Source: Planctomycetota bacterium (lineage in GTDB: Bacteria > Planctomycetota > Planctomycetia > Gemmatales > Gemmataceae). Taken from it: a DNA stretch of 64,000 nt. The stretch is taken from assembly GCA_016873095.1 (NCBI GenBank), contig VGYC01000012.1, forward strand, positions 1-64,000, in the 5' to 3' direction. Made by a program: the position numbers and the translations under genes. How positions within the stretch are numbered: the first letter of the stretch is position 1; each line of letters begins with the position of its first letter. A model generated the notes under the pieces. It was not told the origin of the DNA and did no database searches. It was given only the letters and a program-made list of their open reading frames with translations. Positions 1 through 64,000 of the stretch are shown in pieces.

Positions 1-2
1 GC

Positions 3-1406
3 ACCATCGATGCTCTGCCGTCGGCAAGGGCTGGCGAACCGAAAGGACTTTTCATCGACGTTACCGAGGCGGTGGGTCTCAAGGGCATGAACGGAAGCGA
101 GGCGGCTTGGGGTGACTTCAACAACGATGGCTGGGTGGATCTTTGTGTTGGCGGCCAGGTCTGGCGTAATGAACAAGGGAAAAAGTTCGTGAAGGTCGCC
201 GATTTGCCTGGCTCCGCCGTCTGGGGCGACTTCGACAACGATGGTTATCTCGATCTGTTCTGCTATGGAACCGGTCGGCTCTATCGCAATCTCAAAGGCG
301 AAAAATTCGGAGAGGTGAAAATCCTGCCGAAGTTGCCCACCAAAGTCTGCCTCGGCGCGACGTTTGGCGATTTTAACAACGATGGGTTCCTGGATTTGTA
401 CGTTGGCGGCTACGAAATCTGGCCCGACGAACAGTTTCCCGATGTCATTCTCATGTCCGAGAAAGGGGAGAAGTTCATCGAAAACTGGCGGCAGACCAAG
501 ATCTATCGCGCCCGCGGCGTCACGGCTGCTGATTTCGACGAGGACGGCCACCTTGACGTCTTCGTCTCGAACTACCGGCTCATGCAGAACCTTCTTTGGA
601 AGAATGACGGCAAAGGGAAGTTCACCGACGTGTCCATTGACTATGGCGCCGCCGGCAATGAGAGTTTGAAGGGACAGGGTTGGTATAAACAAGGCTGGTT
701 CGGCCATACTATCGGTTCCTGCTGGGGAGACCTCGACAACGACGGCCATCTTGATTTGTTCGTCGGCAACTTCAGCCACCCTCCCGCCTTCCAGGATCGT
801 TCCCAGTTCCTGCGCAACATGGGCCCCAAGGGAAAATTTCACTTCGAAGACAAGTCCAAGGTGGCTAACCTGCGCTGGCAGGAGTCGTATGCTTCACCAA
901 CCCTGGGTGATTACGACAACGACGGCTGGCTCGATCTTTACTTCACTACGGTTTACTCCGGTGACAAGAGTGTACTCTATCGCAGCCTCGGCCAATGGAA
1001 GTTCCAGGAAATCACGGATAGTGCAGGCATCAAGCCGGCTTTGAGCTATCAGGCCGCCTGGGCCGATTTCGACAATGACGGCCAACTCGACCTGGTCACC
1101 GGCGGCCGACTTTTCCGCAACCCGGGAAACAAGAGTCATTGGCTGAAAGTGCGGCTCGAAGGAAGCGGCAAGATGAACCGCGCGGCCATTGGGACGCAGG
1201 TTCGATTGCGCCTCGGCGATCAAACGCTCACTCGCCAGGTCGAGGGCGCCACCGGTCAAGGCAATCAGAACGACCTCACCTTGCATTTCGGCTTGGGCAC
1301 ACACAACGACCCGGTCAAGCTGGAAATTCGCTGGACCGATGGTACACGCCAAGAATTGGAGACCCAGGTCGATCGCACGATTACGGTCAAACGCGGTGGG
1401 ACCTGA
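3..1406 (+). CDS. FG-GAP/VCBS repeat protein with C-terminal ASPIC/UnbV domain (CRTAC1-like), 5' partial
   Basis: The frame is open to the left edge, so the N-terminus is missing; an internal GTG at 72 is not a credible start because the upstream codons read as normal family sequence (FIDVTEAVGL). At least 467 residues remain. Repeated Ca-binding-like motifs of the type GDFNNDGWVDL, GDFDNDGYLDL and GDYDNDGWLDL recur about every 50-60 residues, as in FG-GAP/VCBS beta-propellers. The last ~75 residues (from about GTQVRLRLGD to the DGTRQELE stretch) fit the ASPIC/UnbV domain. Such proteins are normally exported; no enzyme role can be read from sequence. The next gene starts 150 bp downstream on the same strand. 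Confidence 0.85.
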   Translation, partial: TIDALPSARAGEPKGLFIDVTEAVGLKGMNGSEAAWGDFNNDGWVDLCVGGQVWRNEQGKKFVKVADLPGSAVWGDFDNDGYLDLFCYGTGRLYRNLKGEKFGEVKILPKLPTKVCLGATFGDFNNDGFLDLYVGGYEIWPDEQFPDVILMSEKGEKFIENWRQTKIYRARGVTAADFDEDGHLDVFVSNYRLMQNLLWKNDGKGKFTDVSIDYGAAGNESLKGQGWYKQGWFGHTIGSCWGDLDNDGHLDLFVGNFSHPPAFQDRSQFLRNMGPKGKFHFEDKSKVANLRWQESYASPTLGDYDNDGWLDLYFTTVYSGDKSVLYRSLGQWKFQEITDSAGIKPALSYQAAWADFDNDGQLDLVTGGRLFRNPGNKSHWLKVRLEGSGKMNRAAIGTQVRLRLGDQTLTRQVEGATGQGNQNDLTLHFGLGTHNDPVKLEIRWTDGTRQELETQVDRTITVKRGGT

Positions 1407-1558
1407 AGCGTGATGCAGCCATCGAGGATTTCCAGGAATCTCCAGGCCCGTCCACATAAGCGATGATAGGACGCACTTGGCATTCCTACGCTGATTGTGG
1501 CTGGTGGGGAATCGATAACTTTGCTGACACGTAAATCGAACCTGTTGGAGCGCAACAC

Positions 1559-3430
1559 GTGAATGGCATTCTGGTCGCTCTCTTGACCCTGTTCTTCTTG
1601 GCCGGACCGGCATCCGTGTCGGCCCAAGCACGTGTGCGTCCCTATCCCGATCCGGGCCATCGATGGCTGGGTGTCTACGGCGGAGGCGATGAGCGATACT
1701 TCGACTACGCCCTGGTCAAGATCAGCCTGGGCGACACGTTCCCCAAGAAGGCCGAGTGGTGGGCGGGCCTCAAAGCGAGCCGCCAGGGACGCGCGGACGC
1801 GCATCGGCATGATATTTACATCGTCTACTGCGGCGAACGTGATGCCGACCTCGATGGTGCCAGGAAACGACTCGATGCCTGGCTCAAGCCCCAACGGGAT
1901 TGTCCCACCTATCCCGAACTGATTCCGGTCATCTGTTTGGGAGAAGAGAACATCCCGGCTCGTAACGCGGTGCTCGACGGACTGGCGCGGCACATTCGCG
2001 AACAATACGGCATTCCGGTCTTTCAGTGGTACTCCGACCCCTTGCCCCCGGATCCAAACCTGGCGGCGGACGGTTGGATTTTCGACGCCTACGGCTGGAG
2101 CAACCTCCGCTTCCGCAAGCACCTGATGAAGTTCGTCGCTCTCGGCAAGCCGGTGATCTGTGTCCCCTGGGCCACGGATCCCCACTGGCCGCAGTGGAAA
2201 CAGTACCGAACAACGGAAGCACTCATCGATTCGGAATGGCACCAGTTCGATGCCTGTCGGGAATTCAACGTCTCCTGTGCCGCCTTCGCGGTGGCGGGGC
2301 CGACCGGGTCCGTGAACCACTGGATCGGTAGTTCAACCAGGGAAATGGTCAAACTGAGAAACGCACTGCGACTCCGACGTGAAATCATGCACGGCACTCG
2401 CTCAGGCGAATCAACCCTGGTGTCCGCGAACTTCTCGGCGCGGGACCGCAGCGTCCAGGTCGGAGGAGATCCGGGTGAGCCGAGCCTTTATGAGGAGCCG
2501 TTTTCGGGGTTCGGTTGGCTGCACGATGCCGACGTGCGCGGGTTTCTCGACCTGCGTACTTCCAGCTTTCCCGACAAGCCTGGCTTGTTGCTGACCCGGA
2601 CGCGACCCGGCAAGGAAGTGCAGGCTTCACTCGTTTACCGATTCGAGTCGTATTTCCCGCTCGATTCCGTTGAGGTGACCCTGGACGCCCTGGCGCCAAA
2701 GGCGGCGCGCTGTCGGAATTCTCTGGCGGTCACCACGGACGAACTGGACAAGGTATGGCCCCTGGAAGCGACCCCGCAAGGGACGGACAGGATGGAGCCG
2801 CTGGTTCTGAAGGACAAGGACAAACTCAAGGGGCACCGCGTGTTTTACGTCCGCATCCTGATGGAGAACCATGCGGATCGAGCGAACCTTCCCGGAAACC
2901 AACTCGACCGCCTGTGCGTCCGATGCGTTCATCAAGTGCCAGGTCCAGGCGCAACCGCCACGCTGACAGCCGACGACTACGGCAATCTCACGTACGAGGA
3001 CGATTACCGAACCCAGCGCTGGCAGCACCTGGGACGACTCGAGGTTGGCCACACAACCCACGGCGGCTATCGAGAGGGCGGCTTCTGGGTGGGGAGGAAG
3101 GGTGGTTACGCCACTGCGGTTCGCCTGGTACAGCGGATTTCTTCGCCCAAACCACTGGCGTCGCTCGCGGTCACGGCGAACGGCTTCGCGGATGGCAAGA
3201 ACCTGGGCGGCGGGATAACGCTCCAGATCGTCTCGCGTGCCGGCAAAGTCCAATGGGAAACGAGCAGCCGAGTGGTCCACAACGGCCCCTTGCGGCTGGA
3301 AGTGCCGGGCACGGAATTGAGGGGCATGAAGGAGTTCGACGTTCACGTGGTTCTTTCGAGTAGCAGCGGCGTGGAAGGAGGGGACAGTGCCTGTGCGACG
3401 CTCAACGGACTGTCCATCCAGGCAAAGTAG
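1559..3430 (+). CDS. Secreted protein of unknown function, possible glycoside-hydrolase-like barrel plus beta-sandwich
   Basis: A 623-residue protein starting at GTG, with GGAG about 9 bases upstream. The first ~22 residues form a signal peptide (hydrophobic LVALLTLFFLAGPASVSAQA). Residues ~30-270 contain alternating strands and helices with Trp/Asp/Glu-rich segments (AEWWAGLK, VFQWYSDPLPPDP, ICVPWATDPHWPQW) that resemble TIM-barrel glycoside hydrolases, but I cannot name a family or catalytic pair. Residues ~290-620 look beta-rich and may be carbohydrate-binding or sandwich domains. It precedes two DUF1501 genes on the same strand, so it may belong to the same extracellular polymer-processing locus. 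The function is unknown. Confidence 0.7.
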   Translation: MNGILVALLTLFFLAGPASVSAQARVRPYPDPGHRWLGVYGGGDERYFDYALVKISLGDTFPKKAEWWAGLKASRQGRADAHRHDIYIVYCGERDADLDGARKRLDAWLKPQRDCPTYPELIPVICLGEENIPARNAVLDGLARHIREQYGIPVFQWYSDPLPPDPNLAADGWIFDAYGWSNLRFRKHLMKFVALGKPVICVPWATDPHWPQWKQYRTTEALIDSEWHQFDACREFNVSCAAFAVAGPTGSVNHWIGSSTREMVKLRNALRLRREIMHGTRSGESTLVSANFSARDRSVQVGGDPGEPSLYEEPFSGFGWLHDADVRGFLDLRTSSFPDKPGLLLTRTRPGKEVQASLVYRFESYFPLDSVEVTLDALAPKAARCRNSLAVTTDELDKVWPLEATPQGTDRMEPLVLKDKDKLKGHRVFYVRILMENHADRANLPGNQLDRLCVRCVHQVPGPGATATLTADDYGNLTYEDDYRTQRWQHLGRLEVGHTTHGGYREGGFWVGRKGGYATAVRLVQRISSPKPLASLAVTANGFADGKNLGGGITLQIVSRAGKVQWETSSRVVHNGPLRLEVPGTELRGMKEFDVHVVLSSSSGVEGGDSACATLNGLSIQAK

Positions 3431-3497
3431 CCGCGATATCCCGGGGCTGAACTAACGCATGCTGGTCAACGTCACCGGCGCAGCGAGGAGAGATACG

Positions 3498-4901
3498 ATG
3501 CAGAACAACAACGAACTGGCGCGGCGCACCTTCCTCGTTGCCGGAGGGCTGAGTTTGCTGGGGCTCGATCTGGCGAAAAAAGCGACTTCCGCCAGCAGAT
3601 CGGCAACGCGTCCGCTGGCTCGTTCGACGATCCTGATCTGGCTTCGAGGAGGGGCGTCGCACATCGACACCTGGGACATGAAGCCAGCCGCCCCGGCGGA
3701 AGTGCGCGGCCCGTTCAGGCCCATCGCGACCTCGGCCCCGGGGATTCAACTATGCGAGCACTTACCGCACCTGGCCCGGCAAACGCACCACCTGGCCATC
3801 GTGCGGTCGGTGGGCGCGAGCGTCGCCACCAACGACCACCATGCAGGCTATTATTACAACCTCACGGGGCACGTTCCCGAGGCCAACTTCCCCAACTCGC
3901 GCCAACCCCTGCCGAGCGACTGGCCGTTCCTTGGGTCCGTCGTGGCAGCCAAGCGCACCGCGCATCCGTCCTTGCCGTCGCAGGTCTGGTTGCCCGCCGA
4001 GTCCGGCGAGCCAGGGTCGCGCCAGCCAGGCGCCTTCGCGGGACGACTCGGCGTGGTGCACGACCCGTTCTTCGTGTACGGCAGCCATCCCCGGCCGCTC
4101 GAATTCCGTGTTCCTTCTCTTTCCTTGGCCGGCGACGTCACCGCCGAACGATTGACCGATCGGCGGCAATTGCTGGCAGCCGTCGAGCAACCCTTCCGGG
4201 ACCTGGCGCGTTCCCGACCGGCGAGAGAACATGATACGCTTCGAAACAAGGCCTTCGCCTTGCTCGGTTCCTCGCAGTCGTTCGCCGCATTTGACGTATC
4301 GCTGGAGTCGAGTCGGGTGCGTGAGCGCTATGGCCAGACGGTCAACGCCGTGAGCATGCTGATGGCCCGGCGACTGGTCGAAGCCGGAGTGCCGTTCATC
4401 ACGGTCTACTGGTATCACGACTACGAGGAAGACAAGCGGCGTGGCTGCCTCGGCGGAGCCTGGGACACGCACTGGAAGAACGCCTCGTGCCTGCGTGATT
4501 ACCTGCTGCCGGCCTTCGATCGCCCGTTTGCCGCGCTGCTGGACGACCTGCACCAGCGCGGTCTGTTGGACTCGACGCTGGTGATGGTCAGCAGCGAGAT
4601 GGGGCGAACACCCCGGTTGGGCGACCCACGTTCGGGCGGCGAGGGGGCGACGGAACCAGGCCGCGACCACTGGACGCACTGCATGTCGGTCCTGCTGGCC
4701 GGCGGCGGGATTCGCGGCGGACAGGTGTACGGTGCCAGCGACCGCATCGCCGCGTATCCGGCGGACAGGCGGGTTGGGCCCGAGCATATCGCCCACACGG
4801 TCTACCACGCCATGGGGATCGACAACCTCCATGCGACGGACCGCGAGGGCCGTCCCTGCCACTTGCTGGAGGAAGGCAGGGCTCTGACCGAGTTGTTTTA
4901 G
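3498..4901 (+). CDS. DUF1501 family protein, copy 1
   Basis: A 467-residue DUF1501 (alkaline-phosphatase-superfamily-like) protein, a family expanded in Planctomycetota. The start is the ATG preceded by GAGGAG eight bases upstream; an in-frame ATG at 3459 lacks such a site. The N-terminus has a twin-arginine-like signal (RRTFLVAGGLSLLGLDLA). Family hallmarks are the early segment SHIDTWDMKPAAP, the HHAGYYYNLTG segment, SSEMGRTPRLGDPR and the closing motif HATDREGRPCHLL. The substrate is not known for the family. It is a close paralogue of the next gene, with identical family landmarks, suggesting tandem duplication. Confidence 0.88.
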   Translation: MQNNNELARRTFLVAGGLSLLGLDLAKKATSASRSATRPLARSTILIWLRGGASHIDTWDMKPAAPAEVRGPFRPIATSAPGIQLCEHLPHLARQTHHLAIVRSVGASVATNDHHAGYYYNLTGHVPEANFPNSRQPLPSDWPFLGSVVAAKRTAHPSLPSQVWLPAESGEPGSRQPGAFAGRLGVVHDPFFVYGSHPRPLEFRVPSLSLAGDVTAERLTDRRQLLAAVEQPFRDLARSRPAREHDTLRNKAFALLGSSQSFAAFDVSLESSRVRERYGQTVNAVSMLMARRLVEAGVPFITVYWYHDYEEDKRRGCLGGAWDTHWKNASCLRDYLLPAFDRPFAALLDDLHQRGLLDSTLVMVSSEMGRTPRLGDPRSGGEGATEPGRDHWTHCMSVLLAGGGIRGGQVYGASDRIAAYPADRRVGPEHIAHTVYHAMGIDNLHATDREGRPCHLLEEGRALTELF

Positions 4902-4904
4902 ATT

Positions 4905-5142
4905 CTAAATCACCGTGCGCGCTTCTGCAGCTGAACGTAAGTGCTGAATCCCATTTGTTCTATGGCGAACAGTGTTCCAGTTGTACGGTCCCAGCGAAAA
5001 TGGCATTGCAGCAAGCCTGGCAAAATCCAGGGGCATAAGATTGCCATCCGGCCGACGCGAGATTGCTGCCAGGTTCCGTTGTCGTTTGTCATTGGAAATT
5101 CATAACTTGCGACGTGCAGCTGATTCGCGCACGGTGATTTAG
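4905..5142. repeat. 238-bp segment bounded by 17-bp perfect inverted repeats
   Basis: CTAAATCACCGTGCGCG at 4905-4921 is the exact reverse complement of 5126-5142. The segment begins three bases after the stop codon of the upstream DUF1501 gene and fills most of the 361-bp gap between the paralogues. It has no convincing ORF (a 60-codon minus-strand frame inside has no recognisable family). Size and terminal repeats fit a MITE-like non-autonomous element. I see no clear target-site duplication beside the repeats, so an intergenic secondary structure remains possible. Confidence 0.45.
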
Positions 5143-5262
5143 TGCTAACTCCGTTTCCATGGACTCCTCAAATGGTCGCTTGACGATACACTGAAACGTG
5201 GTGGACTGAGTGGATTTTGCTGTTAGTGCTCGCCTTTTTCCCACCTTCCTGGAGAAACCACG

Positions 5263-6678
5263 ATGACCAACCACTGTCTCATAGACCGGCGAGCATTCCT
5301 TGTCGCCGGCGGTCTCGGTTTCTTTGGGCTCAACTTAGCGAACGCCGCGGCGTATGGCGCAGGCGACGGATCGCCCGCGCGGCGGCGAACCGCGAAGTCC
5401 ACCATCATGATCTGGCTGGGCGGCGGCGCGTCTCACATCGACACCTGGGACATGAAGCCGAACGCGGTCGCGGAGTATCGCGGCCCGTTTCGTCCAATGC
5501 CGACGAGCGCGCGCGGAATCGAATTGTGTGAATACCTACCGCATCTCGCCCGGCAAGCGCATCATCTGGCCATCGTGCGTTCCCTGGGCGATCATGGCCG
5601 CGGCACCGGCGATCATCACGCGGGCTATTATTACAACCTCACCGGCCACGCACCGGACCGGACATTTCATCAACTGCTCAATGCGCGCACGCCGTATCCG
5701 ACGGATTGGCCGGCGATGGGGTCGGTGGTGGCGATGAAGCGTCCGCCGCACGCGTTCTTGCCCAATGCGATTACCTTGCCGAGCAAGGAAGGCGCTCCGG
5801 AGTACACACGGCCCGGGCAGTTTGCCGCCCGGCTCGGCATCGCCTACGACCCGGTGTTCGTGGAGGGCACACGCGAACGGCCACTGGATTTCACGGTTCC
5901 CGCTCTCAGCCTGCGCGGCGATGTCTCCACGGATCGAATGCTGGCACGGCGCGGCCTCGTGCAATCGCTCGATCAATCGCGACGCCAAGCCGAGCATGAT
6001 CTCGCCATCCGCGACTACACCATCCATCAGCAGCGGGCTTTCACATTGCTGGGTTCGGGGCAAGTGCAGAACGCGTTCGATCTGCGCCGCGAGCCAGAGG
6101 CGTTGCGTGCGGCCTATGGCCCGGGCATCAACGCTATGTCAATGCTCCTCGCCCGTCGCCTCGTCGAGGCAGGAGTGCCCTACGTCACGGTTTTCTGGAA
6201 AGGCAACATGCAGGTTGCTGAGTTGTGCAAGAGCGGCGGCGGCTGGGACACGCATGGCAACAACTTCAACTGTCTGAAAGATCACCTTTTGCCCGAGTTC
6301 GATCGCCCCTTCGCCGCGCTGCTCGATGATCTGCACCAACGCGGCTTGCTCGACGAAACTCTGGTCCTGGTGTCCAGCGAGATGGGCCGCAAGCCACGCA
6401 TCGGCGATCCGCGCTCGGGCGGCCCCAATGGCGCCGGCCGTGACCACTGGACCGCAGCCCAGTCGGTGCTCCTGGCCGGCGGCGGCATCCGCGGCGGTCA
6501 AGTCTATGGCGCCAGCGATCGCCGCGCCGAATATCCCGCTGACAATCGCGTGGCTCCGGAGCACATCGCCCGCACCGTATTTCACGCCATGGGAATCGAC
6601 GACCTCCATGCCACCGACCGCGAGGGGCGGCCGTTCCATTTGATGGAGCAGGGCAGGCCGCTTTGGGAGCTGTTCTAG
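5263..6678 (+). CDS. DUF1501 family protein, copy 2
   Basis: A 471-residue DUF1501 protein with GGAG ten bases before the ATG. It has a Tat-like N-terminus (RRAFLVAGGLGFFGLNLANA) and the same ordered landmarks as the upstream copy: GGGASHIDTWDMKP, DHHAGYYYNLTGHAP, GGGWDTHGNNFNCLK, SSEMGRKPRIGDPRSGG and MGIDDLHATDREGRP. The two genes are in the same orientation and clearly paralogous. The protein is predicted to be exported and to have the alkaline-phosphatase-like fold of the family; its substrate is unknown. Confidence 0.88.
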   Translation: MTNHCLIDRRAFLVAGGLGFFGLNLANAAAYGAGDGSPARRRTAKSTIMIWLGGGASHIDTWDMKPNAVAEYRGPFRPMPTSARGIELCEYLPHLARQAHHLAIVRSLGDHGRGTGDHHAGYYYNLTGHAPDRTFHQLLNARTPYPTDWPAMGSVVAMKRPPHAFLPNAITLPSKEGAPEYTRPGQFAARLGIAYDPVFVEGTRERPLDFTVPALSLRGDVSTDRMLARRGLVQSLDQSRRQAEHDLAIRDYTIHQQRAFTLLGSGQVQNAFDLRREPEALRAAYGPGINAMSMLLARRLVEAGVPYVTVFWKGNMQVAELCKSGGGWDTHGNNFNCLKDHLLPEFDRPFAALLDDLHQRGLLDETLVLVSSEMGRKPRIGDPRSGGPNGAGRDHWTAAQSVLLAGGGIRGGQVYGASDRRAEYPADNRVAPEHIARTVFHAMGIDDLHATDREGRPFHLMEQGRPLWELF

Positions 6679-6834
6679 GCATGACGGCATTCGAATGCTC
6701 ACCGCTGCTGGGCGTACCTTATCGCGAGAAGCTTCCGCGTTTGGCAGCCTCGGCCGACCGCAATGAAGTCAAAGTCGATTCCACCTTTTCCCTGACAGTA
6801 CTTCAGATACTCGCCATGAACAAGGTGTCCCTGA

Positions 6835-7074
6835 GTTGTCCTTGAGATTCTCGAGCACTCGGTAGGCGGGATCTCCTATCAGCACCGGGCGCCTTTGGCG
6901 TCTAAGGCCATCGTGACGCTGCCGCAACCCACCGCCTTCATGGCCTTCGTCAAGCGTAAAGACGGCGAATGCCCATGTTGCCGAAGGCCGTTTGCCGATG
7001 GTTGGTCAAGATACACTCAAATGAAAGAAGCTTGCACGAGTCTGTCGTTTCACCGACGCACGCTTGGACGATGA
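6835..7074 (+). pseudogene. C-terminal remnant of a tyrosine recombinase, lacking the catalytic tyrosine
   Basis: The frame just after an in-frame TGA at 6832 reads EILEHSVGGISYQHRAPLA..., then PQPTAF and ends in DGECPCCRRPFADG. This matches the tail of the recombinase at 7354-8397 (EILGHSVGGITYRHYAHRAP, PQPSAF, EGECPCCRRGFADA). The remnant has lost nine bases covering the YAH of HYAH, and so the likely nucleophilic tyrosine. No N-terminal part is found between 6679 and 6834. The frame runs past the homologous end to a stop at 7072. It is clearly a dead second copy. The following stretch 7075-7353 shows no gene. Confidence 0.75.
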
Positions 7075-7353
7075 CGTTAGCTGCTTCGGTCGATCGACCG
7101 GATGGTGAAAGGTAATCTGGGTAGCCTGCTTCGGGCCGAAACGCCGTTTGCCGTTGACGAAGCGTACCGCTGAGCAGCAACGTAATGTAGGCTATCCTTG
7201 AGCAAATCCACCCGGCGAGACTTCGACGGCGAATGAGGCTGGTGTTGCACTCGACGGCAACCGCGGCCTGCTTGTTGCCTTGGCACGGTAGCGGTACTTC
7301 ATCTCTGCGGGCATCCCAACCGACTGATCGCCGTCGGCATTGGAGTCGCCGAC

Positions 7354-8397
7354 ATGTCAACGACCTTGAACGCCGCGATCGAAAGTTATCTCCGGACCAA
7401 AACTCTCTCACGCGGGACCCGAAATGCGTACCGCTCAACGCTTCGGAAGTGGGGAGACTGGGGTGGCGGCACGCCGATTGAGCAACTGCAACGCAGGAAC
7501 ATCCGCGAGTTCCTTGACTGGGTCCATGAACGCGCGATCGTGCAGGAAGGGACAAATCCCGGTCGCACGGCGAATAAGGCACGCGAACACTTGCGAGCCG
7601 TCCTCTCGTGGGCGTGGGAGCAGGAACTGATCGACAACCTGCCGCGCTTCCCCAAGCCAAGAGAGCAACGGGATGTTGCAGGTCGGCACTATTTGACCAA
7701 GGCCGAGATCAACGCCCTCTATTTTGCGACGCACCAGATGGCGCGACCGCGCGGCTGGGACGATCCGATTCCCGTCGGGCGATACTGGCGCAGCGCGCTG
7801 GTTACGTTCTTCAACTACGGTGTGGACACCGGGACCATCTGGAAATCCACGCCGTGCCATGAACCGATTCTATGGCGGCATGTGTCGTGGCAGCCTCAGT
7901 CGCCAGACCGGGAACTTAAAGAGCAGTCCCGCTGGGGCTGACTGTTCTACCGGCGCGTGAAGACCGGCAAGGCCTTCTATCGGCCCATGAATCGTTTCGT
8001 GCATGCGCACCTCAAGAGCATCATGCCGCAGATCGCGCAGCCCGATCAGCCCGTCTTTCTTGGTGGTGGCGCACGCCCGAATGCCCGCTTCCAGCAACTC
8101 TGCAAGCTCGCTGGTATCAAACCGAGGATCAACGTCGAGACCGGCGCGGAGGAGCCCTGGGAGCTCAAGGACCTTCGCAAGACGTGTGCGACCTACTACG
8201 ATGAGCACCTCCCGGAATCGTCCATCGAGATCCTGGGACATTCCGTCGGCGGCATCACCTATCGGCACTATGCCCACCGCGCCCCGTTGGCATTCAAGGC
8301 GATCATGACGATCCCGCAGCCGAGCGCGTTCTCGGCACTGTTGAACGGGCACGAAGGCGAGTGTCCGTGCTGCCGGCGAGGGTTCGCCGACGCCTAA
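7354..8397 (+). pseudogene. Tyrosine-type recombinase/integrase interrupted by one in-frame TGA
   Basis: Two open segments, 7354-7941 and 7957-8397, are in the same frame and separated only by TGA at 7939 (context RWG-stop-LFYRRVKTGKAFYRP). Reading through gives about 347 residues. The N-terminal ~100 residues fit a core-binding domain (ESYLRTKTLSRGTRNAYRSTL). The C-terminal half has the LKDLRKT box (the HxxR histidine is Lys here), GHSVGG and HYAH with the presumed nucleophilic Tyr. The usual first catalytic Arg region reads NYGVDTGTIWKST and has no obvious Arg, so the family may already be divergent. The tail GECPCCRR resembles half a zinc ribbon. It could be a marker of past island insertion. 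Confidence 0.75.
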
Positions 8398-8530
8398 CCA
8401 AGCCGGCCGATCAGACCGAAGCGTGGAAAGCCTGCAGCCAAACTGGCATCGGAGGGGCCGGACCGGAGCGCGCAAGGCGGAACCTTCTTCGTAACAATAC
8501 GCGCTGGCACGAGAGCGAAGCCGAAGGATC

Positions 8531-10069
8531 TCAATCACCCGTTTGGTAGCAGTCCCGACACTTCCGGTATGCCTCCTCCACCGGCGCGAGTAGCTCCTTG
8601 GCCCTGTCGAGGTCGTCCGCCAGCAGGGCGTCGCGCAGATCCTCCAACCGCTCGCGGAGATCCTCCGTGGCCTTGCTCGTTTCCGGGTCCATACTGCCAG
8701 TGCGGATGAATACGCCGACCTGAACCTTGCGCGTCAGCAGATCCCAGTGCTGGATCTGCCGGATCGCCTGCTCTTGGTGGCCGGTGCGGACGGCGGTGAT
8801 CGCGTCGGCCCGGACGCGGACAATTTCCTCGAATGCCTGCTTCTGGTCGGGGTAGTAGATGTACAACGCCACGACGCTGAACACCACCAACCCGAGCAGC
8901 GCGACCACGCCCAGAACCGGCCCCGGCACGTCGCGGTTCCACACCGATTTTGGAGCATCCGAGGTAGGCGGGGCCACTGTCAACCAGCCGTCGATCCGCT
9001 TGGCCCGGTCGAACCGTGCGAGCCCGCCCGCCAGGGCCAGCAGCGCCAGGGCCGCGAGGGCGACAGGCTCCAGTACCTCGACCTTCTGGAGGAGTTTCCC
9101 GCTCACCGCCTCCCAGTTCGCCCCCGAGCCGCCCGCGAACGGACTCGTCCAGGCGTCGAAGGCGTGGGTATGGCTGGCCTCTTCCTTGGCGAAGTACAAC
9201 GGATTCTCGATGGCGTGGGCAACTCCCAGGACCAGCACGACCATGACCGCCAGCCAGGGCAGCACGCGCTTCCAGCCGAATGTGGCCAGCAGCCAGACCA
9301 TCAAGCCGAGGTTGAAGCCGACGCCCAACTCGAACAGCACGAACCCCGCGCCGACGCTGTTTCCATGCTCGAAGATCAGGCCGATCCGCATCATGCCTGG
9401 TAGCACGCCCGAGTAGGCCGGCAGACCGATCAGCGCCATCAACGAAGGCGAACTCCAGTCGTCGTGGCGCATCGACGTGCTGAGGATGCCGTGCGGCAAC
9501 AGCCCGGCGAAAAGGCCGGTGAACACGACGCCGATCAGGACGTACAGCATGGTCGGGCCGACCGCCTCCCGGCTCGCCGCCACGAACACCGACGCCAGCC
9601 GCTTCAGGCCAGGCGCGGGCGTCGGCTCGTCGCCCTGAGGCAGAGTGTCGGCGGGCCTCTCGAAGCCGCGCTTCCAGATCTCCCCGCCCGCGATGGCGAG
9701 GGCCATCGTCGCGATGACGAAGCAGATGATGACGACGGGTTCGGAGAGGGTCAGGCCGTAGAGAAAGGACAGCGGGTTGAGTTGCGGTGCGGCCAGCACG
9801 AACGCCAGGATGGTGGCGCTGGGGACGCCGGCCCGGCGCATCTCGCGGGCCACGGGAATGACGCCGAACGAGCAGACCGGCAGCAGTGAACCGATCACCC
9901 AGGCGCGGAACAGCCCGCCCAGCCCCTCGCCGCCGAACAGCCGGCGCGTGCCTGCCGCGCCCAACATCACCCGCATCACGGCGGCGACGAAGAAGCCGAC
10001 CACCAAAGTCGATGAAGCCTCGATAGCGGTCTGTCCGGTGCGGAGCAGGACGCTCCAGAAGATCTCCAT
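8531..10069 (-). CDS. ArsP/DUF318-type permease with C-terminal helical domain
   Basis: A 512-residue polytopic membrane protein. The start is the ATG with GGAG ten bases upstream (cctcacatc spacing); the longer frame to 10123 has a non-family N-terminus. The first ~300 residues have about eight hydrophobic segments and the family's GSLLPVCSFGVIPVA and APQLNPLSFLYGL motifs of ArsP-type permeases, which move metal or metalloid species. The last ~95 residues are charged and helical, ending in CRDCYQTGD with a CxxC. It is the last gene of a tight minus-strand operon with MoxR, transglutaminase-like and DUF58 genes, which is an odd partnership. The proximity of zinc genes suggests a metal substrate, but this is inference. 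Confidence 0.8.
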   Translation of the reverse strand: MEIFWSVLLRTGQTAIEASSTLVVGFFVAAVMRVMLGAAGTRRLFGGEGLGGLFRAWVIGSLLPVCSFGVIPVAREMRRAGVPSATILAFVLAAPQLNPLSFLYGLTLSEPVVIICFVIATMALAIAGGEIWKRGFERPADTLPQGDEPTPAPGLKRLASVFVAASREAVGPTMLYVLIGVVFTGLFAGLLPHGILSTSMRHDDWSSPSLMALIGLPAYSGVLPGMMRIGLIFEHGNSVGAGFVLFELGVGFNLGLMVWLLATFGWKRVLPWLAVMVVLVLGVAHAIENPLYFAKEEASHTHAFDAWTSPFAGGSGANWEAVSGKLLQKVEVLEPVALAALALLALAGGLARFDRAKRIDGWLTVAPPTSDAPKSVWNRDVPGPVLGVVALLGLVVFSVVALYIYYPDQKQAFEEIVRVRADAITAVRTGHQEQAIRQIQHWDLLTRKVQVGVFIRTGSMDPETSKATEDLRERLEDLRDALLADDLDRAKELLAPVEEAYRKCRDCYQTGD

Positions 10070-10097
10070 GATGTGAGGCTCCAAAGGGTTGGGCCGG

Positions 10098-11060
10098 TCA
10101 GACCGGCACTGGGACGGTTTCAAGCAACTGGTTGATGACGCTTCCGGCGGCGTCGGGGGCGAGGCCGAGGCGGACGCCGAGTACGGGGGTAGCTACCTCC
10201 TGCACGTCGTCGGGGGTGACGAACGAGCGGTCCTTCAAGTAGGCCCACGCTTGGGCGACCCGCTGCCAGATTAGCATCCCGCGCGGGCTGAGGCCGAGCG
10301 TCACCTTCGGATGCGCCCGCGTAGCACGGCCCAGATCGACCAAATACGCCTGCACGTTCGGCTGCACCGCGACCCGCGAGACCCGCTCTTGTAGCGCGGC
10401 CAGTTCGCCGTCCGCTAGCACCGCCCCCTCGCCCGCCGCGTCGGAGACGTGGCCGACGGCGGCGGCGAGTAGGCCGAGTTCATCGCCCCGGTCGGGGTAG
10501 CCAACCGACAGCTTCATGGCGAAGCGGTCAAGCTGCGCCTCGGTCAGCGGGTAAGTGCCGTGGTGCTCGACGGGGTTCTGGGTGGCGATCACGAAGAAGG
10601 TAGGTGTGAGGGTGTGCCGGACGTTGTCCACGGTCACCTGACGCTCGGCCATCGCCTCCAACAAGGCGCTCTGGGTGCGCGGCGTTGTACGGTTGATCTC
10701 GTCAGCCAGCAGCACGTCGCTGAACACCGGGCCGGACAGGAATTCGAATTCGCGCGTCTTCTGGTTGAAGACGCTGAAGCCCGTGATGTCGCCGGGGAGC
10801 AAGTCCGGCGTGCATTGCACCCGCGAGAAGCGGCCCCCCACGGCGGCGGCGACCGCCTTGGCGAGCGTCGTCTTGCCCAACCCAGGCAAGTCCTCGAGCA
10901 GTAGATGCCCTCGCGCCAGCAGGCAAGCCAGCACCTTTTCGACAACGTCCGCCTTGCCGCGCAGCGCGCGGTTCAGGGCGGCTCGCAACCCGTCGAGGTG
11001 GACCGCTTGCGGGACGGTCCTCGGCTGGGAGTTGTCGGTCACGGTCTGCGTCACGGTCAT
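10098..11060 (-). CDS. MoxR-family AAA+ ATPase
   Basis: A 320-residue MoxR ATPase. Walker A is EDLPGLGKTTLAKA (about residues 57-70), Walker B is VLLADEINRTTPRTQSALLEAM and sensor 1 is FFVIATQNPVEHHGTYPL. The C-terminal lid includes LGLSPRGMLIWQRVAQAWA. MoxR proteins act as chaperones that mature partner proteins, usually encoded beside DUF58/VWA genes, as here. The start overlaps the stop of the transglutaminase-like gene (ATGA, 11057-11060), indicating translational coupling. Confidence 0.92.
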   Translation of the reverse strand: MTVTQTVTDNSQPRTVPQAVHLDGLRAALNRALRGKADVVEKVLACLLARGHLLLEDLPGLGKTTLAKAVAAAVGGRFSRVQCTPDLLPGDITGFSVFNQKTREFEFLSGPVFSDVLLADEINRTTPRTQSALLEAMAERQVTVDNVRHTLTPTFFVIATQNPVEHHGTYPLTEAQLDRFAMKLSVGYPDRGDELGLLAAAVGHVSDAAGEGAVLADGELAALQERVSRVAVQPNVQAYLVDLGRATRAHPKVTLGLSPRGMLIWQRVAQAWAYLKDRSFVTPDDVQEVATPVLGVRLGLAPDAAGSVINQLLETVPVPV

Positions 11061-13408
11061 GCTCCCATCGCGGAAATCGTAGTCGGATCACGCCACCGCC
11101 TCAACGTCCAGCCTCCGAGGACGCGCTGGCAAACGGTCAGCACTTCGCTTTCGGACCAAGGGGGTGGTGCGTCCGGGGCGTAAGCCGCCCACTCGGCCAT
11201 GCGGCTGAGCCGGTCAAGGTCGTCGTCCTTCTTTGATGGCCGGGCGAGAGGTCCCCGCAGCCAGGAGAAGATCGTCTGCCGGCGCGGTCGCGGTTTGCCG
11301 GCCCAGCGGCCCCGGCGTTCGAGTAGCGCCACAGCCCCGCGCACCTGTTCGCGCCACGTCCGCCCGGGAAACCACGCCCACAGCCGGACGGCCAGGGCAT
11401 CAAACAGTTCGCGCCGGCGGACCCAAGCCGCGACCAGGACGGCGAGGAGAAAGGAGATTTCGACAACGTGCAGCCATACCCAGGCAGCGATGGCGGCGAG
11501 GGCATTTAGGATGCGCTCCGACAGCGGGAGCGCCGGCCCGAGTAGCTCGTATCCGGGCGTCGGCTCGACCACCAGCCATTGCCCGTCGCGCAGTAGCACC
11601 TCGGGCCAGAAGTGCAGGTCGGACGCCCTCACCGGCGTGTGGGCCGTCTCCGGGTCGTAGGCCTCGGGTGCGGCGTAGTAACCCAGGCAAACGCGGGTTG
11701 GGTAGTCGAGCGTTCGCAGCATCAGCGCCGCAGCAGTGGCGAAAAGGTAGTCCGGCCCGCGCCGCGACTCGGTCAGGAACCACAGCACTGGCGCGGGGTG
11801 GTCGGCGGGCGCGGCTGCGTCTCGGTCGAGGACAGACTCGGTGCGGAGTTTCGTGAGGACGGCCTCGATCTGGGGCCAGCCGTGTGGCCGGTCAGCAGCC
11901 CACTCCCAAGCAAGCCGCGCGATTTCGGGCCGGACGGCGTCCGGCACTTCGCCCAGCGAAGGAAATGCGCCGCCGGCTGTCCCCGCCGTCCCATAGGCCG
12001 ACTCTGGCAATCGATGCGGATCGAGCGTCCGGCAGTCAGTGGTGACGACCATGCCGGGCGGCGTCCGCTTTCGCCCGGCCAGGGCGAGGACGCCTTCGTA
12101 GTCCCACTCGAAGTATTCCGGCCTGTCCACCTTGTTGATGCGGAACCGAGTCATCATCACTGGCGTGGGGACGAGATTCGACTTCATGTCCGCTGTTTTC
12201 AGCCTGTGCCTCTCGCCCGCCAAATACCACCCGACGTCCTTGAACTGGCCGGGCTTCATCCAGTCGCTGCCTTCCGGCTCGATCAATATTCTTCCCGGTT
12301 TGCGCGCCTCCAGCCATCGCTTTTCAAGGGGGTCGTAGCTCTGGTAGGCCACCAGCCGTACGTGCAGTGGCGTGCGGCCGTGTATCTCGAACAGCCCACG
12401 GGCCTTCTGACTCTCAGGTTTTCGGTCGCCTTTCGGTCCCTTTCGGGCAGTATCGAAATCACGGCTCGGGCGGCGATTGTCCGGTAGTTTGCCGTGGAAT
12501 TGGATCACGTCCACCTTGCCGGCGGCGACCATCCGTTCCTGATCCTTCCGCGGCTTGTGGGGCGGACCGTACATGTCGCTGACGGCGTCGATCAGCGAGT
12601 TCTTGTTGTCCTCGATCATCCTGTCCGTCTCGCCCATGCCAGCGGCCTTGGCGTCGTCACCCGCTGTCTCTTCGGGGCCATCGCCGATGCCGTACCGCGC
12701 GAACGGGTCTGTCTCTCCGGTTCCGCCGGACGTGGGCATCAGTTCCCCGAGCGCGAACGCGGCCCGCTTCGGCCCCACCACGACCAGTGCCACCGCCCCG
12801 CCGAGCAACAGGACGAGGACCGACAGCCCGAGCCACGGCACACGCTCGCCACCTGCTTGCACCTCGATTGTCACAGCCTTATCAGGAGCGACGAACACCG
12901 ACCGCAGTCCCGACCAGTAGACGAGCATCAGCCACACGCTGCCAGTCGCCGTGTACAAGCCGAGGACAGCCATCACCGCCGGGTGGTTAGTCATCGCGGC
13001 AGCGAACAGGAGGAGGAACAAGCTCGTCACGCAAGCCATCCGCAGGCACAGCAACCAGCCGGCGCACGCGGCCAGCCCGAGGCCGACGCTCCGCAGGCAG
13101 CACACCATCTGGATTTCCAGTGGATAGCCGTCGCCCGTCCATTTCCGTCGTAGCGGCTCAACAGCGAATGGTGCCGCCGCCAAGAGGAGGAGCAGAAGGA
13201 ACACCCACAAAGGCGGCTTTCGGCGCGGGTCGTCGGGGGTCGGCACGAACCAGGCAACGACCACGGCGACGGCGACCCAGAACGCCGCCAGTCCGATGCT
13301 TTGCAACACCGTGCGCCCGTCGCGGGCCGCAACCTCGACGGCGGCCGCCGCCAAGGCGACGAGGGCGAACGTCGCGCGGCGCACCAGCTTCGACAACTTA
13401 GGAGCCAT
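11057..13408 (-). CDS. Transglutaminase-like membrane protein of the TgpA type, catalytic Cys apparently replaced
   Basis: 783 residues from an ATG with AGGAGG six bases upstream; it overlaps the end of the DUF58 gene by 11 bases. The N-terminal ~230 residues hold several membrane helices. A soluble region follows, then a transglutaminase-like core around DYLFATAAALMLRTLDYPTR, HFWPEVLLRDGQWLVVEPTPG, then another helix and a cytoplasmic tail. In catalytic TgpA-type proteins a Cys sits in the segment RGxCEyyA; here it reads RRGPDYLFA, so Cys is replaced by Asp, while the His (DLHFWPEV) is kept. It may be a non-catalytic binding protein. It works in the MoxR-DUF58-transglutaminase module, whose substrate is unknown. 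Confidence 0.85.
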   Translation of the reverse strand: MAPKLSKLVRRATFALVALAAAAVEVAARDGRTVLQSIGLAAFWVAVAVVVAWFVPTPDDPRRKPPLWVFLLLLLLAAAPFAVEPLRRKWTGDGYPLEIQMVCCLRSVGLGLAACAGWLLCLRMACVTSLFLLLFAAAMTNHPAVMAVLGLYTATGSVWLMLVYWSGLRSVFVAPDKAVTIEVQAGGERVPWLGLSVLVLLLGGAVALVVVGPKRAAFALGELMPTSGGTGETDPFARYGIGDGPEETAGDDAKAAGMGETDRMIEDNKNSLIDAVSDMYGPPHKPRKDQERMVAAGKVDVIQFHGKLPDNRRPSRDFDTARKGPKGDRKPESQKARGLFEIHGRTPLHVRLVAYQSYDPLEKRWLEARKPGRILIEPEGSDWMKPGQFKDVGWYLAGERHRLKTADMKSNLVPTPVMMTRFRINKVDRPEYFEWDYEGVLALAGRKRTPPGMVVTTDCRTLDPHRLPESAYGTAGTAGGAFPSLGEVPDAVRPEIARLAWEWAADRPHGWPQIEAVLTKLRTESVLDRDAAAPADHPAPVLWFLTESRRGPDYLFATAAALMLRTLDYPTRVCLGYYAAPEAYDPETAHTPVRASDLHFWPEVLLRDGQWLVVEPTPGYELLGPALPLSERILNALAAIAAWVWLHVVEISFLLAVLVAAWVRRRELFDALAVRLWAWFPGRTWREQVRGAVALLERRGRWAGKPRPRRQTIFSWLRGPLARPSKKDDDLDRLSRMAEWAAYAPDAPPPWSESEVLTVCQRVLGGWTLRRWRDPTTISAMGA

Positions 13409-14690
13409 GTCTTGCCTCCTGCCAGCCACCCTTGAGAAGGGCCGGGACGGATTCCGCCGACTCGATCAGCAGCCATGGCGTTGGACAGTGGCCACAGTCG
13501 ATAACATCGACCGCGTCAGCGAACGCGCCGGCCTTCAGTACGACCCACCGTTGGTCTTCGGCCTCGCACGCCCCGCAGCTCTGGTGAGCGTGGGCGTGGT
13601 CCGTGGTGACGATCACTTGCAGCCCGTCGCGGAAGCCCCGGCATTTCGGGCAGGCCAGCACTTCGGCCAGGGGCTTGTCGCAGCCGTCGGGCAGCCCGGC
13701 CAGGGCGTCGAGGATCTTGTGCAGCTGCGCCTGGCCCGACGCCGGCGGGATGTCGCGACCGCCCCAGGCCAGCCCCACCTGCGCCCCGTCTTCGAGCCAC
13801 CCCTTGGCGAAGCTAGCGACGACACGGATGGCCCACTCGCGGGACGAGTCCGGGCCTGTGCCGGCGTGGACGCGCGGGTCGGCATCGAGGACGATCTGGA
13901 TGACGGGCCGAGAGTTTGACTGGAGTTCGCAGACGATGAGTCGGTCGTGCCGGGCCGACTGGCTCCAGTGGATGCGCCTCGGCGAGTCGCCCCGGCGGTA
14001 GGGCCGGACGCCCAGCACATCGCCGTTCGTGCCGACCTTCGAGCGTGAGGCGTTTCCTTCCACTTGACGGTCGCCACTGACAGGCGGGATCGGGCCGACC
14101 GGGACCGTGCGGGGCCAGACAACCAGCGGCGTCTCGACCGCCAAAGTCCGGCAGTTGTCCCATAGGCCGAAAGGAAAGCCCGTCGTCAGTTTCGGGGCGG
14201 CGAGTGGGTAGACGCCTCGGCAGAGTGGCTTGAACGACCAGCGGCATAGGGCCGTCCGGCGGCGCGGTGCGACCGCGATCCCGGCGACCGCCTCGTTCGA
14301 GCTACCATCGAAGCCGCCGCGCACGGCCAGCCCCCACGCCGGCCAGGGGAGGCGGTTGCGGAGGGTGAGTCGGACCAGGGCGGTATCGCCTTCCGAGGCC
14401 CGCGTCCGGTCGAAGGCGACGGAGCCAGCCAACCCGCGCAACGACAGCCACGGCCAGATCACCCCGAGGGCGACCACGGCCAGAACGCCGCCGCACAGCA
14501 CGAAGCCCTGCGAATGGAGGAACAGGCCGCACAGCAGCGATGCCAGCGCCGCGAGCGTCAGCACGCCTAGCGGGTGGTAGACGAACCGCCGGATTTTCTT
14601 GCTGAACTCGGGGAAGCAGTCGTAGGTGGCCAACGCGCGCAGCCGCCCGCGGAGGCGAGACGTGAAAGAAGACGGCGGCGCGTCAGTCAT
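13398..14690 (-). CDS. DUF58 domain protein
   Basis: 430 residues from the ATG preceded by GGAG; the start codon lies inside one copy of a 17-bp tandem duplication (14686-14719). Two membrane helices (about residues 35-80) precede a soluble region. The DUF58 signature is visible as GVRPYRRGDSPRRIHWSQSARHDRL, split here as GVRPYRRGDSPRR and IHWSQSARHDRL. DUF58 proteins are VWA-like and partner MoxR ATPases. It is the first gene of the four-gene minus-strand operon that ends with the permease at 8531. The C-terminus overlaps the start of the next gene. Confidence 0.88.
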   Translation of the reverse strand: MTDAPPSSFTSRLRGRLRALATYDCFPEFSKKIRRFVYHPLGVLTLAALASLLCGLFLHSQGFVLCGGVLAVVALGVIWPWLSLRGLAGSVAFDRTRASEGDTALVRLTLRNRLPWPAWGLAVRGGFDGSSNEAVAGIAVAPRRRTALCRWSFKPLCRGVYPLAAPKLTTGFPFGLWDNCRTLAVETPLVVWPRTVPVGPIPPVSGDRQVEGNASRSKVGTNGDVLGVRPYRRGDSPRRIHWSQSARHDRLIVCELQSNSRPVIQIVLDADPRVHAGTGPDSSREWAIRVVASFAKGWLEDGAQVGLAWGGRDIPPASGQAQLHKILDALAGLPDGCDKPLAEVLACPKCRGFRDGLQVIVTTDHAHAHQSCGACEAEDQRWVVLKAGAFADAVDVIDCGHCPTPWLLIESAESVPALLKGGWQEARHGS

Positions 14691-14719
14691 GGATCGGACT
14701 CCGTCATGGATCGGACTCC
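14686..14719. repeat. 17-bp perfect tandem duplication over a start codon
   Basis: GTCATGGATCGGACTCC occurs at 14686-14702 and again at 14703-14719 with no spacer. On the minus strand the first copy supplies the ATG of the DUF58 gene, and both copies carry the GGAG used as its ribosome binding site. The duplication places a second, out-of-frame ATG 17 bases upstream. It may alter initiation or simply be a recent slippage event. Confidence 0.7.
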
Positions 14720-14767
14720 ACTGAACGCCTCGAACGCCGGCCAGCGACGTTCTCGAAACAAGAACCC

Positions 14768-15030
14768 TCATGTCGCGTAAACGGCGACTTCGCCGCCTTC
14801 AGTACCGACCGCGACTCGTTCGTCGTCTCCCGACCACACGACTTGGGTGATGCCGCTACTGAGTTTCGTCTCGGCCTGCCGGCGCGTGCCTTCGACGGGA
14901 CGCCACAGCAAGACCTTGCCGTCACCGCCTCCCGATACCGTCCGGGGACCACGCCAGGGCGATGACGTGAACGGGAGAGCGAGGCACGCCACTGCCGGTT
15001 CAGCCGAGGTTTGCGGCTTACGCCAAGCAT
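14768..15030 (-). pseudogene. WD40-protein remnant (ends kept, centre deleted)
   Basis: The minus strand from 15030 begins MLGVSRKP, like the start (MLGVKRTS) of the intact WD40 gene at 17215. It ends with a last-blade sequence (GGGDGKVLLWRPVEG, then VVWSGDDERVAVGTEGGEVAVY) like the intact C-terminus. Roughly 280 residues between are missing, and the two ends lie in different frames. The start overlaps the upstream GTPase remnant exactly as the intact pair does. It is a dead partial copy of the GTPase-WD40 module at 16184-18540. Confidence 0.75.
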
Positions 15031-15182
15031 GACCGGAAGCCCTCCGTCAGCGCGACCCGGTCGAGGTTGCGACCGATGAAGATAAGTTTGTTGGTCCGCG
15101 CCGCCCTTACCCCACGGTCCGGCTGGCCATCGAACAGCATGTAAACGCCCTGGAAGACGAAGCGGTTAGCATCTCCCTTGAT
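15018..15182 (-). pseudogene. C-terminal remnant of a COG0523 (CobW-like) GTPase
   Basis: Fifty-four codons read IKGDANRFVFQGVYMLFDG... and end NLDRVALTEGFRSCLA. This is nearly identical to the last residues of the intact GTPase at 17203 (IKGDANRFVFQGVHMLFDG; NLDREKLTEGFRSCLA). The remnant starts abruptly about 20 bases after the CDF gene stop. The following WD40 remnant starts 13 bases inside it, the same overlap as the functional pair. The GTPase domain itself is absent. Confidence 0.8.
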
Positions 15183-15202
15183 TGACGCATGCCGCACCCT
15201 CT

Positions 15203-16147
15203 TCATCGCTGTGCTGGGCTCTCCCCGAGGCACTGGTGGACCTCGACGGTGACGTGCCCTAACTCTTCGTGAGCCTGTAGCAAAGCCCGGTAGTGGTCCG
15301 GCGACCTCGGTGCGGTGGCGACCAGCGTCAGGATGCAGGCGTACTTGCCCCGCCCAACGCGCCAGACGTGCAGGTCGGTGATGATCGTGTCGCTGTCCGT
15401 CTCAATGCACGCGCGGATCTCCCGCACCAGCTCCGGGTCCATCTCGCGGTCCAGCAGCGCCCGGCTGGTGTCGCGCAACAGGCCCCAGGCCCACACGCTG
15501 ACCACCATCGCCCCCACGATACCCATAACCGGGTCGAGCCAGTCCCAGCCGTAGAACCTGCCGCCGGCAAGCGCGACGAGGGCCAGGACCGAAGTCAGCG
15601 CGTCGGCCAGCACGTGCAGGTAGGCCGCGCGCAGGTTCAGGTCCTCGTGCCCGTGTCCGTGATGGTGGCCGTGGTCGTGCGCGTGGCCGTGATGGCCTTT
15701 GAGCAGCAACGCGCTCACCAGATTGACGGCGAGCCCGACGGCGGCGATGGCGAGGGCCTGTTCGTACTGAATCGGCAGCGGCGCCAGGAGTCGCCGCGCC
15801 GATTCCGTCGCCATGTACAGAGCCACGAGGCCGAGTACGATGGCGCTCGTGTATCCCCCCAGCATCCCGACCTTCCAGGTCCCGAAAGCGAAGCGTCTGT
15901 CGGCGGCGTGCCGGCGCGCGTACCAATAGGCGGCCACGGTGATGCCTAGGGCGGCGACGTGCGTCCCCATGTGCCAACCATCGGCCAGCAGCGCCATCGA
16001 GTTGAACAGCAGCCCGCCAGCGATTTCGCCTACCATCATCGAGGCTGTCAGAAAGACGACCACCTTCGTGTTGCGCTCCCCGAGCGGATTACCTTCATCG
16101 AAGTTGTGGTCCTGCTCCCAGGGAGAGCGGTCCGCGGTATGATGCAT
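15203..16147 (-). CDS. dmeF: Cation diffusion facilitator exporter, DmeF-like
   Basis: A 314-residue CDF transporter expected to export divalent metals (Zn, Co or Ni) in exchange for protons. The ATG has GAGGTGACC just upstream. Six helices are visible; the metal-site motifs are LLADGWHMGTH in helix 2 and HVLADALTS in helix 5. A His-rich loop (GHHGHAHDHGHHHGHGH) lies between helices 4 and 5. The C-terminal cytoplasmic domain contains TDLHVWRVGRGKYAC. The N-terminus (WEQDHNFDEGNPLGERNT) and helix 1-2 pattern are those of DmeF-type members. It follows the WD40 gene by 36 bases and is probably co-transcribed with the GTPase-WD40 pair. The exact metal cannot be read from sequence. Confidence 0.88.
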   Translation of the reverse strand: MHHTADRSPWEQDHNFDEGNPLGERNTKVVVFLTASMMVGEIAGGLLFNSMALLADGWHMGTHVAALGITVAAYWYARRHAADRRFAFGTWKVGMLGGYTSAIVLGLVALYMATESARRLLAPLPIQYEQALAIAAVGLAVNLVSALLLKGHHGHAHDHGHHHGHGHEDLNLRAAYLHVLADALTSVLALVALAGGRFYGWDWLDPVMGIVGAMVVSVWAWGLLRDTSRALLDREMDPELVREIRACIETDSDTIITDLHVWRVGRGKYACILTLVATAPRSPDHYRALLQAHEELGHVTVEVHQCLGESPAQR

Positions 16148-16183
16148 TGGTCACCTCATTCGTCATGCCGTGCTTCCTCGCGG

Positions 16184-17215
16184 TCAGTGGAAGACCACGA
16201 CCCGGCCGCTCTCCAGTCCCGCCGCCACGCGCTTGTCGTCCGGCGACCAGGCCAGGCACGTCAGGCCGCTGTCCTGGGCACTGGCCGCAAGCGGCTTTTT
16301 GGACTTGGACGGCTGCCAGACGGCCAGCAAGCCGTCGTCGCCGCCAGACGCCAAGAGCGGCCCGGAGTGCTGGTAGGCCAGGGCGCTCACCGCCGCTTCG
16401 TGGCCTGCGAGTTGTTTCGGCGTCGTTCCCGCCGGCCCCTTGCCGGAGCAGTCCCAGACGCACGGCATGTCCCCGCCGCCGGTCGCCAAGAATCTACTCC
16501 CACAGTCCCAGGCCAACTCGCGCACCTTGCGCGGATAGCCGGACATTTGCAGATCCTCCCCGACCTGCACGATCCAGAAATGCACGGTGCAATCCTGGTC
16601 GCCAGTGGCCAGGTACTTGCCATCGGGGCTCCAGACGAGCACCAGTTGCGAGCCTTTCCACTCGAAACGCCGCAGCGGCTCGGAACGGTCCGGCGTCCAA
16701 AGTGAGACACAGCCGTAGGACGCCGACGCCAACTCGCGGGAGCGTGGTTTCCACTGGATGTCGGCGATCGTGCTGCTGTGCTCCGGGTATTCGCGGACGA
16801 GTCGCCCCTGCGGATCCCACAGGCGGAGCTTGCGGCCGGCACTCGTGGCCAGCAAGCAATCGGTAGGGCACCATGCCAGGCGTTCGACCCATGGCGCACC
16901 GCCGTCGAGGGCAAGACGTTCCTTGCCGGTCGCCTGGTCCCACATGCGGACCATCCCGTCCTGCCCACAGCTGGCGAAGTGGACGCCGTCGCGGCTGAAG
17001 CCGATGGCCGTCGTTCCGAAGTCGTGGCCCGCAAGCGTGTGGCGTACCCGGCCGGTCGGGCCGTCCAACAGCACCATGGGGCCGTTGACTGCGGCGGCGG
17101 CGACCACTGTCCCGCCGGGCGACCACGCCAGAGCGACGACGTGGTCAGGAAGGTCGGCTTGCCAGCACACCTTCAGATCGGTTGGGAGACCGGAAGTGCG
17201 TTTCACGCCAAGCAT
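16184..17215 (-). CDS. WD40 repeat protein paired with the COG0523 GTPase
   Basis: 343 residues beginning MLGVKRTSG; the ATG lies inside the end of the upstream GTPase gene (13-base overlap), which decides this start over the longer open frame. Six to seven WD40 blades are visible (for example VVALAWSPGGTVVAAAAVNG, GFSRDGVHFASCGQDGMVRMWD, LAYQHSGPLLASGGDDGLLAVW). There is no signal peptide, so it should be cytoplasmic. WD40 propellers scaffold protein contacts. The fixed overlap with a zinc-type GTPase, repeated in a second copy at 37588-39033, suggests the two proteins act together, perhaps presenting client proteins for metal loading; that role is inference. Confidence 0.85.
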   Translation of the reverse strand: MLGVKRTSGLPTDLKVCWQADLPDHVVALAWSPGGTVVAAAAVNGPMVLLDGPTGRVRHTLAGHDFGTTAIGFSRDGVHFASCGQDGMVRMWDQATGKERLALDGGAPWVERLAWCPTDCLLATSAGRKLRLWDPQGRLVREYPEHSSTIADIQWKPRSRELASASYGCVSLWTPDRSEPLRRFEWKGSQLVLVWSPDGKYLATGDQDCTVHFWIVQVGEDLQMSGYPRKVRELAWDCGSRFLATGGGDMPCVWDCSGKGPAGTTPKQLAGHEAAVSALAYQHSGPLLASGGDDGLLAVWQPSKSKKPLAASAQDSGLTCLAWSPDDKRVAAGLESGRVVVFH

Positions 17216-18540
17216 GACCGGAAGCCCTCCGTCAGCTTTTCGCGGTCGAGGTTGCGACCGATGAAGATGAGCTTGTTGGTCCGCGCCGCCTTGCCCCACG
17301 GACGATCCGGCTGGCCGTCGAACAGCATGTGGACGCCCTGGAAGACGAAGCGGTTGGCGTCGCCCTTGATGGCTAGCACGCCCTTCATGCGAAAGATGTC
17401 CTGCCCCTGCGTCATCAGTAGTTCCCCCAGCCACTTGTTCAGCTTCTTCTGGTCGAGGTCGCCGGGGATGGTGATGCCGACCGAGGACACCGCGTCGTCG
17501 TGTTCATGGTCCGGCTTGTAGGCGTGGGACTCCTTCGCCTTCAGCACCCCGGATGGGCCGCGCAACTCGGCCTGGAACTCGTCGGGATGATGCTCGGTGA
17601 ACAGGGCGTAGTCGCCGGCCTGGGCGATGCGCGCAGTGACGCGCACCTCGCCGCCGGGAAGCGCCGCTTCCAGCAGTCGCTTGCCCGGCTCGATCACTCC
17701 CGCCACCGCGACCGGCTCACGCTCACTGAAGCACCACACAGCGTCCTCGACCGATGAGGGCAGTCCGCCGGGAGCCGACAGAAGGGCCAACTTCATGGCC
17801 GGGTCCGGCCCTTCCTGCATCACCAGGGAGTAGTCACCCGCCGCCAGTGAAAACACCCCGCCCCACTCGAACGGGTACTCCGGTTCGAGGAACTGCGGGT
17901 CGGTCACCATCGCTCGATCGAGATCGAAGCCACCGACGTTCAGGATGCGGTCCATCTCGATGACGCTGTCGCGGGTGCGGTACACCTTCGCCGCCGCGTT
18001 CATCCCCTTGATGCGTTCCTCCAGGGCGTCGAGTTCCTCGGGCGCGACGAGGTCGGTCTTGTTGAGCATGATGACATCGGCAAAGGCGATCTGCTCCTGC
18101 ACCTCGTTCGTGTCCCAGTGCTGGTGGACGTGCTTGGCATCGACCAGCGTGACCAGCCCGTCCAGTTTCGTCCTCGCTCTGATCTCGTCGTCCACGAAGA
18201 ACGTCTGGGCAACCGGGCCGGGGTCGGCCATCCCGGTCGTCTCGATCAGGACGTAGTCAAACTTGTCGCGGCGCTTCATCAGGTTACCGAGGATGCGGAT
18301 CAGGTCGCCGCGCACGGTGCAGCAGATGCAGCCGTTGTTCATCTCGAAGATCTCTTCCTCGGCGTTGATGACGAGGTCTTGATCGACCCCGACCTCGCCG
18401 AACTCGTTCTCGATGATGGCGATCCGCTTGCCGTGGTTAGCCGTCAGGATGTGGTTGAGCAGCGTGGTCTTGCCCGAACCCAGGAAGCCGGTCAGCACGG
18501 TCACCGGCACTCGCTCTATCGTGTTTGTCGCTGTCGTCAT
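17203..18540 (-). CDS. COG0523 (CobW/ZNG1-like) GTPase, type 1
   Basis: A 445-residue metallochaperone-type G3E GTPase. The start is the ATG eight bases after GGGAG. Walker A is [13 protein letters not shown], the metal motif is NNGCICCTV (CxCC) and the guanine-specificity motif is NKTD. Long insertions separate the GTPase domain from a C-terminal CobW_C region containing YKPDHEHD, FRMKGVLAIKGDANRF and FIGRNLDRE. Family members use GTP hydrolysis to deliver zinc or another metal to client proteins, often under zinc limitation. The promoter carries the GTATTAC-type half-sites. It is followed by overlapping WD40 and CDF genes. This is a different subtype from the GTPases at 20216 and 21531 (ENEFGEVGVDQ instead of NDMSEVNID). 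Confidence 0.92.
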   Translation of the reverse strand: MTTATNTIERVPVTVLTGFLGSGKTTLLNHILTANHGKRIAIIENEFGEVGVDQDLVINAEEEIFEMNNGCICCTVRGDLIRILGNLMKRRDKFDYVLIETTGMADPGPVAQTFFVDDEIRARTKLDGLVTLVDAKHVHQHWDTNEVQEQIAFADVIMLNKTDLVAPEELDALEERIKGMNAAAKVYRTRDSVIEMDRILNVGGFDLDRAMVTDPQFLEPEYPFEWGGVFSLAAGDYSLVMQEGPDPAMKLALLSAPGGLPSSVEDAVWCFSEREPVAVAGVIEPGKRLLEAALPGGEVRVTARIAQAGDYALFTEHHPDEFQAELRGPSGVLKAKESHAYKPDHEHDDAVSSVGITIPGDLDQKKLNKWLGELLMTQGQDIFRMKGVLAIKGDANRFVFQGVHMLFDGQPDRPWGKAARTNKLIFIGRNLDREKLTEGFRSCLA

Positions 18541-18592
18541 CGTGGTCACTCCCGTTGAAAGCCGCAAACGCCTTAAAGTTCGTGCGTACAAT

Positions 18593-18623
18593 GTAATACC
18601 AAAAACGTCATACTAAGTCATAC
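18593..18623. promoter_or_regulatory. Half-site array of the GTATTAC family upstream of the type-1 GTPase
   Basis: GTAATAC at 18593-18599 and GTCATAC at 18607-18613 and 18617-18623 lie 53-83 bases before the GTPase ATG at 18540. The two GTCATAC copies are exactly 10 bp apart. A weaker TGCGTAC at 18583 is 10 bp from the first. The same half-site occurs as stronger arrays at 27101 and 34144. It is likely a repressor site for the GTPase-WD40-CDF unit, judged by pattern only. Confidence 0.55.
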
Positions 18624-18674
18624 TAAAAACTCCGATTCCGACAATTCTTCCGCAGAAATGTTGACGCCAGCTAC

Positions 18675-18706
18675 CTATTCTGTTATTTCATAGAATTATC
18701 GAATAG
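18675..18706. promoter_or_regulatory. Nested inverted repeats before the ArsR gene, possible autoregulatory operator
   Basis: CTATTC (18675-18680) pairs with GAATAG (18701-18706), and inside it ATTCT (18677-18681) pairs with AGAAT (18692-18696). The AT-rich palindromic region ends 18 bases before the regulator's start codon. This is where SmtB/ArsR regulators usually bind their own promoters. The sequence differs from the GTATTAC array 50 bases away, suggesting two regulators share this divergent intergenic region. Confidence 0.4.
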
Positions 18707-18723
18707 TGGAGCGGAGGCGTGCC

Positions 18724-19101
18724 GTGAAAGAGCCGATCCCATCCTGTAAGGCTGACGATCACGACCATGCGGACGCGGCTCTTCCGCCAGCCTCGCTGGA
18801 ACGCGCCGCCCAACTGTTCCGTGCGATGGCAGACGCCCCGAGGCTGAGGATTCTTGACCTCCTCAAGAGCCGCGAACTGTGCGTGACCGAGATCGTGGCG
18901 GCGGTGGGCGAGAAGTTCACCACCGTCTCCCAGCGGATTCGCATCCTTCGCCAGGAGGGGTTGATCGTCCGCCGGCGGGACGGGAACCACTTGTATTACG
19001 CCCTCTCGGATCGGCACGTCGCCGACCTGATCCTTAACGCGCTGGAGCATGCGAACGAACTGAACGCGGCCCCGGCAGCAACTTCCGAAGGAGACGAATA
19101 G
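18724..19101 (+). CDS. ArsR/SmtB-family zinc-sensing repressor
   Basis: A 125-residue winged-helix regulator. The GTG start at 18724 is chosen because GGAGG sits seven bases before it; an upstream in-frame GTG at 18706 lacks a site. The HTH region is about residues 52-85 (CVTEIVAAVGEKFTTVSQRI). Helix alpha-5 carries Asp96, His98, His109 and Glu112, with exactly the D-x-H-x10-H-x2-E spacing of the SmtB/ZiaR alpha-5 zinc site. A His/Cys-rich N-terminus (CKADDHDHAD) may add ligands. It should release DNA when zinc is abundant. It is divergent from the GTPase unit and one base upstream of the His-rich gene. Confidence 0.88.
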   Translation: MKEPIPSCKADDHDHADAALPPASLERAAQLFRAMADAPRLRILDLLKSRELCVTEIVAAVGEKFTTVSQRIRILRQEGLIVRRRDGNHLYYALSDRHVADLILNALEHANELNAAPAATSEGDE

Positions 19102-19102
19102 C

Positions 19103-19444
19103 ATGGCTCACACCCACGAAAACCACGACCACATGCACGGCCCGGCCTGCGGCCACACAGCCATTAAGCACGACGGCCACACCGACTACCTGCACGACGG
19201 CCACCTCCACCACCAGAACGGCGACACGGTGGAGGAACACGCCCTCGCTGTCACCAGCGCCAACCCCGCCGACTGCACGCCGAGCCACGACTGCGGCGCT
19301 CACAACAAGGGCCACCGCCACGGCCCCGGCTGCGGCCACGAAGCAGTACCGCACGGCGACCACGTCGATTACCTCGTCGCCGGCCATCTGCACCATCCGC
19401 ACGGCGACCACTGCGACGATCACGGCAAAGTTCAAACGGCATGA
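19103..19444 (+). CDS. Histidine-rich metal-binding protein with an internal duplication
   Basis: 113 residues with very high His content and scattered Cys. Two related blocks are visible: GPACGHTAIKHDGHTDYLHDGHLHH in the first third (HGPACGH, HDGHTDYL, DGHLHH) and HGPGCGHEAVPHGDHVDYLVAGHLHHPHGDH near the end (HGPGCGH, HGDHVDYL, AGHLHH). There is no signal peptide, so it is probably a cytoplasmic zinc buffer or a donor to the CDF exporter or GTPases. It starts one base after the ArsR stop, with GGAG upstream, so the two are co-transcribed and should be induced together by zinc. Confidence 0.8.
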   Translation: MAHTHENHDHMHGPACGHTAIKHDGHTDYLHDGHLHHQNGDTVEEHALAVTSANPADCTPSHDCGAHNKGHRHGPGCGHEAVPHGDHVDYLVAGHLHHPHGDHCDDHGKVQTA

Positions 19445-19508
19445 GTTTCTTCTGGGAGGTTGGTCGAGGCCCGCGAGGAAATCGTCCCGCACAACTTCGA
19501 CCAGCGGC

Positions 19509-19928
19509 TCAACGAGTGGACAGCAGTTGATGCCGGGAAACCTTGATCGAGGCATCGGGCGTGTGGATTTCGGCCAGCACGACGTTCCCTCCGACTTGCC
19601 CCCAGACGCGCTGCGGCGGGCCGGCACGGCGGGCGCGGTCGTCCCACCCGTTTGGGGTGGAGGACTCCCGGCGGATGACTCCGTAGACCCAGCGGCGGGC
19701 CTGTTCATCGAGGTGCTCGAGGTGGACGCAGCCATCGGGGGTGACGATGATGCGCCCGCGCCGCGTGACGCCGCCCAGAAACACCTCCGCGTCCGCCAGA
19801 TACCCGCAGGACGCGGGGCGTCCGGCCTCGGCCTTGGTTTGGCACCCGACGGAGGCGTCGGTCGGCGCGTCGGAGATGGCTTCCGCCACGAACAGCAGAA
19901 GTGGGATTAAACAGTGCATGTGGGTCAT
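19509..19928 (-). CDS. Small secreted protein of unknown function, end of the zinc-importer operon
   Basis: 139 residues with a signal-peptide-like N-terminus (CLIPLLLFVAEAISDA); the ATG at 19928 has GAGGAA eight bases upstream. The middle reads ADAEVFLGGVTRRGRIIVTPDG, split as ADAEVFLGGV and RRGRIIVTPDG, followed by VHLEHLDEQARRWVYGV. I do not recognise a family. It lies 30 bases after the 86-residue gene and is probably its operon partner. The sequence just beyond its stop (19440-19508) still looks partly coding in another frame (VEPLVEVVRDDFLAGLDQPP), so the gene may be truncated by a frameshift. Confidence 0.6.
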   Translation of the reverse strand: MTHMHCLIPLLLFVAEAISDAPTDASVGCQTKAEAGRPASCGYLADAEVFLGGVTRRGRIIVTPDGCVHLEHLDEQARRWVYGVIRRESSTPNGWDDRARRAGPPQRVWGQVGGNVVLAEIHTPDASIKVSRHQLLSTR

Positions 19929-19958
19929 GGTTGCGGTTCCTCTGTCGAGAAATAGATA

Positions 19959-20219
19959 CTAGGGCTGTTGCTGAATTGCCGCTGCGAGGTCTTCGCGCGT
20001 GACCTCGGCCAGCGGCTTTAGCACCTTGAATTTGCGCTGGTTGCCCTGCTCCAGTACGCCGACAACCGTTTCCACGTCGGGGCAGTCGTCCTCGGCGCAG
20101 TTGAGCTGCATCACCGTCACGGTCAGGTCGTCGCCCAGGCCGAGCAGTTCTCGGGTCCAGCCCTTCAACCGGTCCACGACGAAAGGATCATGACTGGGCT
20201 TCTGCCCGAAAAGGTTCAT
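19959..20219 (-). CDS. Small conserved protein associated with COG0523 GTPases
   Basis: 86 residues ([21 protein letters not shown], split as [11 protein letters not shown] and [10 protein letters not shown]; then [15 protein letters not shown] and [15 protein letters not shown]). Its ATG overlaps the stop of the GTPase gene upstream (20216-20219, ATGA), so it is translationally coupled. Similar small proteins with a Cys-x4-Cys-P segment are, from memory, found beside CobW-like genes in other bacteria, but they have no assigned function. The Cys-x4-Cys could bind metal. It is cytoplasmic, with no signal peptide. Confidence 0.75.
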
Positions 20220-21493
20220 CGTGTCTCACCTCCGTGCTGGTGTTGTGCGGCCAGCGCCTGTTCGGGCGTCGGCCACTCCGGCAATTGGTCGTGGAATGCC
20301 GCCCATGCCTTGGGGCCGCCGGACATCTCCGAGTCGGTCAGCAGGCACCCATCGAGCGCGGCCCGCACCTTCGCCTCATCCAGCTTGCGCCCTATGAAAA
20401 CCAACTCTTGGCGGCGGTCCCCCCATTCGCCGTCGAACTGGCAGACGATGCCCAGCCGGCTCTCGGGGTCGTCGGGCCACTCGCTCTCAGGGACCGTGTC
20501 CCACCAGACGGCGTGCGGGGATAGCTCGGCCACCCGCCCGGCCTGCGACCAGAGACCGATCCAGTTGGGCCGAGTGGCGATCCAGCAGAATCCTTTGGAC
20601 CGCAGCAGCCCCTTCACGATCCGCCTGTCCTGGATCAACTCCCAGAACCGCTCGGGGTGGAACGGCCGGCGCGCCCGGTAGACGAAGCTGGTGATGCCGT
20701 ATTCCGCTGTCTCCGGCTGCTCCTGCCCGCGCAGCACCGTCATCCAGCCGGGCGCTTCGGAGGCTCGGTCGAAGTCGAACCGCTTCGTGTCGAGGATTTC
20801 ACCCAGCGGCACCTTTCCACGCTCAGCGCGGCTGATCTTCGCGGAGGAGTTCAGCGAACGCAGGATGCCCTCGAGTTGATGCAGTTTCTTCGGAGTCAGC
20901 AGGTCCGTCTTGTTGATGACGATCACGTCGGCGAACTCAACCTGATCAACCAGCAGACCCACTACCTCGCGGTCGTCCTCATCGCTGATCGCCATCTCGC
21001 GGTCGGCTAGGGCGTCGGCGGACTCGTAATCGGCGAGGAAGTTGGCCGCATCGACCACGGTCACCATCGTGTCGAGGCGGGCCACCTTCGAGAGCGACTG
21101 TCCCTTTTCGTCCTCGAAGGTGAACGTTTCGGCGACCGGCAACGGCTCGCTGACGCCGGTGGACTCGATCAGCAGATAATCGAAGCGGCCCTCCGTGGCC
21201 AGTTTCGCTACCTCCTGCAGCAAGTCCTCGCGTAACGTGCAGCAGATGCAGCCGTTGGACATCTCCACCAGCTTCTCGTCGGTGCGCGACAGTGCCGCGT
21301 CCCCGGCCTTGACCAACGCGCCGTCGATGTTGACCTCGCTCATGTCGTTGACGATGACGGCGACCTTCAGCCCCTCCCGGTTGGTCAGGACGTGGTTCAG
21401 AAGTGTCGTCTTGCCAGCCCCGAGGAACCCGGAGAGGACGGTCACCGGCAGTTTGTCCCGCTTCGCGCGGGTAGTTTTGCGCTTCGTGGTCAT
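20216..21493 (-). CDS. COG0523 (CobW/ZigA-like) GTPase, type 2, copy A
   Basis: 425 residues. Walker A is [15 protein letters not shown], the switch segment is [12 protein letters not shown], the metal motif is SNGCICCTL and the nucleotide motif is NKTD. The C-terminal CobW_C domain has [18 protein letters not shown] and [16 protein letters not shown]. This is the subtype (GDRRQE near the C-terminus) often called ZigA-like and linked to zinc starvation. It follows the other type-2 GTPase by 37 bases and overlaps the 86-residue gene. It is probably a metallochaperone for a different client from copy B; clients cannot be deduced. Confidence 0.92.
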
Positions 21494-21530
21494 GCTTTCC
21501 TTTCCTCTTTCTCATTTCACACGATCAGGT

Positions 21531-22738
<1,208 letters not shown>

Positions 22739-22739
<1 letters not shown>

Positions 22740-23034
22740 CAGTCCTTCGAGATCACGTCGGGGCCGGCCCCGGCAGTCTTTTCGTACTTGCCGTCGCCGG
22801 CCTTCTTGTACTGCATGAAGCCGAACCGTTCGAGGTTGCTCGCACTGAGGTTCGTGCGCATGTTCGAGTCGGTCCACTTGCGCGGCGTGTTTGGCGCCCC
22901 AATCAAGCGACGCACGGGCCGGCCTGTCTCGGGATGACGCGCGTCAGACTCGGCTCGTTCAGACCGTGGAGGATCTCGAACGTCTCACCGTCCTCACCGC
23001 TGTCTTCGATCACTGCGTACACATACAGGGGCAT
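22739..23034 (-). pseudogene. Cysteine-less FmdB-like (zinc-ribbon paralogue) protein with a 1-base frameshift
   Basis: The ATG at 23034 has GGAGG six bases upstream and reads MPLYVYAVIEDSGEDGETFE... for about 32 codons. The frame must then shift once, near 22936, to continue HPETGRPVRRLIGAPN and end at ISKD, giving 98 residues. The layout matches FmdB-type zinc ribbons (YxYxCxxCG...FE...CPxCGxPVRRL), but every zinc Cys is replaced. The total length is one base short of a whole number of codons, so a single deletion or a base-calling error explains the break. A zinc-free paralogue beside GTPase metallochaperones fits a zinc-sparing response. Confidence 0.7.
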
Positions 23035-23046
23035 TTCAGACCTCCA

Positions 23047-23273
23047 TTACGCTGAGGGCATTGTTGGCGCAGGCCAGGCCGGAAACGGGTCCGGCAGTCT
23101 CTGCAAGCCGCGCGGCCCGAGCGTCAGTTCGGCGTCGGTCAGCAGGCAGTCGTCCAGATCAGCCACGAGCCGACTGCGCTCCAATTTCTGGCCGATGAAG
23201 ACCAGTTCTTGTCGACAGTCGCCCACCTCGGGATGCCAACATAGGACCGCGCGTCCTTGTTTCCCTTCGCCAT
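23047..23273 (-). pseudogene. Chimeric remnant: small-gene start fused to a COG0523 C-terminus
   Basis: From 23273 an ATG with a very good ribosome binding site (AAGGAG, seven bases) reads MAKGNKDARSYVG for about a dozen codons. In another frame from about 23230 the sequence becomes the tail of a type-2 GTPase ([20 protein letters not shown], then LLTDAELTLGPRGL) ending at 23047. The GTPase domain is absent. It appears to be a deletion that joined the start of a small gene (MAKGN resembles some ribosomal-protein starts, not provable) to a fourth GTPase copy. Confidence 0.6.
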
Positions 23274-23317
23274 TGCTTCGCTCCTTATGAAATACTTCCA
23301 TTCCACATTTCCCGAGT

Positions 23318-23881
23318 TCAGACATCCAGAATCACGCAAAGCCGCTTGCCGCCGGGCGGCACCCCCGGCGAACGGTGGTGGACGGCGTCGGCGTGTGCCG
23401 GGTGCTGGTGTCCCTTCAGGAAGACTAGGGCGAACAGTGGCGCAGCCAGCACGTCTTCTGGGGCATCGATGTGGACGTATTCGGTGGTCGGGCCGTGGTA
23501 GGTCGTCACCAGCCGGACTCGCACGTAGTCGCAGTGGAACTTCGGGCAGGACTGCTTGTCCACCACCTCGACCCGCAGCGACGCCTCGTCGACGCCGAAC
23601 TGGGCAAGGAAGCTGCGGCTCAGGCCGACGATGTCTTCCGCCAGCACCGGGTTGGCGATGCACAATTCCCCAAGCGCCTCGGCTGCCCGGGCCTCGGCGG
23701 TTCCTACCGTAACCGATGACCGCCAGTACTGCACGCGGGCCGGTGTAACGGTTTCCGCAATGCCCGGTAACGGCGGCCGGTCCATCACAAGGATGTCCTT
23801 ACGGCCCTGGTCGAACGCGGCGACCTCGTCCCCGTCCCACGCCGTCACTTCTCGCGGCCTCACCAGCGGACTTATCTTCAT
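23318..23881 (-). CDS. DUF1826 family protein
   Basis: 187 residues beginning MKISPLVRPREV; the ATG at 23881 is preceded by AAGGAGG with a seven-base spacer and overlaps the stop of the ferredoxin-like gene (ATGA). Recognised as DUF1826 by the segments SCPKFHCDYVRVRLVTTYHG (H, C and Y/H-rich core), GPTTEYVHID and GVPPGGKRLCVILDV. The function is unknown; the family tends to occur with COG0523 GTPases in zinc-responsive loci, which fits this operon. The conserved Cys/His residues suggest metal binding. Confidence 0.8.
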   Translation of the reverse strand: MKISPLVRPREVTAWDGDEVAAFDQGRKDILVMDRPPLPGIAETVTPARVQYWRSSVTVGTAEARAAEALGELCIANPVLAEDIVGLSRSFLAQFGVDEASLRVEVVDKQSCPKFHCDYVRVRLVTTYHGPTTEYVHIDAPEDVLAAPLFALVFLKGHQHPAHADAVHHRSPGVPPGGKRLCVILDV

Positions 23882-24252
23882 AACGCAACCTCCTTCGTCA
23901 GGAACCTCTCGAACCGGAGAGACTCCAACTTTTCGGGCACGGGCAGCAGCCGTCCTTCGGCGTGACACGAACGCGCCCAGGTGACCAGCCGCTCGTACAC
24001 TTCGGCTCCCTCCATGCCGCCGAGCCAGACGTTGCACTCGGGCAGCATGACCATGGCGACATTGGCCAAATCGCAAGGACCCAGGCAGCCGCTAATGGTC
24101 AACTGCACTGTGCAGTTGAGCTTCTCGGCCTTCCAGATGTGCTTGAGTTGCTCGACAGGCAGTTCCGGCCTGCCTCGATCCGTGCGCCCGCAGCAGCAGC
24201 CCTCGCAGAACACCAACTGGGCCAGCGCCATCCGCTTCGTAGTCAGTTGCAC
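23878..24252 (-). CDS. Thioredoxin-fold [2Fe-2S] ferredoxin-like protein
   Basis: 124 residues from a GTG with GAGGAGG seven bases upstream; it overlaps the permease gene by 10 bases. Cysteines at 16, 19, 20, 21, 47, 56 and 60 include the spaced set FCEGC...SGCLGPC typical of thioredoxin-like 2Fe-2S ferredoxins and their metal-binding relatives. The C-terminal half (VWLGGMEGAEVYERLVTWA) fits this fold. Similar proteins occur beside CobW-like genes. It may carry a cluster or bind zinc or copper; nothing in the sequence decides. Confidence 0.75.
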   Translation of the reverse strand: MQLTTKRMALAQLVFCEGCCCGRTDRGRPELPVEQLKHIWKAEKLNCTVQLTISGCLGPCDLANVAMVMLPECNVWLGGMEGAEVYERLVTWARSCHAEGRLLPVPEKLESLRFERFLTKEVAL

Positions 24253-25136
24253 CGGGACACCTCCTCTGCCATAGCGACTTTGTTCGGCTTGTCTTTCGTC
24301 ACCGGAATCGAGGCAGTCGGTCGAAGCCGATGCGACGCCGAGCGGGCCGCGTAGGCGGCCATGAACGCTGCGGTACAGCAGAGAACGATGGCCGCGCCCG
24401 ACGACGTTTCAGCGACGTAGGACAGCGTCAGCCCGGCGACCGAGCAGGCCGTCGCCAGCAACGCCCCGAGCAGCATCCGCCAGGGCATCCGGTCGGACAG
24501 CAGCGCCGCCGTCGCCGCCGGGGTGATGAGCAGAGCGTTGGTCAGAATGACACCGACCGTCTGGATGCCGGTGACTACGGCCAGGGCGAGCAGGCCCAGG
24601 AGCAGGAAACGCATCCGGTCGGAACGCAGGCCGATCACCTCGGCGTGGGTTGGGTCGCACGCGGTCAGTTCCAACTCCTTGTGGAAGATCGCCAGGCACA
24701 GCAACACGACCGCCGCGACGCCGCCGATGAACCAAAGGTCTTCCGTCGTAACACCCAGGACGTTGCCGAAGAGCATGTGCGTCAGGTCGCGGTAGGAGCG
24801 CGTCCGACTCATCAGCAACACGCCGAGGGCGAACATGCCGGTGAACACGACGCCGATGGCCGCGTCCTCCTTGACCGCGTGCCGCCGTGAGGCCCAGCCG
24901 ATCAGGAGCCCCGTCGCCAGTGCCGCGCCGAATCCGCCCAGCGACAGGCTCCAGCCGAACAGGTGCGCGATAACCAGTCCCGGCAACGTCGTGTGCGCCA
25001 GTGCGTCTCCGATGAACGCCATCCGTCGCTGTACGACGTGGACGCCGAGGACGGCGCAGGTGACGCCGACCAGCACCGCCGCCAGCAGCGCGTGCTGCAT
25101 GAAGACATGGCGGAACGGCTCGATCAGCCAGTCCAT
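24243..25136 (-). CDS. znuB: Zinc/manganese-type ABC transporter permease
   Basis: 297 residues with about eight to nine membrane helices and the ABC-3 family landmarks GDALAHTTLPGLVIAHLFG, LFGNVLGVT and VGVILTNALLITPAATA. It forms the membrane channel of a cluster-A1 importer with the ATPase and binding protein encoded just upstream; it overlaps the ATPase gene by 13 bases. Zinc rather than manganese is favoured by the surrounding genes, not by the permease itself. The C-terminal ~25 residues are a charged cytoplasmic tail. Confidence 0.88.
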   Translation of the reverse strand: MDWLIEPFRHVFMQHALLAAVLVGVTCAVLGVHVVQRRMAFIGDALAHTTLPGLVIAHLFGWSLSLGGFGAALATGLLIGWASRRHAVKEDAAIGVVFTGMFALGVLLMSRTRSYRDLTHMLFGNVLGVTTEDLWFIGGVAAVVLLCLAIFHKELELTACDPTHAEVIGLRSDRMRFLLLGLLALAVVTGIQTVGVILTNALLITPAATAALLSDRMPWRMLLGALLATACSVAGLTLSYVAETSSGAAIVLCCTAAFMAAYAARSASHRLRPTASIPVTKDKPNKVAMAEEVSRCN

Positions 25137-25885
25137 GCCCGCTCCTTCCCGGCAACGCCGTTGCGCGACGAATCCGTCTCGACCTCTCCATCGCGCAGGC
25201 GCACGACAGCGCCGAACGCTCCGTCCAGGAGGGTCAGGTCGTGGGTGGCGACCACCAGCGTTTTGCCCTGGTTGCGCAGGGAGCGCATCGCGTCGTAGAT
25301 CGTCTCCTGTGTCCGGGCGTCCACGCCGTTGGACGGCTCGTCAAGCAGCAGCAAGTCCGCCTCCTGAGCCAGAGCGCGAGCCAGCAGCGCCCTCTGTTGC
25401 TGCCCGCCCGACAGCTTGCCGATCTGCTGGCCGGCGAGCGAGTCGAGCCCCAGCCGTTCGAGCACCGCCGTCGCGATCTGCCGATCGCGCCGTCCTGGCC
25501 ACGCCAGCCAGCCGAGGTGGACGTAGCGACCCGTCAACACCAACCGCTCAACGCTGATCGGAAAGCCCCAGTCGATCTCGCCGCGCTGCGGCAGATACGC
25601 GACTCGGTGGTGGCATGCGCCGACCGGGTTCCCGTGAACGCGAATCGCCCCCGAGGCAACCGGCAACAGCCCGGCCACGGCCTTCAGGAACGTACTCTTG
25701 CCCGAACCGTTGGGGCCGACCAGTGCTGCGCAGGTTCCGCACGATACCCGCACGCTCACGCCGCGAAGTGCCGGACACGACGCGCCGGGGTAGGTCACGA
25801 CCAGCGACTCCGTCAACAGCGCGGGCGCGCCCCGCACCGGGTCGGCGTGCCAGCCACGCGAGTAGGGGATCCAAGGATCTTTCAT
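25124..25885 (-). CDS. znuC: Zinc/manganese-type ABC transporter ATPase
   Basis: 253 residues. Walker A is GPNGSGKST, the Q-loop region is YLPQRGEIDWGFP, the signature is LSGGQQQRALLARALAQ, Walker B is LLLLDEPSNGVD and the switch His lies in VATHDLTLL. The PQRGEIDWGFPISV segment is characteristic of the Mn/Zn importer ATPases. Its start overlaps the stop of the binding-protein gene (25882-25885, ATGA). It powers import through the permease encoded next. Confidence 0.9.
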   Translation of the reverse strand: MKDPWIPYSRGWHADPVRGAPALLTESLVVTYPGASCPALRGVSVRVSCGTCAALVGPNGSGKSTFLKAVAGLLPVASGAIRVHGNPVGACHHRVAYLPQRGEIDWGFPISVERLVLTGRYVHLGWLAWPGRRDRQIATAVLERLGLDSLAGQQIGKLSGGQQQRALLARALAQEADLLLLDEPSNGVDARTQETIYDAMRSLRNQGKTLVVATHDLTLLDGAFGAVVRLRDGEVETDSSRNGVAGKERAWTG

Positions 25886-26841
25886 GGTTTCAGGGCTTCC
25901 ACGATGACCGTGACGTTGTGGCGGATCATCTTCTCGTAGGTGTCGCCCTCGGAGCCGGGTTGGCCCAGCGCGTCGGTGAACAGCGGTGGTGCCAGCTTGA
26001 CCCCGGCCTCTTTGGCGAGACGTTCCATGAGCCTGGGGTTGTGGACATTCTCAGCGAAGATGGCCGGCACCCTTGCCGCCTTGACTGACTCGACCAGCTT
26101 GGCGAACGTGGCCGACGACGGATCCGACGCCTCCGTAGACACCGACGTGAGCAGGGTACCAACCACGTCGAAGTCGTGCCGCGCGGCGAAGTAGCCGAAC
26201 GTGTCGTGGCTCGTGACTAGCTTGCGGTTCTGCTTCGGCAACGTGGCGACCTTCTCGACCACCCAGGCGTCGAGCGCCTGGAGTTTGGCGAGGTAAGCGT
26301 CTGCGTTGGCCTTGTACTTCGGGGCATTGGGTGGGTCAGCCTCTGCCAGCGCGTCGCGGATGACGCCGACCATGTGGATGGCGTTCTTCACGTCGTGCCA
26401 GACGTGCGGGTCGTCTTCATGCTCGTCCTTGTGCTCATGCTTCTCGCCCGGCTTGTGAGCGTGGTGGCACTCGCCCTCGCGCAGTTCCAGTCCCTCGGTG
26501 ACGACGACACGTTTGGCCTTCGACTTTGAGGACGAGTGAAGTTTGTCGAGCCACGCCTCGAAACCGACGCCGTTCTCGAAGATCACGTCCGCCTCGGCGA
26601 GCGAGACGCCGTCTTTCGGCGTTGGCTCGAATGTGTGCGCATCGCCGTTTGGGCCGACGAGGATCACCACGTCGGCACTGTCGCCGGCGACGTTCTTGAC
26701 GAGGTCGCCGAGGACGCTGTACGTCGCCCCGACACGCAGTTTGCCGGGACGCCACGCCGAGTTGTAGCAACCACCGAGTAGCAGCAGCGGCGCGGCCACT
26801 ATCGCTACCAACAAAGACATCCGCCATAATCGACCTCTCAT
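25882..26841 (-). CDS. znuA: Zinc ABC transporter substrate-binding lipoprotein
   Basis: 319 residues from the ATG with AGGAGG six bases upstream; the longer open frame has no site. The N-terminus is a lipoprotein signal with lipobox LLGGC. The ZnuA landmarks are LGDLVKNVAGDSADV, GPNGDAHTFEPTPKD (first His ligand), a His-rich loop (ECHHAHKPGEKHEHKDEHED), DPHVWHDVKNA, TSHDTFGYFAARHDF and AIFAENVHNPRL. The His-rich loop is typical of zinc rather than manganese binding proteins. It is the first confident gene of the long operon running to 19509. It captures zinc outside the cytoplasmic membrane. Confidence 0.9.
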   Translation of the reverse strand: MRGRLWRMSLLVAIVAAPLLLLGGCYNSAWRPGKLRVGATYSVLGDLVKNVAGDSADVVILVGPNGDAHTFEPTPKDGVSLAEADVIFENGVGFEAWLDKLHSSSKSKAKRVVVTEGLELREGECHHAHKPGEKHEHKDEHEDDPHVWHDVKNAIHMVGVIRDALAEADPPNAPKYKANADAYLAKLQALDAWVVEKVATLPKQNRKLVTSHDTFGYFAARHDFDVVGTLLTSVSTEASDPSSATFAKLVESVKAARVPAIFAENVHNPRLMERLAKEAGVKLAPPLFTDALGQPGSEGDTYEKMIRHNVTVIVEALKP

Positions 26842-27095
26842 GCCACACCTCCTGACTGGATTGGAACGATTGCCTCTCGACGCGCCATCGCCGCTTGCCT
26901 GCGGCGACTCAAATATTCGCCGTCCACGACTTCGCCGCCGGCACGGGTATCGCTGGAACGGTTTCGACCCCAAGCTCGTCGACGATCACGCGCCCACGAC
27001 TCGCCGCACCATTCAATGACGACACCGGCGTGGAAGGCCGTCGGTGGGAAAAACCACGAGAGAGTGGAACAATAGGAGCGCGCGCCATGAAGCAC
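26838..27095 (-). CDS. Possible small ORF between the operator array and znuA
   Basis: An 85-codon frame from GTG at 27095, six bases inside the operator array at 27101-27140, runs without interruption to TGA at 26838, overlapping the znuA ATG as ATGA. It has no visible ribosome binding site and no recognisable family (VVIEWCGESWARDRRRAW; GGEVVDGEYLSRRRQAAMAR). The exact coupling to znuA is the only argument for coding. It could equally be a long leader, or the remnant of a lost gene. The gap 26842-27100 holds nothing else that I can support. Confidence 0.25.
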   Translation of the reverse strand: MLHGARSYCSTLSWFFPPTAFHAGVVIEWCGESWARDRRRAWGRNRSSDTRAGGEVVDGEYLSRRRQAAMARREAIVPIQSGGVA

Positions 27096-27100
27096 CGCAG

Positions 27101-27140
27101 GTATTACATTGTATTACACCAATGTATTACTTTGTAATAC
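27101..27140. promoter_or_regulatory. Four GTATTAC/GTAATAC half-sites, candidate zinc operator
   Basis: GTATTAC occurs at 27101, 27111 and 27124 and GTAATAC at 27134. The last two form a perfect 7-3-7 palindrome (27124-27140). Steps are 10, 13 and 10 bp. The array lies 260 bases before znuA and 328 bases before the divergent DUF1559 gene, so it may serve either or both. The same half-sites form arrays at 18593 and 34144, making a shared regulator likely. The match to known Zur boxes is only loose. Confidence 0.7.
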
Positions 27141-27237
27141 CTGACCAGCCAGAGTCAACCGCACCGAAGAAAATAATCGCGATTGGCTCTCGCTGGGCGC
27201 GAGGCGGAAATAGGTGTCATGCTCGGCCGCGAGAAGT

Positions 27238-27287
27238 GACGGCGCCTCCAACACTTTCCTGGCGGCCGAGATGCATGTGCCGATGGG
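27238..27287 (+). pseudogene. 50-bp remnant of a DUF1559 gene
   Basis: This stretch translates as DGASNTFLAAEMHVPMG followed by two stop codons. It matches 28146-28195 inside the next gene (DGASNTFLAGEMHVPMG) with only a few base differences. The upstream and downstream flanks do not match. It looks like a leftover of a deleted or partly duplicated DUF1559 gene, inside the 27141-27467 leader region that otherwise shows no gene. Confidence 0.6.
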
Positions 27288-27467
27288 CTGATAAGACTGG
27301 TCGGCGGAAAAATCAAAACGCAACCAGTCTTCCGGAGAAGTTTCATGTATTCTAAATGTGGAGCGAGGAGACAGCGAGCGGGGGGCTGGCCCCGGAGAGG
27401 CGTGCACTCATAGCCCGAACGCTTCTTGCTAAGATCAACTGACGATAGAACGGAAAGCTGGTGTCAC

Positions 27468-28469
27468 ATGCACACGGCCAGCAATCATCAACGCGGCTTC
27501 ACGCTCATCGAATTGCTGGTCGTCATCGCCATCGTGAGCACCTTGATCGCCTTGCAGGTGCCGGCGGTGCAGCGCGTGCGCGCGGCGGCGGCGGCGACCC
27601 AGTGCCAGAATAACCTAAAGCAGATCGCACTTGGGACCATTCATTTTCATGACGCCTTCGGCAGCTACCCGCCAGCCCGGATCGTCGAGCGCCCCACGGG
27701 TGAGGACCCGTCGTTCTTGAAGTCGGGCGGCGAGCATCCGACCTGGCTGGTGCGCATCTTGCCGTTCATCGAGCAGGAGGCCGCGTATCGCCAGTGGGAT
27801 TGCTCGCAGCCGTTTCAGGACCATCCCATTGTTCTGCGAGACCATGTTGTAGCGACGTACCTATGTCCGTCACGGCGTGACCTGGCCGACGCCACGTGTC
27901 CTTCGGCATTAGGCGGCGCCATGAAGTTGCCGTGCGGCTGCACCTACCAGGCCAAACCAGTCTACGGCGGCGCCACCGGCGATTACGCGGGCAACCACGG
28001 CGACCTTTCGCCCGGCTCTTCCGGCCTGCCCACCGACTTTCAATGGGGCGGCAACGGCACCGGCGTCATCATTTCCAGCCGCGGCTTCCAGATCGCTAAT
28101 GAGCCGATCCGCTGGTATGACAAGGTCCGCTTGGCCCACGTCACCGACGGCGCGTCCAACACCTTTCTGGCCGGCGAGATGCATGTGCCGATGGGGAAGA
28201 TCAATCAGTCGCCGGACAACGGGCCGATCTACGACGGCAGCCGATTCTATCACATGAGCCGCGTCGGCGGTCCCGGCGTCCCGCTCGCACAAGGCCCCGA
28301 GGACAACGTGCTCGGAATGGGCCTGTTCGCCTTCGGCAGCTGGCACCTAGGCATCTGCCATTTCGCCTTTGCCGACGGACACGTGCAGCCCGTTCGCAAT
28401 CAGATCAGCACCACGATGCTGGAGCGCCTGTGCCATCGTTCGGATGGCCAACCGGTCGAGCTCCCATGA
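27468..28469 (+). CDS. DUF1559 pseudopilin-like protein
   Basis: 333 residues from the ATG giving [22 protein letters not shown]. The N-terminus is a type IV prepilin-like signal: cleavage is expected between Gly and Phe of RGFTLIELL, followed by one hydrophobic helix. The DUF1559 core follows (QCQNNLKQIALGTIHFHD, SYPPARI) and the C-terminus has the usual FAFADGHVQPVRNQIS motif. These proteins are greatly expanded in planctomycetes; their extracellular role is unknown. A small lipoprotein gene follows ten bases downstream, a common arrangement for the family. Confidence 0.92.
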   Translation: MHTASNHQRGFTLIELLVVIAIVSTLIALQVPAVQRVRAAAAATQCQNNLKQIALGTIHFHDAFGSYPPARIVERPTGEDPSFLKSGGEHPTWLVRILPFIEQEAAYRQWDCSQPFQDHPIVLRDHVVATYLCPSRRDLADATCPSALGGAMKLPCGCTYQAKPVYGGATGDYAGNHGDLSPGSSGLPTDFQWGGNGTGVIISSRGFQIANEPIRWYDKVRLAHVTDGASNTFLAGEMHVPMGKINQSPDNGPIYDGSRFYHMSRVGGPGVPLAQGPEDNVLGMGLFAFGSWHLGICHFAFADGHVQPVRNQISTTMLERLCHRSDGQPVELP

Positions 28470-28479
28470 GGAATGCACC

Positions 28480-28896
28480 ATGCGCCTTTTCAGTCGCCAC
28501 GCCGGAGCTGTGCTGGTCGTCTGCCTGTGTTCGTGCGGCGACGAGCAGCCGCCCACGTTCCCAGTGAGCGGCAAAGTGGTGTTTCAGAACGGCGTCCCGG
28601 TGACGCACGCCATCATCGAGTTCACGCGGCCGTCCGGGCCCATGGCGCGGGCACGGCTCGCGGGCGACGGCAGTTTCGCGCTCGAAACGGCTGGCCGGCC
28701 TGGCGCCGTTGCCGGCACGCATCGCATTGCCATCATCCCCATCGCCATCGCCGAAGACGTGAGCCCAGCGCAGCATCAGCATGGGCCGGCCCGCGCCATC
28801 CCCGCCAAGTATCGCCGGCAGGAAACCTCCGGGCTCGAGCGCGACATTCCGACGGGCGGCGCAACCGACATCGTCATTCGCCTGGTCGAGCGCTGA
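28480..28896 (+). CDS. Small lipoprotein downstream of DUF1559
   Basis: 138 residues; the ATG at 28480 follows GAGGAA by seven bases, which decides the start within a longer open frame. The signal peptide ends in a lipobox-like VCLCSCG. The rest has a beta-sandwich look with TFPVSGKVVFQNGVPVTHA, typical of the carboxypeptidase-regulatory-like small lipoproteins often encoded after planctomycete DUF1559 genes. It is predicted to be anchored outside the cytoplasmic membrane. The role is unknown. No gene is seen from 28897 to 29136. Confidence 0.82.
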   Translation: MRLFSRHAGAVLVVCLCSCGDEQPPTFPVSGKVVFQNGVPVTHAIIEFTRPSGPMARARLAGDGSFALETAGRPGAVAGTHRIAIIPIAIAEDVSPAQHQHGPARAIPAKYRRQETSGLERDIPTGGATDIVIRLVER

Positions 28897-29136
28897 AGGA
28901 CTGTGAAAAATCGCGTTTGCCGCTGCGCCGTCCACTGCGCGAAGGGCCAGTCACGCGCGCCACCCGAATGCGACATTTTTTTCACTGATGCGTTCATCGG
29001 TCCGATTGAGGGGCATTGACGTAACTACCATTGACGCATGACGATAGGCGTCAAGCCTCAGCCCGTCTCGGCGAAGCGACCCAGCCGACCTGGAGCGGCA
29101 TCATTACGCATTGTATGTCACGCATCGGCTTGACCG

Positions 29137-31308
29137 CTACTTGCCGAAGCGCGGCCCGCCGTGCTGCACTTTGAATGGCTTGGAGACGGCGATGAACAGA
29201 CCAGGGGAGCGGGCCACCAGCTTGCCGACTCCAGGACTGGTCGGGCGGAGATTACGAAAGACGGCTTGGCCGGCCTGATTGGTTCGCAGTTGATAGCTTC
29301 GCGACGCGCCGCCCGAGACCACCGTCAACGTGATGAGTATGCCTTGCTTCCGCACCGCATTGCCGTACTCATCGAAGACTTGGACCAGTACCGGCCCCAT
29401 CGGGCGGCCGACCGCGGCCCCCTTGGGAGGCGCGCTCATGCCGAGCTTCTTGGCATCGGCAGCCAGGATCGTGAAGGCGACGCTCTCCACATCCGCGGTG
29501 CCGCTCAACGATGCCAGCAGCTTCTTGATGCCCGCGACCTCGATGCGCAGGTCGCTGAAACGCGCCTGTCCGTTGCTATCGGTGGTCATCAGCAGCGTGC
29601 CCAGCAGCGCCCCCGTCCCGGATGCCAGAGAAAGGCTCACGGTCCTGCCCGCTTCGCGCACGCTGTTGCCGTTCTGATCCAGAAGCTGCACCGTCACAGT
29701 CGGGTTGATCGGAGCGCCGGCGACGGTGTTTACCGGCTGCTGAAAGAAGGCCAGCTTCTGGGCCGAGCCGGCGCTGATCGTGAAGGGATTGCTGACCGCC
29801 GGCGTGATGCCGCTGCGGCTGGCGCGGAGCTGGTAGGTCCCGGCGATGGAAATGCTCAGGTTGTCGAAGGTGGCCAGCCCCGCTGAGTTTGTGGTCCGTG
29901 TCAGCGTCCCGCTCAGGCCCGTGCCGGAAACGAGGCTGATCGTGATGGTGACGCCGGCCTGCTGAAAGTTGTTGCCGAACTGGTCTTTCAACTGCACGGT
30001 GACCGGCGGACTGATGGTGCTGCCGGCCGGCGCGTTGCTCGGCTGCTGCACGAAGACGATGTTGCGCAGCACCGGCTGGTTGGGGGGCGGCGTGGCGGTG
30101 TCGCCGATGGTCAGCACGGCCACGCTGTTGGCTCCCAGCAGACCGTTGGTGTCGTCTTGCTGGTCGATGTAGTAGTTGTTGATGCTGGACGGGCCAGCGT
30201 TGCTCAGCGTGAGATTGACCGTGCGATTCTGCGCCGGCTGTCCGTCGTCGCTGATCGGGATTGAGAAGGTCTTGGTCGTTTCCTGGTCTTCAAAGGTGAA
30301 GGAGCCGCTCGTCGCGGTGTAGTCCTGGCCGGCGACCGCGCTGCCGTCGCTGGTCGCATAATTGACGGTGAGCCGGCCGTCGCTGCCGCCGACGCGCTGC
30401 ACGGTGATGGTGGCGTTACCGTCCGTTTTCTGCACCGTATACGAAGCGGCATCGAACTCCACCTGGCCGACGCTGACAACGGAGAAATAGATCTTGGTCG
30501 ACGAGCTCTCGCTGAAGCCGGACGTGTTCGCGGTGCTCAGGCCGTCGTCGCCAAGGTAGCCGGAGATCTTGACGGTGACTTCATAGCGTCCCTTTTGACT
30601 GAAGCCCCAGTTGAAATGGCTATGTCCGCCGGCAACGATCCACAGGGCGTCATCGGCGCCGATGCCATCGGTCGTGTCCAGACCCTCGCTGTCGGGGTTG
30701 CTGACGCCGTCGTCGTAGGTGGACATGCCCACGGCCGGCGCGGAAACGCCGCTTTGCCACACCGAGAAAATCCCGCTGCCCGCCTGCCCGTCCGGCTGGA
30801 AGTGCTTGACATCCACGAGGCTGAGTTTGAGCCAACGGCCCACGCCGCTGACGCGGCCCTTGGACTCGGTGAGTGGGTTGTAGCGATCAAACTCGCTGGC
30901 CGTGACGCCGTAGCCGGCGACGCCCAGGTAGAGCAGTTCCGAGTCCTGGCTCTGCGGTGCCCGGTAATAGGTTGCCCCCGCCGCCACGCCGATGAAATCG
31001 AACTTGGCGCCGGCCGGCCGTGCCTCCTCGGCATCGACGCCGACGTAGAGCAACGCAACGTCCGGATCATGGGACACGACGTTGTCATTGTCATCATGTT
31101 GCAGCGACCAGGTTCCGGTCGCGCCGCCGGAATACTGGAGATTGATGTCCGCGTGCTCGCTGGCCATGAACGTGGATAGCGTCGCCGGCGCCAGCCGGTC
31201 CTCGAGCGTCTCCACCTGGGCGCGCACGCGCCGCCTGGTCCTTGCCGAGCGCCCTCGAAGCAAGGACCAGCGCGTCGCCAGGCGTTCCAGCCAGCCATTC
31301 CAGCTCAT
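29137..31308 (-). CDS. Large surface protein: choice-of-anchor M-like, Calx-beta and Ig-like repeats
   Basis: 723 residues; GAGG five bases before the ATG. The N-terminus has a basic stretch and the planctomycete motif VETLEDRLAPA. Residues ~48-275 resemble the choice-of-anchor M / surface-anchored repeat domain (SEHADINLQY, LLYVGVDAEEARPAGAKFDF, GGHSHFNWGFSQKGRYEV). A Calx-beta domain follows (~280-395), then three Ig-like (Big-1 type) repeats of ~100 residues, each with VQLxDQxGN or VQVFDEYGN. In actinobacteria similar anchor domains are linked to Zn/Mn-type ABC importers, which fits its place in this zinc locus. It is the last gene of the operon starting at 34129. Confidence 0.8.
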   Translation of the reverse strand: MSWNGWLERLATRWSLLRGRSARTRRRVRAQVETLEDRLAPATLSTFMASEHADINLQYSGGATGTWSLQHDDNDNVVSHDPDVALLYVGVDAEEARPAGAKFDFIGVAAGATYYRAPQSQDSELLYLGVAGYGVTASEFDRYNPLTESKGRVSGVGRWLKLSLVDVKHFQPDGQAGSGIFSVWQSGVSAPAVGMSTYDDGVSNPDSEGLDTTDGIGADDALWIVAGGHSHFNWGFSQKGRYEVTVKISGYLGDDGLSTANTSGFSESSSTKIYFSVVSVGQVEFDAASYTVQKTDGNATITVQRVGGSDGRLTVNYATSDGSAVAGQDYTATSGSFTFEDQETTKTFSIPISDDGQPAQNRTVNLTLSNAGPSSINNYYIDQQDDTNGLLGANSVAVLTIGDTATPPPNQPVLRNIVFVQQPSNAPAGSTISPPVTVQLKDQFGNNFQQAGVTITISLVSGTGLSGTLTRTTNSAGLATFDNLSISIAGTYQLRASRSGITPAVSNPFTISAGSAQKLAFFQQPVNTVAGAPINPTVTVQLLDQNGNSVREAGRTVSLSLASGTGALLGTLLMTTDSNGQARFSDLRIEVAGIKKLLASLSGTADVESVAFTILAADAKKLGMSAPPKGAAVGRPMGPVLVQVFDEYGNAVRKQGILITLTVVSGGASRSYQLRTNQAGQAVFRNLRPTSPGVGKLVARSPGLFIAVSKPFKVQHGGPRFGK

Positions 31309-31326
31309 GGGAACCTCGCTTCGGCA

Positions 31327-32940
31327 TCAAACCACGGGAGTGAATTCCGGCTCGCCGCCGAAGGCCAGGAGAAAGGCGTTGTTGTGCGCCTGAAAGAACA
31401 GGTCGTCGAGGCCGTCGCCGTTCATGTCGGCGAATTGCGCCTGCCCGGGCACGAATGTGCCGCCATGCTGGAAAATCTTGCGCGGCGTGTCGAAGACGCC
31501 GCCGTTGCCCAGCGACAGCAAGAACGCATTGTTCTTGGTCTGGAAGACGAGATCGATGAGGTTGTCGCTGTTGAGATGGGCGAAGCGCGCCTGGCCGGCC
31601 ATGAAGCTGCCGCCATGCTTGGCAATCTGCGTCGCGCCCGTGAAGGCGGCGCCGTTCGACCGCGACCACAGGAAGCGGTTGTCCATGGTCTGGAAAACGA
31701 GGTCGTCTTTGCCGTCGTTGTCGATATCGACAAACTGCGCCTGCCCGGCCATGAACGTGCCGCCGTGCTTGAAAAACTGCGTCGGGGCGCCGAAGGCCGC
31801 GCCATTGGACAGCGACACCAGGAAGCGTTTGTCTTTGGTCTGGAAGATCAGGTCGGCGTTGTCGTCGCCGTTGACGTCGGCAAACTGCGCCTGCCCGGCC
31901 ATGAACGTGCCGCCGTGCTTGAAAAACTGCACCGGGGCGCCGAAGGCCGCGCCATTGGACAGCGACACCAGGAAGCGTTTGTCTTTGGTCTGGAAGATCA
32001 GGTCGGCGTTGTCGTCGCCGTTGACGTCGGCAAACTGCGCCTGCCCGGCCATGAACGTACCGCCGTGCTTGAAAAACTGCACCGGGGCGCCGAAGGCCGC
32101 GCCCGTGGACAACGACACCAGGAAGCGATTGTCTTTGGTCTGGAAGATGAGGTCGTCGCGGCCGTCGCCGTTGACATCGGCGTATTGCGCTTGTCCGGCC
32201 ATGAAGTTGCCGCCGTGCTTGGCAATCGGGCTCACGGTTGACGGCGTCAGGCCTGGCTGATCGACATCGAAGAAATAGGTGACGTCGCCGCTGGAGAAGG
32301 TCTGGCCGCCGATGACGCCGCTGGCCTCGAAGGTGATCTCATAGCGGCCGCGGCGGGTGAACACCCAGTTCAGGTCTTCATGTCCGTCTTCCAGGAGGGT
32401 GATCATGTCCGTGGCGGAGATGCCGTCGGCCGTGGCCATGAAAACTTCCGGCCCGCCGATGGTCGAACGGAACAGGGAGAACACGCCGCCCGTGGGCGCG
32501 GTCATGGACTTGAGCTGCACCTTGATCTGCCCGTCGTCGAAGGTGCCGGGGGCGATCTCCTCGGTGCCAAGGCCGAGCAGCAGCACCTCCGGGTTGGGCG
32601 GGGAATGCGGCAGCTGCCAGATCTGGACGCCGGCGCCGACGCCGATGAAGTCGAATGCTGCGTCTGCCGGACGCGGCGTCCGCGCATGTGCGTTCACATA
32701 AAGCAGGGCCTCGTTGGGCGCGAACTCGGTGTCGGTTTCCTCATCGTGAATGTGCAGATCGAAGGCACCTCCCTCGAAAGCAATGCCAATATCGACGTGG
32801 TCACTCGTCAGCACCGCCGTGAACGGGGCCGCCGGCACGAGTCGATTCTCGAGCTCTTCGACGGCAGGACGGAGACGCCGCCCCTGCGGACGAGTCGCGG
32901 GCGTGTGGCGTAGGCGTTGCAAGCAGCGTTGCAGCATCAT
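31327..32940 (-). CDS. Surface protein: choice-of-anchor M-like domain plus six FG-GAP-like 50-residue repeats
   Basis: 537 residues from the ATG with AGGAGG nine bases upstream. The N-terminal motif VEELENRLVPA marks planctomycete surface export. Residues ~40-225 form the same choice-of-anchor M-like domain as the downstream gene (SDHVDIGIAFEGGAFDLHIH, FDFIGVGAGVQIWQLP, GHEDLNWVFTRRGRYEI). Residues ~238 to the end are six 50-residue repeats of the type KHGGTFMAGQAQFADVNGDD, with acidic Ca-binding-like loops as in FG-GAP/VCBS propellers. The regular His in HEDLNW and HVDI could be metal ligands. It is 34 bases after the fusion-protein gene and 18 bases before the next surface gene: one operon. 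Confidence 0.82.
   Translation of the reverse strand: MMLQRCLQRLRHTPATRPQGRRLRPAVEELENRLVPAAPFTAVLTSDHVDIGIAFEGGAFDLHIHDEETDTEFAPNEALLYVNAHARTPRPADAAFDFIGVGAGVQIWQLPHSPPNPEVLLLGLGTEEIAPGTFDDGQIKVQLKSMTAPTGGVFSLFRSTIGGPEVFMATADGISATDMITLLEDGHEDLNWVFTRRGRYEITFEASGVIGGQTFSSGDVTYFFDVDQPGLTPSTVSPIAKHGGNFMAGQAQYADVNGDGRDDLIFQTKDNRFLVSLSTGAAFGAPVQFFKHGGTFMAGQAQFADVNGDDNADLIFQTKDKRFLVSLSNGAAFGAPVQFFKHGGTFMAGQAQFADVNGDDNADLIFQTKDKRFLVSLSNGAAFGAPTQFFKHGGTFMAGQAQFVDIDNDGKDDLVFQTMDNRFLWSRSNGAAFTGATQIAKHGGSFMAGQARFAHLNSDNLIDLVFQTKNNAFLLSLGNGGVFDTPRKIFQHGGTFVPGQAQFADMNGDGLDDLFFQAHNNAFLLAFGGEPEFTPVV
31330..32220 (-). repeat. Six tandem 150-bp coding repeats
   Basis: The DNA motif GCCGGCCATGAA-C-TGCCGCC recurs at exact 150-bp steps (CTGCCCGGCC-type starts at 31441, 31591, 31741, 31891, 32041 and 32191), each encoding one 50-residue FG-GAP-like unit. 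The three central units are almost identical at the base level (for example 31801-31860 equals 31951-32010), while outer units have drifted. This indicates recent unequal exchange or gene conversion and likely length variation between strains. Confidence 0.9.
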
Positions 32941-32974
32941 GATGGCAGTCCTCCTCTTTTTGGAAAAAACGGGT

Positions 32975-34129
32975 CTATTCCGGTGGCAAGGCAAAGTTAA
33001 AGCCGCTGTCGGCCCAGGTCTTGATCTGCGAAGCGGCGATCAGGTCCACGTGTCCGTCGCCATACAGGTAGTTGGCGTAGCCGGTGACGCGCTCCTCGCG
33101 CGGCAGGTTGTAGCCGCCGCCGAAACGGTTCGGCTGGATGTCCGCGCAGATGCGGCCCCACACTCCCTTGGGCGACTTGAACCAGTTGCGCGAGTGCGTG
33201 TGGTCCTCGCTGGTCGCGGTCCCTTTCTCATCCGAGGACGTGAAGACCGTGATCGTCCGCGACGTGGCCTGCATGGTGAAGATGTTCAGCGACTCGCCGT
33301 CGCCCGGCACGCACACGTATTCGTTGAGCACGTAGCTGGTTCCCTTGTCGGCCAGGCGCTGCTCGGCCTGCGGATCGTACGGGCAAATGCGGATGGTCTC
33401 GACGTTCTCCGTATAGGGGGCGAGGGTGTAGATCCACGTCTTGGTGAAGTCGGACGTGCGGTGGGTGGAGATCGGAAACTTGCCGCGATGGTCGTTGTGG
33501 AACATGTGCAGCGCGAGACCGATCTGCTTGAGGTTGTTGGCGCACTGGGTGCGCGCGGCCATCTCGCGGACTTTCTGCACGGCCGGGACAAGAAGCGCGA
33601 TGAGCACGGCAATGATGGCGAGCACCACGAGCAGTTCGATGAGGGTAAAGCCTGGCCGCGTGTCGCGGCGGCGCTTGCTGTGTGGATCGCGCCGGCGCGG
33701 CCCCTCGCTCCAGTGACCCTGGTGCAGGCGGCGCCTGTGCTCGTCGATCCGCTTATGATCGACGTGCCAGGTGCATTCCCCGCAGAGGGGCGCCTGCCGA
33801 TAGCACGCATCGCAGTAGAGCGGCCCGCCGGCAAAATACTGATCCAGGCGGCGGCGATCGTCGCCGCTGCGCTCACCCGGCCGTTCGGGCAAGGTCAGCT
33901 GCCCGCCGCAGCTGGCGCACGGCTCGCTGCGCTGCGCGGCAATCACCGCGGCGAAGTGGTCGTGAATGCCGCGCGGCACAATGCCGCGTCCCTTGCACAA
34001 CGGGCAGCACTCCTGCAACAGCGTCGTGATCGACTTGCGGCTAAACTCGCTCTTGTTGGGCAACTGGTTGAGCAGTTCCGCAAGCTCGGCGTCAACCTTG
34101 AACGCGACCATAGCCATGCGTTCCGACAT
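32975..34129 (-). CDS. Fusion: ribbon-helix-helix + zinc ribbons + prepilin helix + DUF1559
   Basis: 384 residues from the ATG at 34129 (GAGGG upstream). Residues ~6-38 ([20 protein letters not shown], then SEFSRKSI) look like a CopG-type ribbon-helix-helix DNA-binding domain. Residues 41-136 are Cys/His-rich: C41-C42-C45, C71-C74, C106-C109 and a C2H2-like C116-C119-H131-H136. After a basic linker comes a full prepilin signal (RPG at 158-160, then [20 protein letters not shown]), then a normal DUF1559 domain ending [11 protein letters not shown]. So a DNA-binding-like, metal-binding cytoplasmic part is joined to an extracytoplasmic domain through one membrane helix. It is the first gene of the surface-protein operon, with four operator half-sites starting 15 bases upstream. 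An ancestral gene fusion without function is the alternative. Confidence 0.8.
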
Positions 34130-34143
34130 TGCGCCCTCGCGAT

Positions 34144-34180
34144 ATATTACAACGTTATACTCAGTATTACGTTGTAATAC
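34144..34180. promoter_or_regulatory. Four half-sites at exact 10-bp steps before the fusion gene
   Basis: ATATTAC (34144), GTTATAC (34154), GTATTAC (34164) and GTAATAC (34174) start exactly ten bases apart. The second pair is a perfect 7-3-7 palindrome and the first pair an imperfect one. The array ends 15 bases before the ATG at 34129, so bound protein would block transcription start or elongation. Ten-bp periodicity places all half-sites on one DNA face, as expected for cooperative dimers such as ribbon-helix-helix repressors. Confidence 0.75.
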
Positions 34181-34201
34181 AGGCAGATGTCGAGTCAATA
34201 G

Positions 34202-34605
34202 CTATTTCCGAATTTTTTCCAGGAAGAATTGATTAACGCCAGCGCCTCGGCCAGCGTCAGCCAAGCCTTCGCGACATCTTTTCGGACCGACGATCACTCG
34301 GTCCCATTGTGCCAGGCAGGTTTGCCGGTGCTCGCTTCGAGGCCAAGAGTTGCCAGCACTCAGCGTGCGATCCAGCATAGCGCTTTGACCAGCAACCGGC
34401 GCACACAAGCCATTTCGAGCGCTGAGGCCGGCGCGGCGAAGTCGGTCAGGTCTTCCCGGCGCCAAGCCAGGGTGAGAGTTCATACGCCGTGCTGCCGCGG
34501 ACCTCCGTCGGCGGGCGGGTCTTGCGGAAGCCGAACTCCTCCAGCAGATTGCCGTGCTCACGGCGGATGTCGCAGCCCAGCACCAGAGCTGTTGATCCAG
34601 CAGCG
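34202..34605 (-). pseudogene. Decayed copy A of an unknown gene of the zinc module
   Basis: Fragments in different minus-strand frames read LLDQQLWCW, then GCDIRREHGNLLEEFGFRKT with RPPTEVRGSTAYEL, and near the end LAQWDRVIVGPKR. These match copy B at 36993-37587 in the same order, but the central part of copy B (VLWGFGLFFG...) is missing and several shifts or stops break the frame. It follows a WD40 remnant, the same gene order as copy B. The family is not one I can name. Confidence 0.6.
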
Positions 34606-34733
34606 CCGCGGCGGCAGCGGTGGGCGCCCGGACGCATGGATTGTCCGGGCGCCCCATTTGCGACGACATGGGCTGTTCCGGCCCCTGTCGCCCCATGTCG
34701 TCCTCCTCTCGCCGCCAGCGTCAACGGTCAACG

Positions 34734-35003
34734 TTACGCTTGCACCAGTGCCGCTACCCCGCCGCGCTCCGTCGCCACTGCCAGCATCTTGTCGTCGGGA
34801 GACCAGGCAACGCAGGTCAGCGCGGCGGCAAAGTCAACCCGATCGACGACCTTGGCACGCCGAGCCGGTTGCCAGAACAAGACAACATCGGCGGCGGCCG
34901 AAGCGAGCAGCGGCCCGGCATGCTGGTACGCCAGGCAGGCGACTCGGTCGTCGTGCCCCTTGAACTGCCATGGCGTCGTGCCCGCCGGCCCGGCCCTGGA
35001 CAT
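34734..35003 (-). pseudogene. WD40 C-terminal remnant
   Basis: About 90 codons of the last two blades: GPAGTTPWQFKGHDDRVACL, LAYQHAGPLLASAAADVVLFW and CVAWSPDDKMLAVATERGG. They match the ends of the WD40 proteins at 16184 and 37588 (LAYQHAGPLLASAAADGEVILW). No N-terminal blades are found upstream; 35004-35380 contains no gene that I can support, only a hairpin and a 19-bp tandem repeat. It is a remnant of a third GTPase-WD40 module. Confidence 0.75.
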
Positions 35004-35380
35004 CGAATCGCTTGCGGGCAAGGGATGGCACATGCACAAACCTGGCCGAGTACAACCGAGTACAGCGACTCTCCGCTGCAACCTATTGTGAAATAGCATG
35101 TTACAACAAGAGATGACTCGGCCACCAGATTTTCTTGCTGGCCGAGTGTCCTGAATGTGACCAGGAATCGCCTCATCTTCCGGGAGGGTGAGGCTGCAGG
35201 AGGCCATGATCGCGCTGTTCATCGCCGATCGCGCTGCTCATCGCCCCGGGGCCTGTAACCAAATTCCAGGCCCGTCGCCGATACCAGCACCTTGCCGAGC
35301 GTCAGGAGAGCATACGGCCGCACTTGCCAGCATCAATCGTTAATGCGGCGTATAACGAGATGAAGCAAAGGAGAGGCGGC
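35004..35380. other. Gene-free stretch with a hairpin and a short tandem repeat
   Basis: ACTCGGCCA (35116-35124) pairs with TGGCCGAGT (35139-35147), a nine-bp stem with a 14-base loop; the motif CTGGCCGAGT also occurs at 35042. GATCGCGCTG(T/C)TCATCGCC is tandemly repeated at 35208-35226 and 35227-35245. An ATG at 35206 with AGGAGG upstream opens a frame of about 45 codons, which has no recognisable family. I see no supported gene. The hairpin lacks a T-run and is not a classic terminator. Confidence 0.4.
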
Positions 35381-36655
35381 TCATTCCCACTTCCCAAATG
35401 GGTCGGGGAGTTTCGTCCAGGCCGTCTGGCCCCGCGCCATCTCCACGTCGGTTAGCAGGCAGTCGTGCAGCTTGCTTTCGATTTCGTCTCTGTTCATGTT
35501 GATGCCGATAAAGACAATCTCCTGGCGGCGGTCGCCGAAAGGGGGCTCCCAGAGTTGCTTGATTTCGGCGTGCTCGATGGGATCGTCCGGCCAATCGTCA
35601 AGCGGAACCGAGGCCAGCCAGCGTCCGCCCGGCTCGACTCGGGCCGCGCCGCCGGCTTGCGACCAGAAGCCGGCCATGTCCATACGTGTCGCCAGCCAAA
35701 AAATACCCCTTCGAGCGCAAGACACTCTTCATGCTTTGGCTCATAGCGTTCTTGAAGCGCGTCGGGTGAAACGGCCTGCACGCGCGGTAGGCGAAGCTAC
35801 TGATGCCGTATTCCTTGCTTTCCGGGATGTGCTCGCCGCGCGGCTCTTTCAACCAGCCGGGCGCCAAGCGCGCCTTGTCGAAGTCGAACAGGCCGGTGTT
35901 CAACAGACACTTGAGCGGCACCTCGCCGAACTTCGCCAGGAGCATCATGGCGTCGGGATTTAATCGCTTGAGAATCTCTTCCAGCCGCGCCAGGTCGTCG
36001 GGGCTGGGCAGATCAGATTTGTTGATGACGATGACGTTGGCGAACTCGACCTGGTCGATCAGTAGATCGACCACCGTCCGATCATCTTCGTCATTGAAGG
36101 CGAGCCCGCGCTCATAGAGATCATCGGCCGACTTGTATTCCTTCAGGAAGGTGAGCGCATCCACCACCGTGACCATGGTATCGAGCCGCGCCAGATCGGA
36201 GAGCGACTTGCCTTTCTCGTCGGCGAACGTGAACGTCTCCGCCACGGGCAACGGCTCGGAGATGCCGGTGGATTCGACCAGCAAGTAGTCAAAGCGACCG
36301 CTGGCTGCCAGGCGCGCCACTTCGTGCAGCAAGTCCTCGCGCAGCGTGCAGCATATGCAGCCGTTGCTCATCTCCACCAGCTTTTCCTCGACGCGATTGA
36401 GGGCCGCCTTGCCCTTGCGGATCTGCGCGGCGTCGATGTTCACCTCGCTCATGTCGTTGACGATGCCGCGACGCGCAGTCCCTGACGGTTGTTCAGCACG
36501 TGATTCAAGAGCGTCGTTTTGCCCGCGCCAAGAAACCCGGACAGCACCGTCACAGGCAGTCGGCCCCGGCGCCGGCTCTGCGAACGTTTGATCACATGGC
36601 CGGTGTGGTGATGGCGACGAGGGTTATCCCCGCGCGGATTGCTCCTGTGAGACAT
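35381..36655 (-). pseudogene. COG0523 type-2 GTPase with two frameshifts
   Basis: Three overlapping frames reconstruct a type-2 GTPase: [10 protein letters not shown]...[15 protein letters not shown] up to about 36471, where one base is missing (GLRVA then [11 protein letters not shown]); then SNGCICCTL and NKSD; and a second break at a T6 run near 35697 (SKGYF then WLATRMDMAGFW) before GDRRQEIVFIG and the end. Apart from these two single-base lesions the ~425-residue sequence is well conserved. It starts four bases after the L31 gene. It is either a young pseudogene or a gene with two base-calling errors. Confidence 0.8.
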
Positions 36656-36659
36656 GGGT

Positions 36660-36953
36660 TCATGACTCCTTTACTTTCTTCGCTTCTTTGGAATCGTCTT
36701 TCTTGCGGTAGCTCGTTCCGTACTTCTTCTGAAACCGCTCGACGCGGCCTGCCGAATCCACATACTTCATCTTGCCTGTGTAGAACGGGTGCGACGCGCT
36801 CGAAATGTCAAGACTGTAAAGCGGATACTCCTTGCCGTCCGTCCACACGATTGTCTGCGAAGTCTTGGCGGTCGAGCGCGACAGGAAGGCAAAGTTGGCG
36901 GAGGCGTCTTGAAAGACCACCTCGCGATAGACTGGATGAATCCCTTTCTTCAT
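36660..36953 (-). CDS. rpmE2: Ribosomal protein L31 type B (zinc-independent form)
   Basis: 97 residues ([39 protein letters not shown]). Type-A L31 carries a CxxC zinc site; here no cysteine is present, so this is the type-B form that replaces zinc-containing L31 and frees zinc when the metal is scarce. Such paralogues are classic members of zinc-starvation regulons. It lies between the unknown gene copy B and the GTPase, all in one tight minus-strand run. It appears to be the only undamaged gene in the 34.2-39.1 kb module. Confidence 0.92.
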
Positions 36954-36992
36954 GTTCGGTTCTCCCGTGTCGGTAGACTCGACAACAAACAG

Positions 36993-37587
36993 TCACGGCA
37001 AACGGCGGGCGCAGCGGCTTGCGATGTGAAGCCATTCTTGTGGAACGCGTTGCGGGGCGGCGGCAACGCGGTCCCACTGCGCCAGCATGCTTTTCGATAC
37101 TCAAGGCCCGCGCGACCCAGCGCAGGGCTGCCGCCAGCATCCGGCGCACACAGCGGCGTTCGCGCCACGACCCAGGCGCTGCAAACGCGGACAGCGCTTC
37201 GGGAGTCCACGCGATGGCCGGCAGAGCTGCTTCCCGCGACCACAGTGCCTCAAACCCGTAGCGGCACAGGAAGATGCTCACTGACGACGCCAGCCCGAAA
37301 AAAAGCCCGAAGCCCCACAGCACCAACTAGCAGCCGGGCCAGGGACACAGATCGTAGGCCGTGCAGCCGCGCACTTCTTCCGGCGGGCGCGCTTTGCGGA
37401 AGCCGAACTCCTTCAGCAGATTGCCTTGCCGGCGCTGGACATCGCAGCCCCAGCACCACATCTGCTGATCAAGCAGGGTGGTCGGCCAGTTGTTTCTCCG
37501 TCTGCCTCTGCTGCCTGGACTGGGGATGTTCCGGCCCCGCGAGAAACGCCTGAGCATGTGCGGCCACGACATTCTCCTTGCGCACAC
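36993..37587 (-). pseudogene. Copy B of an unknown zinc-module gene, with in-frame TAG and a frameshift
   Basis: It starts at GTG 37587, directly after the WD40 stop, and reads ...LLDQQMWCWGCDVQRRQGN, FGFRKARPPEEVRGCTAYDL, then TAG at 37327, and continues in the same frame LVLWGFGLFFGLASSVSIFL with CRYGFEALW. A later shift near 37100 leads to MLAQWDRVAAAPQRV and the end at 36993. Reassembled, it is about 195 residues with one possible membrane segment around the LVLWGFGLFF stretch. I do not recognise the family; similar sequences seem, from memory, to accompany CobW-like genes. Confidence 0.6.
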
Positions 37588-38644
37588 TCATGTCGATTTC
37601 ATCAGTGGATTATTCAAGACCAGGGCGGCAACGCCGCCGCGCGCGTCCCCCACCGCCAGGGCGCCATCATCCGGCGCCCAGGCGATGTGCGTCAGTTCCG
37701 TCGCGAGTTCCACACGGCACAAGGCACGTTCGTGCCGGTCTGGCTGCCACAGTATGACCTCGCCGTCGGCCGCCGCAGAGGCCAGCAACGGCCCCGCATG
37801 CTGGTACGCCAGGCTCGTCACCTTATCGCCGTGTCCTTCCAGCAACTTGGGCTTTGTGCCCGCCGGCCCGGCCCCAGACACATCCCACACGCAAGGGACC
37901 GGGCTGCCCCCCGTGGCGAGGTATCGGCTCGTGTGATCCCACGACAGTTCACGGACCTTGCTCGGATAGCCGGACATCATCAGGTCCTCGCCGGTGCGCA
38001 TGATCCAGAAGTGAACCGTGCAATCCTGATCGCCGGTGGCCAGATGCTTGGCGTCTGGACTCCAGGCCAGCACCAGCTGCGAGCCCTGCCATTTGAGGGT
38101 CTGTAACGGCTCGGCGCGGTCGGCATGAAGCATGGCGATCTGCCCGTAGGCCGCCGACGCCAACTCGCGCGCGCCCGGCTTCCACTGGATGTCGGCAACG
38201 GTGCTGGGATGATCGGCGAACTCGCGTACCAACTCTCCGGCCGCGCTCCACAGGCGCACTTTTCGGCCGGCCGCCGAGGCCAACAGCGTCCCGTCAACGC
38301 TCCAAACGACGCGCTCAACCCAGGGGGCGCCGCCTTCAAGCGCGCACAGCATGCGGCCATCGCGCGCATCCCAGAGCTTGACCGAACCGTCCTGGCCGAC
38401 GCTGGCCAGCGGGCCACTTTGTGGATGCCAGGCGATGGCGGTGGTGCCGAAGCCATGCCCCGGCCAAGCTGCGAAGTATGCGGCCGGTCGTGGCCTCGCA
38501 CAAGGTAATGGGCCCGCCCACGGCTGCCGCCGCCAGACTGCTGCCGTCCGCCGACCAGGCCACGGCAATGGCGTGATCCCCGATGTCGGCTTGCCAACGC
38601 CTGGTCCACGACACGTCCGCTCGTGGTTTCTTCACGCCAAACAT
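37588..38644 (-). pseudogene. WD40 protein copy 2, one frameshift
   Basis: It begins MFGVKKPRADVSW at 38644, overlapping the GTPase fragment by the same 13 bases as the intact pair. The frame is broken after RILRSLAG by one extra base in a CCCC/GGGG run at 38458-38461. It then continues HGFGTTAIAWHPQSGPLASV through the remaining blades to GDARGGVAALVLNN. Corrected length is about 351 residues, aligned along its whole length with the WD40 at 16184. A homopolymer lesion could be a sequencing error, so the gene may be functional. Confidence 0.8.
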
Positions 38645-39033
38645 GACTTGAACCCCGCTTCCAGCCTGGTGCGATCCAGTTTTCGACCGATGAAGATCAG
38701 CGAATTGTGCCGCTGCTCTTTCGAGCCCCACGGCCGATCGGCCCGGCCATCAAACAGCATGTGTACCCCCTGGAAGACGTAGCGCCGCGCATCGTCCTTG
38801 ATGCTGAGCACGCCCTTCATGCGGAAGATGTCCGGTCCGTGGGTTTGCAGCAACTCGCGCAGCCACTCATTCAGCCTGGTCGCATCCAGGTCGCCAGGTA
38901 TGGTGATGCCGATGGACGAGACTCCCGCGTCATGCTCATGGTCGGGCTTGAACTCGTGGGCCGCCAGCGCGGCGTCGGCGCATACCTGCTCGGCCAACGC
39001 CGTTTGAAATTCATCGGGATGATGCTGTGTAAA
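38632..39033 (-). pseudogene. C-terminal third of a COG0523 type-1 GTPase
   Basis: The sequence FTQHHPDEFQTALAEQVCAD, then HEFKPDHEHDAGVSSIGITI, FRMKGVLSIKDDARRYVFQG and FIGRKLDRTRLEAGFKSCLA matches the last ~130 residues of the type-1 GTPase at 17203. The GTPase domain is absent: the homology begins abruptly at 39033, where the sequence switches to the start of an unrelated HTH gene. An internal ATG at 38997 could be used, but the product would have no nucleotide site. Confidence 0.8.
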
Positions 39034-39103
39034 GCGTGTTTTGCGATACGCCGAGGATTCTGGCAGCTTCTGCGATCTTGACGTACTGGTTCACCTTGGT
39101 CAT
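39011..39103 (-). pseudogene. 5' fragment of a MerR/excisionase-type HTH gene
   Basis: From ATG 39103 thirty codons read MTKVNQYVKIAEAARILGVS, then QNTLYTASSR and stop. The first ~24 residues are a typical MerR-like/excisionase winged-helix start (KIAEAARILGVSQNTL). The sequence after QNTLY belongs to the GTPase fragment in another frame, so the HTH gene was cut by a deletion joining the two. Only the N-terminal helix-turn-helix is left. Confidence 0.65.
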
Positions 39104-39552
39104 GACGTCCCATTCTCCGCTCAGCGGACAAGGCCAAACTCAGCTCAGAGAAAGTCTACCAAACTCTCTGAGGAAAAAGTAGCATTGCCTGGATGCTCGG
39201 CTCGTTGGACGCGCTTCCGGCCTATTCCGGTTGCCCAGCGTTTACCCGCAGGTCAGCGGTTTGAGTTGGTCGCGCTCCCGACGCTGAACCATCACTGTCA
39301 AGTTCGGGGAACCGCATCGAAACGGGCTCTAACCCGAACGCGCCCGCAGCGGTGAGACACCGAGAGTTTGTGGAAAAGTCGGCGGGAGGGCCAAGGCGGC
39401 TGTCTCCATCGCAGCAACCCTAGAGACCACGCCAGAGACCATCGCGACGTAAACCGTTGCGGGAATTCGCGGAACAACGCGAGCGTGCCAGACAGAGGCT
39501 CACCATCTCCGTGAACCCCTGGGTCGAAATGTTCCTTGAAGCGAAAGATCAC
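39104..39552. other. Intergenic stretch with an 8-bp inverted repeat
   Basis: CTCAGAGA (39144-39151) pairs with TCTCTGAG (39165-39172) across 13 bases, 40-70 bases upstream of the HTH fragment, a plausible operator or promoter element for that lost gene. From 39173 to 39552 I see no gene, no RNA and no repeat I can support. Confidence 0.4.
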
Positions 39553-39625
39553 TACCCCCGGCAGGGATCGAACCTGCGACCTATTGTTTAGGAAACAATT
39601 GCTCTATCCACTGAGCTACGGGGGC
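39553..39625 (-). tRNA. tRNA-Arg (anticodon CCT)
   Basis: The minus strand folds into a complete cloverleaf of 73 bases: acceptor GCCCCCG with CGGGGGT (the first pair G-U), D-arm GCTC/GAGC, anticodon stem ATTGT/ACAAT with loop TTCCTAA (anticodon CCT, reading AGG), a five-base variable loop, and T-arm GCAGG-TTCGATC-CCTGC. CCA is not encoded. Confidence 0.95.
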
Positions 39626-39821
39626 CTGGGGTCATTCTACCCGGCCTCGGAAAAACCGTCCTGGGGTTTGGTCGCTGACCATATCCGGCAAAACAGGACA
39701 ACAATGCGACAGTTCTGGTTCTCGGCGGGCCGTTGCCTTCTTTCGCATGTAAACCCGCTTTACATCGGCACTTCCGTTCGCAAATCCATCCCCAGCAAGA
39801 CAACAGGACGCAACGCTCTTG

Positions 39822-39864
39822 CCGACTTAGGAAACCGATGCTCTATCCCCTGAGCTACGGGCGC
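39822..39864 (-). pseudogene. Truncated tRNA-Arg (CCT), 5' part only
   Basis: The minus strand from 39864 reads GCGCCCG-TA-GCTC...GAGC-A-TCGGT-TTCCTAA-GTCGG: acceptor 5' strand, D-arm and anticodon arm (with wobble pairs) of a second tRNA-Arg(CCT). No T-arm or 3' acceptor strand follows. The sequence continues toward 39740 with nothing tRNA-like. The acceptor differs from the intact neighbour, so it is a separate gene cut after the anticodon arm. The rest of 39626-39977 shows no gene. Confidence 0.75.
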
Positions 39865-39977
39865 GGCTGGCGGAAGGTGCTCTGTATTTCCATTGTATCT
39901 CCAGACTTGCAGCCGCATAGCATTTCGCGCGTGCGCGATAATCGTCGACGGTAGATCATGGATGACCGCCGCCAGCA

Positions 39978-41678
39978 TCAGGAGATGATCCGCTTGCGCC
40001 GCTTGATGTAGTCCCAGACCACGTAGCGGTCCAGCTCCTTGCCGGCGGTGAAGAACACCCGGCCGCGCGTCGATTCCGCCAGCCGGTAGGCGAAGCGGAC
40101 GTCCTCTTCCGACTGGTTCCAGCTCGCCAGCAGGAAGATGTTGATGGTGATGCCCTCGCGGGCGCACTGCCGGCCTTCGCGCATCGTCGCCTTCTCGGTC
40201 GCCGAGCTGGGCGGATACATGAGACGGAGCACCTCCCCCTCGAAGTGCGCCGTCGGCAGGCCGTCGGTGATGAGCACGATCTGCCGGTTGGGCGTGTCCT
40301 GGGCCGACAGGTACTTGCGCGCCAGTTGCAGCCCGTGCTGGATGTTCGTGAAGTGTGGATGGATCATCAGCTCGTTGATGTCCGGATCGCTCATGTCTGC
40401 CCTGAGGTTGATGACGGAATCGAATATCGTCACCGGCTTGGGCATGAGGGTAGCGATCTCGGAGAACTGTCTTGGCTTGGCGAAGGTGTAGACCTCGATG
40501 AACTGCAGGAAGTCGCCGGGATACTCGCCGCGGATGAGGCCGGCCAGCGCCAGGCCCATGCGCTTGACGTTGACGTACTGGGCGCCGTAGCGCATCGAGC
40601 CGCTCATGTCGAGCAGCACGGCGGTGGCGCACTTGGGGTTGTTGCGCGTGCGGTGGATGACGATGTCGTCGGCCTTCATGCGGATCGGCAGCCCGGGGCC
40701 GTCGCGGAGCATGGCGTTGATCATCGACCCCGGGATGTCCATGTGCGTGACCGAATCGCCGAACTCGTAAGGCTTGGTGAGCTGTAGCTCGACCGCCCCC
40801 TCGCCGAGAATCGGCCCCTGGTGCCGCCCGGAGCGCGAGCCTTGCAGGTCCTCGAAGATCTGCGTCAGCAGCTTCGCCTGGAAGAGCCGGTATGCCTTTG
40901 GCGTCATCTGGAAGCCCTGCTGGCTCTGCTCGATGCCCTGGCGCTCCAGCTCGGCCCGCAGCATTTCCTGAATCATCTGCTGCAGCTCGCCAAGCTGCTC
41001 GATGTCCCCCGGCTCGGCGAACTCCGCCAGCTCTTCAAGATCGATGAGGCCGACCTGGGCCGTCTTCATCGCTTCTTCAAGCTGCTTGAGCAACCGGTCG
41101 ATGGCTTCCAGCTCCTGCTTGATCTCGATGGCCTGCGGCACGCTCATGGGCGTGCGGCCGGTGAACTCGTACTTGGCGGCCAGCTCATCGACCTGATACT
41201 TCTCGCCCAAACGCTCGACGAGCTGCAGGAGCTGTCGCGCGAACCGGCCCTGCTCGTCGCCGGAGCGGTACCAGAGCTGCTCGAGATCGTGAAGCTGCTC
41301 CTCCTGGACGGCCTGCTGGAAGCGCCGCGACAGGTTGGGCGGCGGCCGCATGCCGGCGGCCTGGTTTATGTAGTTGCCGCGGGCCTCGGCCTCGACCTTG
41401 CCGGTCTCGTAGGTTCGGAGGATCTTCTCCTTGCGTTGCCGCAGCATCTCCATCAACGCTTCGAGGCTCGGCCCGAGCCCCTTGATGCTGCGCGGATCGA
41501 TGCGCACCGCCCGGGCCAGCTCCTCCTCGGTCAGCTCACGCGTGTTGCCATACAGCAGAAGATGATTGAACGCCGGCGACACGAGATCCGGCGGCGAGGC
41601 CGTCGGACTCGGAAAGTTCGCCGGGTCATACTTCTGGTAGGTATGAATGATGCCGCCGAGCGGCCTGGGGTTGGACAT
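39978..41678 (-). CDS. VWA-domain protein with coiled-coil N-terminal half
   Basis: 566 residues. The C-terminal ~230 residues hold a von Willebrand A domain with the metal-site motif LLDMSGSM, a later Thr/Asp region (IVLITDGLPTAHFEG) and a closing helix. The N-terminal half is rich in Glu, Gln and Leu (QELEAIDRLLKQLEEAM, LGELQQMIQEMLRAELERQG), suggesting coiled coil. Such proteins usually partner MoxR ATPases, but none is adjacent. No signal peptide, so it is cytoplasmic. The start at 41678 is the first ATG in frame. Confidence 0.82.
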   Translation of the reverse strand: MSNPRPLGGIIHTYQKYDPANFPSPTASPPDLVSPAFNHLLLYGNTRELTEEELARAVRIDPRSIKGLGPSLEALMEMLRQRKEKILRTYETGKVEAEARGNYINQAAGMRPPPNLSRRFQQAVQEEQLHDLEQLWYRSGDEQGRFARQLLQLVERLGEKYQVDELAAKYEFTGRTPMSVPQAIEIKQELEAIDRLLKQLEEAMKTAQVGLIDLEELAEFAEPGDIEQLGELQQMIQEMLRAELERQGIEQSQQGFQMTPKAYRLFQAKLLTQIFEDLQGSRSGRHQGPILGEGAVELQLTKPYEFGDSVTHMDIPGSMINAMLRDGPGLPIRMKADDIVIHRTRNNPKCATAVLLDMSGSMRYGAQYVNVKRMGLALAGLIRGEYPGDFLQFIEVYTFAKPRQFSEIATLMPKPVTIFDSVINLRADMSDPDINELMIHPHFTNIQHGLQLARKYLSAQDTPNRQIVLITDGLPTAHFEGEVLRLMYPPSSATEKATMREGRQCAREGITINIFLLASWNQSEEDVRFAYRLAESTRGRVFFTAGKELDRYVVWDYIKRRKRIIS

Positions 41679-41900
41679 TCGACTTGCCCATGGCGTTTAG
41701 GGAAGAATCAGTTCCGGTTCTGGCGAGCTATCAGGCGACCTGAGCATTATACGCGATGCCGCGGCCGACAAGCGATTGCCAAGCAAGCGGATGCAAGCAG
41801 CATGTCCAGACCTCGTGCATTGTCGCGCGGATTGCTAGAATAGGGCCAGGGCAGCATGCGCCGACTTGGATCTGAAGACGGCAAGCGATCGGGGGCGCTG

Positions 41901-42455
41901 ATGGATCGCGGCAACCATTACGAGGCGGCTTTCGAGGCGTATCTTCAGGAGCAGCGGCTCTGCTACGTGGGCGTGGACGAGTCGCGGCGCACCTTTCTGG
42001 GAGATCGCCCGGTCAAGAACCTTGACTTCATCGTTCTCGGTGAAGAGTTTCGTCTGCTGGTGGATGTGAAGGGCCGCCGCTTCCCCGGCGGTCCGCCCGG
42101 CAAGGAACGTCACGTCTGGGAGACATGGTCCACCATCGAGGACGTCACCGGGCTGTCGCGCTGGGTGGAGTATTTCGGTCCCGGCTACCGGGGCATCCTG
42201 CTTTTCATGTATCAGTTGCAGCCGTCGGTCGCGGTGGCGGACGGCACGCAAGACTTGTGGAAATGGCACGGGCAGCACTACCTGCTTCGCGGTCTGGACG
42301 TGGCCGACTACCGCCGGCACATGCGCCAGCGCAGCCCGCGCTGGGGCACCGTCGGCCTGCCGGGCACGGCGTTTCGAGACCTGGTCCGGCCATTCTCGGC
42401 ATTCACCGATTGTCCGGAGGTCCGCGCCGAGAGCTGGCCCTTCCAGCGCGCGTAA
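41901..42455 (+). CDS. HYExAFE family protein, nuclease-like fold
   Basis: 184 residues starting MDRGNHYEAAFEAYLQ; the upstream ATG at 41856 is possible, but the family begins near this Met. The name-giving motif HYEAAFE is at residues 6-12. LDFIVL followed by LLVDVKGRRF resembles the D...DxK core of PD-(D/E)xK nucleases, so a nuclease-like fold is plausible. The family is planctomycete-enriched and functionally uncharacterised. It is monocistronic, with a 67-base gap to the next gene. Confidence 0.8.
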   Translation: MDRGNHYEAAFEAYLQEQRLCYVGVDESRRTFLGDRPVKNLDFIVLGEEFRLLVDVKGRRFPGGPPGKERHVWETWSTIEDVTGLSRWVEYFGPGYRGILLFMYQLQPSVAVADGTQDLWKWHGQHYLLRGLDVADYRRHMRQRSPRWGTVGLPGTAFRDLVRPFSAFTDCPEVRAESWPFQRA

Positions 42456-42522
42456 CCGATGGTCGTTTCGGTTCAGAATCATTCTTCTTTGTTGGTTTTC
42501 GTTTTCCAGTACCGGGATCGGC

Positions 42523-43326
42523 ATGGCACGAATCAAGCTGGGAGTCTGTCTGGCGTCGCTCGGCTTGCCGCTGCGGCGCGGTCTGGAGGAGGCGCGGCGA
42601 CTCGGGCTGACGGCCGTCGAGCTGCGCGTCGGCGGCGAGCTATCGCCGACCGGCCTGTCGCAGACCGGACGCCGCGAGCTGCGACAGCGGTTGCGCAGCC
42701 ATGGACTGGAACTCGCCGCCGTCTCCTGCCCGCTGCGCTTCGGTTTCGATCGCCCCGAACGACTCGAGGAGCGCATCGACCATGTCAGCCAGTGCCTGAG
42801 CCTGAGCTATGACCTGGGCGGGCCGGTCGTGGTCGTGCAGACGGGGCGCGTCAGCGCGGAAAAGGACGACCCGCGCGCCGCCTTCCTTGCCGAGTCGCTG
42901 CAAGCGCTGGCCCGGCATGGCGACCGGGTAGGGGCCGTGCTGGCTCTCGAGACGGGGCTGGAGGCCGGCCGCGAACTGGCCGAGTTTCTGGTCCGGTTCG
43001 ACACCGGTTCCCTGGCCGTCTGCTACGATCCGGCCAACCTGCTCATGAACGGCTTCGATCCATATCAGAGCGCCCGCGATCTGAAGGAACGGCTCGCGCA
43101 CGCGCACGCCAGGGACGCCCGCTCCGCCGGCGCCAGCCGGGCCAGCATGGAAGTCGCGCTGGGGCACGGCGACATCGACTGGTTGCTGCTGGCGAGCGTC
43201 CTGGAGGAGGTCGGTTTTCACGGCTGCCTGGCCATCGCGCGCGAGACGGGTGACAACCGCGTCGCCGACGTGGCCAGCGGCGCCGCATTCCTGCGGCGGT
43301 TGTTCAACCTGGAGAGCAAGCCATGA
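42523..43326 (+). CDS. Sugar phosphate isomerase/epimerase (xylose-isomerase-like TIM barrel)
   Basis: 267 residues of AP-endonuclease-2/xylose-isomerase-like barrel: [45 protein letters not shown] (a metal-ligand Glu position), [10 protein letters not shown] and LAHAHARDA with ALGHGDIDW near the end. Members isomerise or epimerise sugars or sugar-like substrates using a divalent metal; this one's substrate is unknown. Its stop overlaps the next start (ATGA at 43323), so it is coupled to the phosphodiesterase gene. Confidence 0.85.
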
Positions 43327-44264
43327 CGGCGCGCCCGGGGTTCGACGTGCAGGGCCATCGCGGCGCCCGCGCCTTGAAGCCGGAGAATACATTCCCCTCA
43401 TTCGAGGTCGCCCTCGATGTCGGGGCCACGTCGATCGAGACCGACGTCCACCTCACGGCCGACGACGTGCCGGTGCTGGTCCACGACCCATGGGTGCACG
43501 AGGGCATCTTCCGCAAGATCGGCAACGGCGTCCCGGAGACTTGCACGCGGCCGCTCGTCCGGCAGCTTGCGCTCGACCAGCTGCGTGGCTACAGCGCCGA
43601 TCGGAATCCCGATCCCGTTCGTTTTCCTCGTCAGAACGCCGACGTCACGCCGCTGGCACAGATGTTTGCCGAGGCGCGCGGCATTGACCCGTTCACGCCG
43701 CCGACTCTTGCCGAGCTACTCGAGTTTGTCGCGGCGTATGCCGGCGACATTGGCGAAAGCCTCGGCAAGAATGCCGAGCAACGGCAGCGCGCACGCCTGC
43801 TGCGCATCGACCTGGAGCTGAAACGAGTCCCGTTTCATCGCGAGTACATCGGCGACGACTTTGACGGCGTCCGGCCGGGCACTTTCGAGCGGCGCGTCGT
43901 TGAGGCGCTGCACCGCGCTGCTGCGCTGACACGCAGCAGCGTGCGCAGCTTCGATCATCGCTGCTTGACGGCAATCAGGGTACTGGAGCCTGACCTGGCG
44001 ACGGCCGTGTTGCTGTCCGGAACGACGCCCATCGATCCAGGCTGGCTCTCGGCTTCCGTCTCCGGATCGTCATACTGTCCGGACTACACCTTCCTCGATG
44101 AGAGCCAGGTCAAGCAAGCCCGGCGGCACGGTTTGCGCGTGCTGCCCTGGACGGTCAACGATGCCGACGCATGGCGCACGCTGCTATCCTGGGGCGTGGA
44201 CGGAATCACCACGGACGAGCCTGGCCAGCTGGCAGCCATGTTGCAGCACGGCCTGTGCCAATGA
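43323..44264 (+). CDS. Glycerophosphodiester phosphodiesterase family protein
   Basis: 313 residues. The GDPD core is clear: [20 protein letters not shown] (catalytic His and Glu-Asn), [18 protein letters not shown] (metal Glu/Asp, second His), [10 protein letters not shown] and the C-terminal [17 protein letters not shown] with [11 protein letters not shown]. It hydrolyses glycerophosphodiesters to an alcohol and glycerol 3-phosphate. No signal peptide is visible, so it is cytoplasmic. It is translationally coupled to the upstream isomerase-like gene. Confidence 0.92.
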
Positions 44265-44291
44265 CCGCCGCGTGCGGCACGCTGAGAGCTC

Positions 44292-44606
44292 ATGGCCAAG
44301 AAACGCATCAAGAAGAGAACGGTCCGACTGATGCGTCCCGCCGATGCCGAGCCGGGCGTGTTTGCCATTGCCGAAGGACGGAAGCTGTCCTTCTACTATT
44401 TCCGGGAGCTTGCCAGCGACATCGGCGGCCGCGGCTTCCGTGTCCTTCGCCTGGGCACGACGGCTGTTTACAGCGTTCGCCTGGCCAGCGTCGCTGACAC
44501 CACCTGCGAATGCATGGGCTTTCTCCGCATAGGCCGCTGCAAGCACGTCCTGGCCCTGCAAGCACTCATCAAGGAAGGGCTGCTGAATGCTCGTATGACG
44601 AATTAA
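44292..44606 (+). CDS. Small SWIM-type zinc-finger protein
   Basis: 104 residues. Cys72-x-Cys74-x8-Cys83-x-His85 (TCECMGFLRIGRCKHVLAL) fits the SWIM zinc-finger pattern CxCx(n)CxH. The basic N-terminus (MAKKRIKKRTVRL) could contact nucleic acid. SWIM domains mediate DNA or protein contacts; the role here is unknown. It lies 27 bases after the phosphodiesterase gene and may be co-transcribed. Confidence 0.75.
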   Translation: MAKKRIKKRTVRLMRPADAEPGVFAIAEGRKLSFYYFRELASDIGGRGFRVLRLGTTAVYSVRLASVADTTCECMGFLRIGRCKHVLALQALIKEGLLNARMTN

Positions 44607-44723
44607 ACAGCCTTTCACTCTACCAAAAGCGAACGTTGCGCGACCACATCCGATGCGCGACCACAGAGCGGTCGAGCAGAAACCGCGCGCACGCGGATAT
44701 GCCCATGATTCCAAGAGGCCTTT

Positions 44724-45179
44724 TCAGACCAGCGGCGTCAGGACTTCCTCGGCCGGTTCGGCCTCATCGACATGTAGCGGGAGATCGGCTTCTTCGCTGA
44801 GCGTGGGCTGGGTCGGGTCTGGCATGCCCTCGGGCCAGATGTGGAAGCCGCCGCGTGAAGTGAAGCCGAGGTTTTGCTCGGCCGAAATCTCCCACACACC
44901 CCAGATGCCCTTGCCCTCGTTGAAGCCCTTGTAGAAGACGTCGTGCTTGCCGAGGTAGCGTTTCGTCCAGTGGCACTTGCCATCGGCGAGTTCATATCGG
45001 CCACGGATGAGGAATTTTCCGACCCAGTCGCGTCCCTGGCCGGTGATCTGTCCGTGCCGAAATGTCAGGTGCAGCTCCATGAGATGTCGGCCGGGCAGGG
45101 CCGGCTGCAAGAAGAAGCCGGTCCAGGGGCCGCTGGGAAAGCGGGGGTCAGTCTCCAGTTCGATGGGCTTGGCGGCCAT
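44724..45179 (-). CDS. Conserved hypothetical protein
   Basis: 151 residues from the ATG at 45179 (GAGGAC upstream); the longer frame to 45212 has a weak start. Beta-rich sequence with aromatic motifs ([61 protein letters not shown]) suggests a lipocalin-like or small barrel fold. There is no signal peptide. I do not recognise a named family, though planctomycete relatives are likely. It is separated from neighbours by its own gaps and probably transcribed alone. Confidence 0.65.
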
Positions 45180-45230
45180 GGTGTCCTCGTCTGCTCGATG
45201 CCTTGAGGACATTATAGCAGCACGGCATGC

Positions 45231-45944
45231 CTACGCATTCACCAGCGCCGCCGCCGGTTCGATCCGTCCTTCGACCATGCGAACGACGCGATCGCTTTCC
45301 TGGACGATATCGAGGTTGTGCGTGACCATGACAATGGTGAGGCCGTCGTCGCGGTTGAGGTTACGGAGCACCTCGATGATGTGGCCGCCGTTGCTGGCGT
45401 CGAGGTTACCGGTAGGCTCGTCGGCGAGGAGCACGCGCGGGCGACTGATGAGGGCGCGGGCGATGGCCGTCCGCTGCATTTCGCCTCCGGAGAGTTCGCG
45501 TGGCCGATGGTTCCAGCGCTGACCCAGTCCCATGCGTTCCAGCATGGCCATGCCCTGGCGGCGCAATTCCTTGCGCCGCCCCCACCACGACCAAGCCGAG
45601 TTGGCGATCATGGCCGGCGTCAGCACGTTCTCCAGGGCCGTCATCTCCGGCAGGAGATGATAGAACTGGAAGATGAAGCCGAAGGTGTGGTTGCGCAGCT
45701 TGTCGCGCCCTTCCGACGGCAGGTTGTCGATGCGCTTGCCCTCCAGGTGAATCTCCCCCGAATCGGGCCGATCCAGCGTCCCCAGGAGATGCAGCAGCGT
45801 GCTCTTTCCCGAGCCGGAAGCCCCGATGACGCTGACGAACTCCCCCTCGTGGACGTCGAGGCTCAGGCCGCGCAGGACTTCAACCCTGTTGGCGTCCTTG
45901 CGATAGGTCTTCTGCAGATCGATGGCACGGAGGAGGGGATGCAT
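45231..45944 (-). CDS. lolD: LolD-like ABC transporter ATPase
   Basis: 237 residues with Walker [10 protein letters not shown], the Q-loop [20 protein letters not shown], signature [19 protein letters not shown], Walker [13 protein letters not shown] and the switch His in MVTHNLDI. The [10 protein letters not shown] and GNLD features are those of LolD/MacB-type ATPases. Together with the permease gene upstream it should form a lipoprotein-releasing or related MacB/FtsX-type exporter. GCGAGG precedes the ATG by seven bases. Confidence 0.85.
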
Positions 45945-45999
45945 CTTGGAACCTCGCTAGGAAAGCCGCTTGGCAAATTGAACGATTGCAATTGAGGAA

Positions 46000-47475
46000 T
46001 CACTCGTACCTTAAGGCACGCACGGGGTGGAGCATGGCAGCGCGCATGGCGGGTAGCACGCTGAAGACGACGGCGATACCGATGGCGCCGATGTTGACCA
46101 GCACCAGCATCCAGATCTCGATGTTGGTCGGAATCTTGTCGAAGTAGTAGACCTCGCGATTGAAGATCTCGCCGCCGGTGATGTTGCTCAATAGATGCTC
46201 GATGGCGTTGATGTTGAAAGTCAGCGACAGGCCCAGTGCCGTCCCCATCCAGGCGCCGATGATGCCGAGCAGGAAGCCGTAGCCGAGGAAGATCTTCATG
46301 ACGCCGCCGTTGGAAGCGCCGAGGGCTTTCAGGATGCCGATGTCACGTGTCTTCTCGGCCACGATCATCGTGAAGATCGCCAGGATGCCGAAGCCTGCCA
46401 CGCCGATGATGAGAAACAGCAGGATATTCAGAATGCCCTTCTCGATGGAGATGGCCGCCAGCAGCGGGCCCTGCTTGTGCTCCCACGTCTCGACACGAAC
46501 CCCGTCCTTGCCGAACATCTTGCGGAGTTCCTTGACCACGGCCGGCGCCGTGGCATAATCCCTGAGCTTGATCTGAATGCTGGTGACGCGGTTCTGCATG
46601 GTGCGCAGTTGTTGCAGATGCTCGAGCGGCACAAAGACATACTGGCTGTCGTACTCGCTCATGTCGGACTTGAAATAATCGACGACGACGAAGTTATCGT
46701 AGACCGGCATGAGCCGCTCGCCGCCGATGGTGGTGATGATGACCTCGCTACGGTCGGTGCCGAGCGGATACTTCTCGACGTACTTGACAGTGCCATTCTC
46801 GTCGGTGCCTGCTTTCTCGCGATAGCTGGCGATCAGGTTGCCCAGCACCACACCGCACGGGACCTTGATCCGCTTGGGGGTCCTGGCCGGAGGCGGCGGC
46901 TGCTCCGGATCCACGGGGGTGATGGCGCGCTGTTGCAGGTCCATGATGGCCTCGCGATACTCGTAGCGCTTGCGCGCTTCCGGCGATAGCTCGAACGAGA
47001 ACTCGCCCGGCTTCGATCTCGCCTGCACCAGATGCTCCTTGAAGCCGCCGACCAGATTACGCGACTTGGGATCGACGCCCACGAGGTGCACGGTGCGGGT
47101 GACGCGCTCGCCGTTGGGCCAGGAGAACTGCATGATGGCGAAGACTTCCATGACCGGCGTCATCGCCTCGATGCGCTCGCTGAGAAATGGCAGCGCCCGG
47201 ATTCTGGCCATCTTCTCGCCGGGATCCGCGAAACCTTCCATGGTGCTGGCTTCGATGACGATATCGGAAAGCAGCCCGTGCAGCCGATCCTTCAGCTTCG
47301 TGCTGAAGCCACTCATGACACTGTTGACGACAATGAGCGTCGCCACCCCCAGCATCACGCTGATGATGCATGCCAGCGCGAGATAGCGCGTCCGCAGGTA
47401 ACGCCAGCACAGCAGCAGCTTGTACACGAAAGCCCTCCTTGGCAGTTTTTGTTTACGTTTCGCGGTCGCGCTCAC
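46000..47475 (-). CDS. LolC/E-like (FtsX-type) ABC permease
   Basis: 491 residues from a GTG. One N-terminal helix (LALACIISVMLGVATLIVVNSVM), a long periplasmic domain and three C-terminal helices (ILLFLIIGVAGFGILAIF, ILKALGASNG context, NIGAIGIAVVFSVLPAMRAA) are the LolC/E pattern. The periplasmic part is longer than usual, with a proline-rich insert near PPPPARTPKRI. It pairs with the ATPase gene 55 bases downstream. It may release lipoproteins from the cytoplasmic membrane. Confidence 0.85.
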   Translation of the reverse strand: MSATAKRKQKLPRRAFVYKLLLCWRYLRTRYLALACIISVMLGVATLIVVNSVMSGFSTKLKDRLHGLLSDIVIEASTMEGFADPGEKMARIRALPFLSERIEAMTPVMEVFAIMQFSWPNGERVTRTVHLVGVDPKSRNLVGGFKEHLVQARSKPGEFSFELSPEARKRYEYREAIMDLQQRAITPVDPEQPPPPARTPKRIKVPCGVVLGNLIASYREKAGTDENGTVKYVEKYPLGTDRSEVIITTIGGERLMPVYDNFVVVDYFKSDMSEYDSQYVFVPLEHLQQLRTMQNRVTSIQIKLRDYATAPAVVKELRKMFGKDGVRVETWEHKQGPLLAAISIEKGILNILLFLIIGVAGFGILAIFTMIVAEKTRDIGILKALGASNGGVMKIFLGYGFLLGIIGAWMGTALGLSLTFNINAIEHLLSNITGGEIFNREVYYFDKIPTNIEIWMLVLVNIGAIGIAVVFSVLPAMRAAMLHPVRALRYE

Positions 47476-47531
47476 TGTTCAGGGATGACTCGCGCCGCAG
47501 GAGGACTGCGAGCGCGAATCGTAAACAATGT

Positions 47532-49070
47532 TTATTGGGATCGCAGCAACGGAAACAAGATCACGTCGCGGATCGTTTGCGTGTTCGTCAGCAGCATCAC
47601 GAGCCGGTCGATGCCGACTCCCAGGCCGCCGGCGGGCGGCATGCCGTGCTTCAAGGCGCGGACGAAATCCTCGTCCATCTTCGCCATCGAATCCTCCTCC
47701 GGCAGGCCGGCGAGCTGCTGCCGAAAGGTCGCCTCCTGCGTGATCGGGTCGTTCAGCTCGGTGTAGGCGTTGGCCAGCTCCATGCCGTCGATGTACAGCT
47801 CGAAACGCTCGGCGATGTTCGGGTTGCCCGCCTTGCGCTTGGTGAGCGGGCACAGCGACGCCGGATAGTCGTGGACGAACACCGGCCCGGCCAGCTTGTC
47901 TTCCACCTTTTCCTCGAAGAGATAATGAACAAGGACGTCATGATGCTTGCCGGCCGTAGGAAAGCCGGTCGCCTCGGCCGCCACGCGGACGCCGTCGGCA
48001 TCGTCGATGGTCACGCCCACGTGCTCACGAAATAGCTCGGCATAGCTGGCGCGCCGGAAGGGGGGCGTGTAGTCGATCAGCCGCTCGCCGTAGGGCAACT
48101 TCAGTTCGGATTTCCCGGCCGTCAGCAATTTCACGCAGGCGACGATCAGCCCCTCGGTGATGTCCATCATGACGCGGTAGTCGCCGTAGGCCTGGTACAG
48201 CTCCATCATGGTGAATTCCGGGTTGTGCTTGGGGCTGATGCCCTCGTTGCGAAAAACCCGGCCGATCTCGAAGACTTTCTCGATGCCGCCGACCAGCAAG
48301 CGCTTGAGATGCAGTTCCAGAGCGATGCGCAGGTACAGCTTGATGTCGAGGGCGTTGTGGTGCGTGATGAACGGCCGGGCCGCCGCGCCGCCGGCGATGG
48401 CGTGCAGCGTCGGCGTCTCCACCTCCACGAAGCCGAGACCGTCCAGGTAGTTGCGGATCGCGCGAATGATGCGTACGCGGCTCAGCGTGCGCTCCAGTGT
48501 CTCCGGCGTGTACAAGAGATCGAGATAGCGATGTCGCAGCCGATACTCGATATCCTGCATCCCTTTGACCTTGTCAGGGTGCGGCAGGAGCGACTTGCCA
48601 AGCGGATGGAGCTTCGTTGCAAAGATGGTCAGCTCGCCGGTCTTGGTCTTGCCGAACGTGCCATCAACGCCGACAATGTCGCCGAGGTCGAACTCCTGAG
48701 CCAGCGCCCAGCCCTGTTCGCCGACCTGTTTCTGACCGATCATCACCTGCACATAGCTCGACCAGGCATCATCCTCGGTGCCGGCGTGCTCCTTGCTCTT
48801 CATGGCCCGGCGGGTGCGCTGGCCAGACCAGTCCTGGATCTCCAGCCAGTGGATCTTGCCGGCGATGCGTCGCAAGATGATGCGCCCGGCGGCGCGCACC
48901 TGCGGCCGCTGCTCCTCCGGCAGATCGGCGGGCAGGTCGCGGATCCTGGCAATGGGCAATGCGTTATCGAACCGGCCGCCCCACGGGTCCAGGCCCAAGG
49001 ATTCGATGCGGCGCAGTTTCTCCGTCCGCGTGGCTTCAAATGCATCCGGTGTTTCGTGCGATTCCGACAC
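47532..49070 (-). CDS. lysS: Lysyl-tRNA synthetase, class II
   Basis: 512 residues from a GTG. An N-terminal OB-fold (RAAGRIILRRIAGKIHWLEI, VGVDGTFGKTKTGELTIF) precedes the class II core with motif 1 near RNYLDGLGFVEVETPTLH, motif 2 (FEIGRVFRNEGISPKHNPEF) and motif 3 (GLGVGIDRLVMLLTN). It charges tRNA-Lys with lysine. Length is normal for the family. The start has no strong ribosome binding site, so a slightly different start is possible. Confidence 0.95.
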   Translation of the reverse strand: MSESHETPDAFEATRTEKLRRIESLGLDPWGGRFDNALPIARIRDLPADLPEEQRPQVRAAGRIILRRIAGKIHWLEIQDWSGQRTRRAMKSKEHAGTEDDAWSSYVQVMIGQKQVGEQGWALAQEFDLGDIVGVDGTFGKTKTGELTIFATKLHPLGKSLLPHPDKVKGMQDIEYRLRHRYLDLLYTPETLERTLSRVRIIRAIRNYLDGLGFVEVETPTLHAIAGGAAARPFITHHNALDIKLYLRIALELHLKRLLVGGIEKVFEIGRVFRNEGISPKHNPEFTMMELYQAYGDYRVMMDITEGLIVACVKLLTAGKSELKLPYGERLIDYTPPFRRASYAELFREHVGVTIDDADGVRVAAEATGFPTAGKHHDVLVHYLFEEKVEDKLAGPVFVHDYPASLCPLTKRKAGNPNIAERFELYIDGMELANAYTELNDPITQEATFRQQLAGLPEEDSMAKMDEDFVRALKHGMPPAGGLGVGIDRLVMLLTNTQTIRDVILFPLLRSQ

Positions 49071-49228
49071 GGCGACGGCCTTCGTGCTGAAGATTTCCAG
49101 GTTGCTGCGTCATGGCGAGATATGGATTCTAGCCCGTCCGCAAGACGTGTCAATCGCAACGGCGACGCGGCAAGATGGGAAGGCGGGAGAACACTGGCGC
49201 GAGGTCACTGACGTCGGCACGGCACGGA

Positions 49229-50113
49229 TCAGCTCACCACGCGATTGCGCCCCTCGCGCTTGGCCTGGTAGAGCTTCTCGTCGGAACGGCGAATCAGCTC
49301 CTGGGGGCTGATGTCCGTTTCCCCCTGAGTGGTCGACACGCCAATGCTGATGGTGACCTGGTAGATGCGGTCCTCGTAGTGGAATTCCTTGGAACTGATG
49401 GCGGCTACGAGCCGGTCGGCCAGCTTGCCAGCGCCGTCAGCATTGGTTTCGGGAAGGACGACGGCAAATTCCTCGCCGCCGTAGCGGGCAAACAGTTCCT
49501 CCTTGCGAATGTTGCCCTTGATGCGGGCGGCCAGCTCGCGAAGCGTGAAATCGCCGCCCAGGTGGCCCAGTTCCTCGTTGATCGAGCGGAAGCGATCGAT
49601 ATCGATCATCACCAGCGACAACGGCCTGTCATAACGGCTGGATCGCGCCAGCTCGCGGTCAAGAAACTCGAGAAAGTAGCGCTTGTTGTGGATGTCGGTG
49701 AGGGCATCGATGATGGTCAGGCGATAAATTTCCTCATGATACTCGGCCTCGACGTTGCCGCCCATGAGAAAGCGATAGATGCAGTTGCCGACGCGCAAGT
49801 AGTCACCGTCCTTGAGTTTGCACATGGCAGCGGGTACGTCGTTGACATAGGTGCCGTTCGTGCTTTGCAGATCGACGGCATAGTAGCCATCGGCGGCTGG
49901 CTGGATGCGGGCATGACGGCGCGACACTGAATGGTCGTTGATGCGAATCTCGCACTCGTTGCCACGGCCGATGACCAGCGGCTGGTCCGATAACGTGTAG
50001 CGTGCTCCCATGCCCATGCCGGTAGGATAGATGTGCACCACGCAGGCATTGCGGTTGGTTACGGACACCGGCCGATCCGGGGCTGTGACCCAAGTCTCGG
50101 TTATTTTTTCCAT
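49229..50113 (-). CDS. FHA-GGDEF protein, predicted diguanylate cyclase
   Basis: 294 residues. The FHA domain (~30-110) contains VIGRGNECEIRIND, VSRRHARI and LQSTNGTYVND. The GGDEF domain (~130-290) has RLTIIDALTDIHNKRYF, the active-site motif GGEEF in ARYGGEEFAVVLPE, and SIGVSTTQG. The RxxD inhibitory site expected five residues before GGEEF is RKEE, so product inhibition is probably absent. It should make c-di-GMP in response to a phospho-Thr partner bound by FHA. It is cytoplasmic, with no membrane helix. Confidence 0.92.
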   Translation of the reverse strand: MEKITETWVTAPDRPVSVTNRNACVVHIYPTGMGMGARYTLSDQPLVIGRGNECEIRINDHSVSRRHARIQPAADGYYAVDLQSTNGTYVNDVPAAMCKLKDGDYLRVGNCIYRFLMGGNVEAEYHEEIYRLTIIDALTDIHNKRYFLEFLDRELARSSRYDRPLSLVMIDIDRFRSINEELGHLGGDFTLRELAARIKGNIRKEELFARYGGEEFAVVLPETNADGAGKLADRLVAAISSKEFHYEDRIYQVTISIGVSTTQGETDISPQELIRRSDEKLYQAKREGRNRVVS

Positions 50114-50367
50114 GTGTCGAACTCAAGGCGAACCGGGAGAGTGTCGCGACGCAGGGAATCTCGCGTCCAGCAGCCCATTCAATCTTAGACCAGACAATGG
50201 TCAAATGCCAATGGCGCTGCCGGAAATCTGACACTTCCCTGGGATCGACGAGTGTGCGACGTATGTTGTTGACCTGGCGCCGGTTACGGCAGATTTACAT
50301 TCTGAAAGCTCCAGGACCGGCGGTTTGACCAGCATGATCGCCGCCTGTCATGATACAATGAGCCAGT

Positions 50368-51174
50368 ATGGCAGCCACCTACATCACGCGTCATGGCGTG
50401 ATGCGATTTCTGGGGGAGTACCAGGCGATCGGCGATGCGGCCTACGCGCGCGGGCAAAAAGTGATTGTGCGCAGCGAGCGCGGCCTTGAAGTCGGCGAGA
50501 TCCTGTGCGACGCCACTCCAAAGGCCGTGCAGATGATCGTGGAGCCGACACGCGGGCAAATCGTCCGCGTCATGAACGACGACGACTGCGCTCTGGCCCA
50601 GCGTGCCGGCCAGGCCGAATTGAACGAATTCGATCGCTGTACGGAGTTCATCAAGCAGCGTAAAATGCAGATGGAACTGGTGGACGCCGAGCACCTGTTC
50701 GGCGGCGAGCGGATCATCTTTTACTTTCTTGCCGAGAAACGCGTGGACTTCCGCGATCTGGTCAAGGATCTGGCTCGCGAGTACCGCACGCGCATCGAGA
50801 TGCGGCAGATCGGCGTTCGCGACGAGGCCAAGCTGCTCGCTGACTACGGCGACTGCGGCAAGCCGGTATGCTGCAACACGCACATGCCGGTGATGCCGCC
50901 GGTGTCGATGCGCATGGCCAAGCTGCAAAAATCGACGCTGGACCCTTCCAAGATCAGCGGTCGCTGCGGCCGGCTCAAGTGCTGCTTGCGCTTCGAGCAA
51001 GACGTTTACGAGGAATTCCAGCAGCAACTCCCCAATCCTGGCACGCGCATTGTCACCGCCAATGGGAAGGCCCGTGTTCTGGCTCAGGAGATTCTGGCAC
51101 GCAAGCTCCTGGTTGAATACGAGGACGGCCGCAAGATGGTCATTCCCGCCGAAGAAATTCTCACGAAACTGTAG
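50368..51174 (+). CDS. PSP1-domain protein, RicT/YaaT-like
   Basis: 268 residues. The core has GLEVGEILCDATPKAVQMIV, FYFLAEKRVDFRDLVKDLA, TRIEMRQIGVRDEAKLLADY and the conserved Cys cluster CGKPVCCNTHMP ... ISGRCGRLKCCLRFE. This is the PSP1 C-terminal domain of RicT/YaaT, which in Bacillus works with RicA/RicF, bears an Fe-S cluster and helps mRNA maturation. No ricA/ricF-like gene is next to it here. It is cytoplasmic. Confidence 0.88.
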   Translation: MAATYITRHGVMRFLGEYQAIGDAAYARGQKVIVRSERGLEVGEILCDATPKAVQMIVEPTRGQIVRVMNDDDCALAQRAGQAELNEFDRCTEFIKQRKMQMELVDAEHLFGGERIIFYFLAEKRVDFRDLVKDLAREYRTRIEMRQIGVRDEAKLLADYGDCGKPVCCNTHMPVMPPVSMRMAKLQKSTLDPSKISGRCGRLKCCLRFEQDVYEEFQQQLPNPGTRIVTANGKARVLAQEILARKLLVEYEDGRKMVIPAEEILTKL

Positions 51175-51222
51175 GCCGTAGCTACTCTTGACCACGAATT
51201 GCAACTTTGGTATCCGGCCGGC

Positions 51223-51795
51223 ATGCGATCGAAATTAACGTTGCCACACTGGCTTTGCCGGCGCGCGTTGCTGCTCGGTGGACTGCTGTTCGTCGCCAGC
51301 GATCGAGCGCGGGCCCAGGGTGGCTTGTTCGGCGTGACCGATGAGCGTGAGCCAACGGTATGGTCCGCGACCGGCCTGCGCATCAAGCTGAATGGCTTTG
51401 AGCCGCCTGGGGAGCCGCCGGCTGATCCCGCACCAGGGCAAGTCATCGCCAGTCCCACGCTGGGCTGGAGCGGGCAACTGGGCACGGTTGCCGCGGTGCA
51501 GGGCTTCGTCGGGCAGAGCCTGGGCATCGAGCCGCGCTTGACCGACGATTTCCGCGCGGGGACGCACTACGGCCTGGTCGTGCAATGTCCCATCCAGGCC
51601 GTTTGCGAGCCGACCAGCCAGAAGGTCATGCTGTTCTTTCAAGCGCGTGGCGGCTTTCGCTTCCTGGAAGAGCAAGGCAGCCATGTGCCCACCTGGAGAA
51701 TATTGCCCGGCATCGAATGGCGCTTTCGCGAGAACGTACGGATGCGCGTCAGCGGCAACGCGGATGACCTGATTTCATGCTGGTGGCGGTATTGA
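51223..51795 (+). CDS. Small secreted protein of unknown function
   Basis: 190 residues from ATG 51223 (a TTG at 51199 is an alternative). Signal peptide: RRALLLGGLLFVASDRARAQ. The mature part is beta-rich with alternating aromatic residues (FQARGGFRFLEEQG, PGIEWRFRENVRMRVSGNADD), which would suit a small outer-membrane barrel or a surface protein. The family is not recognised. Its 3' end overlaps the end of the convergent mutY gene by 47 bases. Confidence 0.65.
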   Translation: MRSKLTLPHWLCRRALLLGGLLFVASDRARAQGGLFGVTDEREPTVWSATGLRIKLNGFEPPGEPPADPAPGQVIASPTLGWSGQLGTVAAVQGFVGQSLGIEPRLTDDFRAGTHYGLVVQCPIQAVCEPTSQKVMLFFQARGGFRFLEEQGSHVPTWRILPGIEWRFRENVRMRVSGNADDLISCWWRY

Positions 51796-52912
51796 CGCTC
51801 TCGGCGACAGACCGCTTGGCGGCGGCCGGGTTGATTGAAAGTGTGGCCGCCAACCGGCGTTGCGGCGCGCTGAAAGGCAGCGTCATCAGGTCCTCAACCA
51901 GCAACCATTTGCCTTGCTGATAGAACTCCGATCGGAAGGCGCCGCCGCGCCAGCGCGCTTGCAAGCAGATGAGCCGGATGCGGAAACGCGTGATGGCATG
52001 TGCGAAGTCCAGCAGTGGATCGCCGATGTCGGCCCGGCAGCCAGTCAACTCCATGACGGTACGCCGGCCCGCGTCCACCGCTGACTCGTGTTCGTTCATC
52101 GGGCCATGCGGGAATTCCCACATCCCAGCCCAGCGTCCGTGCCTTGGCCGCTGTGCGACCAGCACGCGCTGGCCGCGTCGGCAAACAACGGCGACCTCCA
52201 CCTGCTTTTCAATTATGGCGCGGCCGCGCCGCGGCGGGATCGACTCTTGCTGTCCCGTTCGTCGCGCCAGGCAAGCCTTTGCCAGGGGACAGCGCCCGCA
52301 GTCCGGCTGCCGCGCCGTGCACACAAGCGCGCCCAGTTCCATCAGCGCTTGATTGAAGTCGCCGGCGCCGCCGTCGGGCAACAGCATCTCGGCCAGTTCC
52401 CATAACCGAGCTTCGACATTGCGACTCGCTCCGCTGACCACGAACAAGCGGGACAAGACCCGGCGGCTATTGGCTTCGACGATGGGCATGCGTCGATCGA
52501 AGGCTTGTGACAGCACGGCACCGACAGTGTAGCGCCCGAATCCCGGCAGTCGGCTCAGCACCTCTGGATCATCGGGAATGCGCCCGTCGTGGTGCGAGAC
52601 AAGGAGCCGCGCGGCACGAAGCAGATCGCGCGCTCTTCGATAGTATCCGAGGCCTTCCCAGTGGCGCAGCAGGTCTTGCTCTTCGGCACTGGCCAGGGCC
52701 GCGATACTGGGAAAAGCCCGCAGGAAGCGACCGAAGTAACGGACCACGGTGGCCGCCTGGGTCTGCTGTAACAGCACCTCGCTTAGCCAGATGGCATACG
52801 GATCGCGCGACTCGCGCCATGGGAGCGGGCGTGCATGAGCGCGGAACCAGCGCAAAAGATTGTGGCGCAGCTGTCGCCAATTGCCTGGAGTTGAAATCGG
52901 AGCACGGGCCAT
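51749..52912 (-). CDS. mutY: Adenine DNA glycosylase
   Basis: 387 residues. The HhH-GPD core has WLSEVLLQQTQAATV (Glu46, general acid), LPGFGRYTVGAVL (helix-hairpin-helix) and the Fe-S ligands CTARQPDCGRCPLAKAC (C-x6-C-x2-C-x5-C). A C-terminal MutT-like domain (VLVAQRPRHGRWAGMWEFPHG) reads 8-oxoG. It removes A mispaired with 8-oxoG. Oddity: the catalytic Asp of the DGN motif is Glu here (VEANSRRVL, Glu147 by this numbering). The ATG at 52912 is preferred to the GTG three bases upstream. Confidence 0.92.
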   Translation of the reverse strand: MARAPISTPGNWRQLRHNLLRWFRAHARPLPWRESRDPYAIWLSEVLLQQTQAATVVRYFGRFLRAFPSIAALASAEEQDLLRHWEGLGYYRRARDLLRAARLLVSHHDGRIPDDPEVLSRLPGFGRYTVGAVLSQAFDRRMPIVEANSRRVLSRLFVVSGASRNVEARLWELAEMLLPDGGAGDFNQALMELGALVCTARQPDCGRCPLAKACLARRTGQQESIPPRRGRAIIEKQVEVAVVCRRGQRVLVAQRPRHGRWAGMWEFPHGPMNEHESAVDAGRRTVMELTGCRADIGDPLLDFAHAITRFRIRLICLQARWRGGAFRSEFYQQGKWLLVEDLMTLPFSAPQRRLAATLSINPAAAKRSVAESVNTATSMKSGHPRCR

Positions 52913-52932
52913 CACGCTGACGGGAATGTAAA

Positions 52933-53562
52933 TCAGCTGCGGGAACGGCGTGTGTATTTTTCGAGGATCATCTTGGCTGCGTGAGAGGTATTCGCCTGGC
53001 TCTGCTTGACGTCCGGCTTCTTGGCCTCGGGCTTCTTTTCTTCCGTGGCGATCTCCTCCTTCGTTTCCGGAGGCGCATCCGGCAAGACATCCATCAGGGT
53101 CGTGCCGCCCGGAACCTCGTCACTGCTTGACGGGGAAGGGGTTGACGGTCCATCGTCCTGCAAAGCTAGCAGCATGGCGGCCACGTCATCATCGTTGCTG
53201 GAGGCTTGCTGAGCAATCTTGGCGGGAGGCGGAGTAGGTGTTGGCTTGTTCACGGGCACAGGAGCGCCCTCAACTTGCACGCGAAACTCGAGCGGCCCGA
53301 CCTTCAGAATATCGTCATGATTCAGCTGCTGCTCCTCCTTGACCTGGGTATCGTTGATGAAGGTGCCATTGGTGCTGTCAAAGTCGCGGACAAAAACCTT
53401 GCCGTTCCGGACAAGTACAGCACAGTGACGTTTACTGATCATGGGGCTCGCCGGACGCAGATTGCACTGCGGATCACGACCGATCAAGAACTGTGCCAGG
53501 GTGATGGGAATCGCCTTGCCTTCGGATTTCCCGGGCGTCAGCACCACCAGACTGAGCTTCAT
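52933..53562 (-). CDS. FHA-domain protein with acidic/proline tail
   Basis: 209 residues from ATG 53562 (GAGG six bases upstream). The N-terminal FHA domain (~1-95) has FLIGRDPQCNLRPASPMISK, RHCAV and FDSTNGTFINDTQV, binding phospho-Thr peptides. The rest is low-complexity (PVNKPTPTPPPAK; SPSSSDEVPGG; Glu/Lys-rich) with a basic end (MILEKYTRRSRS). It is cytoplasmic. Likely partners are Ser/Thr kinases such as the one encoded at 57249, which is inference. Confidence 0.85.
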   Translation of the reverse strand: MKLSLVVLTPGKSEGKAIPITLAQFLIGRDPQCNLRPASPMISKRHCAVLVRNGKVFVRDFDSTNGTFINDTQVKEEQQLNHDDILKVGPLEFRVQVEGAPVPVNKPTPTPPPAKIAQQASSNDDDVAAMLLALQDDGPSTPSPSSSDEVPGGTTLMDVLPDAPPETKEEIATEEKKPEAKKPDVKQSQANTSHAAKMILEKYTRRSRS

Positions 53563-53987
53563 AGACGACCTCGGCGCGAGAACGGGGAGAGCGACGACGC
53601 TTCCGATCGAGTGCAAAGGGCGTTTTGACTATTCTAGGTCAAGAAGCGAATTCCGGCCGGGCAAAATCCGTCAGCCGATGAATTAAGCCATCTGACGGAA
53701 TTCAGCTCAGGGCGCAGACCGACAGGGCTGAAAGACTTTTCGACTGCCTAGAAGAGTACAAGTTGATTGTAGACGGACGGACGCACTTCGTGCAATCCGA
53801 AAGAAAGAACATTTCGAGTTTTTCCAAATGACAGTCGACACCAAGGTGAATGGTTTCGTCTCCGTCGTGCTTCGCCTTGGTCGAACGTGGAGCCGGCGTC
53901 GAGCCTGACGGTAGCGTGGCTAAACCAGCCCGTGCGGCTTTCGCATGCATCTGGAGTACGGGCCAACGCGTGACATGGCGTCCGTGA
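53563..53987. other. Gene-free stretch
   Basis: Short frames exist on both strands but none has a credible start, ribosome binding site or recognisable family. I see no RNA gene. GACGGACGGACG near 53772 is a short direct repeat without other context. Confidence 0.4.
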
Positions 53988-54230
53988 TCACGGGCCGGTG
54001 GGTCGCGGCGCCGAGGGGATCTCCTTCGCCGACGCCTCTTCCAGGTTGGCCAGTTCCCTGGGTAACGGGAATGGAGGCGACGGTGGAAAATACTGGGGCT
54101 GATGCTTCAGGTACCAGGGCGAAGGCAAGGTCAAGCCTGCTTCGGGAACCCAGGTCTGGCAACCGCCGGCTGTCGTCGCCGTCAGACATGCTCCCGCCAC
54201 CAGCCACAGCCAACCCCGATTCCGCTTCAT
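53988..54230 (-). CDS. Short planctomycete lipoprotein
   Basis: 80 residues from ATG 54230 (AAGGGG seven bases upstream). The signal peptide ends at the lipobox-like TAGGCQ. The mature part (TWVPEAGLTLPSPWYLKHQP, QYFPPSPPFPLPRELANLEE) is proline- and aromatic-rich; similar short lipoproteins with a PQYFPPSPPFPL motif are, from memory, common in planctomycetes. Probably membrane-anchored, function unknown. Confidence 0.7.
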   Translation of the reverse strand: MKRNRGWLWLVAGACLTATTAGGCQTWVPEAGLTLPSPWYLKHQPQYFPPSPPFPLPRELANLEEASAKEIPSAPRPTGP

Positions 54231-54436
54231 GGCCAACCCCTTCGTGCCGCGCTCGATACGCGTGGATTAAAAGCTATCCTTTTCCTCATCGGTCCAGTCG
54301 GCGCGCCGCCTTGAGAGATTCTTCGCGAAGCCGGACTTTGCCTAAAGTTGCGCGCTCTAGGCCGTGCAAGACGCGACCCGCGAATTGCTATAACAACTCG
54401 AGCTTGCCCATCTTGACGGTCGAACACGGAGGAGCC

Positions 54437-55165
54437 ATGACACTGCTTCTGGCGGGCAGGAAGCGCAAACGCGGCGGCCGGCCGCCCATCGCGCTGCATT
54501 GGCAGGAAGGCAATAATCCTTTGCCCGTGCGTCTGCTGCGCGCCCCGCGAGCGCCGCTGAGCCGCTTCGAGCAGCCGCATCCCTGGCTGGCGACCGGGCC
54601 GGCGGCCGAGCCGTTCGATTTTTGCGGGCATGTGCGGCGGCTGCTGGTCGATATCGTCGCTCGCTGCGCTGCCCTGGCCCACGTGGATGTCTCCCGGCTG
54701 CTCCTGGGCATGACGCGTTCGCGTAATGGCCGGCCCCACGGCCTGCAGGCACGCGTGACGCCGCTCCGCCTGTCGCCACGCGATCCGCGCCGCATCGACG
54801 GCGAGCAAGTGCAGCGCTATTACCTGGATCATCACGAGTTTTACTACTTGCTGACGTTTGTCCTGCCGCGTTTCCTGGACCTCGATTTCTCGGAGAAGCT
54901 CATCACGCTCTTCCACGAGCTGCACCACATCGGCCCGCGCTGCGACGGCGACCTGCGGCTCGCCGATGGCCGCTGTGCCTGGCACGGCCGCAGCCGGCGT
55001 CAATTCGACCAGGAAATGGCCCGCCAGGCGCGTGCCTACCTTGCCGGAAAGCCCGACCCGAACCTGCACGACTTTCTGCGGCTGACGTTCGCGCAGCTGC
55101 AACATCGCCACCAGGCGGTGGCGGCCGTCGAAGTTCCCCATCCCAAGATCATAGGTCCATCATGA
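54437..55165 (+). CDS. Putative zinc metallopeptidase-like protein (HELHH)
   Basis: 242 residues from the ATG preceded by GGAGG; the longer open frame to 53945 has no site. The segment LITLFHELHHIGPRCDGDLR contains HExxH (HELHH), the zinc-protease signature. Upstream lies QRYYLDHHEFYYLLTFVLPRF. No signal peptide. The family is not identified, so peptidase activity is inferred from one motif. Its stop overlaps the start of the S9 peptidase gene (ATGA at 55162), suggesting coupled expression. Confidence 0.65.
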   Translation: MTLLLAGRKRKRGGRPPIALHWQEGNNPLPVRLLRAPRAPLSRFEQPHPWLATGPAAEPFDFCGHVRRLLVDIVARCAALAHVDVSRLLLGMTRSRNGRPHGLQARVTPLRLSPRDPRRIDGEQVQRYYLDHHEFYYLLTFVLPRFLDLDFSEKLITLFHELHHIGPRCDGDLRLADGRCAWHGRSRRQFDQEMARQARAYLAGKPDPNLHDFLRLTFAQLQHRHQAVAAVEVPHPKIIGPS

Positions 55166-57204
55166 CAGCACCCTTGCGCACGTTCGTCGGCATCATGGTG
55201 TCGTTGCTTGTCGCGTCCCAGGTTGCCGGACAGGACAGGAAAACCCGCCGGCCCATCAGTCTCGACGATCTCGCCAGGATCGTCCGCGTCAGCGATCCGC
55301 AGCGGTCGCCGGACGAGCGGACCATCGTGGTCGTCGTCAGCCGGCCCAATTACGACAAGAACCGGCACGACGCCGAGCTGATGCTGGTGAATGTGTCATC
55401 GCGCAAGCAGCGCGTGCTGACGCGCGACCGGCAAGGCGTGATGCAGCCGCGCTGGTCGCCGTCGGGCGATCGCCTGGCGTTCCTGGCGGCTCATGGTGAG
55501 GACAAGAAGGCCAGGCCGCAGATCTTCGTGATGCCGATGAAGGGCGGCGACGCCCAGCGCATCACCGACGCGCCCGAAGGTGTCGCCCACTTCGCCTGGA
55601 AGCCGGACGGCAAGGACATCGCCTACGCGGCCCACGACGAACGGCCCAACAAGCAGTCCTACGAGAAGGGCGAGGATGCCTTCGAGATCGACGAGGGCAG
55701 CTTCCTCGACAAGAGCACGCCGACGCCGCTGCATCTCTGGCTGATCTCTTCGGAAGGCGGCAAGGCGAAACGGCTGACATCCGGCAAGTGGAGCCTGCAC
55801 ATGATGCCGCCGCCGGGGCCGCCGGCGTCGCCGCTGTCCTGGTCGCCCGACGGCGCCAAGCTGTTGTTCGTCAAGCAGGACCGGCCGCAATGGAGCTTCA
55901 GCGATCGCACGACGATCCAGGTGCTCGATGTCGCCAGCGGCAAGATGCGCGGGCTGACCGGCCGCAAGTCGCTGGAAAGCACGCCGTCCTTCTCGCCGGA
56001 CGGCTCGCAGGTCGCCTACTGGTACTGGCGCGACGGGCTGATGTTCAGCCAGAGCGAAATCTGGGTCGCGCCCAGCGCAGGCGGCGAAGGCAGATGTGTC
56101 ACGCGCGAGCTGGATCGGTGTCTGTATCTGTCGGCGTGGAATCCGCACACGAAGAGACTGGTTGTCGGCGGCAACGATCGCACGCAGACTTCGCTGTGGT
56201 CGCAGCCGCTCGATGGCCGCGCCCAACGACTCGATGAACTCGGCAAAGTGCAACCAAACTGGGGCTTTAGCGTTGATGCTCAGGTCGGTAAGAAGGTCGG
56301 CGGCATCGCGCTGACAGGCAGCGAAGCGTATCGCCCAACGGAGCTTTACTACTTGTCGCCGCGCGACGAGATGCCGCTACGCCTGACCGGTTTCCACCGC
56401 GACTTCGCCGACATTCATCTTGGCAAGGTCGAGACCGTCACCTGGCAAGGTCCGGACGACTTCGAGGAAAACGGCATCCTCATCTACCCGCCGGGCTTCA
56501 ACGCGAAGGACAAGAAGAAGTATCCGCTGGTGCTGCTCATCCACGGCGGGCCGATGGCAGCATCCACCGAGGCGTTCTCGCTCTGGGGACAGCTGATCGC
56601 GGCACGCGGTTACTTCGTCTTCCAGCCGAATTACCGCGGCAGCGACAACATGGGTTACAAATACCAGAAGGCGGTGTTCAACGATGCCGGCGCCGGGCCC
56701 GGCCGGGACGTGATGGCCGGGCTGGAGGAGGTCAAGAAACGCGGCTTCGTCGATGACGCGCGCATCGCCGTCAGCGGCTGGTCCTACGGCGGCTACATGA
56801 CCACCTGGCTCATCGGCAACTATCCCAACGTCTGGAAGACGGCCATCGCCGGCGCCGCCGTCACCGACTGGTTCGACTCCTACAACCTCTCCGACCTGCG
56901 CGTCTACGAGGACTACGTCTTTGGCGGCTCTCCCTGGCGCGACAAGGAAAAGGCATTCCGCGAGCAGTCGCCCATCACCTATGCAAAGAAGATCAAGACG
57001 CCGACGCTGATCGTCGCCACCACCGGCGACGCCCGCGTGCCCATCACGCAGTCGTACCGGCTGTATCACGCGTTGCGCGACAACGGCGTGCCGGTGCGCT
57101 TCGTCGCCTATCCGGTGTCCGGTCATTTCCCCGGCGACCCGGTCCGTCAGCGTGACCTGCTGCGCCGCTGGACGGACTGGCTCGACCAGCATCTGCAGAA
57201 GTGA
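55162..57204 (+). CDS. S9 family serine peptidase (prolyl-oligopeptidase/DPP-like)
   Basis: 680 residues with a signal peptide (MVSLLVASQVAGQ). Residues ~30-400 form a beta-propeller of WD/TolB-like repeats (PRWSPSGDRLAFLAAHGED; LSWSPDGAKLLFVKQD; SPDGSQVAYWYW). The C-terminal alpha/beta-hydrolase domain carries HGGPMAASTEAFSLW, the nucleophile GWSYGG (Ser about 541), TGDARVPITQS (Asp) and SGHFPG (His). It should cleave short peptides, often after proline or at the N-terminus, outside the cytoplasm. It is coupled to the HELHH gene upstream. Confidence 0.92.
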   Translation: MTAPLRTFVGIMVSLLVASQVAGQDRKTRRPISLDDLARIVRVSDPQRSPDERTIVVVVSRPNYDKNRHDAELMLVNVSSRKQRVLTRDRQGVMQPRWSPSGDRLAFLAAHGEDKKARPQIFVMPMKGGDAQRITDAPEGVAHFAWKPDGKDIAYAAHDERPNKQSYEKGEDAFEIDEGSFLDKSTPTPLHLWLISSEGGKAKRLTSGKWSLHMMPPPGPPASPLSWSPDGAKLLFVKQDRPQWSFSDRTTIQVLDVASGKMRGLTGRKSLESTPSFSPDGSQVAYWYWRDGLMFSQSEIWVAPSAGGEGRCVTRELDRCLYLSAWNPHTKRLVVGGNDRTQTSLWSQPLDGRAQRLDELGKVQPNWGFSVDAQVGKKVGGIALTGSEAYRPTELYYLSPRDEMPLRLTGFHRDFADIHLGKVETVTWQGPDDFEENGILIYPPGFNAKDKKKYPLVLLIHGGPMAASTEAFSLWGQLIAARGYFVFQPNYRGSDNMGYKYQKAVFNDAGAGPGRDVMAGLEEVKKRGFVDDARIAVSGWSYGGYMTTWLIGNYPNVWKTAIAGAAVTDWFDSYNLSDLRVYEDYVFGGSPWRDKEKAFREQSPITYAKKIKTPTLIVATTGDARVPITQSYRLYHALRDNGVPVRFVAYPVSGHFPGDPVRQRDLLRRWTDWLDQHLQK

Positions 57205-57248
57205 AAGGCTGGCAATCTTGCCTGCCAAGAAATGGCGGCGCGGCCAGC

Positions 57249-59333
57249 CTACTTCTTCGGTACGTCCTCGACCCACACGACGCAGTAGCGCACCGCCCCG
57301 TCCCAGGCGCAGCCTGTCACCGCCGCTGGATGCAGGTTCGCCGTACGCTCGACGGATTTCTCTTTGAGTTCGGAGGCGGTTAGACCGGTGTCGATGGCCC
57401 ACATCGCCTGCGCAGGGTTCGGCACCGACACGGCGGCAAACTTGAGTTCGCCCTTGACCGTGTAGGCCGCGACGACGGTCAGCCGCCGCGCGGCGGCCCG
57501 CGCGGCGTCGGCGCACTGCTTGAGCTCGGCGGCGGACAGGTCGCGGAGCATTTCTCCGGTTTCGGGTGAGCGCGCAGCGACAGCGGCGAATACCGTCGCC
57601 CCCTCGCGGAGCGTGAACGGTCGGACGGACAAGATTTTCAGCCCGTACTGCTTGATCAGCGCCTTGAAGTTGTCGAGGTCGGGGCGATACGTGTCTGGTC
57701 TCGTGTACGTGGGTATCACCGGGGACCGGAGCAGGCACGCTGTCCGCAACTCACCGTCGCGCTCGAATCCGCTGATGGCAATCATCCGATAGGACATGAT
57801 ACCAGGGTGCGCGGAGAGGGTTTTCTCGATGTCCGCGGTCGGTGTGTCCAGAACCGCGAGCCAGTCGGCGGCGCGCTCGTCTGTCGCGGCCACGGCGCCA
57901 TAGACCGGCTTCGCGCCGACCTGCACGGCGTCCAGCCAGATCACCGAGTGCTTCGCCTCTTTGCGCTTGTCGAGCCAGCTCTGTGCCTCGTCCTTGGAGG
58001 CGTCGGTCAATATCTCCCAGCCTGGGATCCGGACCAGCGTGGCCTGCTCCGGAAATTCCACCGGCCTGAAAGGATCCCGTTTCGGCGATTCCACCGGCTT
58101 CAGGGGTTCCCGTTTCGCGCCGGCCGGCGGATCGGGTTGATCGGGAAGCTCCGTCGCAAGCCCCGGCGCCGGGTCGGTCTCCCCAAGAAAGACCCAGGCG
58201 AGCAAGGCGACCAGGCTAACCCCAATGACACCGGCCATGACCCCGATTCGCCGCAGGCGGCCCGGTGTGGTCCTCGTCCCCGGTTCGAGCTGCAGACTTT
58301 CCACTGCGAGGGTGTAGGGCCCGGTCAAGCGGGCGTCTTGCTTGCCCGCTCGGTGATTTACCGCGAGGGCATCATGCTCGACATGCTCACCCCGCGAATA
58401 GGCGTCAAGGGCGTCGGCGAAGGCACCGGCTGTCGCAAACCGGTGTTCCGGGGCCTTCTCCAGAGCCCTGAGGATGATGGCCTCAAGCGTCGGGTCGATC
58501 GTGGGGTTCGCCACCGACGGCAAGGGGGGCGGATCGCGTTCGATCTGGGCGAGCAGCTTGCCGAACGTCTTGCCCTGGAACGGCAACCGGTGGGTTACGA
58601 GCTCGTAGAGGATGACTCCCAGTGCATAAACGTCGGCCGGCGGGCCAATGGCGTCGTGGTCCCCGCCAGCCTGCTCCGGCGGCATGTAGGCTGGGGTTCC
58701 CATCGCCACGCCGGACATGGTGAGCCGCAGGTCGTCGGTGGCGGTAACCCGCAAGGCCAGCCCGAAGTCCATCACTACCGGCTGGCCCCGGCGGTCGATG
58801 ATGACGTTCGCCGGCTTCAGATCACGATGCACGATGCGCCGGTCGTGGGCCTCAGCCATCGCCCGCGCGATCGTTTGCACCAGCGCGATGGCCTCCGGGA
58901 TCGGCGGCGAGCCAGTGCGTCGCAACCGCGCCGCCAGCGTCTCCCCCTCGATGTAGGCCATCGTCAGGTACGGCCGAGAGTCCACCTCGCCGACCTCAAA
59001 GACCGTGCAGATGTTGGGATGGTGCAAGGTGGCGGCGGCCCGTGCCTCGGCCAGGAATCGCTCACGCCAAACGAGCGAATCGTCGTCAAACAGGCGGGGA
59101 ATCTTGAGAGCGACGAGGCGATCCAGGTGCGGGTCGTGCGCCAGGTAGACCGCCCCCATGCCGCCCCGCCCCAGCAACGCTCGCAGTTCGTAGCGGCCGA
59201 ACGGCCGGGGGAAGTTCTCGTCCCGCGCTGATCGGAACTCTTTGGTTCCTTCGAGGGACGGAGTATCGCGCCCCTCGCTCGCTGGGCTTTCGGCAGGTTT
59301 GCCGAGTGCGCGACTGGTAACGGGATCGGGCAT
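57249..59333 (-). CDS. Membrane Ser/Thr protein kinase (PknB-like)
   Basis: 694 residues. Kinase domain ~45-310: GRGGMGAVYLAHDP (P-loop), VALKIPR (catalytic Lys), IVHRDLKPANVII and MDFGLALRV, then GTPAYMPPEQAGG. A membrane helix follows (GVMAGVIGVSLVALLAWVFL), then a proline-rich linker and an extracytoplasmic domain of ~270 residues without a recognised family (VKGELKFAAVSV, AMWAIDTGLTASEL). The start MPDPVTSR is chosen by comparison with the family's short N-terminus; an upstream start at 59387 is possible. It converges with the S9 peptidase gene. Confidence 0.9.
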   Translation of the reverse strand: MPDPVTSRALGKPAESPASEGRDTPSLEGTKEFRSARDENFPRPFGRYELRALLGRGGMGAVYLAHDPHLDRLVALKIPRLFDDDSLVWRERFLAEARAAATLHHPNICTVFEVGEVDSRPYLTMAYIEGETLAARLRRTGSPPIPEAIALVQTIARAMAEAHDRRIVHRDLKPANVIIDRRGQPVVMDFGLALRVTATDDLRLTMSGVAMGTPAYMPPEQAGGDHDAIGPPADVYALGVILYELVTHRLPFQGKTFGKLLAQIERDPPPLPSVANPTIDPTLEAIILRALEKAPEHRFATAGAFADALDAYSRGEHVEHDALAVNHRAGKQDARLTGPYTLAVESLQLEPGTRTTPGRLRRIGVMAGVIGVSLVALLAWVFLGETDPAPGLATELPDQPDPPAGAKREPLKPVESPKRDPFRPVEFPEQATLVRIPGWEILTDASKDEAQSWLDKRKEAKHSVIWLDAVQVGAKPVYGAVAATDERAADWLAVLDTPTADIEKTLSAHPGIMSYRMIAISGFERDGELRTACLLRSPVIPTYTRPDTYRPDLDNFKALIKQYGLKILSVRPFTLREGATVFAAVAARSPETGEMLRDLSAAELKQCADAARAAARRLTVVAAYTVKGELKFAAVSVPNPAQAMWAIDTGLTASELKEKSVERTANLHPAAVTGCAWDGAVRYCVVWVEDVPKK

Positions 59334-59462
59334 GATGAATGGAGTGTAACGCTGCGGCGCGATGGCCAGCAAGCATTTTTTCACCACGCGCCGATGTTTT
59401 GCTGCGACAACGAAGAGCGACTGACAGTGGGTTAACTTCCCCGGGCCTTGCTAATCGCAAGG

Positions 59463-59705
59463 TTGCCGGAGCCGATCATTACCTTCCTCGCCGTCGGCAA
59501 CGGCGACATCTATTACGACAAGGCGACGGACTGACTCAAGGTAGTCGCGCACAACATCGGCTCAGCGGCGGCCCAGGACATCGTCGTTCATTTCGAGGAC
59601 CCTGCCGGCAATGTGCTCGCCCGCCGGACGATCCCGCTGCTGGACGCCCCGCTCGACCTGATGCCGAGGACCGCCATCGCCTGGCTGCCCATATCGCCGC
59701 GGTAG
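59463..59705 (+). pseudogene. Remnant of a CARDB-like protein with in-frame TGA
   Basis: The frame reads ITFLAVGNGDIYYDKATD, then TGA at 59532, then LKVVAHNIGSAAAQDIVVHF, EDPAGNVLARRTIPLLD and ends at 59705. The second part has the look of a CARDB/Ig-like extracellular domain (VAHNIGSAAAQDIVV). There is no start codon with a ribosome binding site and both sides are short, so it is a C-terminal fragment of a lost gene. Confidence 0.5.
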
Positions 59706-59724
59706 CGGCGGCAGAGTGAGATGT

Positions 59725-60192
59725 CTACGCCGTGAACTCTGTGTCGAATACAAAACGCGGATCGTACGTGATCCCATGCTTGACCAGGAATTCCAGGTAT
59801 TCCTGCTCAAATGACTTCTTGGCGTGGTGTGTCTCCTGGTTCCGAACGTACGCCGCGACATTGCCTCGCAGGGATTGGCTGACGCTGAAGATCGCATAGC
59901 CGGTCTGCCAGTGGAATCTCCCTTGGCAGAGCCGTTGCTCGTTCAACCATTTCGACGAGGAAGCCTTCAGGTCGCGCATCACGTCGGCCACCGCGTGTTT
60001 TGTCCCGAGCGAAAAAAACAAGTGCGCGTGGTCCTCCACGCCGTTGATTTCAATGTGATGGCCGTCGTGGTTTTGGACGATACCCGCCAAGTAGGGAAAG
60101 AGCTGGTCGCGGACAACCCTCGCCAGGATTGCTTGGCGATGTTTCACGCCGAAGATCGCGTGGTAAAGCAGGTTGGAGAAGGTATGGGCCAT
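59725..60192 (-). CDS. REP-associated tyrosine transposase (IS200-like, RAYT)
   Basis: 155 residues of Y1_Tnp (HUH) transposase: NLLYHAIFGVKHRQAIL, GVEDHAHLFFSLG (HUH-type His pair, HAH) and a later Tyr-containing helix (AAYVRNQETHHAKKSF; the catalytic Tyr is probably in this region). It is a single small transposase without tnpB. Beside it, 60245-60414 holds two inverted copies of a GC-rich palindromic repeat, the typical RAYT-REP arrangement. It probably mobilises or maintains such repeats rather than a complete insertion sequence. Confidence 0.85.
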   Translation of the reverse strand: MAHTFSNLLYHAIFGVKHRQAILARVVRDQLFPYLAGIVQNHDGHHIEINGVEDHAHLFFSLGTKHAVADVMRDLKASSSKWLNEQRLCQGRFHWQTGYAIFSVSQSLRGNVAAYVRNQETHHAKKSFEQEYLEFLVKHGITYDPRFVFDTEFTA

Positions 60193-60244
60193 GCGCCGCT
60201 CCTGTGTCGCCCCTTCCGGGGCTTGGGGAAATGATACGACTGTT

Positions 60245-60414
60245 CCCACGGCTGGCGCCGTGGGCTATCGTATACCGCCGCTCCGCGGTTGCGCGGGGCG
60301 AGCACGCTTCTGTCACCTTCTTCGTATCAGCGCTGCGGCCAGATCGGTGACTCTGAGATCTCTTGCCAGCCGCGGTAGCGGCGGCATACGGTAGCCCACG
60401 GCGCCAGCCGTGGG
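60245..60414. repeat. Pair of inverted 44-45-bp REP-like palindromic repeats
   Basis: Copy 1 (60245-60288) and copy 2 (60370-60414) are reverse complements apart from a few bases. Each contains the hairpin CCCACGGCTGGCGCCGTGGG followed by a CTA-CGTAT-CCGCCGCT tail. A further CCCCTTCCGGGGC / GCCCCGGCAGGGGC pair lies outside each copy. Such inverted REP pairs (BIME-like) are recognised by RAYT transposases, and one is encoded 52 bases away. The gap 60193-60501 holds no other gene. Confidence 0.75.
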
Positions 60415-60501
60415 ATATCGGCGTGCTCTTTTCCAAGCCCCGGCAGGGGCGATACAGCCCACTCTACGCCTGTGTCGCTCCTTCCGCGGCAGATCGGCCT
60501 G

Positions 60502-61740
60502 CTACCGCAGCCGATACCCCGCCGCATCCACGTGCGGCGTCGCGCCGCTGAGCAATTCCGCGACGAGCTTGCCGGTGGCGGGGGCCATGGCCACGCCGAG
60601 CATGTTGTGGCCGGCGGCGATGAAGACGTTCTCCATGAGCGGGCTGCGGTCGATGATCGGCAGGCCGCTGGCCGTCATCGGCCGCCAGCCGAGCCACTCC
60701 TCAGTGACCGGCTCGCCGAACGGCTCGCGCAGATACAGCGGGGCGGCGTGGCGCAGGATGTCGAGCCGGGCGCGGTTCAGCGTGGCGTCGTAGCCGGCGA
60801 ACTCCATCGTCGAGCCGAGCCGATAGCCGGTGTCCATCGGCGTGACGGCGACGCGGTCCTCCTCGAAGATCAGCGGGATCGCCGGGCAGATGCTCGGCCT
60901 GGCCATCGTGATCGAGTAGCCCTTGCCCGGCTGGATGCGGACCTTGCAGCCAAGCTCCTTGTCCAGAAACGGCGTCCAGGCCCCCGTGGCCACGACGACG
61001 GCCTCCGCCGTCATCTCTCCCGCTGTCGTCCGTACGCCGCGGGCGCGCTTGCCATCGCGGATGAAGCTCTGGACGGCGCAATGCTCGCGCACCTCGACGC
61101 TGCGGCTTTCGAGAGCTTGCCGCCAGGATGCGAGCAAGCGATCGGGCCGCAGGTGTGCATCGTCTGCATAGTGCCAGGCGCCCGCCAGACCTGGTTTCAG
61201 CGAGGGTTCCAGGTTGACCAGTTCGCCGCCGTCGAGGCGCCGCGACGCGAGGCCGAAGCGCTCGCGCAGCAGGTCGTCAGTCGCGGCATAATGTTCCATG
61301 TGAGCCGGATCGCGGAAGATGAACAGCATGCCGCGCGTTTGCCATTCGCATTGCAACGCTTCGGTTTGCATCAGCTCGTCGTAGAGCCGGCGCGACGAGG
61401 CGAGCAGCGCTTGGATGGCCTGACCGGCGCGAAGCATGTCGTCGCGGTTGCAGCGGCGCAGGAAGCGAAACAGCCAGCCCCACAGCGCGGGATCGAAGCG
61501 CGGCTTGATGTAGAACGGCGAGTTTTTCTGAAAAAGAGAACGCAACGCCATGCCGACGGCCCCCGGCATGGCCAGCGGCAGGACATGGCTCGGGCAGACA
61601 AAGCCGCAGTTGCCGTGCGAGCAGCCCTGGCCGAAGCCGCCCTTGTCAAGGATCGTCACCTTCCAGCCGGCCCGCGACAGGTAATGGGCGCAGGCCGTGC
61701 CAATGATGCCGCCGCCCACGACGATGGCATTCCCATTCAT
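60502..61740 (-). CDS. FAD-dependent D-amino-acid (D-hydroxyproline) dehydrogenase
   Basis: 412 residues of the DadA/glycine-oxidase family. The N-terminal dinucleotide motif is [19 protein letters not shown]. Other FAD contacts are [23 protein letters not shown] and, near the end, the closing motif [23 protein letters not shown]. Its start overlaps the stop of the hydroxyproline epimerase gene (ATGA at 61737), so the two are coupled. In this context it probably oxidises cis-4-hydroxy-D-proline to a pyrroline in hydroxyproline catabolism. A soluble or peripheral cytoplasmic enzyme is likely. Confidence 0.85.
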
Positions 61741-62684
61741 GTGCAGATGCCCATCTGGAAAGGATCAGCGGGATCGAGGATCAGCGTGGCCTCGGCGGTG
61801 ACGTGGGCCGTGCCGGTAACGCGCGGGATCACGCGGCCATCCTGCACGCGGAACGTGCCCTCGAAGACGCTGCCGATGATGCTCTCCTGCCGCCAGACCT
61901 GTCCCTCGCAGAGCTTGCCATCGGCATGCAGGCAGGCGAGCTTGGCGCTGGTCCCGGTGCCGCACGGCGAGCGATCATACACCAGGCCCGGACAGAGGAC
62001 AAAGCTGCGGCCATGGTTCGCCGGATCACATGCCGGGCCAATCAGCTCGATGTGGTCGATCTCGCCGCCGTTCGCGCCGGTGACGCCCTGGCGCGGCAGC
62101 GCGTCGCGCATGCGCCGGGTCAGCAGCATCAGCGTCTCGAGTCGGGACAGCGCCAGCTCCTGCCCGTGATCGCTGGACAGGAAGAACCAGTTGCCGCCCC
62201 AGGCCACGTCGCCACGGATCGTGCCGAAGCCTTCCACCTGAAGTGGCACGTCCCTGGCCAGCCGATAGCTGGGCACGTTTTCGATGGTGACGCGGTTGTC
62301 GCCGTGATACTCGATGGCGACGATGCCGACGGGAGTTTCGAGCAGATGGCGGCCGATGCCGATGCGGCCCAGATGCGCCAGCGTGACGGCCACGCCGATG
62401 GTGCCGTGCCCACACATGTGCAGGTAGCCGACATTGTTGAAGAAGATGACGCCGGCCGCGCAGGCCGGATCGACCGGCTCGCACAGAATTGCGCCAACGA
62501 TGACGTCGGAGCCGCGCGGCTCGTTGACGACGGCCGAGCGATAGCCATCGAAGCGGCGGCGAAACACCTCGCGGCGCTCGGCCATGGTGCCCTGACCGAG
62601 GTCGGGCCCGCCGCCGACAATGACTCGCGTCGGCTCACCGCCGGTGTGGGAATCGATCACCTGAATGCGAATCGCAGTCGTCAT
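61737..62684 (-). CDS. 4-hydroxyproline 2-epimerase (proline racemase family)
   Basis: 315 residues. Both catalytic cysteines are present: [17 protein letters not shown] (first) and [20 protein letters not shown] (second). Two Cys exclude the trans-3-hydroxyproline dehydratase subtype, which has Thr at one of these positions. N-terminal [15 protein letters not shown] is also typical. It interconverts trans-4-hydroxy-L-proline and cis-4-hydroxy-D-proline, feeding the dehydrogenase encoded next. It starts 12 bases after the RbfA-like gene. Confidence 0.9.
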
Positions 62685-62695
62685 GGTTGCACAGC

Positions 62696-63118
62696 CTATT
62701 GTGTCTCGGCATTCAACATGACCCGAAAGGCGAGCTGCGGGACTTTCTTGCGATGGATGCCGGCCGCGACCTGCGTGCGTAGCGTCACCTGTGCCTTGTC
62801 GAGTCGGACCAGCACTTCGGCGGGATCGCAGGGGCCGGGCAACGTCGGCGCAACCGTGACGAGCAACCGCGACTCGTCCGGCGCGGGCTGAACTGCGACC
62901 ACGCCCATTTCGCGGAGGAGGTCATCATGGCACTCGGCCGCGAACGCGTAGTTAATGGCCTCGGCGACCTGGGCGCAGAGCTGGTGCGTCTTGCGGCCCC
63001 CCTTCGTGCGTGCCGCTTGCCGCAGCTCGTCGCGCGGATCGATTCCGTCTTCTGCGCCCGGTTCGGCCCGCAGTGCTTCCATGCCGCGTCGCGATGGTTT
63101 CAGGCGTTTCTTGCTCAT
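62696..63118 (-). CDS. rbfA: Ribosome-binding factor A-like protein
   Basis: 140 residues from ATG 63118. A basic N-terminus ([17 protein letters not shown]) and acidic insert precede the RbfA KH-like core: [59 protein letters not shown] and [11 protein letters not shown]. RbfA helps mature the 30S ribosomal subunit. The usual neighbours (nusA, infB, truB) are absent, so it may be a second, divergent copy. It is followed by the hydroxyproline genes only 11 bases downstream, an unusual pairing. Confidence 0.75.
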
Positions 63119-63455
63119 GATGGGGATTGTACACGCCGTGGCGGAAAACCAAAGCTTCCGCGTCCGGACGACACGATCTGTGAACCCCGGCAACGAATTC
63201 GCTGTCCCGAGCTGCGCGGCAAGTCATTGTCGTGTCCGCGATTAGACGAAGCCGCGGTAGGTTCTCAAATTCCCTGCGTGCGGCATATTGGATTGCGTTG
63301 CGCTTACGAGTTTTACACACCCACGCGCGCCCCTTGGCCGCTTCAACCCAGACTTACTGAGAAGTTACAAGCCGCTATATGCCGGATTCGTTGCCGGGGT
63401 GCTGAGAGGGGGGTGGCAAGGCAACGAATCCGCAGCACGCCGGGTCACAAGCGGC
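63119..63455. other. Gene-free stretch
   Basis: Short frames are present on both strands, but none has a family, a start with a ribosome binding site or good codon use. GCCGGATTCGTTGCC (63380) and GGCAACGAATCCGC (63420) form an imperfect inverted repeat around 63380-63435 that could be a terminator-like hairpin for the amidinotransferase gene; it lacks a T-run. Confidence 0.35.
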
Positions 63456-63998
63456 TCACTCGTCCCAAACGGCCGCTTCTTCGCCGTCGAGGCGCAACGT
63501 CAGGCACTTGGCATTGCCGCCGGCCTTCAAAAACTCGTCCAGTTCCACTGCAATCGGTTGATAGCCCCAGGCCCGCAGGTCGGCGGCGAGCATGTCGCAG
63601 CCGGTGTTGACGATGACGTGCTTGCCGACGACGACGGCGTTGCAGCCGAAGCGCACGGCCTCGTCCTGGTTGACCGGCAGGAGCCGCGATATATGGCTTT
63701 GCAACACCTTGCAGCCGTAACGGTCGAAGGCATCCGGAAAGTAGATGGCCTCGCCCGGGGCCAGCGGGCAAAAGCAGGTGTCAAGATGGTAGAAGCGCGG
63801 ATCGACCAGTTCCAGGGGCAGCACGAGCCGCTGCAGGATCTTGCCCAGGTATTGATGACCGCCGACGTCGCTGCGGATGCGGTAGCCGGCGAAAAGCGTG
63901 GTTCCGCAAAAGAGAGCGTCGCCGGCCCCCTCGAAGTACACATCGGGCGGCAGATGTTCGACCTGAAATCCATGCCGCGCGAACCAGTCATCGAAGTA
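63456..63998 (-). CDS. Amidinotransferase-family hydrolase (DDAH / arginine-deiminase-like), 5' partial
   Basis: The frame is open to the right edge (…DDWFARHGFQVEHLPPDVYF), so the N-terminus is missing; 180 residues remain. Family landmarks are YFEGAGDALF (substrate-binding Asp/Glu region), RFYHLDTCFCPL (catalytic His) and GGNAKCLTLRL (catalytic Cys near the C-terminus), with VNTGCDMLAADLR between. Members hydrolyse guanidino groups, such as dimethylarginine or arginine, to citrulline-type products. The exact substrate cannot be decided from this part. It is cytoplasmic. Confidence 0.85.
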   Translation of the reverse strand, partial: YFDDWFARHGFQVEHLPPDVYFEGAGDALFCGTTLFAGYRIRSDVGGHQYLGKILQRLVLPLELVDPRFYHLDTCFCPLAPGEAIYFPDAFDRYGCKVLQSHISRLLPVNQDEAVRFGCNAVVVGKHVIVNTGCDMLAADLRAWGYQPIAVELDEFLKAGGNAKCLTLRLDGEEAAVWDE

Positions 63999-64000
63999 CG

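Follow-up and report, generated by a model that had tools for sequence, protein, structure and literature searches.

The window analysed here, the whole stretch of 64,000 nucleotides, carries what is probably a cell-envelope cassette for zinc starvation, composed of an operator-controlled importer, a pseudopilin and two exoproteins; the probability of this reading is put at roughly 0.58. A pseudopilin subfamily and the choice-of-anchor M (choice_M) domain of the exoproteins travel together through the phylum, judging from their gene neighbourhoods. This pairing and the histidine motif that the pilus-like protein has of its own suggest an undescribed surface device for zinc gathering. The chain is well supported by the sequences up to a zinc-controlled exoprotein with an obligate pseudopilin partner. 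The zinc-capture idea for choice_M proteins has, by analogy, experimental precedent and is not new. The new part is the pseudopilin as a family-wide partner of choice_M, which an earlier sequence-only reading of this DNA missed, along with the ribbon-helix-helix-like (RHH-like)/CxxC domain that is in frame with it. The features are as follows:

24243..25136, minus strand: importer permease, AztB-like (AztB 235.7 bits, cut-off 280; PF00950 238.3 bits)
25124..25885, minus strand: importer ATPase, AztA-like (AztA 203.1 bits, cut-off 220)
25882..26973, minus strand: importer metal-binding lipoprotein, ZnuA/AztC type (PF01297 290 bits), with the His-rich loop ECHHAHKPGEKHEHKDEHEDDPH
27101..27140, no strand assigned: matching double operator before the zinc-type ABC importer operon, found by DNA motif search
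29137..31308, minus strand: choice-of-anchor M protein, 723 aa (NF038134 76.4 bits, TIGR03769 31.0 bits, Calx-beta and Big_1), in the order LEDRLAPA leader, choice_M domain, Calx-beta, Ig-like (Big_1/invasin type) domains; HADI at 31144-31155 and GGHSHFNW at 30607-30630
31327..32940, minus strand: choice-of-anchor M protein, 537 aa, with its ATG at 32940 (NF038134 110.5 bits, TIGR03769 33.4 bits, FG-GAP_3), in the order LENRLVPA leader, choice_M domain, FG-GAP repeats; HVDI at 32788-32799, LHIHDE at 32740-32757 and GHEDLNW at 32365-32385
32975..33697, minus strand: DUF1559 pseudopilin (PF07596 54.8 bits, TIGR02532 30.6 bits), in frame with the preceding RHH-like part; prepilin motif GFTLIE at 33635-33652 and DHTHSRNWF at 33179-33205
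33701..34129, minus strand: RHH-like domain with four CxxC pairs and a C-terminal CxxCxWH..H..H stretch, from an alignment with 31 stand-alone relatives
34144..34180, no strand assigned: operator before the pseudopilin/choice_M operon, recognised by its sequence, DNA motif search, genome-wide uniqueness and family-wide position

The sequence-only reading had described two proteins sharing a domain in an operon behind a zinc-type operator, and profiles, gene gaps and the operator search all bear this out. The N-terminal domain is common to both proteins in the ORF comparison, and the 537-aa gene is separated from the pseudopilin ORF by 34 bp and from the other choice_M gene by 18 bp. The profile search that it proposed places both proteins above the curated cut-offs of NF038134 choice_anch_M (55 bits) and, narrowly, of TIGR03769 (30.9 bits). 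The whole genome holds three NF038134 matches, all within these two proteins. On the other hand, the cut-off of the TIGR03773 model for transporter-associated surface proteins (190.3 bits) is missed by the 723-aa and the 537-aa protein, with 27.8 and 67.9 bits respectively.

Among the motifs quoted earlier, HADI/HVDI, LLYV and FDFIGV are present and GHxH is found in the 723-aa protein, but the 537-aa protein has GHED in its place. In the 723-aa protein, HAD stands near the start of the domain and GHSH near its end, which reads GGHSHFNWGFSQKGRYEV. In the 537-aa protein, HVD stands near the start and the end reads GHEDLNWVFTRRGRYEI, where the second His of HxH is replaced by Asp, a loss that counts against the zinc-cassette reading; this protein also carries an extra LHIHDE at aa 62-67. 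The H-to-H distance from HxD to HxH is 139 and 177 residues in the two proteins. Alignment of 59 planctomycete choice_M domains showed the HxD His in 55 and the HxD Asp in 57, and the complete HxD/HxH set in 45, a conservation that is consistent with His residues acting as zinc ligands. The AlphaFold2 model of the choice_M domain of the 537-aa protein (mean pLDDT 93.1) gave generic beta-sandwich matches only in a fold search (best Z 6.3), and no solved structure showed significant sequence similarity to the domain; from these matches of a predicted structure, neither family nor function is deduced.

A surface anchor is not supported, as no sortase or PEP-CTERM model was found among the NCBIfam matches of either protein up to E = 1. 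PEP-CTERM is present in several of their relatives. The two proteins would thus have to be retained at the surface without a recognisable anchor, and this is counted against the zinc-cassette reading.

DUF1559 pseudopilins, which to our knowledge have no established role, are characteristic of planctomycetes; first-look counts gave between about 30 and 290 candidate matches in each genome. The protein encoded here scores well above the PF07596 gathering threshold of 23.3 bits and the 16.3 bits of TIGR02532 and presents the prepilin N-terminus. The 19 families listed for its ORF at E ≤ 1 did not include TIGR04294 (H-X9-DG-CTERM), although the sequence has a DGHV motif. It belongs to a distinct, short subfamily (~240 aa) with the motif DHTHSxNWF, and in the subfamily alignments the D-H-T-H and W residues of the paired pilins are invariant. 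Across ~480 planctomycete genomes, all strong members of this subfamily (matches of 290 bits or more; 18/18) adjoin a choice-of-anchor M gene. Some DUF1559 gene lies alongside 23 of the 26 choice-of-anchor M loci; five of these 23 neighbours are from other DUF1559 subfamilies, which weighs against the zinc-cassette reading. Zinc genes also stand beside other cassettes, namely AztABC and CobW in L075 and ZigA in L091 and L092. The AlphaFold2 model of the pilin (mean pLDDT 47.6) was too poor to use.

Second-tier DHxH pilins with 210-258 bits were found in L203-L210, plus a weaker, truncated match in L211. They are mostly paired with PEP-CTERM exoproteins, often with HxD and HxH ~135-145 residues apart. 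Common ancestry of these partners with choice_M was considered and is unsupported (profile comparison probability 0.3%).

The first ORF of the operon begins with the RHH-like part, fused in frame to the pseudopilin. The corresponding gene is near-universal and single-copy in the host's family. The name rests on the pattern VAFKVxxxLAxxLxxLPNKSxFIRxAI: no RHH family matched, and this part gave no Pfam or NCBIfam family over its cut-off and no significant PDB match. An annotation slip was considered as the origin of the fusion and set aside, since the RHH proteins of relatives end at the fusion point and the frame here continues; there is no ATG, GTG or TTG in frame before the prepilin motif, so the RHH-pilin frame is open as read. 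An assembly error may still account for the fusion, as two frame breaks occur in zigA nearby.

Concerning the regulation, the operator at 34144..34180 consists of four 7-bp half-sites with 10-bp spacing, GTATTAC-N3-GTAATAC-N3-GTATAAC-N3-GTAATAT on the minus strand, and ends ~15 bp upstream of the ATG at 34129. Perfect copies of GTATTACnnnGTAATAC lie at 34164-34180 and 27124-27140, with imperfect copies at 34144-34160 and 27101-27117. These two perfect copies, before the choice_M operon and before the importer, are the only ones in the 8.36-Mb genome. The window holds 7 sites at ≤3 mismatches versus 0.15 expected from shuffles, and such sites lie upstream of the cassette in 5/10 loci of the same family (0/200 shuffles as good in sum). 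In relatives within the host's family, the same operator precedes znuA/aztC-like genes (L189, L195-L200) and zigA (L182). Given this position before zinc genes across the family, the GTATTACnnnGTAATAC-type operator is, on sequence grounds, a zinc box.

The mark of a Zur regulon, an operator of zinc genes common to the genes concerned, was found. Membership of the choice_M operon in a zinc regulon, as claimed from the start, is supported by this common operator and by the importer, CobW GTPases, ZigA and type B L31 encoded nearby. No zinc box site was found upstream of the L31/ZigA pair. A clear Zur was sought in the host genome: there are two Fur-family proteins, one adjoining katG, and neither reaches the cut-off of a Zur model. 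Several cassette-bearing relatives gave no Fur-family match, an absence that is uninformative in assemblies 81-87% complete. Autoregulation of the RHH protein by the same operator in relatives was discarded, as no sites were found around the stand-alone copies examined.

If these genes form a zinc-starvation cassette, zinc scarcity would take the repressor off the operator, and both exoproteins would be made, exported and loaded with zinc outside the cytoplasmic membrane through their HxD/HxH residues. The pseudopilin would be inserted in the inner membrane, processed by prepilin peptidase and used in a pseudopilus exporting or presenting the choice_M exoproteins, and its DHTH motif could bind zinc or contact the zinc-loaded choice_M domain. 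Zinc freed near the periplasm would then pass to the AztC-like binding protein and on to the importer. This export or hand-over step would be the likeliest role for the pilin.

The least unlikely of the alternatives is that the exoproteins are surface zinc stores or sequesterers, directed at competitors or at excess, which do not feed the importer, the pilin only aiding secretion. In Corynebacterium diphtheriae, ZnuF and ZnuG limited growth without the importer, znuF and znuG mutants showed normal growth and a sequestering role was proposed; His-to-Ala variants kept their response to zinc in vitro (PMC12445094). By analogy, the harmless loss of ZnuF/ZnuG and the zinc-responsive His mutants also count against the zinc-cassette reading. 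Nevertheless, an operator in common with the importer is more in keeping with uptake when zinc is scarce than with storing an excess.

A more elaborate possibility, which is held to be improbable, is that the DHTH pseudopilin itself carries zinc as a component of a pseudopilus by which choice_M proteins are loaded, exported or retrieved, and that its cytoplasmic prepilin leader is a zinc-sensing RHH-like repressor freed by prepilin peptidase. If true, planctomycetes would pair individual metal-binding exoproteins with pseudopilins dedicated to them, and gene control would be tied to assembly in this genome.

More improbable still, the exoproteins could be adhesins or matrix proteins made under zinc limitation, in which HxD/HxH hold a structural metal and the function lies in the Calx-beta, Ig-like and FG-GAP modules. 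Adhesion and matrix proteins typically carry such C-terminal modules, and the domain has a widespread beta-sandwich fold, with fimbrial adhesin domains among its weak matches (Z about 6). Nonetheless, the modules differ from locus to locus, whereas the HxD/HxH domain and the pilin are constant, and some members have little beyond the domain and PEP-CTERM (L093, L095, L099, L102).

Regarding the zinc-cassette importer, it lies ~2.2 kb downstream of the choice_M operon, beyond two plus-strand genes, with its own operator copy. Its proteins score above the general PF01297 and PF00950 models but below the NCBIfam AztABC equivalog cut-offs (203.1/220, 235.7/280 and 280.9/350 bits), and its metal is not decided by the scores, as the AztC and MntC models almost tie. 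Manganese in place of zinc is very unlikely: the binding protein does score 288 bits with the Deinococcus MntC model and 281 with AztC, each below its cut-off, but the lipoprotein has a His-rich loop of a type characteristic of zinc-binding proteins, CobW/ZigA GTPases and a zinc-free L31 are neighbours, and the operator precedes zigA in G004.

These results assign one DUF1559 subfamily a constant partner, a regulon and a substrate that can be tested, and they supply a zinc operator for a planctomycete family without an identified Zur. They also extend the recently described HxD/HxH zinc proteins from Actinobacteria to Planctomycetota and Verrucomicrobiota.

The actinobacterial parallel drawn by the sequence-only reading has experimental support in ZnuE, ZnuF and ZnuG of C. 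diphtheriae, where an HxD/HxH-type domain is linked to zinc (PMC12445094) in a locus under Zur regulation (PMC6711530). Compared with these proteins and CmrA/CmrA2 (PMC12445094, PMC6711530), the window proteins have in common a domain bracketed by HxD and, in the 723-aa protein, HxH (~150 aa there), zinc control and a link to an ABC importer (cluster 9 there). However, the C. diphtheriae proteins have sortase or membrane anchors, of which none is recognisable here, and the window proteins carry FG-GAP, Calx-beta and Ig-like modules; the C. diphtheriae system has no pseudopilin and the bacterial envelope differs. Concerning the TIGR03769/TIGR03773 surface proteins of Actinobacteria, the window proteins carry the TIGR03769 repeat and clearly miss TIGR03773.

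ZepA, a Zur-controlled PEP-CTERM exoprotein of Anabaena and some PVC bacteria (PMC10957091), was compared by motif and neighbourhood. It is likewise a secreted zinc protein among zinc genes, near COG0523 and FUR genes, and its motif H-X2-9-H-[FY]-H is present in choice_M proteins of L093 and L100, whereas the window proteins have neither this motif nor PEP-CTERM. The streptococcal Pht (polyhistidine triad) proteins are likewise surface zinc proteins, presumed to supply an importer (PMC12445094); their motif and domain differ, and no sequence relation is claimed. Finally, the pseudopilin has the prepilin N-terminus in common with DUF1559/PF07596 and GspG-type pseudopilins, the GspG/type IV pilin match covering the N-terminal helix. 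Within DUF1559, where TIGR04294 H-X9-DG does not match it, its subfamily is set apart by its length of ~240 aa, its DHTHSxNWF motif and its fixed partner gene.

The sequence-only reading had described two large proteins with a common N-terminal domain, and this two-protein finding is real. Both ORFs carry a choice-of-anchor M (choice_M) domain in their shared N-terminal part, where they exceed the curated cut-offs of NF038134 (76.4 bits for the 723-aa and 110.5 bits for the 537-aa protein; cut-off 55 bits) and TIGR03769 (31.0 and 33.4 bits; cut-off 30.9 bits). No NF038134 match was found elsewhere in the 8.36-Mb genome. The motifs quoted earlier are present in both proteins, except that the 537-aa protein reads GHED instead of GHSH, and the operon starts further upstream than first read, at 34129. 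The features of the region are:

29137-31308, minus strand: choice_M protein of 723 aa, with Calx-beta and Ig-like C-terminal domains
31327-32940, minus strand: choice_M protein of 537 aa counted from ATG, with C-terminal FG-GAP repeats
34129-32975, minus strand: first ORF of the operon, whose C-terminal part, about 240 aa long, is a DUF1559 pseudopilin
34144-34180: operator before this operon, four 7-bp half-sites with 10-bp spacing
24243-26973: ABC importer with PF01297 and PF00950 matches
27101-27140: matching operator array before the importer

Both choice_M proteins begin with a short leader followed by LE(D/N)RL(A/V)PA, which also precedes the domain in many relatives, and a profile search gave no PEP-CTERM or sortase-type match in either. 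Among 59 aligned choice_M domains, the histidine of HxD is conserved in 55 and the aspartate in 57, the first and second histidines of HxH in 51 and 49, and the whole HxD/HxH set in 45. The AlphaFold2 model of the domain from the 537-aa protein is confident (mean pLDDT 93.1) and predicts a beta-sandwich in which HxD sits at an early and GHxD at a late strand; its PDB matches are those of the common sandwich (best Z 6.3). Concerning its distribution, 13 of 95 same-family genomes have an NF038134 match, and so do, above cut-off, 13 of 392 planctomycetes from across the phylum; the genome under study is counted in both samples.

The pseudopilin belongs to a subfamily whose fixed partner is a choice_M gene. 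At other loci its relatives show 37-72% full-length identity and have in common a DHTHSxNWF motif, with D-H-T-H and W invariant, which echoes the GHxHxNWxF of the choice_M domain; no common origin is claimed. A search of the same genomes gave strong matches (>=290 bits) at 11 loci in the family and 8 in the phylum sample, 18 of them distinct since the window is in both, and a choice_M gene adjoins the pseudopilin in 18/18. This subfamily is nearly single-copy, so the pairing is not due to chance. Seen from the other side, 18 of 26 choice_M loci have the strong pseudopilin as neighbour, five have another DUF1559 gene (L086, L095, L098, L099 and L100) and three have none (L084, L087 and L096). 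Planctomycetes carry many DUF1559 genes, and therefore chance adjacency to any of them is estimated at a few per cent. The pair also appears outside the phylum, on a Verrucomicrobiales contig (L103), and in a bacterium without taxonomic assignment (L102). The pilin would most likely help to export or present the exoproteins, and it may also take part directly in zinc handling.

Second-tier pilins with DHVH, EHVH or DHVE motifs (L203-L212) mostly pair with PEP-CTERM exoproteins, many of which have HxD and HxH about 135-145 residues apart. Homology of these exoproteins to choice_M is unsupported by profile comparison. A Fur-family gene is also present at one such locus (L212). These pairs suggest that pilin-exoprotein partnership may be a wider rule in planctomycetes.

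Regarding regulation, GTATTACnnnGTAATAC occurs without mismatch at only two places in the whole genome, before the pseudopilin/choice_M operon and before the importer, and the window holds seven operator sites with up to three mismatches versus 0.15 expected. Among the 95 same-family genomes, sites with at most one mismatch lie directly before znuA/aztC-like genes in seven (G049, G081, G082, G084, G085, G086 and G087) and before zigA in another (G004); some sites have no evident zinc link, and the backward control pattern gave far fewer matches. Moreover, in five of ten same-family cassettes of pseudopilin and choice_M genes a site (<=3 mismatches) precedes the start by 60-103 bp, and mismatches summed upstream of the relatives' cassettes amount to 39, the minimum among 200 dinucleotide shuffles being 51. 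Sites before zinc genes and upstream of cassettes together mark the operator, on this comparative evidence, as a zinc box of this bacterial family.

A duplicated segment (contig 380 of this genome, L014, 2354-2714) also has zinc-box-like sites, situated behind its transketolase-like gene, and there GGATTACAATGTAATAC is identical to the sequence before znuA-like genes in another genus. A weaker site (contig 80, L015, 4817-4833) is flanked on one side by the gene for a transporter-like, His-rich membrane protein and on the other by an ArsR-type regulator gene, after which comes a large DabA-like gene; these names are taken from reading of the sequences and not from family search.

Neither of the genome's two Fur-family proteins, one of which adjoins katG, reaches a Zur cut-off. 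In a distant planctomycete (L101, 7984-8791), a Fur-family gene directly adjoins a short choice_M gene, possibly a Zur pair. The pilin carries at its N-terminus, fused in frame, a 143-aa protein (33701-34129) with a ribbon-helix-helix (RHH)-like pattern and four CxxC pairs. No family (Pfam, NCBIfam) or structure database names such a protein. Stand-alone relatives, which in the alignment stop where the pilin fusion begins, occur in 85 of the 95 same-family genomes, with one copy in nearly every genome (loci L046-L074, besides the window). G060 has two extra copies divergent from pilin/choice_M genes (L079, L080), and such a divergent position is the classic place of a local regulator. The RHH-like protein is a candidate zinc-responsive regulator.

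The importer resembles AztABC, although equivalog cut-offs are not reached, and its binding protein, which has a His-rich loop, scores about equally as AztC and as Deinococcus MntC. Nearby are three CobW-type GTPases, a cation-efflux protein, a frame-broken ZigA and a type B L31; COG0523 GTPases and L31 paralogues are established features of zinc-response neighbourhoods, and these surroundings are typical of one. The zinc island extends across 15203-24252 on the minus strand, where three further CobW-type GTPases are encoded, and two WD40-type ORFs, the shorter of which may be a fragment, flank the broken ZigA and L31 genes:

15203-16147, minus strand: cation-efflux protein
17203-18591, minus strand: CobW-type GTPase
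20216-21493, minus strand: CobW-type GTPase
21531-22877, minus strand: CobW-type GTPase
within 23318-24076, minus strand: DUF1826 protein
23878-24252, minus strand: small CxxC protein, with a relative also in the G056 cluster
34734-35222, minus strand: WD40-type beta-propeller ORF
35380-36640, minus strand: ZigA-type GTPase gene downstream of L31, with two frame shifts (either a pseudogene or assembly errors)
36660-36953, minus strand: type B (zinc-free) L31
37588-38568, minus strand: WD40-type beta-propeller ORF

The proposal that both proteins capture zinc at the cell surface and hand it to the importer mostly has precedent, namely in ZnuE, ZnuF and ZnuG of C. diphtheriae, whose domains are bracketed by HxD and HxH, which are zinc-regulated together with an ABC importer and for which thermal shift assays show a response to zinc (PMC12445094). 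Their His residues matter in growth assays, though binding in vitro was not tied to them (PMC12445094); the locus is under Zur control (PMC6711530). A further known zinc exoprotein is ZepA, which has PVC members (PMC10957091). A search of openly accessible journal papers gave none that links choice-of-anchor M or DUF1559 to zinc in planctomycetes. The novelty lies in the fixed pairing of choice_M with a zinc-controlled pseudopilin that bears a His motif, together with the RHH-like fusion to the pilin.
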